Positions 1-64,000 of a DNA stretch of 64,000 nt are shown here, piece by piece. Made by a program: the position numbers and the translations under genes. Numbering within the stretch: position 1 is the stretch's first letter; each line of letters opens with the position of its first letter. Origin of the DNA: Skermanella mucosa. Its GTDB lineage: Bacteria; Pseudomonadota; Alphaproteobacteria; Azospirillales; Azospirillaceae. The notes under the pieces were generated by a model, which was not told where the DNA came from, did not search any database, and saw nothing but the letters and a program-made list of their open reading frames with translations. The DNA lies in contig NZ_CP086108.1 of assembly GCF_016765655.2 (NCBI RefSeq), positions 344,501 through 408,500 on the forward strand. Reading direction: 5' to 3'.

Positions 1-3000
1 AGGCGCGGTTCGCCCTGGCCGTCGCGGCCGATCACGACCACCGCCTCGGCGATGCCGGGCAGGGTGCGCAGGACGCTCTCGATCTCGCCCAGCTCGATGC
101 GGAACCCGCGGATCTTGGCCTGGGTGTCGAGCCGGCCGAGGATGTCGAAATCGCCGTCCGGCCGCCGCACCGCCCGGTCGCCGGTCAGGTAGCAGCGGGC
201 GCCGGGCAATCCGGGGAAGCGGTTGGGCGCGAAGCGGTCGGCCGTCAGGTCGGGGCGTTCCCAATAGCCCTCGGCGAGGCCGTCGCCGCCGATCGCCAGC
301 TCACCCGGCGCATCGACCGGGGCGGGGCGGCCGAAGGCGTCGACCACGCCGATCCAGGTGTTGCGCACCGGCGCGCCGACCACGCCGGCCTGAGCCGCGT
401 CGTCGATCCGGCGGGCGGCCGACCAGATCGTCGTCTCGGTCGGGCCATAGACGTTCCACAGCGCGACGCCGCGGTCCAGCAGGGCCGCCGCCAGGTCGGC
501 GGGAACCGCCTCCCCCCCGACCCAGCCGGCGAAGCCCTGCGGCGGGCGCCAGTCGGCGGCGAGCAGCAGGCGCCAGGTGGCGGGTGTGGCCTGGAGCACG
601 GTGGCGCCCCGGGACGCGATCAGCTCCGCGAGCGCTGCGCCGTCCACGGCGGTGGCGCCGCCGCACAGCACCAGCGTGGCGCCGGCGGCCAGCGGCAGGA
701 ACAGTTCCAGCGCCGCGATGTCGAACGACAGGGTGGTGACCGCCGCCAGCCGGTCGTCGCGGCCGAAGCCGGGCCGGTCCGCGAAGCTGTCCACCACGTT
801 GGCGAGCGCGCGGCGGCCGACCGCGACGCCCTTGGGCCGCCCGGTCGAGCCGGAGGTGAAGATGACATAGGCCAGCCGGTCGCCCTCGCGCGGGTCGGGG
901 GGGACGGGCGCGTCGGGGCCGGCCAGCAGGTCCTCCACCGTCAGCACGGGGGCGGCGGTGGGCGGGGCGTCGGCGCGCAGGGCGCGGGAGGCGACGACGG
1001 CGGCGGGGCGGCCGTCCTCCACCATCATCGCCAGCCGTTCCGCCGGGAACGCGGGGTCGAGCGGGATATAGGCGGCCCCCGCCAGATGCACGCCCAGGAG
1101 GGCCGGCAGCAGGTCGGCGCCCCGGTCCAGGAAGATGCCGACGCGGTCGTCCGGGCGGATGCCCGCCGCGGCGAGGCCGGACGCCACGCGCCGGGCACGC
1201 TCGGCCAGCTCGCCATAGGTCAGGGTCGCGTCCTCGGCGATCACGGCGAAGCGGCCGGGTTCGGCCTCGGCATGGTCCAGGATGCGGCGGTGGACGGGGA
1301 GCCCGACCGGGCCGGCGGTGCCGGTGGCGGCGGGGCTCGGTGCTGCCGGCAGCAGGTCGGCGATCCGCTCCCGCGCGGGGTCGCCAAGGGCTTCGAGCAG
1401 GGCCGCCAGCTCGGCCAGGAGCGCGCCGGCGGCGCCCTCGTCCAGCCGGGCGCGGTCCCACATCAGTTCCAGCCTCAGGCCGTCGCCGGGGAGGGTCCCG
1501 GGAAGGACGTAGAGGCTGAGCGGGAAATTGTTCTGTTCCCGCGCCGTGACCGCGCCGACCGCGAGGCCGGCGGAGGCGCGGACCTCGGACGCGACGGGGT
1601 AGTTCTCATAGACCAGGATCGCCTCGAACAGCGGCTGCTGGCGGGGGCGCCCGCTCCAAGACTGGATATCCACCAGCCGGCTGTCCTGGTGGGCCGCCAG
1701 ATCGCCGAAGCCGGCCTGGAACGCCGGCAGCCAGTCGGCGAGATTCGCCGCCGGGTCGAGCACGGCCCGCACCGGCAGCGTGTTGATGAACATGCCGACC
1801 ATGCCGTCGGAACCGTCGAGGTCCTGCGGCCGGCCCGACACCGTGACGCCGTAGAGCACGTCGAGCGTGCCGCCGTAGCGGCCGAGCAGCACCGCCCAGG
1901 CGGCGTTGACCAGCGTGCTCTGGGTGACGCCGTGGCGCCGGGCTGATTCGGCGAGGCGGGCGGCCGGGGCCGGGGGCAGGTCGAGGCTGCGCATCGCCAT
2001 GCCGGTCCCGTCGCCGCGCTGGCGGCCGGCGGCGGGGAACGTCGCCTCCGGCGCGTCGGCCAGCCGATCGCGCCAGAAATCCGCGGCCTTGGCCGGATCT
2101 GCCTTCGCGAGGCGGGCGACATGGTCGCGGAAACCGTGGTCGCCCGGCAGGTCCGGGGCCTCGCCCCGCGCGATGGCGGCCAGCGACCGCATCACGCCCC
2201 GGAACACGATCGGCATGGACCAGCCGTCCAGCAGCAGGTGATGGTGGCTCCACACCACCTGCCAAGCGATCTCCCCGATCCGCGCCAGGGTGACGCGCAT
2301 CAGCGGCGGCGTCGCGGGATCGAAGCCCCGCGCCCGGTCGTCGGCCAGGAAACGGTCGAGGGCGACGGCCTGCCCGGCCTCGTCCAGGCCGCGCCAGTCC
2401 AGCACCGCGACCGGCAGTTCGGCGCGAAGGGGAATCCGCTGGAGCGGCCGGGGCAGCCCCGCCCAGGCGAAGCCGGCGCGCAGGTTGGGATGGGCATCGA
2501 GCACCGCCTGCCACGCCCGGGTCAGCCCCTCGGCGCCGAGCGGGGTGTCCAGCCGGGCGGTGACCTGCTGGACATAGACGCCGGAGGCGGAGTCCTGCTC
2601 CACCGTGTGGAAGAGCATGCCTTCCTGGGCGGGGGTCAGCGGATAGATGTCGTCGAGGTCGCCGTCGCCCAGGACCAGGGGAAGCGTCTGGGCGTCGAGC
2701 CCCGCCAGCGGGAAGTCGGACGGCGTCCAGGCGGCCCGCGCCGCGGCACCGTCCAGGCGGACGAGCCGTTCCAGCGCCTGCGCGAAGCGGTCGGCCCAGG
2801 CTTCGACCCGGGCGGCGGCGTGCAGCGCGGGGACATGGATCCAGCGCAGGGTGAGCCGGCCGCCGACCACGGCGGCGACCAGTTCCAGCGCGTGGCGCCG
2901 GGGCGCGTCCGGGTCGATGGTGTCGCCGACCGCCTCCGGCGCCAGCGCGATCGGGGCGGAGCGGCCGAGCACCCCGTTCACCTGGCCCAGGAAGTTGTAC

Positions 3001-6000
3001 GCGAAGGCCGGCTGCGGGGCGGAGGCCAGCCGGTCCGCGACCTCCCCGTCGCCGTACCAGCGCAGCAGCCCGTAGCCGACGCCGTCGTCGGGGATCGCGC
3101 GCAGCCGTTCCTTGACCCGGGCCAGCGTCGCGGCCGGACCCTTGCCGCCGTCATCGCCGCCGCCGGCGGGCAGGCGGAACGGGTGCAGCGCGGTGAACCA
3201 GCCGACCGTGGACGCCAGATCGACGCCGGGGACCAGGTCCGTGCGGCCATGGGATTCCAGCGCGATCCGCAGGTCGCCGGAGCCCAGGTCGGGAGCGACG
3301 GCCTCGGCCAGGGCGGCCAGCAGGATCTCGTCCAGCTTGGCGCGCAGCTTCTGCGCCGCGGAGCGGAGGAGGGTGACTTCCCCGGCGCCGATCTCCCGCT
3401 CGACCGTGCGGGCATCGCCCTCGACCGCGGGGCCGGCGCCGTCGGACGGCAGGTCGCCGGCCTCGCCCAGCGCCTCGTCCAGCCAGTAACCGGCCTGCCC
3501 CGCGATGCGGGGGCCGGCGGCGGCGGCTTCCAGCCCGCGCGCCCAGCGGCCGAACGCCGGCCGCAGGGGCGGCGGCTCGGAAAGGGAGCCGATCAGCGCC
3601 CAGCCGAGATCGATCAGGATCAGGCGCCAGGAGACGCCGTCCACCGCCAGATGGTGGGCGACGATCATCAGGCGCGGCAGTTCCGGTGCCGGAAGGGTAT
3701 AGAGAACGGCGCGGACCAGCGGCCCGGCGGCGAGGTCCAGGGTGCGCTGCACGCCGGCGGCATGGGCGACCAGGGCGGCGCCGTCGGCCACCGCGACCGC
3801 CTCGAACGGCACCGGGGCGGCCTGCTCCGCGTAGGTCTGCTCCCAGCCGGCATCGGCGCGGCGGAAGCGGAGGCGGAAGGCGTCGTGCCGCTCCAGCGCA
3901 GAGCGGACCGCCGCAGCCACCGCGTCGGGCGCCGCCGGCCGCTTCAGGGTGACCAGGACGGCGTGGTTCCAGTGCGACGGGTTGGGCGGCGGGTCGGCGA
4001 AGAACCAGCGCTGCGCCGGGGTCAGCGGGACGGGGCCGGCCAGCGGCTCGGCCGTCGGTTCCGCGGCCGCGGGGGCCGGCAGCGCGGCGGCGCGCGCCAT
4101 GTCGGCCAGCTTGGGGTGGCGGAAGACCTGTTGCAGGGTCAGGATCAGGCCGCGCGCCTTGGCGCGGGCGACGATCTGGAGGCTGAGGATGCTGTCGCCG
4201 CCGAGCGCGAAGAAATCGTCCTCGGCCCCGACCCGCTCGACCGCCAGGACGGATTGCCAGACCTCCGCCAGGGTGGTCTCGGCGCCGGGGGCGGGTGCCC
4301 GGAAGGGGCGGCCGGAGTCGGGTTCCTGCGGGGCCTCGGCGGGGTCGGGCAGGGCGGAACGGTCGATCTTGCCGCTCGCCAGCAGCGGCCAGGACCGGAC
4401 GGCATGGTACAGCGCCGGCACCATGTAGTCCGGCAGGCTGGCGCGGGCGTGGTCGGCCAGCGGCTGTTCCCAGCCGGCGCCGGACTCCTCCAACGATATT
4501 TCCACATAGGCGACCAGCCGGGGCGAGCCGCCCGGGCCGGGACGGACGGAGACGGCGGCGCGGCGCACCAGCGGGTGCCGCTCCAGCACGCGCTCGACCT
4601 CGTCCGGCTCGATCCGGTATCCCCGCAGCTTGGTCTGGCGATCGACGCGGCCGAGATAGTCGAGCCCGCCGCCGGGGGTCCGGCGGACCCGGTCGCCGGT
4701 GCGGTAGAGCCGCGCGCCGGGCGTGCCGGAAAACGGATCGGGGACGAAACGTTCGGCCGTCAGGTCCGGCGCCCCCCAGTAGCCGCGCGCCAGCCCGGCG
4801 CCGCCGACATAGAGCTCGCCCGGGACGCCGTCGGGGACGGGCATCAGGTCGCCGTCCAGGACATGGAGCGCGGTGCCGTCGCGGGAATCGCCCAGGGTCG
4901 CGGTGTCGCCGGCCTCGAACCCCTCGACCCGGCGGATCGAGCATTCGACCGTCGTCTCCGTCGGGCCGTAGAGGTTGATCACCTCCACCGGCAGCAGCGC
5001 CTGGAGCCGTCCGACCAGCGCCATGGGCAGCGCCTCGCCGCCGACCGCCACGCGCCGCAGGGTGCGGCAGTCCGCCAGGGCGGGCTCGCGCAGCAGCAGG
5101 TCGAGCTGGGTCGGCACCAGATGGAGCAGCGTGACGCCGCCGGCCGCGATCTCCGCCGCCAGATAGGCCGGGTCGCGGTGGCCGTCGGCGCGGGCGAGCC
5201 GCAGGGTGGCGCCCGACATCAGGGCGGCCCACAGCTCGTCCACCGAGGCGTCGAACACCACCGGCGTCTTCTGGAGCATGACGTCGTCGGGCCGGACCGG
5301 ATAGTCCCGCAGGAACCACGCCATATGGTCGGCCAGCGCCTGGGACGGCACGGCGACGCCCTTGGGCTTGCCGGTGGAGCCGGAGGTGAAGATCAGGTAG
5401 GCCAGCGCGTCGGGGTGGTCCGTCCCCTCCGGCGGGGTCGCGGGAAGGCAGGCTATCTCCAGCGCCTCCGCGGCGAGGTCGAGGACGCGGGTGCCGTCCG
5501 GCACGGCCACGCCGCCGGTGCCGCCCGCGGTTATCAACACGGCCGGCCGGCAGGTCTCCAGCGAGGAGGCGAGGCGGGTCGGCGGCTGCGCCGGGTCGAG
5601 CGTGACATAGGCGCCGCCGGCCAGCAGGGTTCCCAGCATGGCGGAGACGAAGGCGAAGGAGCGTTCCAGCAGCAGCGCCACCGGCCGGTCGGGGCCTACT
5701 CCCAGCGCGCGCAGCCGATGGGCCAGCCGGGCGGAGCTGTCCGCCAGCTCGCCATAGGTCCAGCGGTCGCCGCCGGCCACCACGGCGGTGCGGTCCGGCG
5801 ACAGGCTCGCCTGTTCCAGCACCACGCGGTGGACGGGGACGGCGGGGGCCTCGGACGGGAAGTCGGGCGCGGGGGGGAGGGCTTCGACCAGCACCGCGTC
5901 GGCGAAAGGCCGGTCGGGCGCCTCGGCGAAAGCGCGCAGCGCGCCTTCCAGCAGGTCGGCGGCGGTCTCCGCGAAGCTGTCGGGGAACTGGGCGGCGTCG

Positions 6001-9000
6001 AAGCCGATGCCGACGCGCAGCGGCCCGCCGCCGGCATCGTCGCTGAAGCTGACGCTGAACGGGATGTCGATGTCGTCGAACGACCTGGTGTCCAGCAGCT
6101 CGATGTCGCGCAGCCCGGCGAGGCCCTGGTAGACGTGGAAATTGACGAAGTTGAACGAGGTCTCGAACAGCGTCCTGCCGCCGGCGATCCGGCGCAGCTC
6201 GGCCATGGGAAGGCGGCGGTTGGGGAGCATGGCGGCCTCCCCCGCATGGACGGCGCGGGCGAGGTCCAGCCAACTCCAGCGCCGCTCGATCCGGAAGCGG
6301 AACGGCAGCGTGTTGAGGAACAGGCCGAGGACGCGCGTGCTGTCCTGGTCGTCGGGCCTGCCGTTGGACACCAGCCCGGTGACCACGTCGGACGATCCGG
6401 CGAGCAGCGCCAGCACGCGCAGGTGTGCCGCGAGCAGCAGCGCCTTCAGCGGCAGCCGGCTGGCCCGGGCGACCTCGCGCAGCCGGTCCTTCAGCTCCGG
6501 CGGGAACGCGCGGTCGATCCGGCCGGACGGGCGCGGGGCGTCGGCCGGGCGCCTGACGCGCGGCAGGGAGGTTACCGGCAGGCCGGCCAACGCCCCTTCC
6601 CAATAGCCCCGGATCGCGGGGTCTTCCAGGGCTTGGGTCTCCAGCGCGACGAAGTCCCGGAAGCTCGCCGCCGGCGCCGCCGGCAGCGAGCCTACGCCGC
6701 GGCCCAGGCGGTGCAGGTAGCGCTGCACCCATTCCGCCAGGAAGGTCGCGACGCTCCAGCCGTCGAGCACGGCGTGGTGGAAGCCCAGGCTGAGATGGAC
6801 CACGTCGTCGGCGAGGCGGTGGACCGCGATCCTGCCGCACGGGGCCTTGCGCCAGTCGTAGCCGAGCCGGCGTTCCTCGGCGACATGGGCCGCCAGTTGG
6901 ATTTCCTGCTCCGCCGGGGGCAGGCCGCGCAGGTCCGATACCGTGAGGGGCGACGGCACCTCCCGGTGGACCAGCTGGAGCGGGCGGGAGAAGCTTTCCA
7001 GGTCGAAGCCGGTGCGCAGCGCCGGGTGGACCGCGATGGTCTCCGCCAGCGCCTGTTCCAGCGCCGGGATGTCCACCGGCAGGCGCAGGCGGAACAGGAA
7101 CAGGTCCTGGTACAGGGACTGGGCGGCGTCGAAATCGCCGTGGAACAGCATGCCGGCCTGGAGCCGGGTCAGCGGATAGGCGTCCTCCGCCCAGGCGGGC
7201 ATCAGGGCGCGGTCGGATTCGGGGACCAGGGAGAAGGGGCCGGCGGGCACCAAGGCGGGCGCTGCGGTGGCGGGTCCGGCGCTGTCCAGTGCTGCGGCGA
7301 GGCGGCGGACGGTCGGGTTGCCGAAAAGCTGCGGCAGGCTGGCCGCGACCCCCTTGTCGCGGGCCAGCGCCACCAGCCGGATGCTGCGGATGCTGTCGCC
7401 GCCCAGCGCGAAGTAATCGTCGTCGATGCCGACCCGCTCGATGCCCAGCGCCGCGGCCCAGGCCTCGCACAGGATGCGCTGGGTCTCCGTCTCCGGCGCG
7501 GCGTAGGCGCCGGCCACGCCGGTGCGGGCGGCGTCGGGGTCGGGCAGGGCGGCGCGGTCGATCTTGCCGTTGACGGTCAGCGGGAAGGCATCCAGCGGGA
7601 CGAACACTTCCGGCACCATGTGGTCGGGCAGCCGGCCGCGCAGGAAGTCGCGCAGCGCGTCGGCGCCGGGCCGGGCCTCGCCGGGACGCATCGCCAGATA
7701 GGCCACGAGGCGCCGGCCGGCGGGTCCCTGCGGCGCCAGGACCAGCGCCTGGGCCACCTGCGGGTGCCGGGACAGGGCGGATTCGATCTCGCCCGTCTCG
7801 ATCCGGAACCCGCGCACCTTCACCTGGTGGTCGCGCCGGCCGCAATATTCGATGTCGCCGTCGGGCAGCCGGCGGGCGAGGTCGCCGGAGCGGTAGAGCC
7901 GGGAGGCGGCGCGCTCGACGAAGCGCTCGGCGGTCAGCTCCGGCCGGCCGAGATAGCCGCGGGCGACGCCGGCGCCCAGGACGCAGATCTCCCCGATGGC
8001 GCCGGGGGGCACGGGATGGCCGTGCTGGTCCAGGATCTCGATGCCCAGGTCGGGGATCGGCCGGCCGATCACGCTGCGGCTGCCGGCCTCGATGTCGGCG
8101 CTGCGGATCGGGCGGTAGGTGACATGCACCGTCGTCTCGGTGATGCCGTACATGTTGACCAGCTCGGGCATCCTGTCGCCGCGCCGGGCCACCCAGGGGG
8201 CGAGCATCGCGGGCTCCAGCGCCTCGCCGCCGAACACCACGGTGCGCAGCGCCAGGTCGGGCCTGGCTGGCCGCGCCGCGTCGGCCGCCATGAGCTGGGC
8301 GAAGGCCGACGGCGTCTGGTTCAGCACCGTGACCCGCTCCCGCTCCAGCAGGGCCAGGAAGGCGTCGGGATCGCGGGAGACCAGCCAGGGCACGATGACC
8401 AGGGTGCCGCCGTGGAGCAGCGCGCCCCACGTTTCCCAAACGGAAAAGTCGAAGGCGAAGCTGTGGAACATGCACCACACGTCCCGCTCGCCGAAGCCGA
8501 ACCAGGGCTGCGTCGCAGCGAACAGGCGGAGCACGTTGCGGTGGGTCACCACCACGCCCTTCGGCGTCCCGGTCGAGCCGGAGGTATAGATGACGTAGGC
8601 CGCGTCGTCCGGGCCGGCGGCGCGGCTATCGGCGGGGTCGGGAACCTCTGACGGCCGGTCGATCAGGACCGGCGCCGGGGCCTGCGGCAGCCGGCCGGCC
8701 AGTTCGGCGCTGGTCACGACGATGGCGGCGCCGCTGTCGGCGACCAGGAACGCCAGCCGCTCCGCCGGATAGGCCGGGTCGAGCGGCAGGTAGGCGCCGC
8801 CGGCCTCGACCACCGCCAGCATGGCGACGATCAGGTCGGCGGACTTCTCCAGGCAGATGCCCACGGGCCGGTCGGGTCCGGTCCCGGCGGCGCGCAGCCG
8901 GCGGGCCAGCGGTGCGGCGCGGGCGGCCAGCTCGGCATAGGTCAGGCGCGCTTCCCCGTCCACCACGGCGGTGCGGTCTGGGAAACGCGCCGCGGCGGCG

Positions 9001-10445
9001 GCGAAAGCGTCGGCCAGGGAGGGGGCGGGCAGGGCGACGTCGCGGATTTCGCCGGCTTCGGGCGGGGTGGCCAGCAGGCCGATCGAGGCGACCGGGCGGG
9101 CCGGGTCGGCGGCCATGGCGTCCAGCACATGGGCCAGGTGGCGGAACACGCCCTCGGCGGCCTCGGCCGGGATGCGGGCGGTATCGACCGCGACCTTGAC
9201 CGTCAGCACCTCCCCCGGGACCACGATCAGGGTCAGGGGGTAATGGGTCTTCTCGATCAGGCTGGCGTCGCGGACGGCGATCTCGGGCACCGCCTCGCCC
9301 AGCCTGTCGCCGAGCGGAAAATTCTCGAACGCGAACAGGCTCTCGAACAGCGGCTCGCCGCGCGGCACCGGCGACCAGCCCTGGATGTCGGTCAGGCCGC
9401 AATGGTCGAAGCGCTGAAGCTGGAGCTGGCGTTCCTGGACCTGCCGCAGCAGGTCGGCGACCGGCGCCGCCGCGTCGATGGCGACCCGCAGGGGCAGGGA
9501 ATTGACGAACAGCCCGACCATGCGCTCTGCCCCGGGCAGATCGGCCGGGCGGCTGCTCAGCGTGATGCCGAAGGTCACGTCGTCGGTGCCGGCGTAGCGG
9601 CTCAGCACGATCGCCCAGGCGGCCTCGACCACGCTCGCCTGGGTGACCCGGCAGCGCCGGGCGAGGTCGGCCAGGGCGGCCGTGGCGGCGGCGTCCAGGC
9701 CGAAGGTCCGCTGCTCGATCCCGCCGGCCCCGCCGCGCTTCCCGGCGATGTCGATGCCCAGGGGCGTCGGCCCTTCCAGCCCGGACAGCCCGTCGCGCCA
9801 GAACGCCTCCGCCGCCGCGCGGTCCTGGCGGCCGAGCCAGGCGACGTAGTCGCCGTAGGCGGCGGGGGCCGGCAAGGCGGCCAGGGTGCCGTCCCGCTCG
9901 GACCGGTAGAGGGCGAACAGCTCGCCCATCAGGATCGGCAGCGACCAGCCGTCCAGCAGAAGGTGGTGGTGGCTCCAGACCATGCGGAACCGGTCCGGAC
10001 CCAGCCGGATCAGCGTGATCCGCATCAGCGGCGGGCGGTTGAAGGCGAAGCCCTTGCGGCGGTCCTGTTCCAGGAAGTCGTCGAGACGCGCCCGCTGGGC
10101 GGCTTCGTCCAGGCCGCTCCAGTCCTCCGGCGTGATGGAGAACGGCACTTGGTCGAACACGACCTGCACCGGCTCCCGCTGGCCCTTGGTCACGAAGGCG
10201 GAGCGCAGGATGGCATGGCGGTCGATCAGCCGGCGCCATGCCCGCTCGAAGGCGCCCGCGTCCAGGTCGCCTTCCAGGGTGACGCAGAGCTGCTCGAAAT
10301 AGACCGCGGAGTCCGGCTCGTACAGGGCGTGGAACAGCAGCCCCTTCTGCAAGGGCGTCAGCGGATAGATGTCCGCGACCGCCGGCTTGGCGGCGGGCTT
10401 GCGGGCGGGTCCGGTCGGGGAGGCGGCGGAGGGGTTCGCGGTCAT
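1..10445 (-). CDS. NRPS, modules 5-7 (C-A-T-C-A-T-E-C-A), 3' end beyond the window
   Basis: This is the third multimodular peptide synthetase of the operon. The 3481 codons present read, with approximate residues: C (starts DIYPLTPLQ at 27; HHHLLLDGWS near 158), A (TSGSTG near 622), T (LGGDSI near 1015), C (HHAVLDGWS near 1222), A (TSGSTGK near 1685), T (near 2080), E (VPLTPAQRWFF near 2140; HHLAVDGVSW near 2265), C (HHHLLLDGWS near 2736) and an A domain (TSGSTGR near 3196) cut by the window edge. Specificity residues read by eye are DFWNVGMVH (Thr-like) in the first A, DADHAGLVE (no confident match) in the second and DILQWGVIW (Gly-like) in the third. The first and third C domains follow E domains and have the DCL-like VYxEQ/VYVQQ opening, so they should accept D-configured donors. 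The ATG at 10445 lies 4 nt after the previous stop. The final T domain and any terminal thioesterase lie outside the window. Confidence 0.95.
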   Translation of the reverse strand, partial: MTANPSAASPTGPARKPAAKPAVADIYPLTPLQKGLLFHALYEPDSAVYFEQLCVTLEGDLDAGAFERAWRRLIDRHAILRSAFVTKGQREPVQVVFDQVPFSITPEDWSGLDEAAQRARLDDFLEQDRRKGFAFNRPPLMRITLIRLGPDRFRMVWSHHHLLLDGWSLPILMGELFALYRSERDGTLAALPAPAAYGDYVAWLGRQDRAAAEAFWRDGLSGLEGPTPLGIDIAGKRGGAGGIEQRTFGLDAAATAALADLARRCRVTQASVVEAAWAIVLSRYAGTDDVTFGITLSSRPADLPGAERMVGLFVNSLPLRVAIDAAAPVADLLRQVQERQLQLQRFDHCGLTDIQGWSPVPRGEPLFESLFAFENFPLGDRLGEAVPEIAVRDASLIEKTHYPLTLIVVPGEVLTVKVAVDTARIPAEAAEGVFRHLAHVLDAMAADPARPVASIGLLATPPEAGEIRDVALPAPSLADAFAAAAARFPDRTAVVDGEARLTYAELAARAAPLARRLRAAGTGPDRPVGICLEKSADLIVAMLAVVEAGGAYLPLDPAYPAERLAFLVADSGAAIVVTSAELAGRLPQAPAPVLIDRPSEVPDPADSRAAGPDDAAYVIYTSGSTGTPKGVVVTHRNVLRLFAATQPWFGFGERDVWCMFHSFAFDFSVWETWGALLHGGTLVIVPWLVSRDPDAFLALLERERVTVLNQTPSAFAQLMAADAARPARPDLALRTVVFGGEALEPAMLAPWVARRGDRMPELVNMYGITETTVHVTYRPIRSADIEAGSRSVIGRPIPDLGIEILDQHGHPVPPGAIGEICVLGAGVARGYLGRPELTAERFVERAASRLYRSGDLARRLPDGDIEYCGRRDHQVKVRGFRIETGEIESALSRHPQVAQALVLAPQGPAGRRLVAYLAMRPGEARPGADALRDFLRGRLPDHMVPEVFVPLDAFPLTVNGKIDRAALPDPDAARTGVAGAYAAPETETQRILCEAWAAALGIERVGIDDDYFALGGDSIRSIRLVALARDKGVAASLPQLFGNPTVRRLAAALDSAGPATAAPALVPAGPFSLVPESDRALMPAWAEDAYPLTRLQAGMLFHGDFDAAQSLYQDLFLFRLRLPVDIPALEQALAETIAVHPALRTGFDLESFSRPLQLVHREVPSPLTVSDLRGLPPAEQEIQLAAHVAEERRLGYDWRKAPCGRIAVHRLADDVVHLSLGFHHAVLDGWSVATFLAEWVQRYLHRLGRGVGSLPAAPAASFRDFVALETQALEDPAIRGYWEGALAGLPVTSLPRVRRPADAPRPSGRIDRAFPPELKDRLREVARASRLPLKALLLAAHLRVLALLAGSSDVVTGLVSNGRPDDQDSTRVLGLFLNTLPFRFRIERRWSWLDLARAVHAGEAAMLPNRRLPMAELRRIAGGRTLFETSFNFVNFHVYQGLAGLRDIELLDTRSFDDIDIPFSVSFSDDAGGGPLRVGIGFDAAQFPDSFAETAADLLEGALRAFAEAPDRPFADAVLVEALPPAPDFPSEAPAVPVHRVVLEQASLSPDRTAVVAGGDRWTYGELADSSARLAHRLRALGVGPDRPVALLLERSFAFVSAMLGTLLAGGAYVTLDPAQPPTRLASSLETCRPAVLITAGGTGGVAVPDGTRVLDLAAEALEIACLPATPPEGTDHPDALAYLIFTSGSTGKPKGVAVPSQALADHMAWFLRDYPVRPDDVMLQKTPVVFDASVDELWAALMSGATLRLARADGHRDPAYLAAEIAAGGVTLLHLVPTQLDLLLREPALADCRTLRRVAVGGEALPMALVGRLQALLPVEVINLYGPTETTVECSIRRVEGFEAGDTATLGDSRDGTALHVLDGDLMPVPDGVPGELYVGGAGLARGYWGAPDLTAERFVPDPFSGTPGARLYRTGDRVRRTPGGGLDYLGRVDRQTKLRGYRIEPDEVERVLERHPLVRRAAVSVRPGPGGSPRLVAYVEISLEESGAGWEQPLADHARASLPDYMVPALYHAVRSWPLLASGKIDRSALPDPAEAPQEPDSGRPFRAPAPGAETTLAEVWQSVLAVERVGAEDDFFALGGDSILSLQIVARAKARGLILTLQQVFRHPKLADMARAAALPAPAAAEPTAEPLAGPVPLTPAQRWFFADPPPNPSHWNHAVLVTLKRPAAPDAVAAAVRSALERHDAFRLRFRRADAGWEQTYAEQAAPVPFEAVAVADGAALVAHAAGVQRTLDLAAGPLVRAVLYTLPAPELPRLMIVAHHLAVDGVSWRLILIDLGWALIGSLSEPPPLRPAFGRWARGLEAAAAGPRIAGQAGYWLDEALGEAGDLPSDGAGPAVEGDARTVEREIGAGEVTLLRSAAQKLRAKLDEILLAALAEAVAPDLGSGDLRIALESHGRTDLVPGVDLASTVGWFTALHPFRLPAGGGDDGGKGPAATLARVKERLRAIPDDGVGYGLLRWYGDGEVADRLASAPQPAFAYNFLGQVNGVLGRSAPIALAPEAVGDTIDPDAPRRHALELVAAVVGGRLTLRWIHVPALHAAARVEAWADRFAQALERLVRLDGAAARAAWTPSDFPLAGLDAQTLPLVLGDGDLDDIYPLTPAQEGMLFHTVEQDSASGVYVQQVTARLDTPLGAEGLTRAWQAVLDAHPNLRAGFAWAGLPRPLQRIPLRAELPVAVLDWRGLDEAGQAVALDRFLADDRARGFDPATPPLMRVTLARIGEIAWQVVWSHHHLLLDGWSMPIVFRGVMRSLAAIARGEAPDLPGDHGFRDHVARLAKADPAKAADFWRDRLADAPEATFPAAGRQRGDGTGMAMRSLDLPPAPAARLAESARRHGVTQSTLVNAAWAVLLGRYGGTLDVLYGVTVSGRPQDLDGSDGMVGMFINTLPVRAVLDPAANLADWLPAFQAGFGDLAAHQDSRLVDIQSWSGRPRQQPLFEAILVYENYPVASEVRASAGLAVGAVTAREQNNFPLSLYVLPGTLPGDGLRLELMWDRARLDEGAAGALLAELAALLEALGDPARERIADLLPAAPSPAATGTAGPVGLPVHRRILDHAEAEPGRFAVIAEDATLTYGELAERARRVASGLAAAGIRPDDRVGIFLDRGADLLPALLGVHLAGAAYIPLDPAFPAERLAMMVEDGRPAAVVASRALRADAPPTAAPVLTVEDLLAGPDAPVPPDPREGDRLAYVIFTSGSTGRPKGVAVGRRALANVVDSFADRPGFGRDDRLAAVTTLSFDIAALELFLPLAAGATLVLCGGATAVDGAALAELIASRGATVLQATPATWRLLLAADWRPPQGFAGWVGGEAVPADLAAALLDRGVALWNVYGPTETTIWSAARRIDDAAQAGVVGAPVRNTWIGVVDAFGRPAPVDAPGELAIGGDGLAEGYWERPDLTADRFAPNRFPGLPGARCYLTGDRAVRRPDGDFDILGRLDTQAKIRGFRIELGEIESVLRTLPGIAEAVVVIGRDGQGEPR

Positions 10446-10449
10446 CCGG

Positions 10450-13400
10450 TCAATCGTCGAAGCTGTCGGCCAGATCGGCCATGAGGGCGTCAAATTCGTC
10501 GTCGGCGAGGTCGATCTTGTCGAACCGGGCGGCGCCGGGTCCGGTGTCCCCGACCAGGGAGTCCAGCGCCTCGGCCATGCCGGCGACGAGGCGGTCGGCG
10601 GTCTCGGCCGAGAGCCGGCCGGCGCCGTAGGCGAGGTCGAGGGTCAGCGCTCCCCCCTGGACGCGGGCGTTGAAGGCGAGCGCGTGGCTGCGCGGCTGGC
10701 TGGGGTCGCGCTCCGCGCCATGGGCGGCGGCGAGCGGGGCGAAGCCGTCGAGGCCGGCGGCCCCGGCGTCGGTCTGGCCCAGGTAGTTGAGCGCGACCGG
10801 TGCCGGCGGCGCCGAGGACAGGGTTTCGTCCCCCGCGAGGTGGCGGAGCACGCCCCAGCCGAGCCCCTTCGACGGGACGGCGGACAAGGCCGCTTGGGCC
10901 GCGGCACGGGCCACACCCGGGTCAGCGGTCCCGGCGATCTCCAGCCGCACCGGGTGGAGGACGGTGAACCAGCCGCAGGTGCCGGACAGGTCGATGCCGG
11001 GCCAGGGGGCGTCCCGGCCGTGGCTCTCCAGGTCGATGACCGCGGCACCGGCGCCGCGCCACCGGCCCAGGGTCAGGGCGAGGGCGGCCAGCAGCGCCTC
11101 CGGCATCGGGCCGGCGGCGCCGTCGAGCAGGGTCCGGGTGCGGGCGACGCCCAGGGAGACGCGGGCGACCCGTTCGCCGGCCACCCGGTCCGGCCCGGCG
11201 GGATCGGGGCCGTCGAACGGCAGCGGGGCGGTTCCCGGCGCCATGACGGAACGCCAGTGCGCCGCCTCGGCCTCGAAGTCCGGGACATGGGCGGCGAGCG
11301 CCTCCGACCAGCGGCGGAAGCTGGTGCCGCCGGGGGCGGCCGGGCGCGGAGCACCGCCGGCCTCCGCCCGGTAGAGCGCGTGCAGGTCGGACAACAGGAC
11401 GCGCCAGGACACGGCGTCCACCGCCAGATGGTGGGCGCACAGCAGCAGGACGCGCGGGCGCCTGGCCCCCTGCTCGGCCAGCAGCCCGGCGATCAGGCAG
11501 CCGGAGCCCAGGTCGAATCCGGCCTGGAGGCGGTCGGCGGCCCGGGCCAGCATGGCGTCGGGATCGGCCTCGGCGGTGAGGTCGATGCGTTCCAGCCGGG
11601 GCGGCTCGCCGGGGCCGTCGTAGAACTGGCGCCAGCCGCCGGGCGTGCGGGCGAAGCGCAGGCGCAGCGTGTCGTGGCGGGCATGCAGGGCCCGGAGCGC
11701 GCGGGCGAAGGCGGCGGCGTCGAACCCGGCGTCCACCGCGAAGGCCAGCGACTGGTTCCAGTGGTGCGGCGCCGGCAGGTCCTGCTCGAAGAACCAGCGC
11801 TGGATCGGCGTCAGCGGGATCTCGGCTGAGGCTGGCTCGGGCTCCGCCGGGGCCGCCGCCAGGGGGACCGCCAGTTCGGCGAGAGCGGCGACGGTCTGCG
11901 CCTCCAGCACTTGGCGGGGCGATATCTCCAGCCCGGCGGCGCGGGCGCGGGCGGCGATCTGGAGGCTGATGATGCTGTCGCCGCCCAGGTCGAAGTAATT
12001 GTCGTGGCGGCCGATCGCCCGGCCGTTGAACACCTCGCGCCAGACCGCCGCCAGGATCTCCTCCGACGCGCCGACCGGCGTTTCGGCGAGGGCGGGAGAC
12101 GCGGCCGGCTCCCGCTCCGCCGCGCGGGCGAGCAGGGCGGCGCGGTCGATCTTGCCGTTGGGCGTCAGCGGCCAGCGGTCGAGGACCAGCACGGCGGAGG
12201 GGACGGCATGGCCGGGCAGGCGTCCGGCGGCATGGGCGCGAAGCTCCGCCGGGTCGGGAGCGGTGGCGGCCCCCGTGACGAAAGCCAGCAGTTCGGCCGG
12301 CCCGGCGGCGGGACGGTGGACCAGCGCCACCGCGGAAGCCACGGCGGGATGGTCGGCCAGCACCGCTTCGACCTCGCCCAGTTCGATGCGGAAACCGCGC
12401 AGCTTCACCTGATGGTCGCGCCGGCCGAGATAGCGGATGCGCCCGTCCCCGTCCCACAGGGCGAGGTCGCCGGTCAGGTAGAGGCGGGCTCCGGCGACCG
12501 GACTGAACGGGTCGGGGCGGAAGCGCTCCGCCGTCAGGGCGGGCAGGTTGCGGTAGCCGCGCGCGACGCCGATGCCGCCGATCGCGATCTCGCCCGGCAC
12601 ACCGGGGGGGACCGGGTCGCCGCGCGGGTCGAGCAGGTAGAGCGCGCAGCCGGCCATGGCGCGGCCCAGGGCCGGTTCCCCGGCGAGGTCCGTGCAGGTC
12701 TCGACCGAGGCGCAGACGGTCGCCTCGGTCGGGCCATAGGCGTTGACCACGTGGCCGACCCGGCTCCAGGCGCGCAGCAGGGCGCCGGGCGCCGCCTCGC
12801 CGGCCACCACGACCGTGCGCAGGTCCGGCAGGGCGGCGGGGTCGAGGGCGGCCAGGACGGAGGGCGGCAGGGTGACGTGGGTCGCCCGCGCCTCCGCCAG
12901 GTGGCGGCCGATGTCGAGCGCGTCGCCCTCGGGCGGCAGGCACAGGGTGGCGCCGGTGCCCAGCGCGTGGAAGATCTCCGCCACCGCGGCGTCGAAGCTG
13001 GGCGAGGCGAACTGGTAGACGCGGTCGCCCGGCCCGATCCGGAAGGATTCCGCCTGGGCGGCGACGAGGTTGGCGATCCCGGCATGGGGCACCAGCACGC
13101 CCTTGGGGCGGCCCGTCGTGCCGGAGGTGTAGATGGTGTAGGCCAGGCCGGACGGATCGACCTCGGGGAGCGTGGTGCCGGCATCCGGTTCGGCGGGCGC
13201 GTCCAGGTCCAGGACGGGGCGGCCGGCGGCCAGGTCCACGGCGGCGGCGCCACGCGTCAGGATCAGGCGGGCGCCGCCGTCCGACAGCATGTGCCCGAGC
13301 CGGTCCGCCGGATAGGCCGGGTCGAGCGGCAGCCAGGCTCCGCCCGCCTTCAGGATCGCCAGCAGGGCGGTGATCAGGTCGGCCGAGCGCGGCAGCAGGG

Positions 13401-16400
13401 TCGCGACCACGGATTCCGGCCCGACGCCCCGGGCGGCGAGATTGCGGGCAAGCCGGTCGGCGGCACCGTCCAATGCCGCATAGGTCACGACCGCGCCGGC
13501 GGTGTCCAGCGCCGGGGAGTCCGGCCGGCGGGCGGCCATCCGCTCGACCAGCCGGTGGGCGGGCTCCGGTTCGGCGGCACCCTTGCCGACGGGGTTTGCG
13601 CGGGTGATCAGCCCGGCGGCCTCGGCCGGCGGCAGGACGGCGAAAGCGTCCACCGGCGCGTCCGGCCGCTCCGCCATCGCGGCCAGCAGGCCGATCCAGC
13701 GGTCGAGCAGGGCCGAGGCCTCGGCCAGCCCGAAGCGCAGCCCGTCATAGTTGATCTTCAGGATCAGCGCGTCGCCGGGGATCACGGCGGCGGTCAGCGG
13801 ATAGTTGGTCCGCTCCACGAACCTGATGTCGGAGAAGGCGATGCCGCCGGCCTCCCGCTGGAGGGCCGCCGCGACGGGATAATTCTCGAACACGAACAGG
13901 CTGTCGAACGGCGCCTCGTCCGCCGGCAGTCCCGCCCAGCGCCGGACCTCGACCAGACTGACGGCGTCGTGCTCCTGCGCCGCGGCAAGCCGCTGCTGGA
14001 CCTCCCCCAGCCAGCCGGAGAGCGGCGTGGCGCGGGGCACCGGGACCGCGCAGGGGAGGGTATTGATGAACAGCCCCACCATGCCGTCGGAGCCGGCCAG
14101 GTCGGGCAAACGGCCCGAAACGGTCAGGCCGAACATCGGGCGGGGGCCGGCGCCGTGGCGTTCCAGCAGGAGCGCCCAGGCGGCGGCGGCCACCACGTTG
14201 AGGGTGACCTGATGTTTCCGCGCCAGGGTGCGCAGCGCCTCGGACGACGCGACATCAAGCGTGCGCTCGACCTCGCCGGGCAGTTCCTCCGCCGCGTCGG
14301 CCGGGCGTTGCAGGGCGAGGCGCGACGGTCCTTCGATCCCGGCAAGCTCCGCCTTCCAGAACCGCTCGGCGGCGGAGCCGTCGCGGGCGAGGAGCCCGGC
14401 GACATGGTCGCGGAAGGGGCGGGCAGGTGCTGGCTCGGCGACGCCACCGCCGATCCGGGCGACATAGGATGCCAGCAGGTCGCCGAACAGGATCGGCAGA
14501 GACCAGCCGTCCACCAGCATGTGGTGGTGGGTCCAGACCCAGCGCCAGGCGGCATCCCCGGTGCGGACCAGGGCGAAGCGCATCACCGGCGCGCGGCCGA
14601 GGTCGAGGCCCAGGCGGCGGTCGGCCGCCAGCAGCGCTTCCAGGCGAAGGTCCTGCTCGTCGGCGGGCAGGCCGCGCCAGTCCTCCCGCCGGACCGGCAG
14701 GGCGGCGCGGGCCAGCACGACCTGATGGGGCTCCGGCACGTCACGCCAGACGAACAGGGTGCGGAGCGGCGGATGCCGGTCCATCACGTCCTGCCAGGCC
14801 TGGAGGAAGGCGGGTTCGTCCAGCTCCCCGATCAGGCGGCCGGCGAGCTGTTCGACATAGACGCCGGCGTCCGGCCGCTCCACCGCGTGGAACAGCATGC
14901 CGAGCTGGAGCGGCGTCAGCGGGTAGGCGTCGGCGATGGGGGCCGGAACGGTGGCGGCGATGGCCGCGAGGGCGCCCGCGTCCAGCCGGGCGAGCGGCAG
15001 GTCTTCCGGCTTCGGCGGCACGATGCGGCCGGCGGCGGCGCCGGCGACTTCCAGCAGGGCGGCCCTGAAGCGGACGGCCCAGCGCTCCGCCGTCGCGGCG
15101 TCGATCCCGGCGGCGAACAGCCAGGTCACCTCCAGCCGGCCGCCCGCGACCAGCGCCACGAGGTCGAGGGCGAAGGGGCGGCGGTTCTCCGGCGCGGAGA
15201 CGGGCACCGAGGCTTCGCGGCGCAGCCGCCAGCCGGAACCGGCGGCATCGGCGATGCGGCCGAGATAATTGACGCTGACCTCCGGCCAGTCCGCCGGGTC
15301 GGCGGGCAGTCCGTCGGCGGCGCCGGCCAGCGCCTCGGCGGCTTCGGCGGGGGTGGCTTCCGGGCCGAGCGGCAATGCCAGGGTGCGGAACACGGTGAAC
15401 CAGCCGACCGTGCGGGACAGGTCGGCGTCGGGGACGTCGCGGCCATGGCCCTCGATGACGACGGGGAGCAGGCCCGCGCCCAGGTCCGAGAGGGCGCGGG
15501 CCACGGCGGCGAGGACCAGGGCATCCACCGGCTGGCGGGACGCGGCCGGGGCATCGACCGTGATCAGCGCCGTCTCGGCGGGATCGAACGCGGTGGAGAT
15601 CCTGCCGGCGGTCCCGGACGTGTCGGGGACGCCGCCGGCCAGGGGAAGTCGGCGGCGCTCGGCGGGAACGGGGGCCGGCGGGGCCGCCGGGCGGTCCCCG
15701 AGTGCGCGGGCATGGGCCGCGAAGCCGAAGGCGGGGGCCGGCGGTTCCCCGGCCAGGGCGCCCGCCAGATCGTCCAGCAGGACGCGCCAGGAGACGCCGT
15801 CAACGATCAGGTGATGGACCGCGACCGCGAGCACGCCGCCAGCCTCGTCGCCGAACCAGGCGGCGCGGGCGAGAGGCCCCACGGCGAGGTCCCAGCCTTC
15901 CTGGAGGTCGATGGCGGCCCGGGGCAGTTCCGACCGGTCATGGACGGTCAGCGGCAGGGTCGCGGGACCGGGCACCAGGGTCTGCACCCAGCCGGAGGAC
16001 TCCCGATGGAAGCGCAGGCGGAACGCGTCGTGGGCGCCGGCCACCTGGTCGAGGGCGCGGGCCAGGGCGGCGGGATCGACGGGAGCGGCGGTCTCCAGCC
16101 ACGCGATCTGGTTCCACCAGGACGGCCGGGCGAGGTCCAGGCCGAAGAACCAGCGCTGGATCGGCGTCAGGGGCACGGGGCCTTCGGACGACCCGGCGAC
16201 CGTCGCGCCGGCGCCGGCCTCGGTGGCGGCCAGGGCCAGCTCGCGAAGGGACGGCTGGAGGAAGACCTGCCGGGGGGTCAGCGCCAGGCCCTGCTTGCGG
16301 GCGCGGGCGACGACCTGGAGGGAGAGGATGCTGTCGCCGCCCAGCGCGAAGAAATTGTCGTCGCGGTTGACCGCCGGCACGCCCAGCACGTCGGACCAGA

Positions 16401-19347
16401 TCGCCGCCAGCGCCTGCTCGACCGGGGTGGCCGGCGCCTCGCCGGCTTCCGAGCGGGAGCTTTCCGGCGAGGGCAGGGCGGCGCGGTCGATCTTGCCGTG
16501 GTGGGTCAGCGGGAACCGCTCCAGCACCACGAAGGCCGCCGGGACCATATAGTCGGGAAGGGTCTCGGCCAGCGCCGCGCGCCATCCCGCCACGTCGCCC
16601 CGGCCGTCCTCCGCCGCCACATAGGCGACCAGCCGCGGGTCGCCGCCCGGGCCGGGCTGCGCCAGCACCAGTGCCTCTCGCACGCCGGGCCGGCGCACCA
16701 GCGCCGCCTCGATCTCCCCCGGCTCGATCCGGAATCCCCGCACCTTCACCTGCTGGTCCGCCCGGCCCAGATACTCCAGGCTGCCGTCCGCCAGCCGCCG
16801 CGCCAGGTCGCCCGAGCGGTACAGCCGCGACCCCGGCGGCCCGAACGGATCGGGAAGGAACCGCTCCGCCGTCAGGTCCGGGCGGTTGCGGTAGCCCCGC
16901 GCGACACCGCCGCCGCCGACATAGATCTCGCCGACCACGCCGACCGGCACCGGCTCCAGCCGGTGGTCGAGCAGATGCACCTGGAGATCGGAAAGCGGCC
17001 TGCCGATCTCGCTGCCCCGGCCGGCCTCGGCGTCCGCCGGCTCCAGCGCCCGGTACGTGACGTGGACCGTGGTCTCGGTGATGCCGTACATATTGACCAG
17101 CACCGCGGCGTCGCCCTGCGCCGCGTACCACGGCAACAGGCTGGCCAGCTCCAGCGCCTCGCCGCCGAACACCACCCGGCGCAGCTTCAGCCTGCGGCCC
17201 GCGACGGCGGGGATCAGCTGGCGGAAGGCGGACGGCGTCTGGTTCAGCACCGTGACGCCCTCGCGTTCCAGCAGCTCGGCCACAGCGTCGGGCGCCCGGC
17301 TGACCCAGTAGGGCACCACCACGAGCTTGCCACCGTAGAGCAGGGCGCCCCAGATCTCCCAGACCGAGAAGTCGAAGGCGTAGGAGTGGAACAGCGTCCA
17401 GACGTCCTCCGGGCCGAAGCCGAACTGCGGCTCGGTGGCGGCCATCAGGCGGGTGACGTTGCGGTGGCTGACCACGCAGCCCTTGGGCCTTCCGGTCGAG
17501 CCGGAGGTGTAGATCACGTAGGCCGCCTGATCCGGATCGATCGTCACGCCGAGAGATGTGGCGGGCAGGGCAGCGGCGTCCGCCTCGGCGTCGGCCAGAT
17601 CGACCACCGGCAGGGTGCTGCCCCCCAGCGCCGCGGCGAGCGCCGGGCGGGCCGGCGCGTGGGTCAGCACCAGCTTCAGGCCGCCGTCCTCTGCCAGCCA
17701 GGACAGGCGGTCGGCCGGGTAGGCCGGGTCGAGCGGGACATAGCAGCCGCCGGCCTTGAGGATGGCGAGCAGGCCGACGATCAGCTCGGCCCCGCGCTCC
17801 AGGCACAGGCCGACCGGCGTCTCGGCCCCGACGCCCAACCCGGCCAAGTGGCGGGCCAGCCGATTGGACCGGGCGTCCAGCTCGGCGTAGCTCAGCGTGG
17901 TGCGTTCATAGCTCAACGCCGGGCGGTCCGGATGCGCCGCCGCGGTGGCCTCGAACCAAGCGTTCAGGGTGCCGGTCGGGCGCACTTCCGAGCCTGCGTT
18001 CGCCTCCCGAACCAGCCAGTCGCGCTCTCCGGTGGTGAGGACATCCAAGGAGGACAGGCGAGCCTCGGGCGATCCGACGACCTGCTCCAGCAGGCGCATC
18101 CAGCGGTCGAGGATCGTCTCCGCCGTGGCCCGCTCGAACCGGTCGGCGGCATATTCCAGGCTGGCGAGCAGGGTGTCGCCGTCCGGTTCCAGGATCAGGG
18201 TCAGGTCGAGCTTGGCGGCTCCAGTGTCGGGGCGCAGGATCTCAACCTTCAAACCAGGCAGGGCGACCCGGCCCAGGGGAGCGTTCTGGACCGCCAGCAT
18301 CGTCTGGACCAGCGGCGAACGCGCGCCCTCGCGGGCGGCGCCGGCCAGTTCGACCAGCCGCTCGAACGGAAGGTCCTGGTTGGCATAGGCGTCGACGGCG
18401 GTCTTGCGCACGCGCCCGATCAGGTCGGCGACCGTGGGATCGCCGTCGAGCCGGCAGCGCAGCGGCAGCGTATTGACGAAGAATCCCACGACATCCTCGA
18501 ACCCGCCATGGTGGCGGTTCGCGACCGGCGTGCCGACCAGCAGGTCGCGCGCTCCCGTCAGCCGGCCCAGCAGGACGCCCCAGGCGGCCAGCGCCAGCAT
18601 GAACGGCGTGGCGCCGTGACGGGCCGCGGCCTCGTTCAGCCGCTTCGCCAAGGCGGGCGGAAGGGCGCTGCGCACCGTGCCGCCGGCACCGTCCCGTCCG
18701 GGAGCGCGGGTGCGGTCGGACGGAAGCTCCAGCACCGTCGGGGCGCCCGCCAGTTCGGACCGCCAATGGGCGATCTGCGGCGCCAGGGCCTCGTCGGTCA
18801 GCGCCGTGCGGCGCCACTCGACATAGTCCGCATAATGCAGGTTGTCCGGCGCCAGGGCGTCGCCCCGGCCCGCGTAGAGGGCCGCCAGTTCGCGCACCAT
18901 CACGCCGAGCGACCAGCCATCGCAGGCGATGTGGTGGAGCGTGACCAGGAGCATGTGGGTTTCCGGCGCCACGCGGAACAGGCGGGCGCGGATCACCGGC
19001 CCGCGCCGAAGGTCGAAGGGTGCCGCCACCTCGGCCGCGATGCGGGCGTCCAGGTCGGACGGGTCCGCCGTTTCCTCGATTTCCAGGGTCAGGCCGCCCT
19101 CGGGATGGACGAGCTGGCAGGGCTCGCCGGCCTGGGTCGCGAAGGTGGTGCGCAGGATCTCGTGGCGTTCCACCAGCCCGCGGAGCGCCGATTCCAGCCG
19201 CCGGGCGTCCAGGCCGCCCGTCAGCCGCAGCGCCAGCGGGACATGGTAGGCCGGGTCGGCGGGGTCGAGCTGATGCAGGACCCACAGCCGCCGCTGCGCA
19301 GGGGACAGCGGAAACAGGAAGACTTCCTGGGATGTCGCCAAGGTCAT
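10450..19347 (-). CDS. NRPS, modules 3-4 (C-A-T-E-C-A-T-E)
   Basis: A 2965-residue synthetase that adds and epimerizes two residues. Approximate order: C (FPLSPAQRRLWVL at 12; HHIACDGWS near 139), A (TSGSTGRPKG near 614), T (LGGDSILSL near 1004), E (VPLTPIQRWFF near 1060; HHLIVDGVSW near 1178), C (DAYPLTPLQLG near 1477; HHHMLVDGWS near 1610), A (TSGTTGRPKG near 2077), T (LGGDSIISL near 2456) and E (IPLTPIQRWFF near 2515; HHLAVDAVSW near 2640). The first A gives DFWNVGMVH, the classic Thr pattern. The second gives DAATVAAVC, closest to aromatic (Phe-type) codes, which is tentative. Both modules carry E domains, so D-Thr and a D-residue are expected. The C-terminus is short and acidic (about 20 residues after the E domain, rich in D and E), as in NRPS docking tails that meet the next enzyme. 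It starts 3 nt downstream of the first synthetase. Confidence 0.96.
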   Translation of the reverse strand: MTLATSQEVFLFPLSPAQRRLWVLHQLDPADPAYHVPLALRLTGGLDARRLESALRGLVERHEILRTTFATQAGEPCQLVHPEGGLTLEIEETADPSDLDARIAAEVAAPFDLRRGPVIRARLFRVAPETHMLLVTLHHIACDGWSLGVMVRELAALYAGRGDALAPDNLHYADYVEWRRTALTDEALAPQIAHWRSELAGAPTVLELPSDRTRAPGRDGAGGTVRSALPPALAKRLNEAAARHGATPFMLALAAWGVLLGRLTGARDLLVGTPVANRHHGGFEDVVGFFVNTLPLRCRLDGDPTVADLIGRVRKTAVDAYANQDLPFERLVELAGAAREGARSPLVQTMLAVQNAPLGRVALPGLKVEILRPDTGAAKLDLTLILEPDGDTLLASLEYAADRFERATAETILDRWMRLLEQVVGSPEARLSSLDVLTTGERDWLVREANAGSEVRPTGTLNAWFEATAAAHPDRPALSYERTTLSYAELDARSNRLARHLAGLGVGAETPVGLCLERGAELIVGLLAILKAGGCYVPLDPAYPADRLSWLAEDGGLKLVLTHAPARPALAAALGGSTLPVVDLADAEADAAALPATSLGVTIDPDQAAYVIYTSGSTGRPKGCVVSHRNVTRLMAATEPQFGFGPEDVWTLFHSYAFDFSVWEIWGALLYGGKLVVVPYWVSRAPDAVAELLEREGVTVLNQTPSAFRQLIPAVAGRRLKLRRVVFGGEALELASLLPWYAAQGDAAVLVNMYGITETTVHVTYRALEPADAEAGRGSEIGRPLSDLQVHLLDHRLEPVPVGVVGEIYVGGGGVARGYRNRPDLTAERFLPDPFGPPGSRLYRSGDLARRLADGSLEYLGRADQQVKVRGFRIEPGEIEAALVRRPGVREALVLAQPGPGGDPRLVAYVAAEDGRGDVAGWRAALAETLPDYMVPAAFVVLERFPLTHHGKIDRAALPSPESSRSEAGEAPATPVEQALAAIWSDVLGVPAVNRDDNFFALGGDSILSLQVVARARKQGLALTPRQVFLQPSLRELALAATEAGAGATVAGSSEGPVPLTPIQRWFFGLDLARPSWWNQIAWLETAAPVDPAALARALDQVAGAHDAFRLRFHRESSGWVQTLVPGPATLPLTVHDRSELPRAAIDLQEGWDLAVGPLARAAWFGDEAGGVLAVAVHHLIVDGVSWRVLLDDLAGALAGEPPAPAFGFAAHARALGDRPAAPPAPVPAERRRLPLAGGVPDTSGTAGRISTAFDPAETALITVDAPAASRQPVDALVLAAVARALSDLGAGLLPVVIEGHGRDVPDADLSRTVGWFTVFRTLALPLGPEATPAEAAEALAGAADGLPADPADWPEVSVNYLGRIADAAGSGWRLRREASVPVSAPENRRPFALDLVALVAGGRLEVTWLFAAGIDAATAERWAVRFRAALLEVAGAAAGRIVPPKPEDLPLARLDAGALAAIAATVPAPIADAYPLTPLQLGMLFHAVERPDAGVYVEQLAGRLIGELDEPAFLQAWQDVMDRHPPLRTLFVWRDVPEPHQVVLARAALPVRREDWRGLPADEQDLRLEALLAADRRLGLDLGRAPVMRFALVRTGDAAWRWVWTHHHMLVDGWSLPILFGDLLASYVARIGGGVAEPAPARPFRDHVAGLLARDGSAAERFWKAELAGIEGPSRLALQRPADAAEELPGEVERTLDVASSEALRTLARKHQVTLNVVAAAAWALLLERHGAGPRPMFGLTVSGRLPDLAGSDGMVGLFINTLPCAVPVPRATPLSGWLGEVQQRLAAAQEHDAVSLVEVRRWAGLPADEAPFDSLFVFENYPVAAALQREAGGIAFSDIRFVERTNYPLTAAVIPGDALILKINYDGLRFGLAEASALLDRWIGLLAAMAERPDAPVDAFAVLPPAEAAGLITRANPVGKGAAEPEPAHRLVERMAARRPDSPALDTAGAVVTYAALDGAADRLARNLAARGVGPESVVATLLPRSADLITALLAILKAGGAWLPLDPAYPADRLGHMLSDGGARLILTRGAAAVDLAAGRPVLDLDAPAEPDAGTTLPEVDPSGLAYTIYTSGTTGRPKGVLVPHAGIANLVAAQAESFRIGPGDRVYQFASPSFDAAVAEIFHALGTGATLCLPPEGDALDIGRHLAEARATHVTLPPSVLAALDPAALPDLRTVVVAGEAAPGALLRAWSRVGHVVNAYGPTEATVCASVETCTDLAGEPALGRAMAGCALYLLDPRGDPVPPGVPGEIAIGGIGVARGYRNLPALTAERFRPDPFSPVAGARLYLTGDLALWDGDGRIRYLGRRDHQVKLRGFRIELGEVEAVLADHPAVASAVALVHRPAAGPAELLAFVTGAATAPDPAELRAHAAGRLPGHAVPSAVLVLDRWPLTPNGKIDRAALLARAAEREPAASPALAETPVGASEEILAAVWREVFNGRAIGRHDNYFDLGGDSIISLQIAARARAAGLEISPRQVLEAQTVAALAELAVPLAAAPAEPEPASAEIPLTPIQRWFFEQDLPAPHHWNQSLAFAVDAGFDAAAFARALRALHARHDTLRLRFARTPGGWRQFYDGPGEPPRLERIDLTAEADPDAMLARAADRLQAGFDLGSGCLIAGLLAEQGARRPRVLLLCAHHLAVDAVSWRVLLSDLHALYRAEAGGAPRPAAPGGTSFRRWSEALAAHVPDFEAEAAHWRSVMAPGTAPLPFDGPDPAGPDRVAGERVARVSLGVARTRTLLDGAAGPMPEALLAALALTLGRWRGAGAAVIDLESHGRDAPWPGIDLSGTCGWFTVLHPVRLEIAGTADPGVARAAAQAALSAVPSKGLGWGVLRHLAGDETLSSAPPAPVALNYLGQTDAGAAGLDGFAPLAAAHGAERDPSQPRSHALAFNARVQGGALTLDLAYGAGRLSAETADRLVAGMAEALDSLVGDTGPGAARFDKIDLADDEFDALMADLADSFDD
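16290..18030. repeat. Near-identical A(-T) module copy 1 (in module 3)
   Basis: About 1.74 kb covering the adenylation domain through the carrier domain of module 3. It is almost identical, at DNA and protein level, to the copy at 22738-24478 and, for the A domain, to the copy at 19724-21284. Runs such as the stretch from VYQ/WTLFHSYAFDF to the NMYGITET motif match essentially residue for residue. Boundaries are approximate and were set by eye. Confidence 0.8.
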
Positions 19348-19350
19348 GGA

Positions 19351-22300
19351 TCAGTCCGCCGCCCCGTCCGCCAGGACCGAGCCGTCGATATCGACCACGA
19401 CGCGGGTCGCCGTCCGGCGGGCGGCGCGGATCGGCACGACGGGAGCGGATGCCGCCGCCCGCGCCTCTTCCAGGTAGACCGCGAGCGCCGCGATGCTGCG
19501 ATGCTCGAACACGGCGCGCAGCGGCAGCTCCAGGCCGAGACGCCGGCGCGCCAGGGTGACGAACCGGGTCGCCTGGATCGAATCGCCGCCCAGCGCGAAG
19601 AAATCGTCGCTGACCCCGATCTCCGGCATGCCGAGGACTTCCTGGGCGACTTCGGCCAGCGTGATCTCGATGGGGCTCCTGGGCGGCAGGTAGTCGGGAC
19701 GCCCGGCGGCGGCATCGGCCATGGGCAGGGCGGCGCGGTCGATCTTGCCATGGTGGGTCAGCGGGAACCGTTCCAGCACCACGAAGGCCGCCGGCACCAT
19801 GTAGTCGGGCAGGGTCTCGGCCAGCGCCGCGCGCCATGCGGCCACGTCACCCCGGCCGTCCTCCGCCGCCACATAGGCCACCAGCCGCGGGTCGCCGCCT
19901 GGGCCGGGCTGCGCCAGCACCAGCGCCTCGCGCACGCCGGGCCGGCGCACCAGAGCCGCCTCGATCTCCCCCGGCTCGATCCGGAAACCGCGCACCTTCA
20001 CCTGCTGGTCGGCCCGGCCCAGATACTCCAGGCTGCCGTCGGCCAGACGCCGCGCCAGGTCGCCCGAGCGGTACAGCCGCGACCCCGGCGGCCCGAACGG
20101 GTCGGGAAGGAACCGCTCCGCCGTCAGGTCCGGGCGGTTGCGGTAGCCCCGAGCGACGCCGCCACCGCCGACATAGATCTCGCCGACCACGCCGACCGGC
20201 ACCGGCTCCAGCCAGTGGTCGAGCAGGTGGACCTGGAGGTCCGCCAGCGGCCGGCCGATCTCGCTGCCCCGGCCGGCCTCGGTGTCCGCCGGCTCCAACG
20301 CCCGGTAGGTGACGTGGACCGTGGTCTCGGTGATGCCGTACATGTTGACCAGCACGGCGGCGTCCCCCTGCGCCGCGTACCACGGCGACAGGCTCGCCAG
20401 CTCCAGCGCCTCGCCGCCGAACACCACCCGGCGCAGCTTCAAGGCACGCCCGGCCGCCGCCGGGATCAGCTGGCGGAAGGCGGACGGCGTCTGGTTCAGC
20501 ACCGTGACGCCCTCACGCTCCAGCAGGTCGGCCACGGCGTCGGGCGCCCGGCTGACCCAGTAGGGCACCACCACCAGCTTGCCGCCGTAGAGCAGGGCGC
20601 CCCAGATCTCCCACACAGAGAAGTCGAAGGCGTAGGAATGGAACAGCGTCCAGACATCCTCCGGCCCGAAGCCGAATTGCGGCTCGGTGGCGGCCATCAG
20701 GCGGGTGACGTTGCGGTGGCTGACCACGCAGCCCTTGGGCCTTCCGGTCGAGCCGGAGGTGTAGATCACGTAGGCCGCCTGATCCGGGTCGATCGCCAGG
20801 CCGGGAGATGTGGCGGGCAGGGCAGCGGCGTCCGCCTCGGCGTCGGCCAGATCGACCACCGGCAAGGTGCTGCCGCCCAGCGCCGCGGCGAGCGCCGGGC
20901 GGGCCGGCGCGTGGGTCAGCACCAGCTTCAGGCCGCCGTCCTCTGCCAGCCAGGACAGGCGGTCGGCCGGGTAGGCCGGGTCGAGCGGGACATAGCAGCC
21001 GCCGGCCTTGAGGATGGCGAGCAGGCCGACGATAAGCTCCGCCCCGCGCTCCAGGCACAGGCCGACCGGCGTCTCGGCCCCGACGCCCAACCCGGCCAAG
21101 TGGCGGGCCAGCCGGTTGGACCGGGCGTCCAGCTCGGCGTAGCTCAGCGTTGTGCTCTCGAAGCCCAACGCCGGGCGGTCCGGATGCGCCGCCGCGGTCG
21201 CCTCGAACCAGCCGGCCAGGGTGCCGGTCGGGCGTACCTCCGCACCCGCGTTGGCCTCCCGCACCAGCCAGTCCCGCTCCCCGGCACCCAGCAGGTCGAG
21301 GGCGGCGACATCCGCGTCAGGCGTGTCGGCCAGGGCCTCCATCACGCTGATATAGGCGCTTCCGAGCTTGGCGATCTGCTCGGCCGAGTATTTGCCGTGG
21401 TCGTAGATCAGCGTCAGCTCCAGCTCGCCGCTGGTCGGGTGGCGGGCGAACTGGGCCAGGAACGGGAAGTCGGTTTCCTCGAAGATGCCGACGTCCAGGA
21501 CCCGCAGTTCCGGCATGCCGAGGATGCCGGCATAGACGTGGAAATGGATGAAGTTGAAACCGGCCTCGTACAGGTCGATCCCGCCGGCCAGACGCTTGAT
21601 GTCGGCGGTCGGCAGGCGCCGGTTGGTCAACACCTCGGCCTCTTCGCGCAGCAGGTCCCGCACCAGGTCGCGCCAGGTGCCGGAACCCGGTTTCAGGCGC
21701 AGCGGCACCGTGTTGAGGAACAGCCCGGTGACTTCGGAAGCGCCGTCCAGCTCCGGCCTTCCGTGGGTGACATAGCCGGTCACCGCGTCGGGACGCCCGG
21801 TCGCGAAGGCGAGCACCCGCAGATGGGCCGCCAGCGCCAGGCTCTTGATCGGCGCGCCGAGCCGGTCGGCGCTCGCCGCGAGCCGGCCGGACAAGCTGTC
21901 CGGCAGCGCCACCAGATGGCGGCTGACCTTGGCGCCGTTGCCGGCCGGGGGAGCGACGGCCAGACGGGGCAGCCGGGGAACGTCCAGGCCGGAGACCCTC
22001 CCGGCCCAGAAGCGGCGCATGCCCTCGTCGGCGATCGCCGCCTTCTCCAGCGCCACGAAACAGGCGGGAACGGCGGTGCCGCCAGCACCGGCCTGGACGG
22101 GGCGGCCAAGATAGAGGCTGATCAGGCGGGTCAGCAGGGTCGCGACGCTCCAGCCGTCCAGGATGGCGTGGTGGAAGCTGATGGTGACCTGGACGACCTC
22201 GTCCTCCAGCCGGTGCAGGCGGACCCGGAAGAGCGGTGCGGCGGCAAGGTCGAAGCCGGTCCGCTTCTCCGCCGCGAGGAAGGCTGCGACGGCGTCTTCA

Positions 22301-25300
22301 CGTTCCGCGGGATCGAGCGCCCTGAGATCGTCCACCTCCAGCGGGACCCGCGCCCGCCCATGGACCACCTGGAGCGCCTCGCCGAAGCCGGTCCAGTGCA
22401 GGCTGGTGCGGAGCGCGGGGTTGGCGTCGGCCAGGGTTTCCAGCGCCCGGTCCCAGGCGTCGTCGCGCCAGGGCAGCTCGATGCGGTAGCTGAAGATGTC
22501 GTGGAAGATGGCCGTCCCGGCCTCCATCTCGGCATGGAACAGCATGCCGGCCTGAAGCCTGGACATGGGGAAGGCATCGACGGCGCCGGCCGGCAGCAGG
22601 GCGCGATCGGCCGGGGCGATCAATGCGAAGGGGGCGGGAGCCTCGTCCCTGTCCATGTCGGGCGGACCGGACATGGCCGACGCCGCGAGGCCGCGCAGGG
22701 TCTGGTGACGGTAGAGGTCGCGCAGCCCGAAGCCGATGCCCTGCTTGCGGGCTCTGGCGACGACCTGGAGGGAGAGGATGCTGTCGCCGCCCAGCGCGAA
22801 GAAATTGTCGTCGCGATTGACCGCCGGCACGCCCAGCACGTCGGACCAGATCGCCGCCAGGGCGCGCTCGGCCGGGGTGGCCGGCGCCTCGCCGGCTTCC
22901 GAGCGGGAGCTTTCCGGCGCCGGCAGGGCGGCGCGGTCGATCTTGCCATGGTGGGTCAGCGGAAACCGCTCCAGCACCACGAAGGCCGCCGGCACCATGT
23001 AGTCGGGAAGGGTCTCGGCCAGCGCCGCGCGCCATGCGGCCACGTCGCCCCGGCCGTCCTCCGCCGCCACATAGGCCACCAGCCGCGGGTCGCCGCCCGG
23101 GCCGGGCTGCGCCAGAACCAAGGCCTCGCGGACGCCGGGCCGGCGCACCAGCGCCGCCTCGATCTCCCCCGGCTCGATCCGGAAGCCGCGCACCTTCACC
23201 TGCTGGTCGGCCCGGCCCAGATACTCCAGGCTGCCGTCGACCAGACGCCGCGCCAGGTCGCCAGAGCGGTACAGCCGCGATCCCGGCGGCCCGAACGGGT
23301 CGGGCAGGAAACGCTCCGCCGTCAGGTCCGGACGGTTGCGGTAGCCCCGAGCGACACCGCCGCCACCGACATAGATCTCGCCGACCACGCCGACCGGCAC
23401 CGGCTCCAGCCGGTGGTCGAGCAGATGCACCTGGAGGTCCGCCAGCGGCCTTCCGATCTCGCTGCCCCGGCCGGCCTCGGCGTCCGCCGGCTCCAGCGCC
23501 CGGTAGGTGACATGGATTGTGGTCTCGGTGATGCCGTACATGTTGACCAGCACCGCGGCGTCGCCCTGCGCGGCATACCACGGCGACAGGCTCGCCAGCT
23601 CCAGCGCCTCGCCGCCGAACACCACACGGCGCAGCTTCAGCTTGCGCCCCGCCGCCGCCGGGATCAGCTGGCGGAAGGCGGACGGCGTCTGGTTGAGCAC
23701 CGTGACGCCCTCGCGCTCCAGCAGCTCGGCGACCGCATCCGGCGCCCGGCTGACCCAGTAGGGCACCACGACCAGCTTGCCGCCGTAGAGCAGGGCGCCC
23801 CAGATCTCCCACACCGAGAAGTCGAAGGCGTAGGAGTGGAACAGCGTCCAGACATCCTCCGGCCCGAAGCCGAACTGCGGCTCGGTGGCGGCCATCAGGC
23901 GGGTGACGTTGCGGTGGCTGACCACGCAGCCCTTGGGCCTTCCGGTCGAGCCGGAGGTATAGATCACGTAGGCCGCCTGGTCCGGGTCGATCGCCAAGCC
24001 GGGAGATGTGGCGGGCAGGCTTGCGGCTTCCGCCTCGGCGTCGGCCAGATCGACCACGGGCAGGGCGCCGTCGCCCAGCGCCGCGGCGAGCGCCGGGCGG
24101 GCCGGCGCGTGGGTCAACACCAGCTTCAGGCCGCCGTCCTCGGCCAGCCAGGACAGGCGGTCGGCCGGGTAGGCGGGGTCGAGCGGGACGTAGCAGCCGC
24201 CGGCTTTGAGGATGGCGAGCAGGCCGACGATCAGCTCGGCCCCGCGCTCCAGGCAAAGGCCGACCGGCGTCTCGGCCCCGACGCCCAGCCCGGCGAGGTG
24301 CCGGGCCAGCCGGTTGGACCGGGCGTCCAGATCGGCGTAGCTCAGCGTGGTGTCCTCAAAGCTCAACGCCGGGCGGTCCGGGTAGGCCGCCGCGGTCGCT
24401 TCGAACCAGCCGGTCAAGGTGCCGGTCGGGCGCACTTCCGAGCCCGCGTTGACCTCCCGGACCAGCCAGTCCTGGTCCGCCGCGTCAAGCCAGGGCAGGG
24501 AGGCGACCGGCCGGTCCGGCTGGTCCAGGGCGCTTTCCAGCAGGCGCCGGAAGCGGCCGACCAGCGCTTCGGCGCCGGCGTGGTCGAAATAGCTCTCGTT
24601 GAAGTCGAAATCGACCGCGATGTCATCGTGGTCGCCGAAGTCGCGGACGAAGACCTGGAGCGGCTGGTTCTGGTGGCCGCTGGACAGGACCACCGTCCGG
24701 TTCGTGCAGCCTGCGACCTGCTCGCCGTAATGGTGCCGCTCGTAGGACAGGCTGACCTCGTGCAGGCGGTTGCGCGCCGTTTCCTCCGGCAGGCCCGGCA
24801 GCTTCATCTCCCCGATGGGGAAGCGCTGGTGCCGGTAATCCCGGCGCAGCTGGGCGCGGATCTCGCCGACCAGCGCGCGCAGGCCGTGCAGCCCGTCGGG
24901 GCGAAGCCACAGGGGCGAGACGCTGGCGAAGAGCCCGATCGCCTGCTTCTCCACCGCGGTCCTTCGGTTGAGGATGGGCGCCGCGATCACCAGGTCGCGG
25001 GTGGCGCACTGGCGCGACAGGACGGTCCCGAGCGCCGCCAGGAGCACGTGGAACGGCGACGCCTTCTCCGCTTCCGCGAGATCGCGGATCCGGCCGTACA
25101 GGGCGCCGTCCAGATGGATGGTGCGGCGCGTGGCGCGCGTGGCGAAAGGGCCGTTCTGCCGGAACAGCGGCTCCGGCAGGGCGGGGAAGCGGCTTTCCCA
25201 ATAGGCCCGCCCCGCCTCGAACCCGGGCGAGGCGCGGTACCGCCTCTCCTCCGCGATCTGGTCGGCGACATGGCCGAGTTCCAGCGGGGGCAGCGTGCCG

Positions 25301-25845
25301 TCGGCCGTGAGCTGGTTGTAGCTGCGGACCAGGTTGGCGTGGAACAGCGAGGTGCCCCAGCCGTCGGCGATGATGTGGTGGAACTTGCCGTACCAGAAGA
25401 ACAGATCGGGGCCGCACCGAAGCGCGGCGAACCTCGCCAGCGGGCCGGTCGGCCCGAACGGCAGGGGTTCCGCCATGTCGCTTTCCATGAAGCGGAGCGC
25501 CGCCGCCTCGGGGTCCCGCTCAAGGCCCAGGTCGATGAAATCCACCGCCCCCGGGAACCTGTCCAGCACGCGCTGCCGCGGTCCGTCGTCGGTGTCGATC
25601 ATGACCGTGCGGAAGGCCGCCGCACGGCCGGCCACATGGCGCATGGCCGCGACGGAGCGGTCGCCGTCCACCGGACCGCTGATCCGTACCAGGGCGCCGA
25701 TGTTGAACAGCGGGCTTTCCGGGTTGAATTTCTGCTCGACATAGATCTCGAGCTGGACGCGGGTCAGGGGCAGCATAGCCGCGTCATCGGCCGGCCGCCT
25801 ATCGTCGCCGCCGTCGAGCATGCGACCAGGATCCGCATCATTCAT
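19351..25845 (-). CDS. NRPS, initiation enzyme, modules 1-2 (Cstarter-A-T-C-A-T)
   Basis: First gene of the NRPS operon, 2164 residues. The N-terminal condensation domain (HHIIADGWG near 159) lacks an upstream carrier and has an EntF-like opening (LPLTRVQLEIYVEQ), so it probably acylates residue 1 with a carboxylic acid delivered in trans. Next come A (TSGSTGRPKG near 630), T (LGGDSILSL near 1019), C (DAFPMSRLQAGMLFH near 1092; HHAILDGWS near 1226), A (TSGSTGRPKG near 1697), T (LGGDSIQAT near 2085) and a tail ending in GAAD. Both A domains give the Thr pattern DFWNVGM(I/V)H. No E domain is present, so residues 1 and 2 should stay L or be modified. The A domains are nearly identical to each other and to the first A domain of the next gene. 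No strong ribosome binding site is visible before the ATG. Confidence 0.96.
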   Translation of the reverse strand: MNDADPGRMLDGGDDRRPADDAAMLPLTRVQLEIYVEQKFNPESPLFNIGALVRISGPVDGDRSVAAMRHVAGRAAAFRTVMIDTDDGPRQRVLDRFPGAVDFIDLGLERDPEAAALRFMESDMAEPLPFGPTGPLARFAALRCGPDLFFWYGKFHHIIADGWGTSLFHANLVRSYNQLTADGTLPPLELGHVADQIAEERRYRASPGFEAGRAYWESRFPALPEPLFRQNGPFATRATRRTIHLDGALYGRIRDLAEAEKASPFHVLLAALGTVLSRQCATRDLVIAAPILNRRTAVEKQAIGLFASVSPLWLRPDGLHGLRALVGEIRAQLRRDYRHQRFPIGEMKLPGLPEETARNRLHEVSLSYERHHYGEQVAGCTNRTVVLSSGHQNQPLQVFVRDFGDHDDIAVDFDFNESYFDHAGAEALVGRFRRLLESALDQPDRPVASLPWLDAADQDWLVREVNAGSEVRPTGTLTGWFEATAAAYPDRPALSFEDTTLSYADLDARSNRLARHLAGLGVGAETPVGLCLERGAELIVGLLAILKAGGCYVPLDPAYPADRLSWLAEDGGLKLVLTHAPARPALAAALGDGALPVVDLADAEAEAASLPATSPGLAIDPDQAAYVIYTSGSTGRPKGCVVSHRNVTRLMAATEPQFGFGPEDVWTLFHSYAFDFSVWEIWGALLYGGKLVVVPYWVSRAPDAVAELLEREGVTVLNQTPSAFRQLIPAAAGRKLKLRRVVFGGEALELASLSPWYAAQGDAAVLVNMYGITETTIHVTYRALEPADAEAGRGSEIGRPLADLQVHLLDHRLEPVPVGVVGEIYVGGGGVARGYRNRPDLTAERFLPDPFGPPGSRLYRSGDLARRLVDGSLEYLGRADQQVKVRGFRIEPGEIEAALVRRPGVREALVLAQPGPGGDPRLVAYVAAEDGRGDVAAWRAALAETLPDYMVPAAFVVLERFPLTHHGKIDRAALPAPESSRSEAGEAPATPAERALAAIWSDVLGVPAVNRDDNFFALGGDSILSLQVVARARKQGIGFGLRDLYRHQTLRGLAASAMSGPPDMDRDEAPAPFALIAPADRALLPAGAVDAFPMSRLQAGMLFHAEMEAGTAIFHDIFSYRIELPWRDDAWDRALETLADANPALRTSLHWTGFGEALQVVHGRARVPLEVDDLRALDPAEREDAVAAFLAAEKRTGFDLAAAPLFRVRLHRLEDEVVQVTISFHHAILDGWSVATLLTRLISLYLGRPVQAGAGGTAVPACFVALEKAAIADEGMRRFWAGRVSGLDVPRLPRLAVAPPAGNGAKVSRHLVALPDSLSGRLAASADRLGAPIKSLALAAHLRVLAFATGRPDAVTGYVTHGRPELDGASEVTGLFLNTVPLRLKPGSGTWRDLVRDLLREEAEVLTNRRLPTADIKRLAGGIDLYEAGFNFIHFHVYAGILGMPELRVLDVGIFEETDFPFLAQFARHPTSGELELTLIYDHGKYSAEQIAKLGSAYISVMEALADTPDADVAALDLLGAGERDWLVREANAGAEVRPTGTLAGWFEATAAAHPDRPALGFESTTLSYAELDARSNRLARHLAGLGVGAETPVGLCLERGAELIVGLLAILKAGGCYVPLDPAYPADRLSWLAEDGGLKLVLTHAPARPALAAALGGSTLPVVDLADAEADAAALPATSPGLAIDPDQAAYVIYTSGSTGRPKGCVVSHRNVTRLMAATEPQFGFGPEDVWTLFHSYAFDFSVWEIWGALLYGGKLVVVPYWVSRAPDAVADLLEREGVTVLNQTPSAFRQLIPAAAGRALKLRRVVFGGEALELASLSPWYAAQGDAAVLVNMYGITETTVHVTYRALEPADTEAGRGSEIGRPLADLQVHLLDHWLEPVPVGVVGEIYVGGGGVARGYRNRPDLTAERFLPDPFGPPGSRLYRSGDLARRLADGSLEYLGRADQQVKVRGFRIEPGEIEAALVRRPGVREALVLAQPGPGGDPRLVAYVAAEDGRGDVAAWRAALAETLPDYMVPAAFVVLERFPLTHHGKIDRAALPMADAAAGRPDYLPPRSPIEITLAEVAQEVLGMPEIGVSDDFFALGGDSIQATRFVTLARRRLGLELPLRAVFEHRSIAALAVYLEEARAAASAPVVPIRAARRTATRVVVDIDGSVLADGAAD
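19724..21284. repeat. Near-identical A-domain copy 2 (in module 2)
   Basis: About 1.56 kb of adenylation domain from module 2, nearly identical to the copies in modules 1 and 3. Similarity stops at the end of the A domain: the following carrier (LGGDSIQATRFVTLARRR) is unlike the LSLQVVARARKQG carriers of the other two. The recombining unit here was therefore the A domain alone. Confidence 0.8.
22738..24478. repeat. Near-identical A(-T) module copy 3 (in module 1)
   Basis: About 1.74 kb, the same length as copy 1, spanning the adenylation and carrier domains of module 1. Both flanks (a leader ending in RPTGTL and a carrier ending in ARARKQG) are shared with copy 1, and similarity falls off beyond them. 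Boundaries are approximate. Confidence 0.8.
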
Positions 25846-25980
25846 GGCTAAGGCTCACAAGGAAAATTAACCCGGATTAACAATCGCCGTGATTGGAAGT
25901 GAAAAGACCCCGACGCCCGGCAACGCCCTGACAACTCAACCTGAAACAGAAATCAGTTACTTGTTCGGTATACGTGGATA

Positions 25981-25993
25981 ATGACACTGTCAT
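25981..25993. promoter_or_regulatory. Candidate operator palindrome ATGACACTGTCAT
   Basis: A 13-bp perfect palindrome (arms ATGACA/TGTCAT around a central C) in the shared promoter region, about 135 bp upstream of the NRPS start. It could bind a dimeric regulator. The identity of such a regulator is unknown. Confidence 0.35.
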
Positions 25994-26089
25994 ACACGGT
26001 CAACTAGGTGCGACATTCTGTCATTCTATCGACAAGCTACTGTTCCTGTGTTACCACAATCAAATTTGCCGCACAATAGGATCATTCCC

Positions 26090-26102
26090 GTATCAGGGAT
26101 AC
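26090..26102. promoter_or_regulatory. Candidate operator palindrome GTATC-AGG-GATAC
   Basis: A 13-bp inverted repeat with 5-bp arms and a 3-bp centre, 62 bp upstream of the MbtH start codon. It is placed where an operator or 5'-leader element could act on mbtH. Evidence is symmetry and position only. Confidence 0.3.
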
Positions 26103-26109
26103 TGCCGGC

Positions 26110-26172
26110 ATGAATGAAGACTTATGCGTCATATCTTCGTATGTAACTTCGCGGGAGACGTTGAATGTTTGA
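26110..26172 (+). CDS. Possible 20-codon upstream ORF overlapping the mbtH start
   Basis: A short frame begins at ATG 26110 and ends with TGA at 26170-26172. It overlaps the first codons of mbtH in another frame, an arrangement compatible with translational coupling or a leader peptide. It has no clear ribosome binding site and the peptide resembles nothing I know. It may well be chance. Confidence 0.2.
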
Positions 26173-26374
26173 CGACGAGTCCGTCGTTTTCGCCGTCGTG
26201 ATCAACGACGAGGAGCAATATTCGATCTGGCCGGAGTTCAAGCCCATGCCTCAGGGCTGGCGCGCGATCGGCAAGACCGGCACGAAGGCCGAATGCCTGG
26301 ACCATATCCGCGAGGTCTGGACCGACATGAGGCCGGCCAGCCTGAGGCGCCGGCTGGCCGAAGCCGGCGCCTGA
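26165..26374 (+). CDS. mbtH: MbtH family protein
   Basis: A 69-residue MbtH-like protein, a small partner that binds NRPS adenylation domains and is often needed for their solubility or activity. The family signature is present: [10 protein letters not shown] near residue 18, a PQGWR turn near 30, and [14 protein letters not shown] near 45-58 with the conserved Trp, Asp, Arg and Pro. GGGAGA lies about 8 nt before the ATG. It is transcribed away from the NRPS genes, whereas mbtH genes are more often co-directional with them. It converges on the SPFH gene with only 9 nt between stops. Its nearness to the synthetases makes them the obvious partners. Confidence 0.95.
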
Positions 26375-26383
26375 GTTCGCCGG

Positions 26384-27499
26384 TCATGGCGTCTGCCGTC
26401 CCGGCGGGGCGGCGGGCGCTCCCCCGAGGGGAGCGGGCGGCAATCCGGGCGCGGCCGGCTGCGGGGCGCCCCCCGGCGCGGGGGCGGGCAAAGTCTTCCG
26501 GGTATTGTCGTCCGGCGGTATCGCCAGGCGCAGGGGCGGCGGCTGGAGCTCGGTCAGGCCGCTCGGCTGGTTCAAGGCTCCCGGCAGCAGCACAGTGCCG
26601 CCGCCGGCCCCCGGGGGAGGGCCGTCGATGTTGCCCAGGATCAAGGGCAGGCCGGAGCTGCCGGAACCGATGATCACCACCTTGGCGTTGGGCGACTGGG
26701 CGAGCTGGAGGGTGGCGTCGATCCCCTTCCATTGCAGGTAGGCCTGGGTGATGCCCTCGCCGATGATCTCCTGGAACTTGCGGATGCCGTTCGCCTCGAT
26801 CTCGCGCCGCTGGGCCTCGCTGCGCTCGCGGTTCAGGCGATGGACATATTCCAGCGACAGGTGGTACTGCTCGACCTTGCGGACGATGGACGCCTGCACG
26901 TCCGGGGGCAGCTGGATCGACCGGATCAGGATGTCCTCCAGCTTGACATACTCGACGTCGATCAGCTTGTCGGGATTGAACTGGGTGACCAGGTTGTTGC
27001 GGACCTGGGCCTCGATCTTCTCCTGGATCTCGACCCGCCTGGTGTAGATCTCGTCCGGCAGGTATGTGGCGAAGATGTCGCGCGCCTGGGACCCGATCTC
27101 CGGCAGCAGCAGGATGTCGGTATAGCTCTTGCCGATGTACTTGTGCAGGATCGGGACGTTCTCCGCGACGATGCGGTATCGGAAAGCGATGTTGACCGTC
27201 ATGTTCAGGCCGTCGCTCGACAGCACGTCGAAATCGTGATGCACCTGGAGCAGGCGGGCGTCGTAGATGAACAGCTCGTCGAACGGCGCGATCAGATGGA
27301 TGCCTTCCGTCCAGACCGTCGTGGTGTCGGTGCCGCCGAAGAAGCGGCGCCACAGCACGCCCACGTGGCCCGACGGGATCGAGATGACCGACATGGGATA
27401 CAGCAGGCCGGCCAGGAAGGAGAGGATCAGCAGCATCATCGTCACCTTCATCAGGTGACGCCGGAAAAACGCCTTGATGTGCCCCCAGACGGAACTCAA
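26384..27499 (-). CDS. SPFH/prohibitin-like membrane protein
   Basis: A 371-residue protein with one N-terminal membrane segment (about residues 17-40, VTMMLLILSFLAGLLYPM). A prohibitin/stomatin-type SPFH domain (about 40-250) follows, containing IPSGHVGVLWRRFFGG, VTVNIAFRYRI-like strands and a long EA-rich helix (RERSEAQRREIEANGI). The C-terminal tail of about 90 residues is rich in Pro, Gly and Ala and probably disordered. SPFH proteins form membrane scaffolds that organise other membrane proteins. The start codon overlaps the stop of the upstream ABC exporter (ATGA, 27496-27499), so the two are probably translated together, suggesting a role with the exporter. It does not belong to the usual NRPS toolkit. 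Confidence 0.85.
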   Translation of the reverse strand: MSSVWGHIKAFFRRHLMKVTMMLLILSFLAGLLYPMSVISIPSGHVGVLWRRFFGGTDTTTVWTEGIHLIAPFDELFIYDARLLQVHHDFDVLSSDGLNMTVNIAFRYRIVAENVPILHKYIGKSYTDILLLPEIGSQARDIFATYLPDEIYTRRVEIQEKIEAQVRNNLVTQFNPDKLIDVEYVKLEDILIRSIQLPPDVQASIVRKVEQYHLSLEYVHRLNRERSEAQRREIEANGIRKFQEIIGEGITQAYLQWKGIDATLQLAQSPNAKVVIIGSGSSGLPLILGNIDGPPPGAGGGTVLLPGALNQPSGLTELQPPPLRLAIPPDDNTRKTLPAPAPGGAPQPAAPGLPPAPLGGAPAAPPGRQTP

Positions 27500-29139
27500 G
27501 CGTGGTCTCCTTGATCAGAGCTGTGGTCGCCGGAGTCGTGCCCCTCCGGAACGAAACGCCCTTCCTCCATGTGCAGGCGGCGGTCGGCCAGGTGGAAATA
27601 GCGGTCGTCGTGGGTCACCGCGACGACCGTCTTGCCCATGGCCTTGAACGCCGGCAGCAGCTCTTCGTAGAATTTGCGGCGGAAGATCGGGTCCTGGTCG
27701 GCCGCCCATTCGTCCAGGACGATGATCGGCCGGTCCTCCAGCAGCGCCACGATCAGCGCCAGGCGCTTCTTCTGCCCGGCCGAGAAATCCAGGCTCTCGA
27801 AGTCGCGCCCGGACATCGACACCTTGTGATCGATCTCCATCTGCCGGAGCAGGGACGAGACGTCCGCCTCCGGCAGGCCGTACAGCCGGCGGAACAGGTG
27901 GTAGTCGGTGAACACCGCCGCGATCAGGCTGCGGTAGGCTCCGTGGCGGCGCTGGTCGAGTTGCTTGCCGTCGAGCAGGATGCGGCCGCCGTCGGGCCGG
28001 TAGAGCCCGGTGAACAGCTTCAGGAAAGTCGACTTGCCGGCGCCGTTGCCGCCGGTGATGAAGATCATCTCGCCCTTGTTCACGTCGACGTCGAACGGGC
28101 CGACCGAGAACCGGGTGCCGTACCGGGGGTCCACGTAGGAGAAGGTGACGTTCTGGAACTCGATCCGGGTGAAGGCGTCGACCTCCTCCTCGGTCGCCGT
28201 CGGGTCGATCCGCTCGGACAGGGTCCTGGACAGCCGCTCGATATTGTCGGTCGCGGCGTTGGCCATGGTGATGGCCGGGATGGCCTGGACCAGGCTGGTG
28301 ATCGGCCCGATCAGGAACAGGACCGCGGCGCTGGTCTTCAGGGCCACGTCGCTGAAGGTCGGGCTGAGGGCCGGCACCACGAACACCATCGCCGCCAGCA
28401 TCAGGTAGAAGATCGACTGGGCGAACAGGAACTCGTTGCTGATGCCGATCTGGGTCTTGACCTTGGCCTCGGTGGAGGCCGACGAGACCTCGTCGAAATG
28501 CTCCTGCAGCTCCCGGCTCCGGGAGATGTTGAGCTTGACCTCCTTGTAGCCCGAGAGCAGGTCCGTCAGCCGCTCGAAAAGCTGGTTCTCCAGCTGGAAG
28601 GACAGCTCGACTTCCTTGCGGAGCTGCCCGATCCGCGCCAGATGGGTCGACGCCGCGATGGCGGTGATCGCGATCGTCAGCATGAAGGCGGTCGACGACA
28701 GGACGTAGATGTAGGCGAGCGTGAACACCAGCAGGATGCCGGACTGGCAGCCGTTGACCAGCATCGGAACGCTGGACGAGATCGCCTGCGTCTCCTTCGT
28801 GATCATCGCGAAGATTTCGGAACGCCCGATTCCCTCCAGCGTCGTCAGGTCGGTCTGGCGGATCAGCGAGATCAGCCGCTTGCGCAGGCGGTGGATGATC
28901 TCCTCGACCTCGCGGGTCGTCGTGCGCGAGACGTAGCGCTGCGCCAGCACCTGGATGCCCATGGTGGCGGCGAACATGATCATGTCGGCGATCTGGGCGC
29001 CGCCGTCGTTGGCCAGGTCGGCGGAGCGGTTGATGATCGCCAGGATCATGGCGTTGCCGAGCCCGGCCAGCATGGCCATGACCGCGACCTTGTAGGGCGA
29101 CGAGCGGCTTTCCCGCAGGACCAGCTTGATGAATGTCAT
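27496..29139 (-). CDS. Cyclic-peptide-type ABC exporter (SyrD/PvdE-like), fused TM and ATPase
   Basis: A 547-residue half-transporter. The N-terminal membrane domain (about 1-320) has several hydrophobic helices. The ATPase domain has Walker A GGNGAGKST near 365, a signature FSAGQKKRLAL near 455 and Walker B IIVLDEWAADQDP near 478. The LDEWAADQDP form is typical of SyrD/PvdE exporters that carry nonribosomal peptides or siderophore precursors across the inner membrane. It lies 107 nt after the thioesterase gene in the same direction and overlaps the SPFH gene, so it is the likely exporter of the cluster's peptide. No good ribosome binding site precedes the chosen ATG. Confidence 0.93.
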   Translation of the reverse strand: MTFIKLVLRESRSSPYKVAVMAMLAGLGNAMILAIINRSADLANDGGAQIADMIMFAATMGIQVLAQRYVSRTTTREVEEIIHRLRKRLISLIRQTDLTTLEGIGRSEIFAMITKETQAISSSVPMLVNGCQSGILLVFTLAYIYVLSSTAFMLTIAITAIAASTHLARIGQLRKEVELSFQLENQLFERLTDLLSGYKEVKLNISRSRELQEHFDEVSSASTEAKVKTQIGISNEFLFAQSIFYLMLAAMVFVVPALSPTFSDVALKTSAAVLFLIGPITSLVQAIPAITMANAATDNIERLSRTLSERIDPTATEEEVDAFTRIEFQNVTFSYVDPRYGTRFSVGPFDVDVNKGEMIFITGGNGAGKSTFLKLFTGLYRPDGGRILLDGKQLDQRRHGAYRSLIAAVFTDYHLFRRLYGLPEADVSSLLRQMEIDHKVSMSGRDFESLDFSAGQKKRLALIVALLEDRPIIVLDEWAADQDPIFRRKFYEELLPAFKAMGKTVVAVTHDDRYFHLADRRLHMEEGRFVPEGHDSGDHSSDQGDHA

Positions 29140-29150
29140 TCAGCGGCGGT

Positions 29151-29180
29151 CCCGGAAAGCTGCGTCCCGGAAAGCTGCGT
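29151..29180. repeat. 15-bp perfect tandem duplication
   Basis: The unit CCCGGAAAGCTGCGT occurs twice in tandem in the 107-nt gap between the thioesterase stop and the ABC exporter start. It sits just upstream of the exporter ATG, so copy number would change the leader length. It may be neutral slippage. Confidence 0.85.
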
Positions 29181-29246
29181 CGCGGCCGGGACCGATCCCG
29201 CCGCAACCGCGTTCGCGCAGATTCGATTCGTCACGACCAGCCCGCC

Positions 29247-29963
29247 TCATGCGTCGCGGAGCAGGGCGGCGATCCGCGCGATCACCGCGTCGCGGGCCGA
29301 GGAAAGATAGAAATGGTCGCCGGGAAACAGGGTGACGGAGCTGGCGCCGGCGGCGTGGTCCCGCCATTCGCCCAGCTCCTCCACCACCACATGGTCGTCC
29401 CGCTCCCCGCACAGCACGTGGATCGGCAGGGCCAGCGGCGCCGCTAGGGTCGGCCGGTAGGTCTCGCAGGCGCGGAAGTCGGCGCGCAGGACGGGAATCA
29501 CCAGTTCCAGCAGTTCCGGATGGGCCGCCACTTCCGCCGGGGTGCCGCCGAGGGCCACGACCCGGGCGATCAGCGCCCGGTCGTCCAGGTGCGACACCGG
29601 CTCCAGCAGCCGGGGACGGTGGGGCGGCTCGCGCCCCGACACGAAGAGGGCGCAGGGCTGGGGCACGCCCCGGCCCCGCAGCCGCTGCGCCAGCTCGTAG
29701 GCGACCATGGCCCCCATGCTGTGGCCGAACAGCGCGTACCGGCCGGCCGGCTGCCGGTCGAGCGCGTCCAGGACGCGCATCTCCGCATGCTCGGCCAGGG
29801 CGCCGATGTCGGATAGCGGCTCCTCCGCGATCCGGTCCTCGCGGCCGGGGTACTGCACCGGAACGACCCGGAAAGGCGCCGCGGAGACCCAGGACCGGTA
29901 TGCCGACGCACCGGCGCCGGCATGGGCGAAACAGAACAGGGTGATCGGTCCCGTACCCGTCAT
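29247..29963 (-). CDS. Type II thioesterase (NRPS editing)
   Basis: A 238-residue alpha/beta hydrolase of the external thioesterase family, which frees NRPS carrier domains from wrong or stalled acyl groups. It opens with FCFAHAGAGASAYRSW. It has the nucleophile elbow GHSMGAMVAYE (Ser near 93), an acid in the LCGERDDHV region and the catalytic His in FPGDHFYLS near 219. It is a free-standing protein of normal length, distinct from any terminal TE domain of the assembly line. Its start overlaps the stop of the upstream small membrane protein (ATGA at 29960-29963), and it leads into the exporter gene. Confidence 0.94.
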   Translation of the reverse strand: MTGTGPITLFCFAHAGAGASAYRSWVSAAPFRVVPVQYPGREDRIAEEPLSDIGALAEHAEMRVLDALDRQPAGRYALFGHSMGAMVAYELAQRLRGRGVPQPCALFVSGREPPHRPRLLEPVSHLDDRALIARVVALGGTPAEVAAHPELLELVIPVLRADFRACETYRPTLAAPLALPIHVLCGERDDHVVVEELGEWRDHAAGASSVTLFPGDHFYLSSARDAVIARIAALLRDA

Positions 29964-30559
29964 GCCGCCCCCGGGCGGCCCAGGCCGCCGACCCGCCTGA
30001 CATACTGCTCCGCCAGGGCGACGGAATAATAGGCCCCCACCGCGGCCCCGAGTCCCATCATGAGGAATCCGCCGCCCACGAAGGCCGCCAGGCCCAGGCC
30101 GGTCACGCTGCCGATGGCGCTGGCCGACGCCGTGACGGTGTCCGACGCCGTGACGGTGTCCGACGCCGGCTGCGGCGCGGCCTCCGGCACGGTGGCGGGA
30201 AGGGCTTCGGTCAGGGCGACCGGCGATTCGGCCGGCATCGTGTCCGCGAGTACCGGAGCCGGCGCGGCCGACTCGGAGCCGAGGACGAGCGCCACGGGCG
30301 CCGGCTCGGGAGACCCGGCCGGGAAAGCCGGTCCGGAAAGGGTCGATTCGCCTTCGAACGGCGTGTCGGTGCCCTGCTCCGGCCCGGCCTGTGAGACGTC
30401 AGCCTGAGTCACGTCAGCCTGTGCCCCCTCAGCCTGCGTCACGCCGAAGTCGGTTCCGCCGGACTCCGGGCCGTCGATCCCGGCGTCGTCGGGCCGGGTG
30501 ATCGAGCCCGCCGGGGGCTCGAAAGACCCAGCCATTCCACCGCGTTTTCTGGGTGCCAT
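29960..30559 (-). CDS. Hypothetical protein with disordered Ala/Thr/Pro-rich body and C-terminal membrane helix
   Basis: A 199-residue protein I do not recognise. I chose the ATG at 30559 (MAPRKRGG), with GAGG 8-12 nt upstream. An in-frame ORF runs 40 codons further up but has poor coding character. Residues 1-140 are low complexity (repeated TQA/ADVTQ and SDTVTA units), probably disordered. About 160-190 is a Gly/Ala-rich hydrophobic helix (LAAFVGGGFLMMGLGAAVGAYYSV). The overlap with the thioesterase start puts it at the head of the thioesterase-exporter-SPFH operon, suggesting a membrane-linked accessory role. Confidence 0.7.
   Translation of the reverse strand: MAPRKRGGMAGSFEPPAGSITRPDDAGIDGPESGGTDFGVTQAEGAQADVTQADVSQAGPEQGTDTPFEGESTLSGPAFPAGSPEPAPVALVLGSESAAPAPVLADTMPAESPVALTEALPATVPEAAPQPASDTVTASDTVTASASAIGSVTGLGLAAFVGGGFLMMGLGAAVGAYYSVALAEQYVRRVGGLGRPGAA
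30131..30166. repeat. 18-bp perfect tandem duplication inside the hypothetical gene
   Basis: The unit CGTGACGGTGTCCGACGC is present twice in tandem. It keeps the reading frame and gives repeated SDTVTA residues in the low-complexity part of the encoded protein. Confidence 0.85.
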
Positions 30560-31113
30560 CACAAGCCTCGCATCTTTGTCGGAGGGCCGGCTTCCATCGC
30601 CGCCGATCGCCGCGGATCGGCGGAGGCGCTTCGCGACCAGCCGCCGGAGATATAACCATACCACGCATGGATTAGCCATATTAGCTTACCTATCGATTAC
30701 GAAGAGGATAAGCTCCCAGGCCGGAACAGGCGCAGCCGAACCCGCCAAAGTCTCTACCTTTGGCTTAAGCCTTATGATTTAGCCAAAACGCGCCCGAGAT
30801 GAAAGCGCTGTAAAGCGGCACGCGGCGAAACAACGCAAATTGTCACTTTTACATAACAGGGAGCCAGGCGATGTTACTCTGAGTTTCGATCGCGAGTAAC
30901 CGACTCGGCCCTGCGTTACGGCGCATACGCGAATAAGCATTTATGTGAGTGCTTTTAAGCGCGTCTAACCCTTATGCGAGAGTTTATGCTTGCAGTAACC
31001 CGAAAAGCGTTTATACACTCCCGTCAGTTGCATTGGCGCAAGGTGTGGCCCATTGCTGTTGAGCGCTACCCGACGATCTGCGCCGAGGCGGTAACCAGGC
31101 CACGGAGAGAGTT
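30560..31113. promoter_or_regulatory. Divergent intergenic region, AT-rich
   Basis: 554 bp lie between the leftward hypothetical/thioesterase operon and the rightward DUF697 gene. The stretch from about 30690 to 31020 is much richer in A and T than the neighbouring genes and has three TTTAT-centred repeats (30940-30944, 30983-30987, 31010-31014). It should contain promoters for both directions. I see no gene in it. Confidence 0.5.
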
Positions 31114-31587
31114 ATGAGCAACGAACGTATCAATGACGCCAACAAGCTGGTTTCGCGCTACGCCCTGTGGGCCGCCGGCGGCGGGCTGATTCCCGTCCCG
31201 ACGCTGGACATCGCCGCGATCGTGGCGGTCCAGATCAAGATGGTCGCGGACCTGTCCAAGCTGTACGGCGTTCCCTTCAGCCAGGATCGCGCCAAGACCG
31301 TGGTCAGCGCCCTGATCGGCGGCGTCCTGCCCGGCGCCCTGGCCGGCGGTTCGCTGGCCGTGCTCGGCACCGTGATCAAGCTCATCCCGATCGTCGGCAC
31401 CGCGGTCGGCATGGCCGTCAGCTCGGGCTTTGCCTATGCCCTGACCCAGGCGGTTGGCAAGGTCTTCGTGCTGCACTACGAGACCGGCGGATCGCTGCTG
31501 AACTTCGAGCCGGAGAAGGTGCGCAGCCACTTCGAGAAGGAGTTCAAGGGCGCCCAGGCCGCTCCGGAAACCCCGGTCGCCGCCTAA
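31114..31587 (+). CDS. DUF697 (YcjF/GTPase-associated) membrane protein
   Basis: 157 residues matching the DUF697 family, small membrane proteins often linked to GTPases or stress. The N-terminal part has RYALWAAGGGLIPVPTLDIAAIVAVQIKM (the PVPxxDIxAI motif is typical). It is followed by GGVLPGALAGGSLAVLGTVIKLIPIVGTAVG, two Gly/Ala-rich hydrophobic helices, and a charged C-terminus. GGAGAGAG precedes the ATG. The neighbours do not reveal its role. Confidence 0.85.
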   Translation: MSNERINDANKLVSRYALWAAGGGLIPVPTLDIAAIVAVQIKMVADLSKLYGVPFSQDRAKTVVSALIGGVLPGALAGGSLAVLGTVIKLIPIVGTAVGMAVSSGFAYALTQAVGKVFVLHYETGGSLLNFEPEKVRSHFEKEFKGAQAAPETPVAA

Positions 31588-31700
31588 GGCGGGCAGCCGG
31601 CCGCTTCCCCGTGGCCGGGATGCGCGGACCGTTCCGCGCATCCGCCCGGGAATGATGTCCGGTTCGTCAAAAGGCTTGGTCAGGGGCGGAAGCCCCCTTT

Positions 31701-31792
31701 TCGTCATACCCGGACTTGATCCGGGTATCTCCCTGCACGGCGTCGCTGATGAAGCCTGCAAGCGATGACCGGGTCAAGCCCGGTCATGACGA
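31701..31792. repeat. Inverted pair of REP-like palindromic elements
   Basis: Two copies of a roughly 29-bp palindromic element lie in opposite orientation (31701-31729 and 31764-31792), with arms ATACCCGG/CCGGGTAT and ATGACCGGG/CCCGGTCAT around a CTTGA core. The two copies can also pair with each other into a longer hairpin. They sit in the gap after the DUF697 gene, where they may act as transcript-end structures. Such elements are common in alphaproteobacterial intergenic DNA. Confidence 0.8.
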
Positions 31793-31919
31793 TGAGGGGG
31801 GGATGGATGCTCTGCCGGAAATGAGCGCGAGCGATGGACTGTAGTACAGTCTGCCGGTAAGGCTTCTCCAGGTTGACCGGCAATGACCATACCGCGCAGC
31901 CCGTGCCAGGGAACCAGGA

Positions 31920-32105
31920 ATGCCGCCCCTTCTCTTCACGCTCCTCTACGTCTTCCTATCGATAGTGGTCGGCTTCGTCGGCAGCGACCGCCGTTGCCGC
32001 TTCATAGGCGCCTTCGTGCTCAGCCTGCTCTTCACGCCGCTGGCCACGTTCCTGGTGCTCTACATGACCGAGCCGGTCAAGCGGACAGCGGTCAAGGCAC
32101 GCTGA
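31920..32105 (+). CDS. Small two-helix membrane protein
   Basis: 61 residues with two hydrophobic segments (about 4-21 and 30-50) separated by GSDRRCRF, ending TEPVKRTAVKAR. The pattern of a short basic loop and a basic tail is what real small inner-membrane proteins show. AGGA lies directly before the ATG. Its 3' part overlaps, antiparallel, the 3' end of the leftward gene ending at 31956. Function unknown. Confidence 0.6.
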   Translation: MPPLLFTLLYVFLSIVVGFVGSDRRCRFIGAFVLSLLFTPLATFLVLYMTEPVKRTAVKAR

Positions 32106-32609
32106 GTCCCCTGCGCGCGCCATGGCCCGCGGTGCGGCGCTCCATTTCACGAACTCGAAGCTGTCCCGCGCGATGACCCGCCCCGGGATCCGCGACAGGG
32201 GCGTTCCCATCCGGTCCAGCGTCGCCATGTTGTCGATGTCCAGCCGCATCGGCGCCGCCGCATTCCCCTCGTCCAGCCACAGCCTGCCGAACAGCCGCTT
32301 GGAATAGCCGGGCGACCCCACCGCGGTCGCGAGGGTGGCCCCCTCGACCGGTTCGAGCGCCGTGAAGGTCGGCTCGGCCAGTTCGACCTCCGCATACACG
32401 GGATAGGAACCGTCGGCATCGGCCGGGGAGGGCGCCCTGACATGCAGGGTCCGGACCCGCCAGGGATGGCCGATCCGCCGCTCTATGGCCGCGCTGACGG
32501 CGTCCCGGATCGGAGTGGCCCTGGCGGGTTCCCGCTCCGGGTACCACCACGCGGCGCCGGCCGCGATCAGGGCCGCGAGAGCCAGCGCGTATCCCGCCCG
32601 TGATGCCAT
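31956..32609 (-). CDS. Hypothetical secreted or membrane-anchored protein
   Basis: 217 residues from the ATG at 32609, chosen because GGGGGAGA lies about 8 nt upstream and a signal-like segment (MASRAGYALALAALIAAGAAWW) follows at once. The middle (about 30-165) has mixed beta-rich character and no motif I recognise. The last 50 residues are antisense to the small membrane protein gene, rich in Arg/Glu/Ala, and look like non-functional read-through. A recent loss of an earlier stop codon is possible. Confidence 0.55.
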   Translation of the reverse strand: MASRAGYALALAALIAAGAAWWYPEREPARATPIRDAVSAAIERRIGHPWRVRTLHVRAPSPADADGSYPVYAEVELAEPTFTALEPVEGATLATAVGSPGYSKRLFGRLWLDEGNAAAPMRLDIDNMATLDRMGTPLSRIPGRVIARDSFEFVKWSAAPRAMARAGDSACLDRCPLDRLGHVEHQERGQRREEQAEHEGAYEAATAVAADEADHYR

Positions 32610-32701
32610 GGCGCGTCTCCCCCACAAGTCCTTTCCAGGATAGCAGAGAGGGGAGTCGCGCCCCGCGGTGGCAAAAGCATTAGCCTGCGATCTTCGGTCG
32701 G

Positions 32702-35035
32702 TCAGAAACTTGCCTGGAGCCCGAAGAAATATTGTGGACGCTTGGTCGGCAGGTTGCCCGACGTGTAATAGGCGCGGGTCAGCGGTTGCGCCACGACCAG
32801 TTCGCCCGACAGCCACTGGGTCAGCAGGAAGCGGGCGCCGGCGACCACCGAGGCCGCGTCGTCCATGGGCTTCTCCCCCGCCAGCAGGTCGCGCCGCCAG
32901 GTCCGGCCGAAATCATACCCGGCATAGAGCTGGTAGCCCTGGAAATAGGGCAGGCCGACCGCGCCGTTGTATTGCAGCTCCGCCTTGGTCGCCACGCCGT
33001 GGTCGCCCATGATGATCGTGTTGTTGTAGCCGCGCCCGTATTCCTTGCCGCCGACGCTGAACTGCTCGGGGCCCAGCAGGGGGTCGAAGGCGTACTGTCC
33101 GGTCACGCCCAGCGCCAGGGCGAGCCCGGTGGCGCCCAGCGGCTGGGTCCTGGTAATCTCGGCATTGACCTTCTGGTAATCGCTGACGCCGTTTTGCCTG
33201 GTGGAGTATTCGGCGCCGGTCTTGCGCGCGCCGAAAATGTCGAGTCCCTGGCTGAACTTCGCGCTGAACGCCGTCAGCCCGTGCAGGCTGTCGACGAAAT
33301 CGAACCGGCCGCCGATCCGGAGGCTGCGCGTGCGCGAATTGGACAGGATGAAGGTCTGGCTGCCGAAGAACGGGGAAGTCAGCGGAGTCGCCTGCGCCAG
33401 GCTGTTCAGGTAGTCGAACTGGGCCGAAACGGTCAGGTTCTCGATCGACGACCGGATCACCGGATAGGACAGGCTGGCCGTGAACAGCGAGCCGAAGCTT
33501 TCGCCCTGCTGGTCCTTCAGGTTGGCGCCGGGCTTGCCCAGCGTCCGGCTGTAATAGGTGGACAGCTTCAGGCCGTCGGACGTCAGCGGCTGGTCGTAGC
33601 CGATCCCGAGGATCCTGACCTCCTCCGGATCGATCATGGTGATGTGACTGAGCGACAGCCGCTCGTTGAAGCCGAGCGCGCCGGCGGCGGAACCGCTGGC
33701 CATCAATTCGATGATGCCGGTCGGCTGGGATCCGCGGTTGTCGAAACCGACGCTGCCGCTGAAGGTCTTGCGCGCCAGTTCGAGCGTGGCGATGCCGCCC
33801 GGCTCCTTCGGCGGCGTGATCGAGCGGATGCTGATGCCCGGAATGTCGCCGAGCAGCAGCGAGTAGCGGTTCAGCGTCGCGATGGTCAGGGGCCGGACGT
33901 TGGCGACCCGGTTGGCGGTCCGGTACACCAGGTCGTCCGGCGGAACCTCCTTGCCGTCGAGCAGGACGACCACCCGCGACGCCCAGATCTCGTTGACTTG
34001 GATTCGGGCGGCGCCGTCCACGACCGACTGGGCCGGGATCCTCACCTCGGGCGGAACATAGCCGTCGGCCCCGTAGCGCCCGCGGATCTTGCCGGCGATG
34101 GTATAGAGGTCGGCGAGCGAGATCTCCTTGCCGATCGAGTCGGCATAGAGCGGTGCGAGCGCGTCCGCCGGATATGTCGTGACGCCGGCGAGGTCCAGCC
34201 GGTCGAGCCTGAACCGGATCCGCTCCGCGCCGGGCGGCGGCTTGTCCTGGTCGAGGCCCGGCGGCACCTCGATGCCGATCCGCTCCAGCGTGGCGGGGGC
34301 GCGGCGGCTGAGTTCCACGGTCACGGCGACGCTCTGGTCCGGCTCGATCCGGCTTTCCAGATGGACCACGAACAGCCCCAGTTCCCGCTGCAGGCGGTCG
34401 CGGGCGCTCTCGAACACGGCGCGGGACAGCGGCCGGTCGGCCTCCACGTCGGCGATGATCCGGTCCAGCACGGGGTCGGAGCCGGCCGGGGCGCCGTCGA
34501 TCGTGACGACGGTGCGGTCCACGGCGAACTCGTCGATCCGCAGCTTGACGGTGCCGTTGTTGATCTTCTGCGGCGGCACGCTGACCTTGGGCCGGAAATA
34601 GCCCAGCGCCTCGTACCGCTCGGCCACGGCGGCGGCGGCCTCGAACACCTGGAGCAGGGAAACCGTCCTGCCGGCGAGCGGCTGGGCGATCTCGTCGATG
34701 GCCGCCTGCCCGACCGGGGCGGGCTGCTCCAGCTCGAAGGTTCGGAAGGCGAAGCGGATGGCGCCGGCGTTGCCCGGCGGGTGGGTCTGGTCGAGCAGGA
34801 CCGGCACCTCGGGATCGGTCGAGGTCACCGGCAGGTCGGGCCGGGCGAACTTGTCGTTGATCCTGTCGATGTCGGTCTCGCGCAGCAGGGCCGGGTTGCT
34901 GGTCAGGGAGGCGGGCGGGCCGACCTGGGCGACCGCGGGAGCCGCCGCGGAAAGCGCCGAAGCCGCGACGATCAGCGGCAGCAGGGCGGAGCCGCGAAGC
35001 GCCCCGGCCCGATGCCGCGACCGCCGGGAGGACAT
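32702..35035 (-). CDS. TpsB-type outer-membrane transporter (ShlB/FhaC/HecB family)
   Basis: 777 residues from ATG 35035, chosen so that a signal peptide (SALLPLIVAASALSAAAPAVAQ) is near the N-terminus. The layout is that of two-partner secretion transporters: POTRA-like domains (about 75-340, with an FxxxxxYRxxGY-like element at AERYEALGYFRPKV) followed by a C-terminal beta-barrel with many alternating aromatic strands. It ends in a terminal Phe (FFGLQASF). A larger hydrophilic insert occupies about 200-400. TpsB proteins export a large TpsA adhesin or cytolysin, usually encoded next door. None is present here. Confidence 0.85.
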   Translation of the reverse strand: MSSRRSRHRAGALRGSALLPLIVAASALSAAAPAVAQVGPPASLTSNPALLRETDIDRINDKFARPDLPVTSTDPEVPVLLDQTHPPGNAGAIRFAFRTFELEQPAPVGQAAIDEIAQPLAGRTVSLLQVFEAAAAVAERYEALGYFRPKVSVPPQKINNGTVKLRIDEFAVDRTVVTIDGAPAGSDPVLDRIIADVEADRPLSRAVFESARDRLQRELGLFVVHLESRIEPDQSVAVTVELSRRAPATLERIGIEVPPGLDQDKPPPGAERIRFRLDRLDLAGVTTYPADALAPLYADSIGKEISLADLYTIAGKIRGRYGADGYVPPEVRIPAQSVVDGAARIQVNEIWASRVVVLLDGKEVPPDDLVYRTANRVANVRPLTIATLNRYSLLLGDIPGISIRSITPPKEPGGIATLELARKTFSGSVGFDNRGSQPTGIIELMASGSAAGALGFNERLSLSHITMIDPEEVRILGIGYDQPLTSDGLKLSTYYSRTLGKPGANLKDQQGESFGSLFTASLSYPVIRSSIENLTVSAQFDYLNSLAQATPLTSPFFGSQTFILSNSRTRSLRIGGRFDFVDSLHGLTAFSAKFSQGLDIFGARKTGAEYSTRQNGVSDYQKVNAEITRTQPLGATGLALALGVTGQYAFDPLLGPEQFSVGGKEYGRGYNNTIIMGDHGVATKAELQYNGAVGLPYFQGYQLYAGYDFGRTWRRDLLAGEKPMDDAASVVAGARFLLTQWLSGELVVAQPLTRAYYTSGNLPTKRPQYFFGLQASF

Positions 35036-35327
35036 TCTTTCGTCTTGAGGATAGGTCATGGTGAACAGCACCCGCTCCAAAGCCCGGAATGGATGCATTT
35101 GTACTAACTAATATTATCATAGGAAACAGGTTTTTCCCGCTATCCTCGATCATTCCGAAAGATATTCTAGTAATCGCCTTCAAAAGGAGAAGCCGGCCCG
35201 CCGGCCCGTGGTGCGGCGCGGAATTCATTAACCAATATCCGGCAGAATTCCCCGAGCGAAACCGCAGGGTCGGCCGCGCGGACGCCGGGAACCGGCCGAA
35301 TCGGCGGGCGGCGTCAGGACGGGGCAG
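35036..35327. promoter_or_regulatory. Divergent intergenic region
   Basis: 292 bp between the leftward TpsB gene and a rightward hypothetical gene. The part from 35098 to 35175 is AT-rich and is the likely site of promoters. No clear operator or RNA structure was seen. Confidence 0.4.
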
Positions 35328-36074
35328 ATGGACAATACTCGGCAGACCGGACAGAAACAGGAATCCTTGTGGACCCTCGCGGCCGCCCTGATCCTGATGG
35401 GCGGCATCTTCGCCGCCGCCACGGCGCTCGACCGATCGGGCGCCGGGACCTCGGGGGCGGCCCGGGGCGCCGTCGTCCACGACCGGTCCTTCGCGGCGGC
35501 CCTGTCCCGCTTCCCGGAGGAGATGAGCCGGACCCGGCCGGAACTGTCCGGCAGCTTCGCCGACGGCGACGTCAGCGTCCGAAGTTGCCTGGATTTCCTG
35601 ACGGCGACCGTACGCCCCGACCGGCTGCGCCACTTCGGCGGGCTCGCCGATTCGTATCATTACGACGACTGCCTGCCGCTCCGCGCAGCCTATCTGGGCC
35701 GCAGCCCGCGCGATTTCATCGGGCCGGACCAGCGGCTGGGGCAGATCCTGGGCGACCGGCTCGACCCGTCCCGGCTGAAAGACCTGCTGCCGGCCTGGAT
35801 CAGGCCGGCGCGCAGGCTCCGCGATGCCGGCGCCGACCGGATCGAAATCCTGCCCCGCGGCATCGTCCTCCACCAAGGCGGCCGGGCGGTGGCGGTCGAT
35901 GTGCTCGCGTCCGCCGACATCACGGGGCGCGGGATCGAGGATCTGATCATCCGCGTGACCGGTTCCGGCCCGGTGCGCTACGCTCTGCTGGAACAGGACC
36001 AAAGCGGCGCGCTGGTCCCCATGGACCGCCAAGCCGTCGTCCCCCATGCCGGCATCGCCAGCCAGCCGGACTGA
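35328..36074 (+). CDS. Hypothetical protein with N-terminal membrane anchor
   Basis: 248 residues. A hydrophobic segment at about 16-34 (LAAALILMGGIFAAATAL) would act as an anchor or uncleaved signal. The rest is soluble and probably periplasmic, with paired Cys in the SCLDFLTATV and YDDCLPLR stretches (about 86 and 112) that might form a disulfide. No family recognised. It stands alone between the TpsB gene and the MocR regulator. Confidence 0.6.
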   Translation: MDNTRQTGQKQESLWTLAAALILMGGIFAAATALDRSGAGTSGAARGAVVHDRSFAAALSRFPEEMSRTRPELSGSFADGDVSVRSCLDFLTATVRPDRLRHFGGLADSYHYDDCLPLRAAYLGRSPRDFIGPDQRLGQILGDRLDPSRLKDLLPAWIRPARRLRDAGADRIEILPRGIVLHQGGRAVAVDVLASADITGRGIEDLIIRVTGSGPVRYALLEQDQSGALVPMDRQAVVPHAGIASQPD

Positions 36075-36186
36075 CCATCCCCGAGGCCGACAGGGAGCGG
36101 GAACTTTCCTTTGACATTGCAACCGCGCCAATGACCATATCGAGCCGATCCGATGGATCCTGTTGGTATGGTGGCCGAGAGACAGC

Positions 36187-37602
36187 ATGACAGAGTGGCT
36201 TCCCGTCCTGGCGCCCGGGGGGCGCGGCGGCACCCGTCGGCAGACCAAGCACAAGGTGCTGACCGAGGCGATCATCGCCGACATCGACGCCGGCAGGCTG
36301 ACCCGCGGCCAGCGGCTTCCGGCCCACCGGGAGCTGGCGCTGCGGCTCGGCCTGAGCGTCCAGACGGTGAGCGCCAGCTACAAGGAGGTCGAGCGGCGGG
36401 GCTATCTGCGCAGCGAGGTCGGCCGGGGCACCTTCGTCAAGGGCGGGATCGCCGAGGCGGGCGGCTGCAGGCTGGACATGCGGCCAAGCGGGTCCTTCGA
36501 CCTGTCGGTCGTCCGGGCCGTCTTCACCGAACGGCACGACGCGGCCTCGCGCACCCTGCTGGCCGCGATGTCGCAAGCCGACAACACGCCCTGGATGCAA
36601 CCCTGCCGCCCGGTCGCCGGTCTGGAAGCCCACCGTGCCGTGGGTTCCGCCTGGCTGGCCAGGCTCGGCCTGCCCGACGTGGCGCCGGACCGCATCCTGA
36701 TCACCAACGGCACCACCCACGGCATCTTCCTGGCGCTCGCCACGGTGGTCCGCAGCGACGACCTGGTCGTGACCGAGGCGCTGACCGACCACGGTGTCAT
36801 CGGCCTGTCCAACGTCCTGGGTTTCACTCTTTGCGGGCTGCCGACCGACCGCGAGGGCATCCTGCCCGACGCGTTCGAGGAGGCGTGCCGGACCGCCAAG
36901 GTCAAGGCGCTGGTCTGCACGCCGACCTTCACCAACCCGACCGGCACCCTGATGGGCGCCGCCCGCCGGCGGCGCCTGGCCGAGGTCGCGCGGGCCAACA
37001 ACGTCTATATCATCGAGGACGAGGTCTATCGCCCGCTGATCGAGGACGAGCTGCCGTCGGTCACCTCGTTCGCGCCCGAACTGGGCTTCTTCAGCACCAG
37101 CTTCACCAAGTCGGTGATGACGGGATTGCGGACCGGCTATCTGGTCGTCCCGCCCCATTTCACCCTCCGGACCGCCAGCGTGCTCCGCGTCACCTGCTGG
37201 AGCGCGGTGCCGGCGGTCGCGGAGATGGCGGCGCGCTGGGTCGAGGACGGAGTCGCCGAGCAGCTGCTCCAGGTGCAGCGGAGCGAAATCCGAAGACGGC
37301 AGCAACTGGTCGCCGCGATCCTGGGACCCCACGTCGCGGGCGGCCATCCGCTGGCGCTCAGCGCCTGGCTGCGGGTGCCGGGCTACTGGACGGAGGAAGG
37401 GCTGGTCCGGACGTTGCGCGAACGCGGCGTCGCGGCCACCCCGTCCGAGCCGTTCGTGGTCGAGGCGGGCGAACCGCCGAACGCGCTGCGCATCTGCATC
37501 GGCGGCACCCTGACGCTGGAAGACCTGCGCGAGGCGCTGGAGATCATCGCGGGCACCTTCGCCCAGTACCCGGGCATCAACGACGCCTGTTTCATCGCCT
37601 GA
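36187..37602 (+). CDS. MocR-type GntR regulator with aminotransferase-like PLP domain
   Basis: 471 residues from the ATG at 36187, preferred over 36163 because GAGAG precedes it. The N-terminal winged helix (about 25-90) shows GntR features: LTEAIIADIDAGRLTRGQRLPAHRELALRL and VERRGYLRSEVGRGTFV. The remainder is a fold-type I aminotransferase domain with CTPTFTNPTG, IIEDEVYRPL and the PLP-binding Lys in FSTSFTKSV. Such proteins sense pyridoxal phosphate or amino compounds and often control a nearby metabolic gene. No such target is adjacent. A second GntR regulator follows after 35 nt in the same direction. Confidence 0.93.
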   Translation: MTEWLPVLAPGGRGGTRRQTKHKVLTEAIIADIDAGRLTRGQRLPAHRELALRLGLSVQTVSASYKEVERRGYLRSEVGRGTFVKGGIAEAGGCRLDMRPSGSFDLSVVRAVFTERHDAASRTLLAAMSQADNTPWMQPCRPVAGLEAHRAVGSAWLARLGLPDVAPDRILITNGTTHGIFLALATVVRSDDLVVTEALTDHGVIGLSNVLGFTLCGLPTDREGILPDAFEEACRTAKVKALVCTPTFTNPTGTLMGAARRRRLAEVARANNVYIIEDEVYRPLIEDELPSVTSFAPELGFFSTSFTKSVMTGLRTGYLVVPPHFTLRTASVLRVTCWSAVPAVAEMAARWVEDGVAEQLLQVQRSEIRRRQQLVAAILGPHVAGGHPLALSAWLRVPGYWTEEGLVRTLRERGVAATPSEPFVVEAGEPPNALRICIGGTLTLEDLREALEIIAGTFAQYPGINDACFIA

Positions 37603-37637
37603 CCCGCAGGGCCGCGCTCGAGAGCTGAACCGGGACC

Positions 37638-38402
37638 ATGACCGACCACAACCCCGCCGCACCCCCGGACGCCCGCCGACGCCGCGGCGGCAATCCGCCG
37701 ACCGGATCCCAGCAGCGGTTCGAAGCGATCCATGGCGAGATCCGCGACCGGATCTGCCTGCTGCGCTATCCGCCCGGCCACACGCTGGGCGAGCACGACC
37801 TGGCGCGGGAGTTCGGGACGAGCCGGACCCCGATCCGCCGGGTGCTGCAGCGGCTGGAGCATGAGGGGCTGGTCGTGAGCCGGCACGGCGTCGGCACCAT
37901 CGTCACCCTGATCGAGTTCGATGAGCTTGAGGAGATCGACGCCCTGCGCATGAAGCTGGCTGAGATCGCCGGCGAGCTGTCGCCGCTGGCGCGCGGCCCC
38001 GACGACGTCGCCCGCATGAGGACGCTGCTGGAGCGCTGCCGCGGCATCCGGTCCAGGATCGACCTGGAGGCGCTGGGCCGCCTCCACATCGCGGTCCAGC
38101 GGGAACTGTCCCGGTCCATCGGCAACCGGCCGCTGCGGGAGATCGGCGACCGCCTGTTCTTCCAGACCGCGCGGATGTGGCTCCAGCTGCTGCCGCGGAT
38201 GGACTGGACGGCGGAAGTCGACGCGTTCGCGGGCGAAATAGCGGATCTGATCGGGGCTATGGAGCTGAACGACCTCGCCAGCCTCCACCGCATCCGCGAA
38301 AACCATATTTCGATGAGCCGGAGGCGCATTAAGGGATACTTCGGTCAGGAGATCCCTGCGGGAGCGACATCCCTCCTCCGGCCGGACAACGGAGTTATAT
38401 AA
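37638..38402 (+). CDS. GntR-family transcriptional regulator (FCD-like)
   Basis: 254 residues. A GntR winged helix lies at about 28-95 (IHGEIRDRICLLRYPPGHTLGEHDLAREFGTSRTPIRRVLQRL, with the SRTPIR recognition helix). An all-helical ligand-binding domain of the FadR/FCD kind follows, with LHIAVQRELSRSIGN matching the usual metal-site helix region. It probably represses a catabolic or transport gene in response to a small acid. It may be co-transcribed with the MocR gene upstream. The ligand and targets cannot be told from this window. Confidence 0.9.
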   Translation: MTDHNPAAPPDARRRRGGNPPTGSQQRFEAIHGEIRDRICLLRYPPGHTLGEHDLAREFGTSRTPIRRVLQRLEHEGLVVSRHGVGTIVTLIEFDELEEIDALRMKLAEIAGELSPLARGPDDVARMRTLLERCRGIRSRIDLEALGRLHIAVQRELSRSIGNRPLREIGDRLFFQTARMWLQLLPRMDWTAEVDAFAGEIADLIGAMELNDLASLHRIRENHISMSRRRIKGYFGQEIPAGATSLLRPDNGVI

Positions 38403-38870
38403 AATGCGTGCTTAAACCGGGCGCTCCGGTCCGTTATCGTCGACAATCCGAAGGACTGTTCAGCGGTCAGATCGAAGCGGATCGGAAGCGACCAAATGCG
38501 GATCTCGACTGACAACGTCGAAGACAGAGGAGGCGGGCGCGGCGGCGCCTGGCCCGAAAGGCCGGGCAACAGGTCGCGGCTGCGGTCCAAGCAGGGCCGC
38601 CGTGCCGTCGCCGCCCTGGTGCGTCCGGGCATCTCCAGCCGGTTCCGGCCGGCCACCGTGGCACGCCACGGACAACGAAGCGTCCCCTGCGCCCCACCGT
38701 GAGGACGGCGTCGCGATAACGCGACCCTGTCGGCGCCGAAGATCCATCCCCGGGCACGCCTGCCGTGCCTGCGCGACGGCGCGCGCCGCCTTTCCGTCAT
38801 CAACGTCACGTCGAACCGGGCTCCGCACCGCGGGTGCCCGCCCGGCCGACCATTGGGCGAAACCAGAAAA
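38403..38870. other. 468-bp intergenic region, no convincing gene
   Basis: GC-rich sequence between the GntR gene and the SGNH gene. Short frames on both strands are Arg/Pro/Gly-rich and look like chance. Its start (about 38395-38460) is less GC-rich and could hold the promoter or terminator signals. I found no RNA gene. Confidence 0.5.
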
Positions 38871-39866
38871 ATGTCGAATACACCGTCCACCAGGGCCGCG
38901 CTGCGATTTAATATCGCCTTCCTGTCGTGGTGCGCCCTGTTCCTGGTCCTGGGCGCCGCCGGGCTCGCCGCCCTGGCGTCCGTCGATCGTCTTCCCGCGC
39001 CGCCGATCACGGCGACCAACTGCATCGACGAGAAGTTCAAGTTCCTCCGCGAGACGACCATCCGGGAACCCGACCTGCTGGCCGTCGGCTCCTCGGTCAC
39101 CTGGAGAAACCTGGACCTTTCCATCCTCAAGGCCCGCTACGGCAGCGCCGTCCAGCCGCTCAACGCGGCGCCCTGCTATCTCCACGTGGACGAGACGGCG
39201 TTCTTGACAGGATTCCTGCTGGACAACATGCCGAGCGTCAAGACGGTGCTGTCGGTCTTCTCCATGCGCGATTTCGAAGCCTGCTCCGCCGGCGAGAACG
39301 CCTTCTTCCGGCCCGGGGATGCCCAAGGCTATGTCTTCGGCGGCAATCCGGGCTGGCATCTCTACTTCAAGAACTTCAGGCCGGGAGCCTTCCTGCGCGA
39401 CGCCCTGACCCTGGCCGACATGCGGTCCGGGCGGAACATCGACGCGCCCCTGGTGATGGACGCCTACGGCTCGGGACCGCTGATGCTGCCGGAACCGGAC
39501 ATCCGCGAGAACGTCTCGGTCGATCCCGCCTGCCTCACGCAGCTGCGGGCCTTGAGCGAGGGTCTGGCCCGGCGCGGCGTCGAGTTCGTGGTCGTGCTGC
39601 TGCCGCCCATGCCGGCCTGGATCGCCGCCTACGATCCCGGCGGATTCCGGGACCGGGCCTTCCGAGCCGAGGTTTCCCGGCACCTGGAACGGACAGGAGC
39701 CCTGCTGATCGACGCCGCCAAGGGGCTGTCGCTGACGGACAAGGACTTCACGGACCATGCCCATCTGCAATGGACGTCCGTGCCGGCCTTCATGGATCAC
39801 CTGATCTCCCAGATGGACCGGTCGAAGCTCGATTTCGCCGGCGGGGAAAAACACCATGCTCTTTAA
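38871..39866 (+). CDS. SGNH-hydrolase-like membrane-anchored protein, partner of an MBOAT acyltransferase
   Basis: 331 residues from ATG 38871 (a TTG at 38853 is the alternative start). There is one N-terminal membrane segment (about 18-42). The periplasmic part has a GSS block (AVGSSVTWRNL, the likely Ser nucleophile) and a DxxH-like pair near the C-terminus (FTDHAHLQW). This is the arrangement of AlgJ/AlgX-like SGNH proteins that hand acyl groups to a polymer. It overlaps the following MBOAT gene by 11 nt, supporting a joint O-acylation function. Confidence 0.75.
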   Translation: MSNTPSTRAALRFNIAFLSWCALFLVLGAAGLAALASVDRLPAPPITATNCIDEKFKFLRETTIREPDLLAVGSSVTWRNLDLSILKARYGSAVQPLNAAPCYLHVDETAFLTGFLLDNMPSVKTVLSVFSMRDFEACSAGENAFFRPGDAQGYVFGGNPGWHLYFKNFRPGAFLRDALTLADMRSGRNIDAPLVMDAYGSGPLMLPEPDIRENVSVDPACLTQLRALSEGLARRGVEFVVVLLPPMPAWIAAYDPGGFRDRAFRAEVSRHLERTGALLIDAAKGLSLTDKDFTDHAHLQWTSVPAFMDHLISQMDRSKLDFAGGEKHHAL

Positions 39867-41337
39867 TTCCTGGGTGTTCATCGCCGCCTTCCTGCCGGTG
39901 ACGCTGGTCGTCTACCGCCTGCTGGCGCTCCAGCCCAACCCGCGCCTGCCGCTGCTGTGGCTGACGCTGGCGTCGCTCTTCTTCTATGGCTGGTGGAACC
40001 CGTCGCACGTCCCGCTGCTGCTGGCCAGCGTGCTGTTCAACCACGCGGCGGGAGCGAAGCTCGCCGCGCTGTCGCGGGGGCCGGCCGGATCGACCAGGCC
40101 GCTGCTGGCCCTGGGCGTCACCGTCAACCTGCTGCTGATCGGCTACTTCAAGTACTCGGTCTTCGTGCTGGACAATGTCGGGGCGCTGGCCGGCATCGAT
40201 TTCGGCATCAGGGCGCTGGTCCTGCCGCTCGGGATCTCGTTCTTCACCTTCCAGCAGATCGCCTATCTGGTGGACGCGGCGGAAGGCAAGTCGGCCGACT
40301 ACGGCCTGGCGGACTACTGCCTGTTCGTGGCCTTCTTCCCGCAGCTCATCGCGGGGCCGATCGTCCACCACAAGGACCTGATGCCCCAGTTCAGCCGGCC
40401 GGAGAACCTGCGCTTCAGCCACGAGGGCTTCGCCCTGGGCCTGGCCTTCTTCACGGTCGGGCTGTGGAAGAAGGTCGTGCTGGCAGACCAGCTCGCCACC
40501 TATGCGACCCCCATGTTCGATGCCGCCGCGACCCATGCATTGACCGCCGCGGAGGCCTGGACCGGAGCGCTGGCCTATTCCCTCCAGCTCTATTTCGACT
40601 TCTCCGGCTATTCCGACATGGCGGTCGGCCTGGGTCTGCTGTTCGGCGTCTGGCTTCCCTTCAACTTCAACTCGCCCTACCAAGCGACCGACATCATCGA
40701 TTTCTGGCGGCGCTGGCATATCACCCTGTCGGAGTTCCTGCGCGACTACCTCTATATCCGGCTGGGCGGCAACCGCCACGGCAAGGCGCGCCGCTACCTG
40801 AACCTGTTCCTCACCATGGTGCTGGGCGGGCTGTGGCACGGCGCCGGCTGGACATTCATCGTCTGGGGCGCCCTGCACGGCGTCTACCTGATCGTGAACC
40901 ACGGCTGGCGGGCGCTGCGCTCCCGCCTGGGCCTGGGTAACGGGGGCCTGGGCGGCGTCTGGCTCGGCCGGGGGCTGACGTTCCTGTGCGTCACCGTCGC
41001 GTGGGTCTTCTTCCGGGCGACCTCCCTGGACGACGCCTTCGCCATCCTGCACGCCATGACCGGCGCCAACGGCTGGACCGCCGATCCCGTGCGGCTCGGG
41101 TCCGTGGCCGACCTGTTCGTCTATCGCCACGAGATCCTGATCGCGTCCCTGCTCGCCGTCTGCATGCTGGCGCCCAACTCCCAGGAATGGCTGCTCGGCA
41201 CGGCCGGGGCCGGGCGGACGTGGCGGCTGCCCCGCTGGCAATTCACGCCGCTGTGGGCCGGCGTCGCGGCCTGCTGCTTCCTGTTCACCCTGACCCGCCT
41301 GACCTCGGTCAGCGAATTCATCTACTTCAACTTCTAG
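39856..41337 (+). CDS. MBOAT-family O-acyltransferase (AlgI-like)
   Basis: 493 residues with about ten hydrophobic segments. Hallmarks of AlgI/DltB-type MBOAT enzymes are clear: YFDFSGYSDMAVG near 250, then PFNFNSPYQATDIIDFWRRWHITLSEFLRDYLYIRLGGNRHG, and the active-site region GGLWHGAGWTFIVWGALHG near 325 with the conserved His. These inner-membrane enzymes pass acetyl or other acyl groups outward to modify extracellular polymers. The upstream SGNH protein is the expected partner. No polysaccharide biosynthesis genes are adjacent, so the acceptor is unknown. Confidence 0.93.
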   Translation: MLFNSWVFIAAFLPVTLVVYRLLALQPNPRLPLLWLTLASLFFYGWWNPSHVPLLLASVLFNHAAGAKLAALSRGPAGSTRPLLALGVTVNLLLIGYFKYSVFVLDNVGALAGIDFGIRALVLPLGISFFTFQQIAYLVDAAEGKSADYGLADYCLFVAFFPQLIAGPIVHHKDLMPQFSRPENLRFSHEGFALGLAFFTVGLWKKVVLADQLATYATPMFDAAATHALTAAEAWTGALAYSLQLYFDFSGYSDMAVGLGLLFGVWLPFNFNSPYQATDIIDFWRRWHITLSEFLRDYLYIRLGGNRHGKARRYLNLFLTMVLGGLWHGAGWTFIVWGALHGVYLIVNHGWRALRSRLGLGNGGLGGVWLGRGLTFLCVTVAWVFFRATSLDDAFAILHAMTGANGWTADPVRLGSVADLFVYRHEILIASLLAVCMLAPNSQEWLLGTAGAGRTWRLPRWQFTPLWAGVAACCFLFTLTRLTSVSEFIYFNF

Positions 41338-41346
41338 ATCGCGGAG

Positions 41347-41365
41347 GGGCGGCGTCCTGCCGCCC
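41347..41365. terminator. Possible terminator hairpin after the MBOAT gene
   Basis: GGGCGGC and GCCGCCC (7 bp) separated by a 5-nt loop, 10 nt after the stop codon. No T-run follows, so termination is uncertain. Confidence 0.35.
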
Positions 41366-41366
41366 T

Positions 41367-41392
41367 GGAACTGTGCCCGATCAAGTCGATCC
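41367..41392. repeat. Dispersed 3'-end repeat related to 62388-62411
   Basis: The segment containing CTGTGCCCGATCAAGTCGAT resembles CTGTACCCGAACAGGTCGAT at 62393-62412 (20 of 24 bases match over the aligned stretch). Both lie just after a gene's stop. It is a short member of an intergenic repeat family. Confidence 0.55.
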
Positions 41393-41540
41393 GGCCGGGG
41401 CAGGCGGCCGGAACCTGACCCGCATCCCGCCGATCCCGCGCCATGCGCAGATAGTGCTGGATCGGCCGGGCCGGACTGCGGATCATCTCCGGCGGGTCAT
41501 GCAGCCAACGACGTGGCTCTTCTGAGGGGAGGCAGCGATC

Positions 41541-42401
41541 ATGTTCAAGAAGATACTGGTGCCGTTGACGGGCGCAGGCACCGACCGGCGGTCCGCCGCC
41601 CTGGCCTTCATGGTGGCCGACCGGGTCCGGGGCCATGTCGAGGGCCTGTGCGTGACGCCCCACGCGGAAGTGGCGTCCCCGGTGGAGACCGCCTCGATCC
41701 CGGCCGCCCTGGGCCGGAAGCTGCGCGAGATCGCGGAGACGCGGCAGTCCCAACTGGTGGAATCGGCACGGCTGCTGTTCGAGGACCTGGACCGGCGCTT
41801 CGGCGGCCCCGGCACCGGGCGGCCGACCTCGTCCTGGCGCGCCGAGGTCGGCTCCCTGGCGGAGATCATCCCCGAGGAGGCCCGGCTGGCGGACCTGACC
41901 GTCTTCGCCCGCGACGGCGGCGGCGCCGACCTGATCGGTGCCGCGCTGGAAGCCACGCTGTTCGATTCGGGCCGTCCGATCCTGCTGGCGCCGGCAATGG
42001 AGCCCGGGGCGGAACCGGCGTCGTTCGGGACGGCCGTCGCCGTCGCGTGGGACGGCGGCCTGCCGGCGTCGCGCGCCGTTGCCTCGGCGCTTCCGCTGCT
42101 CGCGGCGGCGGACCGCGTGATCATCCTGACAGGCGAAAAGCCCTCCAACCGGCGCGCGGGCGATCCCGACCGGCTGGCGGAAAGCCTGCGCTGGCACGGC
42201 GTGAATGCAGAGTGCCTGCGGGTCACCGACGACGGGCGCCCCCTGGCGCTGGCGCTGGTGGCCGGAGCCGCCGAATGCGGCTGCGACCTGATGGTGATGG
42301 GCGGCTATGGCCATAGCCGTTTCCGCGAGACGGTGCTGGGCGGCGTGACCCGGGACATCCTGTCCACCCCGCCGGACCTGCCCATCCTGATGGCGCATTG
42401 A
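41541..42401 (+). CDS. Universal stress protein, tandem Usp domains
   Basis: 286 residues made of two Usp folds. The first (MFKKILVPLTG to about 150) has lost the Gly-rich nucleotide motif. The second ends with MGGYGHSRFRETVLGGVTRDIL, the complete G-xx-G-x9-G-T ATP-binding pattern. GGGGAGG lies upstream of the ATG. Such proteins help survival under stress and may bind ATP. It stands alone in its orientation, separated from the MBOAT gene by 203 nt, and does not reveal a pathway. Confidence 0.92.
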   Translation: MFKKILVPLTGAGTDRRSAALAFMVADRVRGHVEGLCVTPHAEVASPVETASIPAALGRKLREIAETRQSQLVESARLLFEDLDRRFGGPGTGRPTSSWRAEVGSLAEIIPEEARLADLTVFARDGGGADLIGAALEATLFDSGRPILLAPAMEPGAEPASFGTAVAVAWDGGLPASRAVASALPLLAAADRVIILTGEKPSNRRAGDPDRLAESLRWHGVNAECLRVTDDGRPLALALVAGAAECGCDLMVMGGYGHSRFRETVLGGVTRDILSTPPDLPILMAH

Positions 42402-43184
42402 AACCTGCTTCCGGCATCGGGAAGCCGGAGAGAGTTCTGACGGGTCCCTGGCCTATGGGTCCGGGACCCTTTCCACCGATGCCGTCCCGTGGACGCACGC
42501 GCGCCCACCGGCCCGGCCCCTCACATCCTTACTTGATCCCGGCGAAGCATACCCCGGCGGAACCAAATCCTCGGAGCGGCCGGAAGGGTGCCGCACTGTA
42601 AACCCCGCCGCTTACTTTTTCAGGTTGCACATTGGGACGATCGGATACATTGTGCCCTGAAAGAACATTGCGTTTTTAAAAATATTCCCAACTTCAATAT
42701 GCATACAACTATCAGCCCGCACTGGAAAGAATCGGCCCTTCAGATTAGCTCCACCATGTACGTCCATGCGAACATGAACTAGTGAATAAAGTCTTATGCC
42801 TAAAATAAACAAGAAAAAACGCCTGGTTTCATGTATTAGTTTGAATGCTGCCCACCGGCGATCCAGGGACAGCATCTCCGCGTTAGACACAATAAAAACC
42901 AAAGGTGTTCGCGCAGAAACCTCCCGATGTACTTTCAAAGAATGGAACCTTAGCTTCCAGGCACAAGCACATGCCGGTTCCTGAACCACCGTTGTCCTTG
43001 CCGGATATGCACTGATCAGGATTTCCTGAGCCGAAAAGCCGACGTTATTTACGCGCAATCCCAACCGGGAGGCCCTGCGGAAGACGAATAAAAAGGCGGT
43101 CGGAGAGGCTCGAGATATCAAGCCCATGTGAACCTGACGTTTCAGTCGTCGTCCCATCGTGACGATATCAGGAGGGAGAAAAAG
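42402..43184. promoter_or_regulatory. 783-bp AT-rich leader/intergenic region before the diaminobutyrate aminotransferase
   Basis: No convincing gene. From about 42600 to 43110 base composition shifts sharply towards A and T relative to everything around it, with runs such as TTTTTAAAAATATT near 42670. This marks promoters, an xenogeneic segment or a decayed gene. A GGGTCC-G-GGACCC hairpin followed by TTTCC (42457-42472) may end the upstream transcript. Short frames on either strand lack family features. A strong AGGAGGG ribosome binding site for the aminotransferase lies at the right edge (about 43170). Confidence 0.5.
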
Positions 43185-44477
43185 ATGGCGACCAATCCAT
43201 CGCCGGAAGCCGACTGCGTCTTCCATCGCCGGGAATCCGGCGTTCGAAGCTATTGCCGCCACTTCAACGTCGTCTTTCGCAGCGCCCGGGGCAGTTTGAT
43301 GAGGGACGCCGCGGGGCGCGAATACATCGACTTCCTGGCCGGATGCGCATCCCTCAACTACGGCCACAACGACCCGGACATGAAACAGGCCCTGGTCGAG
43401 CACATCCTGAACGACGGCATCGCCCATGGCCTGGACCTCTTCACCACGGCCAAGCAGAGTTTCCTGGAAACATTCGAGAAACTCATCCTCGAGCCCCGGG
43501 GGCTGGATTACCGCCTGCAATTCACCGGCCCGACCGGCACCAATGCGGTCGAGGCGGCGCTCAAGCTGGCGCGCAAGGTGACGGGCCGAACGAACGTCGT
43601 GGCGTTCACCAACGGGTTCCACGGCGTGAGCCTGGGATCCCTGGCCGCCACCGGCAACCGCCATCACCGCATGGGTCCCGTCCTGCCGCTCCACGGTGTT
43701 TCGCGGGTTCCGTTCGACGGCTACCTGGGGCCGGACTTCGATACCGCCGACCTCCTCGACCGCATGCTGTCCGATCCAAGCAGCGGACTGGATGCGCCCG
43801 CCGCGATCCTGCTGGAGACGGTCCAGGGGGAGGGAGGGCTGAATGCGGCCGGTGCCCCCTGGGTGCGCCGGTTGGCCCGCCTGGCGGAGCGGCACGGCGC
43901 CCTCTTCATCGTGGACGACATCCAGGCCGGGTGCGGCCGGACGGGGACCTTCTTCAGCTTCGAGGCCCTGGGCGTGGTCCCCGACCTGGTGGTCCTGTCG
44001 AAGTCCCTGTCGGGCTTCGGGCTGCCCATGGCGCTCCTGCTGATCCGCCCGCAGCACGACGCGTGGCGGCCGGGCGAGCACAACGGCACGTTCCGGGGCA
44101 ATACCCATGCCTTCGTGACGGCCAGGGTCGCCCTGCGGAAATTCTGGTCCGACGGCGCCTTCGCCGCGGCCACCCAGGCGAAGGCTTCCCGGGTCAGGGA
44201 ACGGCTGTCGGGGATGGCGGAAATGATTCCGGGCAGCCGGATCAAGGGACGGGGCATGATGATCGGCCTGGATGTCGGCTCGGGCGAACTGGCCGACAGG
44301 ATCTGCCATCACTGCTTCGGGGACGGGCTGATCATCGAGACGTCGGGAGCCCATGACGAAGTGGTCAAGATCCTCGCCCCCCTGACGACCCCTGACGACC
44401 TGCTGGAACGCGGGCTGGACATCCTGGAGAACGCGGTCCACGCGGCTGCCCACGGCGGCCGGGCCGCCGCCGAATAG
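43185..44477 (+). CDS. Diaminobutyrate--2-oxoglutarate aminotransferase (EctB/Dat-like)
   Basis: 430 residues from the ATG at 43185, fixed by AGGAGGG 8 nt upstream. It is a class III PLP aminotransferase close to EctB: FHRRESGVRSYCRHFNVVF, FLAGCASLNYGHNDP, GPTGTNAVEAALKLARK, FTNGFHGVSLGSLA, VDDIQAGCGRTGTFF, and the PLP Lys at about 273 in VLSKSLSGFGLP. The family moves an amino group between glutamate and aspartate semialdehyde, giving L-2,4-diaminobutyrate. The ectoine partners ectA and ectC are absent. The next gene is a Pls-type polymer synthetase, so I infer that this enzyme supplies its monomer. Lysine-6-aminotransferase-like activity is less likely. Confidence 0.88.
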   Translation: MATNPSPEADCVFHRRESGVRSYCRHFNVVFRSARGSLMRDAAGREYIDFLAGCASLNYGHNDPDMKQALVEHILNDGIAHGLDLFTTAKQSFLETFEKLILEPRGLDYRLQFTGPTGTNAVEAALKLARKVTGRTNVVAFTNGFHGVSLGSLAATGNRHHRMGPVLPLHGVSRVPFDGYLGPDFDTADLLDRMLSDPSSGLDAPAAILLETVQGEGGLNAAGAPWVRRLARLAERHGALFIVDDIQAGCGRTGTFFSFEALGVVPDLVVLSKSLSGFGLPMALLLIRPQHDAWRPGEHNGTFRGNTHAFVTARVALRKFWSDGAFAAATQAKASRVRERLSGMAEMIPGSRIKGRGMMIGLDVGSGELADRICHHCFGDGLIIETSGAHDEVVKILAPLTTPDDLLERGLDILENAVHAAAHGGRAAAE

Positions 44478-44620
44478 GACCGACCCGGGCGCTTTCCCGA
44501 GGGAGACCGTCCGTCCGGCACCCGGAACCGGGTGCCGGCGCCTCCCGCCTTGCTCTCGTCCGACAGATCCCGCGCGGCATTCCGATCAACGTCAGCAAGA
44601 AACAGCTTCGGGGATCCGAA

Positions 44621-47600
44621 ATGGAAAGAACCGAACAGACCGTCACGAGCGAAGCGCCCGTCGAGGAGGAAGCCCCCTTCTCCCGCGAGACGATCGCTCA
44701 ACTCTATCCCGAGCCGGAGCGGGTCCTGACATGCCCCGGCCTCGGCAACCACATCCGCTGGCAGACCGGCGAGCGCCTCGACGGGCTGATCGCGTGGCGC
44801 TGCGCGATGATGAGCCGGAGCGGCGCCGCCGACCGGCTGGCGGTCTCGGCCGAGGACGGCCACCTGGGCTACGCCGACCTCGACCGGACGGCCAACCGGC
44901 TGGCACGCCTCCTGCTGAAGCGGGGCGTCGCGCCGGGCGACCGCGTCGGCCTGCTCTTCGCCAGGTCGATCTGGACCTATGTCGCGATGCTGGCGGTGAT
45001 GAAAGCGGGGGCTGCCTACGTCCCGCTCGATCCCGGCTTTCCCCGGGAGCGGGTCTCCTTCATCTCGCAGGATGCCGGCATCGGGCTCTTCCTGACGACC
45101 TCCGGGCTGGTCGGCCAGCTCGACGGGCTGGGAATGGAAACGCTCTGCCTGGACCGGATCGCCCCCCTCGTCGAGCGGGAACCCGACGCCCCCCTGGAGC
45201 GGCCGGCCGACGCCCCTCCGGATGCCCTCTGCTACATCATCTACACCTCGGGTTCGACCGGCTATCCCAAGGGCGTCGCCGTCGAGCACTCCAGCATCTG
45301 CAACTTCGTCAGGGTCGCGGCGGAAGTCTATGGGCTGACGGAGGACGACCGCGTCTACCAGGGCATGACGATCGCGTTCGATTTCTCGGTCGAGGAGATC
45401 TGGGTCCCGCTCTATTCCGGGTCGGCGCTGTTTCCCGCGCCGGCGGGTCCCAGCCTGGTCGGAGCCGACCTGTCGCAGTTCCTCTCGGTGCGGCGGATCA
45501 CGGCGCTCTGCTGCGTGCCCACGCTGCTGGCGACGCTGGAGGACGACCTGCCGTCCCTCCGGTTCATCCTGGTTTCCGGGGAGGCGTGCCCGCACAATCT
45601 GATCGAGCGGTGGTACCGGGAGGGCAGGACCTTCCTCAACGTCTACGGCCCGACGGAGGCGACGGTCACGGCGAGCTGGACGCTGCTGGAACCGAACAGG
45701 CCCGTCACCATCGGCGTGCCGCTCCCGACCTACATGATCCTGATCCTGGAGCCGGGCGAAGCCCGGCTGGCCAGGAAGGGCGACGCCGGGGAGGTCTGCA
45801 TAGCGGGCATCGGCCTGGCCCGGGAGTATGTCAACCGGCCCGACCTGACCGCCAAGGCCTTCATCCCCGATTTCCTGTACCTTCCGGACAACCCGTCCGG
45901 CCGCATCTACCGGACCGGCGACCTGGGACGCGTCACCGGGGACGGCGAGATCGAGTATCTCGGCCGGATCGACGCGCAGGTGAAGATCCGCGGCTACCGC
46001 ATCGAGCTGGCGGAGATCGAATCCGTCATCATGAGGGTGCCCGGGATCGCCCAGGCCGTCGTGGGCAAGTACGAGCCCGCGCCCGGCGCCGCCGAACTCG
46101 TGGCCTACTACACCCTCCGCCAGGACACCGCCGACCCCGGGCCGGACGCGATCTTCCAGGCCATCCGCAGCCATCTTCCGGCCTACATGCTGCCGGCTTT
46201 TTACGAGGCGATGGACGCCTTGCCGATGCTGCCGAGCGACAAGGTCGACCGGAAGAAGCTGCCGGCCCCGTCGCGACCCCGCTTCGTCGCCCGGAGCGCC
46301 CGGTACGTGGCGCCGGGCAACGACACCGAGCGGGAGATCGCCCGGATCCTCGGCGACGTGCTGACGGTCGAGCAGGTCTCGATGGACGACCATTTCTTCG
46401 ACGACCTGGGCGCCAATTCCCTGCTGATGGCGCGGTTCTGCGCCCGGGTCCGGGAACGCTTCGACTTCTCCGAGGTCTCCATGCGGGAGGTTTACCTGCA
46501 TCCGACCCTCCGGGAACTCACCGCGTTCCTCTCGACCAAGGTCCGCCGGAAACAGGAGGCCGTCCGCGACGAGCCCGTCCATGTCGCAAGCACGGCGGAC
46601 TATGTCCTGTGCGGCTTCCTCCAGCTTGCCTTCTACGCCGTCTATTCGACCGCCCTGGTCGTCGCGCTGGTCGAGGGCTACGGCTGGGTATCCGCCTCGG
46701 ACACCTTGGCCGACAGCTATGTCCGGTCGGCGGCGTTCGCCGCGACGGCCTTCGTCACCCTCGCCGCCCTGCCGGTCGCGCTCAAATGGCTGCTGGTCGG
46801 CCGGTGGCGGGAGGAGCGGATCCCGATCTGGAGCCTGGGATATTTCCGATTCTGGATCGTCAAGCGGCTGGTCCAGGCGAACCCGATGGTCCTGTTCGTC
46901 GGATCCCCCGTCTACAATGCCTATCTGCGGATGCTGGGAGCCAAGGTCGGCCGGGACGCGGTCATCTTCTCCGTCGCTCCCGTCTGCACGGATCTCCTGA
47001 CGATCGGCGATGCCGCGATCGTCAGGAAGGATTCCCTCCTTACCGGATACCGCGCCCGGTCCGGCTTCATCGAGACCGGCTCCGTCGCCATCGGCCGGAA
47101 CGCCTTCGTCGGGGAAGGGACGGTGCTGGATATCGGCACCTCGATCGGCGACGGCGCCCAGCTTGGCCATTCGTCCTCCCTTCACCGGGGGCAGGCGATA
47201 CCTCCGGGCAAACGCTACCACGGGTCGCCCGCCCAGGAGACGCAGGACGATTACGCGACGGTCGAGCCCAGGCGCTGCGGCACCCTGCGCCGATGGGCCT
47301 TCTCCGTGGCGCAGGTGGTGTCCCTGTTCGCGGTCACCCTGCCGCTGCCCGTCATGGTGCTGGACGCGCTGCTGAGCTCACTGGAGTTCGGGACGGCGGC
47401 GGAAGTGGTCGCCCACGCGAGCGCGAGCTTCACCGCCCTGGACTTCCACCTGGACCTGCTCGCCTGGTCCGCCGGGCTGTTCTTCGGGCTGCTGATCCTG
47501 GGCCTGGCCATCATCGTCACGGTGCCGCGCCTGCTGAACCTCTGCCTCAGGGAGGACACGACCTACGTCCTGTACGGGTTCCACTACTTCGTGTACCGGC

Positions 47601-48727
47601 TCGCCTCCCGCATGAGCAATTCGTACTTCTACAATCTGCTGTTCGGTGACAGCTCCTGCATCATCTATTACCTGCGGGCGATCGGTTACCGAATCTCGCT
47701 GAGCGACCAGACGGGATCGAATTTCGGGGTCTCGCAAAAGCACGACACGCCCTTCCTGTGCGAGATCGGCAAGGGGACCCTGATCTCCGACGGCATCTCC
47801 ATGATCAACGCGCATGTCTCGAACACGTCCTTCAGGCTGTCGAGGGTCGCGATCGGCTCGAACAGCTTCATCGGGAACAACGTGCTCTACCCGGCCGGCG
47901 CCAAGGTGGGGGAGAACTGCCTGCTGGCCACCAAGGTGATGGTCCCGATCGGCGGGGCCGAGTTGAACGGCGCGGGGCTGCTGGGATCGCCCTGCTTCAG
48001 GATCCCGCGCTCGGTCGCCCGGGACCAGCAGTTCGAGCATTACCGGGACGGCCCGACCTTCAAGGAAAGGCTCCGCCTGAAGAACATCTCCAACACGATC
48101 ACCATGGGATTGTTCCTCGCCCAGCAATGGCTGTTCGTCCATCTGGTCACCCTGCTCGCGGTGAACGAGATGGCGCAGTACCATGAGGCCGGCTGGGTGG
48201 CGCTGTTCGACTTCACCCTCATCCTTCCCGTCATGACGGTGGCGTACTTCGCCCTGGTCGAGCGGGCCAGCCTCGGGTTCGGGAAGCTGAAGCCGCAATT
48301 CTGCTCCATCTACGACGACTATTACTGGAAGCACGAGCGGCACTGGAAGCTCAGCGAGATCCTTTACCTCGAGGTCTTCTCGGGAACGCCGTTCAAAAGC
48401 ATGATCTGGCGACTGCTCGGGCTGAAGGTCGGGCGGAAGCTGTTCGACGACGGCTGCGCGATCCCGGAAAAGTCGCTCGTCGCCATCGGCGACAACTGCA
48501 CCATCAACCGGATGACCACGATCCAGGGCCACTCGCTGGAAGACGGGGCTTTCAAATCCGACCATATCCGCATCGGCAACGGCTGCACGATCGGCTGCAA
48601 CGCCTTCGTCCATTACGGGGTCGATATGGCGGACGGCGTGGTGCTCGACCCGGACTCATTCCTGATGAAGGGCGAGACGCTGGCCGCCAACTCGACATGG
48701 CGAGGCAATCCCGCCCGGGAGATCTGA
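44621..48727 (+). CDS. Pls/PosA-family membrane NRPS (poly-diamino-acid synthetase)
   Basis: 1368 residues with the full layout of epsilon-poly-lysine synthetase. It has an adenylation domain (about 60-545; TSGSTG near 209, YGPTEAT, YRTGDLG, KIRGYRIE) and a carrier domain with the phosphopantetheine Ser at 600 (DDLGANSLL). The rest is a membrane half with about six helices in pairs (near 655-680/700-725, 890-920/945-970, 1165-1190/1198-1215) alternating with three soluble acyltransferase-like domains with hexapeptide character (e.g. GSNSFIGNNVLYPAG, GRNAFVGEGTVLDIG, GNGCTIGCNAFVHYG). In Pls these tandem domains join monomers iteratively into a homopolymer. Specificity residues read as DFECLSVVT. 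Glu at the third position is the kind of residue that can pair with a side-chain amine, fitting a diamino acid. The upstream aminotransferase points to 2,4-diaminobutyrate. Product, linkage and length are inference. Confidence 0.92.
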   Translation: MERTEQTVTSEAPVEEEAPFSRETIAQLYPEPERVLTCPGLGNHIRWQTGERLDGLIAWRCAMMSRSGAADRLAVSAEDGHLGYADLDRTANRLARLLLKRGVAPGDRVGLLFARSIWTYVAMLAVMKAGAAYVPLDPGFPRERVSFISQDAGIGLFLTTSGLVGQLDGLGMETLCLDRIAPLVEREPDAPLERPADAPPDALCYIIYTSGSTGYPKGVAVEHSSICNFVRVAAEVYGLTEDDRVYQGMTIAFDFSVEEIWVPLYSGSALFPAPAGPSLVGADLSQFLSVRRITALCCVPTLLATLEDDLPSLRFILVSGEACPHNLIERWYREGRTFLNVYGPTEATVTASWTLLEPNRPVTIGVPLPTYMILILEPGEARLARKGDAGEVCIAGIGLAREYVNRPDLTAKAFIPDFLYLPDNPSGRIYRTGDLGRVTGDGEIEYLGRIDAQVKIRGYRIELAEIESVIMRVPGIAQAVVGKYEPAPGAAELVAYYTLRQDTADPGPDAIFQAIRSHLPAYMLPAFYEAMDALPMLPSDKVDRKKLPAPSRPRFVARSARYVAPGNDTEREIARILGDVLTVEQVSMDDHFFDDLGANSLLMARFCARVRERFDFSEVSMREVYLHPTLRELTAFLSTKVRRKQEAVRDEPVHVASTADYVLCGFLQLAFYAVYSTALVVALVEGYGWVSASDTLADSYVRSAAFAATAFVTLAALPVALKWLLVGRWREERIPIWSLGYFRFWIVKRLVQANPMVLFVGSPVYNAYLRMLGAKVGRDAVIFSVAPVCTDLLTIGDAAIVRKDSLLTGYRARSGFIETGSVAIGRNAFVGEGTVLDIGTSIGDGAQLGHSSSLHRGQAIPPGKRYHGSPAQETQDDYATVEPRRCGTLRRWAFSVAQVVSLFAVTLPLPVMVLDALLSSLEFGTAAEVVAHASASFTALDFHLDLLAWSAGLFFGLLILGLAIIVTVPRLLNLCLREDTTYVLYGFHYFVYRLASRMSNSYFYNLLFGDSSCIIYYLRAIGYRISLSDQTGSNFGVSQKHDTPFLCEIGKGTLISDGISMINAHVSNTSFRLSRVAIGSNSFIGNNVLYPAGAKVGENCLLATKVMVPIGGAELNGAGLLGSPCFRIPRSVARDQQFEHYRDGPTFKERLRLKNISNTITMGLFLAQQWLFVHLVTLLAVNEMAQYHEAGWVALFDFTLILPVMTVAYFALVERASLGFGKLKPQFCSIYDDYYWKHERHWKLSEILYLEVFSGTPFKSMIWRLLGLKVGRKLFDDGCAIPEKSLVAIGDNCTINRMTTIQGHSLEDGAFKSDHIRIGNGCTIGCNAFVHYGVDMADGVVLDPDSFLMKGETLAANSTWRGNPAREI

Positions 48728-48768
48728 GGCCGATCGGGTGCCAAGCAGACAACAATGGGGAACATGTC

Positions 48769-49233
48769 ATGTCCGGAACAGCAAGAATGCGGCCGGCAGA
48801 TATCCGTCCGGAGTGGATGCCACTCCTCGGTCCGGCTGATACGCTGGAACTGATCGGCTTCGGCAAGGGAACGGGGTGCCGGTCAGGCTTTCGGGAATGG
48901 ATCTACGTGGCCCTTCACCGAACCTATGGCGATTGGACCCACGTCTACGACGTCGTGCTTCGCCCGGGCTGCCTGGACGCGGAGATACGCCTGATCCGCG
49001 TCATGCCCGGCGACCGCAGGGGCGAGGCGCGCTCCTGGGCCATGGCCGCACGGGGAAACGATCTCCGCGGCCGGGCGGCGGGACCGGACGACAGCCTGTA
49101 CGGGCGGGGCCTTGCCTGGTGCCGGCCCTATCCGGAGGGTGGCCGCGCCTTCCAGGACACCGCGAGGCAGGACACCGCGAATCGAGCCACTGCAACGAAG
49201 GATTTGAGATGCGCCTTACCCGCCGTGCCCTGA
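48769..49233 (+). CDS. Hypothetical protein between polymer synthetase and S41 peptidase
   Basis: 154 residues from ATG 48769 (GGGGAA about 9 nt upstream), overlapping the next gene by 25 nt. I do not recognise it. Residues 15-110 look like a compact mixed fold (LELIGFGKGTGCRSGFREWIYVALHRTYGDWTHVYDVVL) with three Cys. The last 30 residues are Arg/Thr/Ala-rich and may be unstructured. No signal or membrane segment, so probably cytoplasmic. Its place in the operon suggests a role tied to the polymer synthetase. Confidence 0.55.
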   Translation: MSGTARMRPADIRPEWMPLLGPADTLELIGFGKGTGCRSGFREWIYVALHRTYGDWTHVYDVVLRPGCLDAEIRLIRVMPGDRRGEARSWAMAARGNDLRGRAAGPDDSLYGRGLAWCRPYPEGGRAFQDTARQDTANRATATKDLRCALPAVP

Positions 49234-50615
49234 TCGCCTCCACCGCGGCAGCCGCCGCCACGGGCATCGTGGCGTCCCTGGCATCGGCCGACCGGACGGT
49301 GCCCCGCGGTACCCTACCCACGGGATTGTGGCGTTCCCGAACCACGGCCGACCTGCTCGCCGTCGACAGGTCGGCCTGCCGCACCTACACCCGCTACGAC
49401 ACGATGATGGCCCTGGTAGACGAATCGCCGCGCGACGGCATCGAGAAGGAGCTGATCGAGGCGCGGCTCGAAACGGACCCGGGCCGCGGCGACCGGCTGG
49501 AGCTGGAATACTGGGGCACCGTAACCCGCTTCGTCTATGACCGGGAGGCGGACTGGCCGGCCATGCGCCGCCTGGGCGGCGACGACTGGATATCGGACCC
49601 GTCCCGGACAGTGGACGCGTTCTTCAAGGCGGTGTCCGGCCACTTCGCCTTCGCCCCCGAGGCGGGGATCGACTGGACCGACCTGCGGGCGGAAACCGAC
49701 GCGGCGCTCCGGCGCGGGTCGTCTGAACCGGGAGCCCTGTTCGACGCGCTGGCGGCGGCCCTGCGGCGCCTGGAGGACGGCCACGGCTCCCTGAGGGGCA
49801 TGGGGCGCTACGCCGCCAGCCGGGACGGCCCGGATCGGTTCTACCAATCGTGGAAGGCGGCGGGCGGAAATCCGGTGGGCGGCGACTATTCGGACGGCTT
49901 CAGCCGCGACTGGCTCCATCATGTCAGCGACCGTGTCCTGGCCGGAGCGGGACACCGCGCCGCCCGGGACACCGTCGCGTGGGGGCGGCTCCGGAGCGGC
50001 CTGGGCTACATCGCGCTGATGGCCTGCGAAGGGCTGTCGCACGACGAAGGGGGACAGGCCGACGTGGCCGCGGCCAGGCAGGTGTTCGACCGGGTGATGC
50101 GGGATCTGGCGGACACCCGGGGAATCGTCGTGGACATGCGCTACAATTACGGCGGATGGGACCGGGTGCCCCTCTCCCTGGCCGCCCATTTCACGGACCG
50201 GCCCTTGCCGGCCTTCACCAAGCAGCCGGTGAGGCGCGGCATCGGCCTGGACGTCCAGACCATCGGGATCGTCCCGGCGGCCGGTCCCCGCCACGCCGGG
50301 CCCCTGGCCGTCCTGACCAGCGACGCCACCATCAGCGCCGCGGAAGTCGGGACCATCGGGTTCCGCGCCCTGCCGAACGTCCGCACCTTCGGAACCGCCA
50401 CCTACGGCGCCCTGTCCGACCCCTTCTACTTCCGCCTGCCGAACGGGTGGAGGGGGGCGGTCTCCAACGAGATCTACCGGGCGTCGGACGGCCGGGTCTA
50501 CGAGGGGACGGGGATCCCGCCCGACCGGCCCTCGGCGGCCCCCTCCGCATCGGACTTCCGGGAGGTGGTGGACTCCCAGCTTCGGGACGCGGAAGCATGG
50601 CTCCTGTCACTTTGA
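49209..50615 (+). CDS. S41-family (C-terminal processing protease-like) peptidase with Tat-like signal
   Basis: 468 residues from ATG 49209. The N-terminus MRLTRRALIASTAAAAATGIVASLASA resembles a twin-arginine or Sec signal, so the protein should be exported. The C-terminal half matches S41 peptidases: GLGYIALMA, a conserved DMRYNYGG (the usual DLRxNxGG), and AVLTSDATISAAEVGTIGFRAL, which holds the expected Ser in ISAAE. The following region (GTATYGALSDPFYFRLPNGW) fits the family's post-catalytic strand. No PDZ domain is obvious. In this setting it might trim the polymer or process the adjacent porin. This is inference only. Confidence 0.85.
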   Translation: MRLTRRALIASTAAAAATGIVASLASADRTVPRGTLPTGLWRSRTTADLLAVDRSACRTYTRYDTMMALVDESPRDGIEKELIEARLETDPGRGDRLELEYWGTVTRFVYDREADWPAMRRLGGDDWISDPSRTVDAFFKAVSGHFAFAPEAGIDWTDLRAETDAALRRGSSEPGALFDALAAALRRLEDGHGSLRGMGRYAASRDGPDRFYQSWKAAGGNPVGGDYSDGFSRDWLHHVSDRVLAGAGHRAARDTVAWGRLRSGLGYIALMACEGLSHDEGGQADVAAARQVFDRVMRDLADTRGIVVDMRYNYGGWDRVPLSLAAHFTDRPLPAFTKQPVRRGIGLDVQTIGIVPAAGPRHAGPLAVLTSDATISAAEVGTIGFRALPNVRTFGTATYGALSDPFYFRLPNGWRGAVSNEIYRASDGRVYEGTGIPPDRPSAAPSASDFREVVDSQLRDAEAWLLSL

Positions 50616-50628
50616 CGGCGGCGGCATC

Positions 50629-52362
50629 ATGAGGCGGAGGGCGCTTGCCTCGACGGCGGTCCTTGCCCTCATGATCCTTCTCCCGGCAGCCGACGCTTCC
50701 GCCGAAGAGGCGCTCACGACGCTTGCCCAGGCCGCCGAGGAGGAGGACGAGGAAGAAGAGGAAGAGGAAGAGGAAGAGGAAGGGGAAGAAGAAGAGGATC
50801 AGAACGAGGAAGAGGACAGCGAGGAAGAGGACAGCGAGGAAGACGACAGCGAGGAAGAGGACGACGAACCGGTGCTCGTCCCCGGACAGCTGCTCGCGAC
50901 CCTCTACGGCACGTCGACACTTCAGGCGGGATTGGGCGGGGACCTCACCCGCGGCCTGCAGTTCCGCAACGACACGGAGATAGGGATCAACGTCGGGGGC
51001 AAGGCCGACAACGGGCTTCTGTACGGCCTGAAGGTTCAGTTCCAGGCCATCACCGGGGGTGACTCCACCTCGGAGATGGATATCGACGAAGCATATGTTT
51101 ATCTCGGCGGAAACTGGGGCCGCCTGGAGTTCGGCGACACCGACGATGTCGTGGCCGGAGGACTTCTCGTCTATGCCCCCAGCGTCGGGATAGGCCAGGT
51201 CGACGGCGATTACGGCAGCTTCTCCAAACTGACTCTGGACGATTACTATCCGTTCTATCCGGACCTGGGATCGGGGACCAAGGTGAACTACTACACCCCC
51301 TGGATAGGCGGCTTCCAGGCGGGAATATCCTACACGCCCTATGTTCTGGATCGCGGCCAGTCGGTCGTCGCCTTCAAGCCGGGAAGGCTCCGCACCGCTC
51401 CGGCGACCCTCGCGGGTCCGTCGTCGCTCGGCTTCGTCAGCACGCCCGCGGCGGCGGGCCTGTCTTCTTCCCTGGCCGTTCCGGCGGTGCTTCCGTCCGC
51501 TCCCGCGCCGAACCTCGCCGCCGTGGCGGAGCCTGCCGCGATCACCGTCAACCAGGTCATCGAGGACGGCGAGGAGGACATCGGCGATGAGGAGGATGAC
51601 GAAGAGGAGGTGGACGAAGACGAGGACGACGGGGAAGACGAAGGCGACGGGGAGGACGAGGACGACGGTGAAGACGAGGACGACGGGGAAGACGATGGCG
51701 CCGGGGAGGAACCGGAAGACGACGGCGAGGAGGATGACGGTGATCCCGACCCCGGGCAGCCTGATCCGGAAGACCCCTCTTCCGACCCCGAAACGCCGCC
51801 CGTGATCGATCCCGACCCCGAGACGCCCGACGTGGTGGTGCCGGGGGAAGAAGATCCGGATGATGAGGAAGAAGAGGAAGAGGAAGAGGACACGGAGGAG
51901 GAGAGCGGATACCGGGACGTCGTCGCCCTGGCGATGAACTACCAGAGGGAGTTCCTGGACGGGGACATGACGGTCATCGGCAGCGCCGCGCTGATGAACG
52001 GCAGGGGCTACGGCGAGGGTTTCGAGGATTTCACCGCCTGGCTCGCGGGCGTCCAGGTCGAGGTCGCGAGTTTCACGGTGGGCGGCGGGTTCGGCGATTT
52101 CGACGGCTTCAACAGCCTGGGCCGGCAATGGAACGTCGGGGCGACCTATTCAGCCGGTCCGTTCAGCATAGGTGCCCAGTATGTCCAGGCCTGGGACATC
52201 AACGACGACAAGTCGTGGGCGGCCGGCATCGGCGTGAACTACGAACTGGCGCCCGGACTGTCGCTCCAGGCCGACTATGTCCGCTCCCGGGTCGATTTCG
52301 AGGGGGCCGAAAGCCGGAACACCGCGGACATCCTCCTGCTCGGTCTCCAACTGAGCTTCTGA
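50629..52362 (+). CDS. Outer-membrane porin with two poly-acidic segments
   Basis: 577 residues with a signal peptide (MRRRALASTAVLALMILLPAADASA). Immediately after cleavage comes a run of nearly pure Glu/Asp (about 36-80). A Gram-negative porin barrel begins at about 88 (GTSTLQAGLGGDLTRGLQFRND) and continues to a terminal Phe (LLLGLQLSF). A second acidic insert, residues about 305-426, interrupts the barrel between strands and must be a loop or plug with well over half Asp/Glu plus Gly and Pro. Ordinary porins of this type have no such blocks. It starts 13 nt after the S41 gene, last of the run that begins with the diaminobutyrate aminotransferase, so I infer electrostatic handling of a polycation. 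Simple cation-selective uptake is an alternative. Confidence 0.88.
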   Translation: MRRRALASTAVLALMILLPAADASAEEALTTLAQAAEEEDEEEEEEEEEEEGEEEEDQNEEEDSEEEDSEEDDSEEEDDEPVLVPGQLLATLYGTSTLQAGLGGDLTRGLQFRNDTEIGINVGGKADNGLLYGLKVQFQAITGGDSTSEMDIDEAYVYLGGNWGRLEFGDTDDVVAGGLLVYAPSVGIGQVDGDYGSFSKLTLDDYYPFYPDLGSGTKVNYYTPWIGGFQAGISYTPYVLDRGQSVVAFKPGRLRTAPATLAGPSSLGFVSTPAAAGLSSSLAVPAVLPSAPAPNLAAVAEPAAITVNQVIEDGEEDIGDEEDDEEEVDEDEDDGEDEGDGEDEDDGEDEDDGEDDGAGEEPEDDGEEDDGDPDPGQPDPEDPSSDPETPPVIDPDPETPDVVVPGEEDPDDEEEEEEEEDTEEESGYRDVVALAMNYQREFLDGDMTVIGSAALMNGRGYGEGFEDFTAWLAGVQVEVASFTVGGGFGDFDGFNSLGRQWNVGATYSAGPFSIGAQYVQAWDINDDKSWAAGIGVNYELAPGLSLQADYVRSRVDFEGAESRNTADILLLGLQLSF

Positions 52363-52582
52363 GCCGCCCGTTCCCGGCGAGCGCTCGACCGGCACGCCCG
52401 ACGCCGATCATTCCCGTTGCCGCGAACCGGCAATGGGATTACGTTCGATCGGCAACAACTTTTACCTGAATATTATAGTATTCAATAAACCGGCCGTGCG
52501 GGCCGCCCTCTACCCCGGGGTGCGGCCGGCGGACGGATGTTGCCTTGCTTTCGGTCATTTTCCCGGTCAGGGGAGGGTCATA

Positions 52583-54703
52583 GTGCAACGTCTTTCCAGG
52601 AAATCACCTGTCAGCCGACCGGGCGCCGCGATGATCGCGGCGCTGGCCGTCGCGACGGCCGCCGTCCTCGGCACCGCGTCGGATGCCGCCGCGCAGGCGG
52701 CACCATCCAAGCGGGTCTTCGCCAATCCGCCGGTGCTCGGCGAGGCGGCATCGCCGCCGTCCATCGCCTCCCTGCTGAAGCTGCCGACCCCCGGCCCCCG
52801 CCGCGGCAGCGAGCGGCTGTACGACCTCACCATCAAGTATGTCGACAGCACCCTGTACAATCCTTCGACCGGTGTCGACCAGCCGGTGCATCTGCGCACA
52901 TATGTCGGCACCGACACCAGCCCCGACCGGCCGTTCATCGCGCCGACGCCGGGCGACACGGTGCGGGTCAACCTGAAGAACCGGCTGCCGGCGGACCCCG
53001 ACTGCTTCGACGCGACGATCCCGACCAACAAGCCGCACTGCTTCAACGGCACCAACCTGCACTCGCACGGCCTGTGGGTCAGCCCGACCGGCAACAGCGA
53101 CAACGTGCTGGTCAAGCTGCTTCCCGGCGTCGATTTCCAGTACGAATACAATATCCCGCCCGACCATCCCTCGGGCACCTTCTGGTACCACCCGCACCTG
53201 CACGGCTCTACCGCGCTGCAGGTTTCCAGCGGCATGGCCGGCGCGCTGATCGTGCGTGGCGACCGCAAGCCGACCGAGACGGTCAACGGCGACCTGGACA
53301 CCCTGCTGGTCAAGCCCGACGGCGGCGCCATGCCCGAGCAGCTGCTGGTCTTCCAGCAGATCCAGTACGCCTGCACCGGCGCCGACGGGAAGATCAAGGT
53401 CGATGCCGACGGCAACGTCGACTGGACCTGCCTGCCCGGCGAGGTCGGCGTCATCGAGAGCTACGAGCAGTTCGGTCCGGGCACCTGGGCGGCGTCCGGC
53501 CGCTGGACCAGCATCAACGGCGTGGTCCTGCCCGAGTTCCGCGGGCCGATGGCCGGCCAGGCGGAGCGCTGGCGGCTGGTCCATGCGGGCGTGCGCGAGA
53601 CCATCACGGTCCAGTTCCGCAAGGTGTCGCGCGACATCGGTCCGGTGGCGCAGCTCCGCCTGAAGGCGTCCGACAGCGACAGGTTCGTCGAGGAGACCTG
53701 CGGCGGCGCCCCGGTGCCGTACCAGATCGTCGCGTCCGACGGCCTGACCATGGCCCAGGCGCAGACGGTGACCGCGACGACCCTGCAGCCGGGCTACCGC
53801 AACGACCTGCTGGTCGTCTTCCCCGAACCGGGCCGCTACTGCATCAGCGAGGTCGCGACCTCGGCCGCGGGCAATGTCAGCGAGGCCGCGTCGGGCCGCG
53901 AGATCCTGGGCTTCGTCGAGGTCTCGGAGCGGCCGAAGGACAAGGCCCCGGTGACCGACGTGACCAAGGCGCTGACCGAGCAGCTGGTCGCCGCCGCGCA
54001 GAAGGTCTATGCCGGCAAGGTGCGGGACGAGGTGATCGCCGGCCTGAAGGACGGGCTGAAGCTGACCCGGTTCGTGCCCCATCCGACGATCGAGGACTCC
54101 GAGGTCCAGAGCGGCGAGAAGCTGGTGTTCTTCATCAACACCTATTCGAACGACCCGACGACCTTCGAGGTCGGCGAGGACTTCGACGTGGTCGAGAACG
54201 CCAACGGCAACCTGGTGCCCGAAGGCGCCGTCCCCTACGACCCGACCCGGATCGACCGCAAGCTGCCGCTGGGCGGCGTGCAGGAATGGGAGCTGCGCTC
54301 CTATTTCGTCAGCCACCCGTTCCACATCCACGTCAACCCGTTCCAGATCGTCAAGATCCTGGACCCGAACGGCAAGGACGTCAGCGTCGCGGGAGCGGTG
54401 GACAGTTCCGGCCAGACCACGGCGGACCCGCAATATCCTGGCCTGAAGGGGGTCTGGAAGGACACGCTCTGGGTCAAGAGCCTGATCACCTCGGGCCTGA
54501 CCAACCCGCCGACCGGTGAGTACAAGATCTTCATCCGCACCCGCTACCGCCGCTACATCGGCGAGTTCGTCCTGCACTGCCATATCCTGGACCACGAGGA
54601 CCAGGGCATGATGCAGAACATCAGCATCGTCCTCCCGGACGGGCAGGGCGGCACCGCCCACGGCCACGGACACGGCTCAAGCCACGCGGCCGCCAAGCCG
54701 TGA
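52583..54703 (+). CDS. Exported multicopper oxidase
   Basis: 706 residues from a GTG start at 52583, preferred because GGGAGGG lies about 7 nt upstream and a signal peptide follows at once (MIAALAVATAAVLGTASDAAAQ). All four copper motifs are present: NLHSHGLW, WYHPHLHG, HPFHIHVNPFQI and HCHILDHEDQGMM, giving one type 1 and the trinuclear centre. A His/Gly-rich tail (AHGHGHGSSHAAAKP) could bind metal. The protein probably oxidises a metal ion or phenol in the periplasm using oxygen. It is separated by 220 nt from the porin gene and is followed by a strong hairpin, so it looks like its own unit. Confidence 0.93.
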   Translation: MQRLSRKSPVSRPGAAMIAALAVATAAVLGTASDAAAQAAPSKRVFANPPVLGEAASPPSIASLLKLPTPGPRRGSERLYDLTIKYVDSTLYNPSTGVDQPVHLRTYVGTDTSPDRPFIAPTPGDTVRVNLKNRLPADPDCFDATIPTNKPHCFNGTNLHSHGLWVSPTGNSDNVLVKLLPGVDFQYEYNIPPDHPSGTFWYHPHLHGSTALQVSSGMAGALIVRGDRKPTETVNGDLDTLLVKPDGGAMPEQLLVFQQIQYACTGADGKIKVDADGNVDWTCLPGEVGVIESYEQFGPGTWAASGRWTSINGVVLPEFRGPMAGQAERWRLVHAGVRETITVQFRKVSRDIGPVAQLRLKASDSDRFVEETCGGAPVPYQIVASDGLTMAQAQTVTATTLQPGYRNDLLVVFPEPGRYCISEVATSAAGNVSEAASGREILGFVEVSERPKDKAPVTDVTKALTEQLVAAAQKVYAGKVRDEVIAGLKDGLKLTRFVPHPTIEDSEVQSGEKLVFFINTYSNDPTTFEVGEDFDVVENANGNLVPEGAVPYDPTRIDRKLPLGGVQEWELRSYFVSHPFHIHVNPFQIVKILDPNGKDVSVAGAVDSSGQTTADPQYPGLKGVWKDTLWVKSLITSGLTNPPTGEYKIFIRTRYRRYIGEFVLHCHILDHEDQGMMQNISIVLPDGQGGTAHGHGHGSSHAAAKP

Positions 54704-54718
54704 GGCCGTAGCGCTCCA

Positions 54719-54743
54719 CCCCCGGCGGCCCGGCCGCCGGGGG
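54719..54743. terminator. Rho-independent-like terminator after the multicopper oxidase
   Basis: Perfect 11-bp GC stem (CCCCCGGCGGC / GCCGCCGGGGG) with a 3-nt loop, 15 nt after the stop. Only a weak T tract (CTTTCTC) follows, some 10 nt later. Confidence 0.65.
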
Positions 54744-54922
54744 ATTCCGGCTTTCTCAAAAGCCTCCGTCCTGTTAAAGGGAAAACTTTACCGATCACGC
54801 TCGCGCGATCATAATCCTCCGGTGGCTCCTGGGACCCACCATGAATGAGGATCTCAGCGCTTTGCTCGGAAAGGGCGACATACCGAGGCAGATCGGGATG
54901 CACCGGATTGACGGAAACAGCC

Positions 54923-55294
54923 GTGCCGCGCATCGCTGAGTTGGACGACCGGGAACTCGCCAACTGCGTGACATCCCGACTGCCAGCCGGCGTGCTGGCT
55001 CAAGTCGCGGAGGCCGGGTATACGCTCCCTGAAACATTCCAGCTTGTATATGGTGGCGAATTGCCTCGCGAAGATCGCCTCACTCCTGGCGAGAGCGACT
55101 GTGCAGTCAGGTTGATCCGCATTGCGAACCGGGCGAGGAAGGTGTTCGGCGATCCCGAGAAGGCATGGCGATGGATGAGGAAGCCGAAAAACGCGTTCGA
55201 CGGCAAGACGTGCGTCGACATGCTAAGGACTGAACAGGGCGGCAGGGAAGTCGAGAACATGCTGGTTCGTATTGAACACGGTATGGCCGCCTGA
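54923..55294 (+). CDS. Xre/MbcA/ParS-type antitoxin (DUF2384)
   Basis: About 123 residues if translation begins at GTG 54923; the frame stays open upstream to ATG 54845, so the start is uncertain. The C-terminal half is the toxin-binding domain of RES-linked antitoxins: VRLIRIANRARKVFGDPEKAWRWMRKPKNAFDGKTCVDML, with the typical FGD..KAxxWL/M and P...G..P/C..M pattern. The N-terminal part should be a helix-turn-helix-like region (LPAGVLAQVAEAGYTLPETFQLVYG). It lies 2 nt before the RES toxin gene, as in intact pairs. In active systems it blocks the toxin and represses its own promoter. Confidence 0.85.
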   Translation: MPRIAELDDRELANCVTSRLPAGVLAQVAEAGYTLPETFQLVYGGELPREDRLTPGESDCAVRLIRIANRARKVFGDPEKAWRWMRKPKNAFDGKTCVDMLRTEQGGREVENMLVRIEHGMAA

Positions 55295-55296
55295 TC

Positions 55297-55635
55297 TTGA
55301 TCGTCTGGCGTCTGAGCCGATACACCGAACTTCAGGGTATCGGTGGTTTGCATGCGAGTGGACGCTGGCACGAGAAGGGTCATCCGATCGTCTACGCGGC
55401 GGCGGAAAGGCTGTCGCCAGACAGCCCGGTTCTGGCGAACGAGCATGAGTCCCGGCGTTTCGGTACAGCCTGGCTTACGGAGAAGCGCTCGGCGGTTCTC
55501 CTCGTTCCCTCCGTCATCATTCCGGTCGAGACCAACATCCTGATCAATCCAGGACACCCCGATGCCGCAGGGGTATCCATGATCGAAGCCACGGAATCCG
55601 TCTTCGACGATCGCTTGTTCTCCCGGCCGCTTTAG
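55297..55635 (+). pseudogene. RES-family toxin with an internal in-frame deletion
   Basis: 112 residues from TTG 55297, versus about 150-160 usual for RES toxins. The N-terminus (MIVWRLSRY...GGLHASGRWHEKGHPIVYAA) and C-terminus (RSAVLLVPSVIIPVETNILINPGHPDA) are good RES sequence, including Arg23, Tyr33 and the VPS serine. About 45 residues between them are missing: after IVYAAAERL the sequence jumps to RRFGTAWL, skipping the helix that normally carries the conserved Glu. RES toxins degrade NAD. This copy is probably inactive. The deletion keeps the frame, so an altered but expressed product cannot be ruled out. Confidence 0.75.
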
Positions 55636-55696
55636 CTCCGGCAGTGCGTCCGGGTCTCCGGAAGCGGCCGGAGGATCAAGCTCGGATGGGTCACCC

Positions 55697-56386
55697 TCAG
55701 TCCAGGAAGTTGCCGTGCTTCTCGATGTGCTTCGCCAGCCCGAGGGTGTGGTCGCGGACGAGTTGTTCGGCGGCGGCCGCGTCGCGGCGTTCCAGGGCGT
55801 CGATGATGTTCTTGTGGTCGATGATGGAGCGTTCCGCCCGGTTGTCCTGGCCGATCGTCAGCTTGCGGATTGCCCGCATGTGGATGAACAGGTTGTCCGT
55901 GATCTCCTGGATCAGCTGGCAGCCGCTCATGCGGATGATCGCCTTGTGGAAGGCGATGTTGGCGTCGCTGTACTCGTTGACGTGCTCGGTCGGCTTCTTG
56001 CCCTCGAAGTCGCTGAACAGTTCGCGCAACGACCGGAAATCCTCGTCCGAGGCCTTCTCGGCGGCGATGCGGGCCGCCATGCTCTCCAGCGCCGCCCAGA
56101 CCGTGACCATCTCCAGGATCTCGCGCTTGGTCTTGCGGATCACGAAGATGCCGCGGCGCGGCTGGGAGCGGACGAAGCCTTCCTGCTCCAGCAGGGTCAT
56201 GGCTTCGCGGATCGGGGTGCGGCTGACGCCCAGCTTTTCGCTGACCTGACGTTCGTCCAGGCGGATCTCCGTCTTGTGGTCGTAGATATCCATCTCCGTG
56301 ATCGCCTGCTTCAGGGCATGATAGACCTGAGTGCGAAAACTGGTGCTGGTATCCAGCGGCTGAACGTTCAACGTCGGACCAGTCAT
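55697..56386 (-). CDS. GntR/FCD-family transcriptional repressor
   Basis: 229 residues. Winged helix at about 15-80 (VYHALKQAITEMDIYDHKTEIRLDERQVSEKLGVSRTPIREAMTLLEQEGFV, with the SRTPIREA helix) followed by an FCD ligand domain (NIAFHKAIIRMSGC with metal-site His, and HKNIIDALERRDAAAAEQLVRDH). It is divergent from the ketopantoate-reductase-like gene, and two matching GTATA-type palindromes lie in the 377-bp gap. It therefore probably represses that gene and itself until a small acid binds. Confidence 0.93.
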   Translation of the reverse strand: MTGPTLNVQPLDTSTSFRTQVYHALKQAITEMDIYDHKTEIRLDERQVSEKLGVSRTPIREAMTLLEQEGFVRSQPRRGIFVIRKTKREILEMVTVWAALESMAARIAAEKASDEDFRSLRELFSDFEGKKPTEHVNEYSDANIAFHKAIIRMSGCQLIQEITDNLFIHMRAIRKLTIGQDNRAERSIIDHKNIIDALERRDAAAAEQLVRDHTLGLAKHIEKHGNFLD

Positions 56387-56482
56387 TGACTGTCACCCTC
56401 TACTTATCTGGTTGAGCCAAGCCGCCCGGCGTCCCTGAATCGCCCGTCCCGTGCGCAGGCTGGATTTGGCCGACCGCATCAG

Positions 56483-56495
56483 TAATACAATATAC
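56483..56495. promoter_or_regulatory. Candidate GntR operator 1
   Basis: TAATACAATATAC reads, on the other strand, GTATATTGTATTA, matching the second site (GTATAATGTATAC) at 10 of 13 positions. It lies 97 bp upstream of the GntR start, a position fit for autorepression. Confidence 0.5.
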
Positions 56496-56630
56496 TTCTC
56501 GGTCATGTCCTTCTAGCGTTTCATACGCCCTACCGCAATGCTCCTACAATGGGCGCATTGACCCAGGGTTCCTTCGGCATTGGGCGGCGCGGATGCCCGG
56601 GAGAGGCCCCGGGCGTGAACCGGAATGTTG

Positions 56631-56659
56631 TTGACACACAGTATAATGTATACCAAGAT
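56631..56659 (+). promoter_or_regulatory. Candidate promoter with GntR operator 2 in the spacer
   Basis: TTGACA at 56631-56636 with a possible -10 CAAGAT 17 bp later. The palindrome GTATA-ATG-TATAC (56641-56653) fills the spacer, so a bound repressor would block polymerase. It faces the ketopantoate-reductase-like gene, whose ATG is 105 bp downstream. Confidence 0.5.
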
Positions 56660-56763
56660 CCAGGGAACGACGCGGGGCTGACTCCATCCGCGCAACAAAG
56701 ATCGCCATAAAAAGATCGAGGGCCACGGGAAAACGGGCCGGTAACCTCAAGGGAGAGACGCTC

Positions 56764-57789
56764 ATGAAGATTTGCATTTTCGGTTCGGGCGCCATCGGCG
56801 GTTACATGGGCGTGCGCCTGCACCAGGGCGGTGCCGACGTCAGCCTGGTCGCGCGCGGCGCGCACCTCGCGGCCATGCAGCAAAACGGCGTCAAGCTGAT
56901 CACCGAAGAGGGCGAGGACACCGTCCACCCCACCTGCAGCGACGATCCGGCTGCGCTGGGTCCCCAGGATTACGTGATCATCGCGCTGAAGGCCCATTCC
57001 GTCACCGGCGCGATCCCGTCGATCAAGCCGCTGCTGGGGCCGGACACGGCGATCGTGACCGCGGTCAACGGCATCCCCTACTGGTATTTCCACAAGCACG
57101 GCGGCGATTACGAGGGCCGGGTGGTCGAGAGCGTCGATCCCGGCGGCCTGCAGTGGAAGGAATTCGGGCCGGAGCGGGCGATCGGCTGCGTGGTCTATCC
57201 CGCGACCGAGGTGGTCGAGCCGGGCGTGATCAAGCATGTCTACGGCGACAAGTTCAGCCTGGGCGAGCCGGACGGAAGCTCTTCCGACCGCATCGTGAAG
57301 CTCTCCGAGGCGCTGACCGCCGGCGGGCTGCGGGCTCCCGTCCTGGACAAGATCCGCGATGAGATCTGGCTGAAGCTGTGGGGCAACCTGTGCTTCAACC
57401 CGATCAGCGCGCTTACCCATGCGACGCTGGACGTTATCACGTCCGATCCCGAGACTCGCGCCGTCGCCCGTGCGATGATGCTGGAGGCCAAGGAGATCGG
57501 CGACCGGCTGGGCGTGCATTTCCGCGTCGACGTGGAACGCCGGATCAACGGCGCGGGCGCCGTCGGCGCGCACAAGACGTCGATGCTCCAGGACCTCGAG
57601 CGCGACCGCCCGATGGAGATCGATCCGCTGCTGACCGTCGTCCAGGAAATGGGACGGATGGTCGGAGTGGCGACCCCGACGATCGACGTCGTGCTGGCGC
57701 TGGTCAAGCAGCGCGGCGAAATGGCCGGCTGCTACACGCGGACCCGCCGGCCGGAACCGGCGGAACAGCCGGCGGTGGCGGCACAGTAA
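56764..57789 (+). CDS. 2-dehydropantoate 2-reductase-like oxidoreductase (ApbA/PanE family)
   Basis: 341 residues. The nucleotide-binding motif is FGSGAIGGYMG at 6-16, followed by KAHSVTGAI (position of a conserved Lys region) and KLWGNLCFNPISALTHAT, the family's catalytic helix. GGGAGAGAC precedes the ATG. The family reduces ketopantoate with NADPH for coenzyme A. Many members linked to GntR regulators instead act on other 2-hydroxy or 2-keto acids, and that setting is seen here. The C-terminus has about 20 extra residues rich in Pro and Ala. Confidence 0.88.
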   Translation: MKICIFGSGAIGGYMGVRLHQGGADVSLVARGAHLAAMQQNGVKLITEEGEDTVHPTCSDDPAALGPQDYVIIALKAHSVTGAIPSIKPLLGPDTAIVTAVNGIPYWYFHKHGGDYEGRVVESVDPGGLQWKEFGPERAIGCVVYPATEVVEPGVIKHVYGDKFSLGEPDGSSSDRIVKLSEALTAGGLRAPVLDKIRDEIWLKLWGNLCFNPISALTHATLDVITSDPETRAVARAMMLEAKEIGDRLGVHFRVDVERRINGAGAVGAHKTSMLQDLERDRPMEIDPLLTVVQEMGRMVGVATPTIDVVLALVKQRGEMAGCYTRTRRPEPAEQPAVAAQ

Positions 57790-57851
57790 AGCCCGGCGGG
57801 GTAAATCCCGGCACAAGGGCTCCGCTCCGTCGCAAAACTGGAGGAAATGTC

Positions 57852-58307
57852 ATGAGGGTAGAAGACGTTCTCCGCTCGAAGAACCATCGCATCGTGACCG
57901 TCCGAACCGGCGAGACGGTGGAGACCGCGGCCAAGCTGATGAAGGCGGAAAACATCGGCGCGCTGGTCGTCAAGGATGTCTGCCGGACCGAAGGCAACAC
58001 CGTCGTCGGCATGTTCTCGGAACGGGACATCGTCCGCGCCATGCTGGAGCACGGCGGCAAGGTCATGCAGATGAAGGTGTCGGACCTGATGAGCCGCAAC
58101 CTGATCACCTGCGCGCCGACGGACGGCCTGCACCATGTGCTGAAGCTGATGCAGGACAACCATATCCGGCACGTCCCGGTGCTCGACGGCTTCACCCTGG
58201 TCGGGCTGGTCGGCGTGCGCGACTTCATCGGCATCCGCCTGGGCGAGCTGGAGCGGGAAGACAAGGCTCCCGCCCCTGAACTCGCCCCCCAGGAACTGGC
58301 GCATTGA
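57852..58307 (+). CDS. Tandem CBS-domain protein
   Basis: 151 residues consisting of one CBS pair: about 8-65 (VTVRTGETVETAAKLMKAENIGALVV ... VVGMFSERDIVRAM) and 75-135 (LMSRNLITCAPTDGLHHVLKLMQDNHIRHVPVLDG ... LVGVRDFI). Such stand-alone pairs bind adenine nucleotides and regulate partner proteins or signal redox state. It follows the reductase by 62 nt in the same direction and is closed by a strong hairpin, so the two are probably co-transcribed. GAGGAAAT precedes the ATG. Confidence 0.92.
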   Translation: MRVEDVLRSKNHRIVTVRTGETVETAAKLMKAENIGALVVKDVCRTEGNTVVGMFSERDIVRAMLEHGGKVMQMKVSDLMSRNLITCAPTDGLHHVLKLMQDNHIRHVPVLDGFTLVGLVGVRDFIGIRLGELEREDKAPAPELAPQELAH

Positions 58308-58313
58308 GACGGA

Positions 58314-58345
58314 CCGGGAGGCGGAACCGACGTTCCGCCTCCCGG
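58314..58345. terminator. Terminator hairpin after the CBS gene
   Basis: A perfect 14-bp stem (arms start CCGGGAGGCGG and end CCGCCTCCCGG) with a 4-nt CGAC loop, 6 nt after the stop, followed by CCGCCTTTTCC. Confidence 0.75.
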
Positions 58346-58400
58346 CCGCCTTTTCCGCGACCGTGACCCTTTTCCCGCAGACCCCCGGCCCGGTGCAGCG

Positions 58401-59333
58401 ATGACCACCCTGATCTTCACCCATCCCGATTTTCGCCTGCACGACACCGGCATGGGGCATCCCGAATGCCCGGCCCGGATCGACACCGTCTGGGACGTGC
58501 TGGGTTCCGGCGACTTCCGCCAGCTCGACCAGCGCGAGGCGCCCGAGGCGACCGTCGAGCAGCTGGCCCATGTCCACGAGCGCCCCTACGTGGACGCGGT
58601 GCTCGCGGCCGTGCCCAGCCAGGGCCGGGTCCACCTGGACCCCGACACCGTCCTGTCCGCCACGTCCCGCTCGGCCATCCTGCGCGCGGCGGGAGCCGTC
58701 TGCGCGGCGGTCGACGCCGTGGTGGGCGAGAAGGCCGCCGACAACGCCTTCTGCGCGGTCAGGCCGTGCGGCCACCACGCGGAGCCGGCCCGCGCCATGG
58801 GCTTCTGCGTCTTCAACAACATCGCGGTCGGCGCCGAGCACGCCCGCAAGCGGCACGGCGTCAAGCGGGTCGCGGTGGTCGATTTCGACGTCCACCACGG
58901 CAACGGCACCCAGGCCATGTTCGAGGATGAGCCGGACCTGTTCTTCGCCTCGACCCATGAATGGCCGTTTTATCCGGGCACCGGAGCGCGCGAGGAGCGG
59001 GGCCGCCACGACAACGTGGTCAACGTGCCGCTGGCCGCCTTCACCGGGTCCGCGGAGTTCCGGCGCGGCATGAAGGACTTCGTGCTACCGGCGGTGGAGG
59101 CCTTCAAGCCCGACCTGCTGATGATCTCCGCCGGCTTCGACGCCCACCGGCGCGACCCGCTGGCCCATATCAACCTGGAGGCCGGCGACTTCGCCTGGGC
59201 GACCCGCGAGCTGATGGCGGTGGCCCGGCGCCACTGCGACGGCCGCGTCGTCTCGGTGCTCGAAGGCGGCTATTCCATGGACGGGCTGGCCGAGAGCCTC
59301 GCGGCCCATCTGCGCGAGTTGATGGCCGCTTAA
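58401..59333 (+). CDS. Histone-deacetylase-family amidohydrolase (AcuC/acetylpolyamine hydrolase-like)
   Basis: 310 residues of a zinc-dependent class II-type deacetylase. Active-site features: RPCGHHAEPARAMGFCVFNN (the His pair), VVDFDVHHGNGTQAMF (zinc Asp and His), STHEWPFYPGTG, SAGFDAHRRDP (second zinc Asp) and LEGGYSMDGLAES. Bacterial members remove acyl groups from polyamines, proteins or small amides. The length is normal. It sits between the CBS gene's terminator and the transhydrogenase operon, 137 nt before pntAA, and could be transcribed with it. The substrate cannot be told. Confidence 0.93.
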   Translation: MTTLIFTHPDFRLHDTGMGHPECPARIDTVWDVLGSGDFRQLDQREAPEATVEQLAHVHERPYVDAVLAAVPSQGRVHLDPDTVLSATSRSAILRAAGAVCAAVDAVVGEKAADNAFCAVRPCGHHAEPARAMGFCVFNNIAVGAEHARKRHGVKRVAVVDFDVHHGNGTQAMFEDEPDLFFASTHEWPFYPGTGAREERGRHDNVVNVPLAAFTGSAEFRRGMKDFVLPAVEAFKPDLLMISAGFDAHRRDPLAHINLEAGDFAWATRELMAVARRHCDGRVVSVLEGGYSMDGLAESLAAHLRELMAA

Positions 59334-59470
59334 GGCCGCCCACCCCGTCGTTCCCGTCAGGAATCCATCTCCCGCGGCCTTTCCCCCGGCCGCGGCAAGG
59401 CCCCCTTTGCGCCCGGCTTCTGCCCGGCGGCGCGGAGGCAAGAACAAGCATCGCGGAGGAGCAGCACCCC

Positions 59471-60634
59471 ATGAAGATAGCAATCCCGAAGGAGCGGCGC
59501 GCCTCTGAGCGGCGGGTCGCCGCCTCCCCGGACACGGTCAAGAAATACAAGGCTCTCGGCGCCGACGTGGTGGTCGAGACCGGCGCCGGCGACGGTGCCT
59601 CCATCCCCGACCAGGCCTTCGCCGATGCCGGCGCCGAGATCGCGCCGGACCCCGCCGCGACCTATGCCGACGCCGACGTCGTGCTGAAGGTACAGCGCCC
59701 GCTGGAGGACGAGCTTCCGCTGATGAAGCGCGGCGCCGTCCTGGCCGGCATCCTGAATCCCCACGGCTCCCGCGACCTGCTGCCGGCCTACGCCGAGGCG
59801 GGCGTGACCGCGCTGGCGATGGAGCTGGTGCCCCGGATCACCCGCGCGCAGTCCATGGACGTGCTGTCCAGCCAGGCGAACCTGGCGGGATACCGCGCCG
59901 TGCTGGACGCGGCCTACGAGTTCGGCCGCGCCTTCCCCATGATGATGACGGCGGCCGGCACGGTGCCGCCGGCCCGCGCCCTGATCATGGGCGTCGGCGT
60001 CGCCGGGCTCCAGGCCATCGCGACCGCGCGGCGGCTGGGCGCCGTGGTGTCGGCGACCGACGTGCGGCCGGCGGTGAAGGAACAGGTCCAGTCCCTGGGC
60101 GGCAGCTTCGTCGCGGTCGAGGACGAGGAGTTCAAGCAGGCCGAGACCTCCGGCGGCTACGCCAAGGAGATGAGCAAGGAATACCAGGCCAAGCAGGCGG
60201 CCCTGATCGCCGAGACGATCAAGAAGCAGGACATCATCGTCACCACGGCCCTGATCCCCGGCCGCCCGGCCCCGCGGCTGGTGACCGACGCCATGGTCGC
60301 CAGCATGAAGCCCGGATCGGTGATCGTGGACCTGGCGGTCGAATCCGGCGGCAATGTCGAGGGTTCCGTCCCCGGCGAGATCGTCGTGAAGCACGGCGTC
60401 AAGATCGTCGGCCACACCAACGTGCCGGGCCGGATCGCGGTCGACGCCTCCATGCTTTACGCCAAGAACCTGCTGGCGCTGCTGAACCTGTGCTTCGACG
60501 CCGAGAAGAAGTTCGCCCTGCCGTGGGACGACGAGATCGTCAAGGCGATCGCCCTGACCCGCGACGGCGCGGTGGTCCATCCGACCTTCGCGACAGCCCC
60601 GGCCGCCCCCCACCCCGCAAACGCCGGAGCGTGA
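59471..60634 (+). CDS. pntAA: NAD(P) transhydrogenase subunit alpha 1 (NAD-binding domain I)
   Basis: 387 residues, soluble. It contains the family start [23 protein letters not shown] and the NAD fold with [18 protein letters not shown] near 178. It also has the mobile-loop and interface region [31 protein letters not shown], which contacts domain III. Together with the next two genes it forms the proton-translocating transhydrogenase, which uses the proton gradient to make NADPH from NADH. The three-subunit split is usual in Rhodospirillum-like bacteria. The next gene starts 4 nt after the stop. Confidence 0.97.
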
Positions 60635-60638
60635 GCCC

Positions 60639-60944
60639 ATGGCCGAGCATAATTTCTTCATCACCGGCCTGACGGTCTTCGCGCTGGCCTGCTTCGTCGG
60701 CTACTACGTGGTCTGGCGGGTGACGCCGGCGCTGCACTCGCCGCTGATGAGCGTCACCAACGCGGTATCCTCCGTGATCATCGTCGGCGCGCTGATCGCG
60801 ACCGGCAGCACGGCCGGCTTCACCTTCTCCACGATGCTTGGCTTCCTCGCCGTCATCCTGGCCTCGGTCAACATCTTCGGCGGCTTCATCGTCACCCAGC
60901 GCATGCTGGCGATGTACAAGAAGAAGCAGAAGAAGACGACCTGA
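60639..60944 (+). CDS. pntAB: NAD(P) transhydrogenase subunit alpha 2 (membrane part)
   Basis: 101 residues with three to four membrane helices (about 5-24, 33-55 and 57-82) and a Lys-rich end (KKKQKKTT). It corresponds to the N-terminal half of membrane domain II, separately encoded. Pro/Ser-rich [25 protein letters not shown] is a family hallmark. It lies between pntAA and pntB with gaps of 4 and 20 nt. Confidence 0.97.
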
Positions 60945-60964
60945 CAACGGAGCCCTGAACCAAC

Positions 60965-62368
60965 ATGGCCACACTAGCCCCGCTGGCATACCTCGTCGCC
61001 GCCATCTGCTTCATCATGGCGCTGCGCGGCCTCTCCAGCCCCGAGACCTCCCGCCAGGGCAACAATTACGGCATCGCCGGCATGGTGATCGCCATCGTCA
61101 CCACGCTGATGCTGCCGGGCCTCGTCTCCGGACTGTCGATCACCCTGATCCTGGTCGGGCTGGCGATCGGCGGCACCATCGGCGCCGTCATCGCCCGCCG
61201 GATCGAGATGACGGCCCTGCCGCAGCTCGTCGCCGCCTTCCACAGCCTCGTCGGCCTGTCGGCGGTGTTCGTCGCGATCGCGGCGTTCTACGCGCCGGAA
61301 GCCTACGGCATCGGCACCTCGGGCGCCATCCGCACCGGCAGCCTGATCGAGATGGCGCTGGGCGTCGCGATCGGCGCCATCACCTTCACCGGCTCGCTGG
61401 TCGCCTTCGCCAAGCTCCAGGGCCTGGTCAGCGGCAAGCCGCTGGTCTTCACCATGCAGCACATGCTGAACGCCGGTTTGGGCGTCGTGCTGGTGCTCGC
61501 CATCGTCTGGCTGTGCGCCTCCAACTCCACCGTGGCGCTCTGGGTCATCGTGCTGCTGGCGCTGGCCCTGGGCTTCCTGCTGATCCTGCCGATCGGCGGC
61601 GCCGACATGCCGGTGGTGGTGTCGATGCTGAACAGCTATTCCGGCTGGGCGGCGGCCGGCATCGGCTTCACGCTGGAGAACAACCTGCTGATCATCACCG
61701 GCGCGCTGGTCGGGTCTTCCGGCGCCATCCTGTCCTACATCATGTGCAAGGGCATGAACCGGTCGATCTTCAACGTCATCCTGGGCGGCTTCGGCGGCGA
61801 CAGCGCGGCTTCTTCCGCCGCAGGCGGCCCGGCCGGCGACCGCACGGTCAAGGCCGGCTCGGCGGAGGACGCCGCCTTCATCATGAAGAACGCCTCGTCC
61901 GTGGTGATCGTGCCGGGCTACGGCATGGCGGTCGCGCAGGCCCAGCACGCGCTCCGCGAGATGGCCGACCTGCTGAAGAAGGAGGGCGTCGAGGTCCGCT
62001 ACGCCATCCACCCCGTCGCCGGCCGCATGCCCGGCCACATGAACGTGCTGCTGGCCGAGGCCAACGTGCCCTACGACGAGGTGCTTGAGCTGGAGGAGAT
62101 CAACCGCGACTTCGGCCAGACCGACGTGGCCTTCGTGATCGGCGCCAACGACGTGACCAACCCTGCCGCCAAAACCGACCCGACCTCGGCGATCTACGGC
62201 ATGCCTATCCTGGACGTGGAGAAGGCCAAGACGGTGGTCTTCATCAAGCGGTCCATGGCCTCGGGCTACGCCGGCGTCGACAACGAACTCTTCTTCCGCC
62301 CCAACACCATGATGCTGTTCGGCGACGCCAAGAAGGTCGCGGAGGAGATCGTCAAGGCCGTCGCCTGA
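60965..62368 (+). CDS. pntB: NAD(P) transhydrogenase subunit beta
   Basis: 467 residues: a membrane domain (about 1-260, around nine helices, with AAFHSLVGLSAVFVAIAAF and its proton-path His, and GADMPVVVSMLNSYSGWAAAGIGF) and an NADP-binding domain III (about 290-467). The latter has VPGYGMAVAQAQHALREM, HPVAGRMPGHMNVLLAEANVPYD, VIGANDVTNPAAKTDPTSAIYGMPILDV and RSMASGYAGVDNELFF. All segments are complete, so the enzyme should be active. It is the last gene of the operon. Confidence 0.98.
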   Translation: MATLAPLAYLVAAICFIMALRGLSSPETSRQGNNYGIAGMVIAIVTTLMLPGLVSGLSITLILVGLAIGGTIGAVIARRIEMTALPQLVAAFHSLVGLSAVFVAIAAFYAPEAYGIGTSGAIRTGSLIEMALGVAIGAITFTGSLVAFAKLQGLVSGKPLVFTMQHMLNAGLGVVLVLAIVWLCASNSTVALWVIVLLALALGFLLILPIGGADMPVVVSMLNSYSGWAAAGIGFTLENNLLIITGALVGSSGAILSYIMCKGMNRSIFNVILGGFGGDSAASSAAGGPAGDRTVKAGSAEDAAFIMKNASSVVIVPGYGMAVAQAQHALREMADLLKKEGVEVRYAIHPVAGRMPGHMNVLLAEANVPYDEVLELEEINRDFGQTDVAFVIGANDVTNPAAKTDPTSAIYGMPILDVEKAKTVVFIKRSMASGYAGVDNELFFRPNTMMLFGDAKKVAEEIVKAVA

Positions 62369-62387
62369 CCCGCGGCCGTCCGGAAAC

Positions 62388-62589
62388 TAGAGCTGTACCC
62401 GAACAGGTCGATCCGCCCGAGACAGCTGATCCGATGCGTTGCGCCATGGGCGCAACCTACGATCGTCGGCCCGCATCACCTTCGCCCTGCATTGAGCCGT
62501 AGGTTGCGCCCATGGCGCAACACAGTGCGGCGAGTGGAACGGCCGGCTGCGAGGATCGGAGGGGTTCAACCTGATCGGGGACCGCTCTA
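62388..62589. repeat. Nested inverted-repeat element (MITE- or REP-doublet-like)
   Basis: Outer arms at 62388-62411 and 62566-62589 are inverted copies (20 of 24 match). Inside them lies a perfect 24-bp inverted repeat at 62438-62461 and 62498-62521, containing GCGCCATGGGCGC, around a 36-nt loop. The whole 202-bp unit has no coding capacity and could fold into one large cruciform. A relative of the outer arm occurs at 41367-41392. It lies 20 nt past pntB, so it may also serve as a transcript end. Confidence 0.75.
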
Positions 62590-62730
62590 ACCCCTCGGCA
62601 AAAGGCAGGCTTGGGATCAACGTGCCCCAGCCTGCTTTGCCCAGTCGTCCGGCGGCATGATGCTTCCATAAGCTGTCACCACAGGCTCGCGATTGATGCG
62701 CACAACCCGCACCAAAGAGGACGGCTCCCG

Positions 62731-63228
62731 TTACATGACGCCGGCAAATCCGGCCAGTCGGTCCATGCGGTTGCGCCGGGACTCCGCCAGAAGGTCGGCG
62801 ACAGCTCCCGTTGTCCGGTCCCCGGTTGTTTCCCGGAACGCTGCAAGCCGCCGGGCAGTTTCGGCGCTTTTGCAACAGGCGCCCCTCACCGCACGGAAGA
62901 CTTCCACGCCTTCCGCCTCGGCGGAGGTACGGACGGCATCCCGCAGGAATTCGTCCGCGACCGCGTCAGCTTCGCGCCCCAGCATTTCCGTCAGCAGATT
63001 CCTCCACCCGGCCAGGCGGAGGCCGCTGACAATCACGGAAGGCAGGGGCGTGATGAGCACGTCGATGTCGCTGTCCTCGCTGTCCTCACCCCGGACCACC
63101 GATCCGAACACGACGATCCGCCCGATGCCGGCATCATGCAAACGGTCGCCGTTGGCGCGGATCGTCTCGGCGACCGACCTGAGGGTCGGCCTGGACGATA
63201 CGTCGATCCCGTCGATAACCGTTGCCAT
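62731..63228 (-). CDS. MNT-type minimal nucleotidyltransferase
   Basis: 165 residues from ATG 63228, chosen because ACGGAGGT lies 5 nt upstream (the frame is open further upstream). The nucleotidyltransferase core is IGRIVVFGSVVRGEDSEDSDIDVLI, with the GS motif and the two catalytic Asp of SDIDVLI. The C-terminal part is helical, longer than a bare MNT domain and rich in Arg and Ala. Such proteins often act as antitoxins that nucleotidylate a HEPN partner. No HEPN gene is adjacent, although the C-terminal extension could stand in for it. Confidence 0.8.
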   Translation of the reverse strand: MATVIDGIDVSSRPTLRSVAETIRANGDRLHDAGIGRIVVFGSVVRGEDSEDSDIDVLITPLPSVIVSGLRLAGWRNLLTEMLGREADAVADEFLRDAVRTSAEAEGVEVFRAVRGACCKSAETARRLAAFRETTGDRTTGAVADLLAESRRNRMDRLAGFAGVM

Positions 63229-63318
63229 CGATACCTCCGTCATCCCCGACGAAAATGCTCCCGTTCGCCCGAAAGAACAAGGTGCCGGCACCGGCCCGGA
63301 TCGGTCGGTCCCAACCCG

Positions 63319-64000
63319 TCAGTGCGATACCGCCGCCGAGGCGCCGATGCCGGTCTGCGAGCGGACCTCCTGGTCGTCGAACGCGGCCCGCTCCTTTTCC
63401 GCCGACGCGCTGCGGTCCAGCTTGGACACCACGACGGTGACCAGGAAGGCCAGCGTCATGGAGAACAGGGCCGGGTGCTCGTAGGGGAAGATCGGCGCCG
63501 GGTTCTCCAGCACGACGACCCACACCGCCTTGGACAGCACGACGCAGACCACCGCCGAGACCAGCCCGGTCAGGCCGCCCAGCAGCGCGCCGCGGGTGGT
63601 CAGGCCCTTCCAGTACATGGACAGGATCAGCACCGGGAAGTTGGCCGAGGCCGCGATGCCGAAGGTCAGGCCGACCAGGAACGCGACGTTCTGCTTCTCG
63701 AACAGGATGCCCAGCACCACGGCCAGCACGCCCAGGACCAGCGAGGCGATCTTGGAGACCCGCATCTCCTCCTTCTCGGTCGCCTTGCCCTTGCGGATCA
63801 CCCGGGCATAGATGTCGTGGGAGATCGCGGAGGCTCCCGCCAGCGCCAGGCCCGACACCACCGCCAGGATGGTCGCGAACGCCACCGCCGACAGGAAGCC
63901 CAGGAACAGGTCGCCGCCCAGCGCCTTGGAGAGGTGCATCACCGGCATGTTGCCGCCGCCGATGATCTTGCCGCCGATCACGCCGCCTTCGAAGAACTGC
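63319..64000 (-). CDS. actP: Cation/acetate symporter, C-terminal part (5' end beyond the window)
   Basis: The last 227 codons of a sodium:solute symporter of the acetate permease group. The sequence [31 protein letters not shown] is typical of ActP, followed by [36 protein letters not shown]. Six or so membrane helices are followed by a charged cytoplasmic tail of about 35 residues. It takes up acetate and similar short acids with sodium or protons. Reading is leftward and the gene begins beyond position 64000. Confidence 0.9.

Follow-up and report, generated by a model that had tools for sequence, protein, structure and literature searches.

A two-membrane cell that releases a membrane-damaging polycation must avoid harm to an outer membrane that is itself anionic. 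How it might do so is a question raised by a locus in a 64,000-nucleotide stretch of the soil bacterium Skermanella mucosa (contig NZ_CP086108.1; the window), in which positions 43185 to 52362 form a single co-directional unit encoding an EctB-type 2,4-diaminobutyrate (Dab) transaminase, a Pls/PosA-family synthetase, a small protein, an S41 peptidase and a porin (Table 1). We think it reasonably probable that this operon is a Gram-negative gamma-poly-2,4-diaminobutyrate (poly-Dab) locus with its own envelope-handling genes, the porin for export and the peptidase as a guard.

The genes and their order agree with an earlier sequence-only reading, which listed an EctB-like gene, a full-length Pls, a small protein, an S41 peptidase and an acidic porin, all in one direction. 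Along the unit, the genes are spaced by 143 and 41 nucleotides, overlap by 25 nucleotides, and are then spaced by 13 nucleotides. An AGGAGGG motif lies upstream of the EctB start (43185). The S41 gene begins at the ATG at 49209, rather than at the GTG given by the ORF finder, and ends at 50615. The small gene (48769-49233) was not called by a coding-score gene caller, and its product had no family match and no PDB match. Because changes relative to its S. rosea counterpart are concentrated at third positions (35, 30 and 59 changes by codon position over 120 aligned codons), the gene is probably real. No Rfam families were found in the window.

Table 1. Features of the S. mucosa unit, in window coordinates.
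Feature	Position	Strand	Evidence
EctB-type diaminobutyrate--2-oxoglutarate transaminase	43185..44477	+	TIGR02407, 604 bits (cut-off 552); NF006733, 636 bits
Pls/PosA-family cationic homopolyamino-acid synthetase	44621..48727	+	TIGR02353, PF00501, PF00550; code; hydropathy
Small conserved protein, 154 aa, no assigned family	48769..49233	+	Alignment to S. rosea counterpart, 120 codons
S41 peptidase with Tat-like leader	49209..50615	+	PF03572; alignment of 4; PDB relatives
Hyperacidic outer-membrane porin	50629..52362	+	PF13609; charge; alignment to 11 ordinary Skermanella porins
Porin acidic N-terminal tail, residues 26-82, net -40	50704..50874	+	
Porin acidic loop insert, residues 252-424, net -71	51382..51900	+	

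The synthetase matches TIGR02353 at 737 bits (cut-off 423), AMP-binding at 255 bits and PP-binding at 42 bits, and has the architecture of the Pls/PosA family: adenylation (A) and carrier (T) domains and, C-terminal to them, the membrane domain of TIGR02353. Six helices, arranged as three pairs, are predicted from hydropathy (662-687, 701-728, 892-923, 942-977, 1162-1182 and 1190-1218), a count that leaves out weaker peaks at 780-801 and 109-127. The adenylation code reads DFECLSVVTK, with Asp and Glu at positions 1 and 3 as in the Pls/PosA rule and, at position 2, the Phe that marks PDAP and PDAB synthetases (PMC10522769). By homology to characterized synthetases, the A domain would activate Dab and load it onto the carrier domain for polymerization, via isopeptide bonds, by the membrane domain; the L-Dab itself would be made from aspartate semialdehyde by EctB, judging from its family.

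To place this code in context, we compared it with the surroundings of Pls genes elsewhere. A Dab-type transaminase lies within 4 kb of the synthetase in 52 of 67 loci with a DFExxS code, versus none of 24 with DFExxG and none of 10 with other codes, where the distinction between S and G at code position 6 was drawn after the data were seen and the genome scan, which kept 80 of 487 relatives, used patterns that favor DFE codes. This count omits L117 and L118 as duplicates of L036 and L007, and 3 of 104 loci (L014, L035 and L120) in which a full-length Pls frame was not found. Reduced to one row per genus or title, the figures are 29/35 for DFExxS versus 0/13. The DFExxS synthetases with a nearby transaminase span four phyla, and all eight of the Pls-adjacent transaminases that were profile-scanned exceed the cut-off of TIGR00709, the Dab transaminase family. 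No transaminase lies within 4 kb of 15 of the 67 DFExxS synthetases (9 of 55 where both flanks are visible). A phylogeny-aware test yielded only three independent pairs, most of which pointed the expected way and none the opposite way (median p 0.25). In our tree, the neighbor of Skermanella is a branch of largely actinobacterial members (support 89, not starred); we do not claim a transfer from Actinomycetota to Skermanella.

Characterized clusters pair the same two activities. In pddA-D of Streptoalloteichus hindustanus, which makes gamma-poly-D-Dab, a Pls-type synthetase (PddA) is accompanied by a Dab transaminase (PddC), as in Skermanella (PMC8225329). Unlike the Skermanella unit, this actinobacterial cluster also includes genes for a Dab racemase and an aspartokinase (PddD), and the accessible part of the source names no porin or S41 gene. 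Likewise, dat and ask accompany the gamma-poly-L-Dab synthetase gene pldA in Streptomyces; the synthetase-dat pair is shared with Skermanella, whereas the aspartokinase is present in Streptomyces and envelope genes are not named in the portion of the source available (PMC8117764). In 22 actinobacterial loci, Pls has an aspartokinase-cluster protein no more than 6 kb away (one member verified, PF00696). The nine proteins scanned between 39.8 and 55.3 kb of the window gave no match to AA_kinase, the family of the pathway aspartokinase, and none to a DapF-like Dab racemase; the latter leads us to expect a product of L configuration. Taken together, the A-domain code, the neighboring transaminase, the link between code class and gene context, and the literature clusters make poly-Dab synthesis well supported by inference. 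This much of the sequence-only proposal of a poly-Dab-like polycation stands, with the product itself a prediction.

Other uses for this Dab, or other products, have to be weighed against that reading. Ectoine synthesis can be ruled out: the earlier reading had seen an EctB-like aminotransferase without ectA or ectC, and indeed neither was present among the neighboring proteins scanned, and EctC (PF06339) was found in none of five Skermanella genomes (S. mucosa and four others), while the same search of 14 other genomes gave two matches above the cut-off and one below it. A different diamino polymer, for example poly-2,3-diaminopropionate (poly-Dap), with EctB next to its synthetase by chance, would be allowed by the code alone, because PDAP and PDAB synthetases both have Phe at position 2 (PMC10522769), but is improbable. 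Such a coincidence sits poorly with a Dab-type transaminase near 52 of 67 members of the code class, in four phyla, versus 0 of 34 outside it, and no Dap-forming gene is present in the scanned set of nine proteins. EctB might instead feed Dab to a large NRPS cluster on the minus strand (1-25821), 17 kb upstream, with Pls a separate matter. This cluster is in the same window and runs off its edge, so that further A domains may lie beyond view. By known code tables, however, none of the seven visible A-domain codes looks diamino-type, four resembling the threonine code. In S. rosea, EctB-Pls sits on a plasmid that aligns to just 17% of the NRPS query, some 310 kb distant on that record. From the A-domain codes especially, we judge Dab supply to this NRPS to be very unlikely.

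If poly-Dab is the product, the porin and peptidase genes may bear on how it leaves the cell. The porin (PF13609, Porin_4, 113 bits) has a net charge of -131, with 153 D/E versus 22 K/R, and this acidity is retained in the porins of three Skermanella species (-131, -184 and -132). It consists of an ordinary Skermanella Porin_4 barrel, whose parts align with 11 ordinary Skermanella porins, plus two acidic inserts, an N-terminal tail and one large loop. The barrel alone carries -22, versus -20 to -46 for the 11 whole ordinary porins, and tail and loop together add about -111 charges absent from the paralogues. The topology is presumably that of the aligned paralogues and of porins in general; the window porin matched no PDB porin by sequence, and a single-sequence structure model (mean pLDDT 37) was too poor for use.

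The peptidase matches PF03572 at 61 bits and is probably exported by the Tat pathway, given a Tat-like motif, judged by eye, in its leader MRLTRRALIAS. The catalytic motifs, His192 and TxSAAE (T374, Ser376 and E379), are invariant in four aligned sequences, from which a structure model (pLDDT 51) was likewise too poor for use. Its nearest PDB relatives are 8vcb (labelled Q5LIA5), 4l8k (a putative peptidase) and retinol-binding protein 3, with the nisin resistance protein NSR the fourth-ranked chain at 60 bits. NSR, a Gram-positive S41 peptidase with a His and a TASSAEM serine, inactivates the lantibiotic nisin (PMC4698656); the two share the His and Ser, and their sequence relation is detectable.

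The sequence-only reading had suggested surveying genomes for co-occurrence of Pls, EctB and acidic porins. In such a survey, with porins scored among the 16 top first-look candidates of each genome, the acidic porin and S41 peptidase were found in 3 of the 82 genomes of the order, exactly the three with EctB-Pls, and in none of the other 79 (48 with Pls and 31 without). Each of the three Skermanella species that carry Pls has EctB next to one. Conservation of the neighborhood, also at stake in that reading, holds within this one genus: gene order is kept in S. rosea, and the S41-porin pair in S. aerolata, where an acidic porin lies 3.8 kb from a second Pls with no EctB in the visible stretch. 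In S. rosea the EctB-Pls copy is plasmid-borne, and two transposase genes are close by.

The earlier statement that no comparable Gram-negative system had been described was too strong. PosA of Acinetobacter baumannii, of the same synthetase family, makes delta-poly-L-ornithine, although the accessible part of that report names no neighboring genes indicating an export route (PMC10522769), and pairs of EctB and Pls are also found among further Proteobacteria, with Leisingera, Thiotrichaceae and Hyphomicrobiales among the genomes that have them. What looks new here is the envelope part, an acidic porin and an S41 peptidase tied to EctB-Pls; we found no description of the full set in the open-access literature, with subscription papers mostly outside the scope of the search. 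Elsewhere, different pores lie beside EctB-Pls: LbtU in Thiotrichaceae, FadL in two Hyphomicrobiales, and in Leisingera a barrel-like protein with a signal-like start and aromatic end (by eye), without a family or meaningful PDB match. An outer-membrane barrel adjoins EctB-Pls in 5 of 13 diderm lineages, one of them barrel-like by eye only, versus 0 of 18 DFExxG loci (Fisher p 0.008, exploratory), where the 18 controls, L131 and L132 were judged by eye and several others only partly by Pfam. L087 was omitted because Pls there is followed by a short gene resembling a transposase and by the end of the contig.

We propose that the chain would be released on or across the inner membrane, that the porin would bind it electrostatically and let it out through the outer membrane, and that the exported S41 peptidase would trim or destroy stray periplasmic polymer as self-protection. 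Porin and peptidase may thus handle the polymer outside the cell, and export through the porin is plausible; of the dedicated outer-membrane component previously proposed, the co-occurrence is borne out in one genus and the transport role is putative. A substantial, if lesser, chance goes to the main rival, in which poly-Dab is made as above but the porin is a sponge or shield, its tail and loop soaking up polycation at the cell's own outer membrane to protect or display. The acidic residues do sit outside a conserved barrel of ordinary charge, and 8 of the 13 diderm lineages have no recognized barrel next door. Yet a simple secreted acidic protein would suffice for this, whereas the Skermanella protein retains a complete and conserved pore, and the adjoining of EctB-Pls by an unrelated pore family (LbtU, L096) hints at transport. 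Linkage in a single genus, together with the plasmid and transposase genes of S. rosea, could also mean that porin and peptidase are accidental neighbors on a mobile stretch; we regard this as improbable, given window gaps of 13 to 41 nucleotides or overlap, the order kept in S. rosea and the pair in S. aerolata, and presence in all 3 EctB-Pls genomes but in none of the order's other 79.

Export through the porin invites a broader and tentative idea, which we rate as possible but doubtful: that diderm poly-Dab makers recruited dedicated pores as an electrostatic exit for the polycation, in Skermanella a resident porin with two polyanionic inserts and a periplasmic peptidase guard, with the unrelated pores elsewhere being independent recruitments. 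As the locus names a specific channel, peptidase and polymer, synthesis, export and self-protection become separable by single genes. The DFExxS code with an adjoining Dab transaminase also provides a sequence rule for candidate poly-Dab producers outside Actinomycetota.

The five genes of the unit are all co-directional and closely packed, with successive spacings of 143 nt, 41 nt, a 25-nt overlap and 13 nt; the locus stands in gene content and order as the sequence-only reading had described it. The host genome comprises 7.84 Mb in five contigs, the window being positions 344501-408500 of contig 3. Conservation of the neighbourhood in relatives, set beforehand as a test, was found on the S. 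rosea plasmid pSR-1 (612,959 bases), which carries all five genes in identical order. In S. aerolata, EctB-Pls reaches a contig end (locus L036) and two other contigs begin with S41 followed by the acidic porin; because the assembly breaks there, the full five-gene order is unproven in this species. Beyond the unit, the upstream order of an MBOAT acyltransferase and a universal stress protein is common to pSR-1, where a tripartite tricarboxylate transporter set lies between them, and in S. rosea an FkbM methyltransferase and two transposases intervene between the porin and the multicopper oxidase. The NRPS cluster, which extends past the window edge, encodes three synthetases (3481+, 2965 and 2156 aa) and an ABC exporter of the cyclic-peptide type (TIGR01194, 328 bits, above cut-off); four of its seven A-domain codes are of the DFWNVGM type, which we take to be threonine-like.

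Coordinates of the features discussed, in the window or in the named locus of a relative
Feature	Coordinates	Strand
NRPS cluster	window 1-30295	minus
MBOAT acyltransferase and universal stress protein, upstream of the unit	window 39856-42401	
EctB, Pls/PosA, 154-aa unknown protein, S41 peptidase, porin	window 43185-52362	
S41 peptidase, corrected start	window 49209	
Multicopper oxidase, downstream of porin	window 52433-54703	
Xre/MbcA/ParS-type antitoxin	window 54845-55294	
Small ORF behind the antitoxin, which may be its partner	window 55297-55635	
Second Pls of S. aerolata	L116 5049-10358	
EctB beside Pls	L052 7910-9856	
EctB beside Pls	L059 7908-9857	

Read in what we assume to be the PheA register, the adenylation code of the window Pls, a cationic homopolyamino-acid synthetase, is DFECLSVVTK. 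According to the available passages of Patel and Gulick (PMC10522769), Asp at code position 1 and Glu at position 3 of PosA are essential and conserved family-wide, and position 2 is proposed to set substrate chain length, Ala corresponding to Lys, Met to Orn and Phe to 2,3-diaminopropionate or 2,4-diaminobutyrate (Dab). Among 101 Pls proteins, 52 of the 67 with a DFExxS code have a Dab-type transaminase (phmmer, >150 bits against the window's EctB) no more than 4 kb away, compared with 0 of 24 for DFExxG and 0 of 10 for all other codes. Restricting the set to loci whose flanks both span at least 2.5 kb gives 46/55, 0/15 and 0/9, while counting each genus once (or each record title, if no genus is given) gives 29/35 versus 0/13. 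A tree-based test found three independent pairs only, most of them agreeing with expectation and none contradicting it, too few for significance. All eight transaminases scanned from these loci matched a Dab transaminase model best and exceeded the TIGR00709 cut-off. At L052 and L059 the EctB beside Pls is about 650 aa long, and at L052 the transaminase match begins near residue 188, leaving a long N-terminal extension. At Rhizobiales loci with a DFExxG Pls (L009, L010, L011, L013, L050, L089, L107 and others), a GNAT acetyltransferase and/or a phosphopantetheinyl transferase is often next, with no Dab transaminase near.

The available text on a characterised poly-D-Dab cluster includes a Dab transaminase and an aspartokinase as helper enzymes (PMC8225329), and that on a poly-L-Dab synthetase places the same helpers in its gene context (PMC8117764). 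In Actinomycetota, 22 loci have an aspartokinase-cluster protein no more than 6 kb from Pls (one member's identity confirmed). Neither an aspartokinase nor a DapF-like racemase was found among nine window proteins scanned, and the simplest reading is therefore a product built from L-Dab drawn from general aspartate metabolism. Service of the window EctB in ectoine synthesis is unlikely, since EctC was not found in the five Skermanella genomes searched. A phosphopantetheinyl transferase has two matches in the host genome, one on the window's own contig. The poly-Dab-like product proposed from sequence is now better supported, by the counts of code class against transaminase and by the characterised clusters; the product itself we infer, and the locus probably makes poly-Dab. 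After the second Pls of S. aerolata (L116; code DFEPLSAVSK), which might belong to a diaminopropionate-type system, comes a PLP-dependent PALP-family enzyme; another acidic porin lies 3.8 kb upstream of this Pls.

In an order-wide search of 82 genomes (acidic-porin subgroup E <1e-60, S41 E <1e-20, Pls E <1e-80), Pls occurs in 51 (50 exceeding the family cut-off), and the acidic porin and S41 in the same three, the very Skermanella that yielded EctB-Pls. Neither is present in the remaining 48 Pls genomes or in the 31 that lack Pls; within Skermanella both occur in 3/3 Pls-bearing genomes versus 0/2 others. Neither EctB nor S41 was found, in the stretch at hand, at any of 21 Pls loci inspected from 21 of those 48 genomes (within G747-G809; L120 among them), whose codes are DLEDIG (12), DAESVG (3) or not fully readable (6). 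The linkage is tight, but in one genus.

Aligned with 11 ordinary Skermanella porins from three genomes, the acidic porin is their paralogue, distinguished by a tail of 57 residues after the signal peptide (net -40) and a loop of 173 residues (net -71) at a site that in the ordinary porins holds a few residues at most; its remaining barrel is -22, and whole ordinary porins are -20 to -46. By analogy with general porins, the tail would be periplasmic and the loop extracellular. Acidity is kept across three species (577, 752 and 620 aa; net -131, -184 and -132) despite inserts variable in length and sequence. Export of the polymer through this porin, the dedicated outer-membrane component first proposed, is a tentative reading, and about as likely is that the same charge forms an acidic shield or sponge and not an export route.

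When the window S41 is aligned with three Hyphomicrobiales S41 proteins, all four share the catalytic His and the serine of the TxSAAE motif; the genes of those three lie on the opposite strand, at distances of 0.7 to 4.5 kb from an EctB-linked Pls. The PDB relatives of the window S41 rank as 8vcb, 4l8k (a putative peptidase), retinol-binding protein 3 and, fourth, nisin-resistance protein, which inactivates a lantibiotic via a Ser-His dyad in the available account (PMC4698656). Both a guard against stray polycation and chain trimming would fit as the role of the window S41. Another peptidase cluster (cluster 8) is represented within 6 kb at seven actinobacterial loci; the one member scanned is M28.

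Genome scans and family searches found EctB adjoining Pls in Leisingera and two more genomes of its family (3/3 Pls-bearing genomes, out of 345 searched), Thiotrichaceae, Hyphomicrobiales, a Myxococcota MAG and a Planctomycetota MAG. Any Pls (E <1e-80) occurs in 10 of 385 genomes of the window's class. Leaving the window's genome aside, nine remain; the eight of them with a readable Pls frame have other codes, with no transaminase found within 4 kb. An outer-membrane barrel or barrel-like protein lies beside EctB-Pls in 5 of 13 diderm lineages versus 0 of 18 controls, which is suggestive only. In the Thiotrichaceae MAG, EctB and Pls flank an LbtU-family porin with an acidic N-terminal stretch (106 bits, cut-off 90), with gaps of about 30 nt on either side. 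In Leisingera sp. ANG1 an acidic, barrel-like protein (net -50, no family match) is encoded 133 nt downstream; two Hyphomicrobiales MAGs have a FadL homologue convergent with Pls, one cut by the contig end; and in eight further diderm lineages no outer-membrane neighbour was recognised. The suggestion that no described Gram-negative system has this gene set goes too far in view of these diderm pairs: the EctB-Pls core, known in Actinomycetota, is spread, though rare, among diderms, and the novelty of the locus has to shrink to its envelope part.
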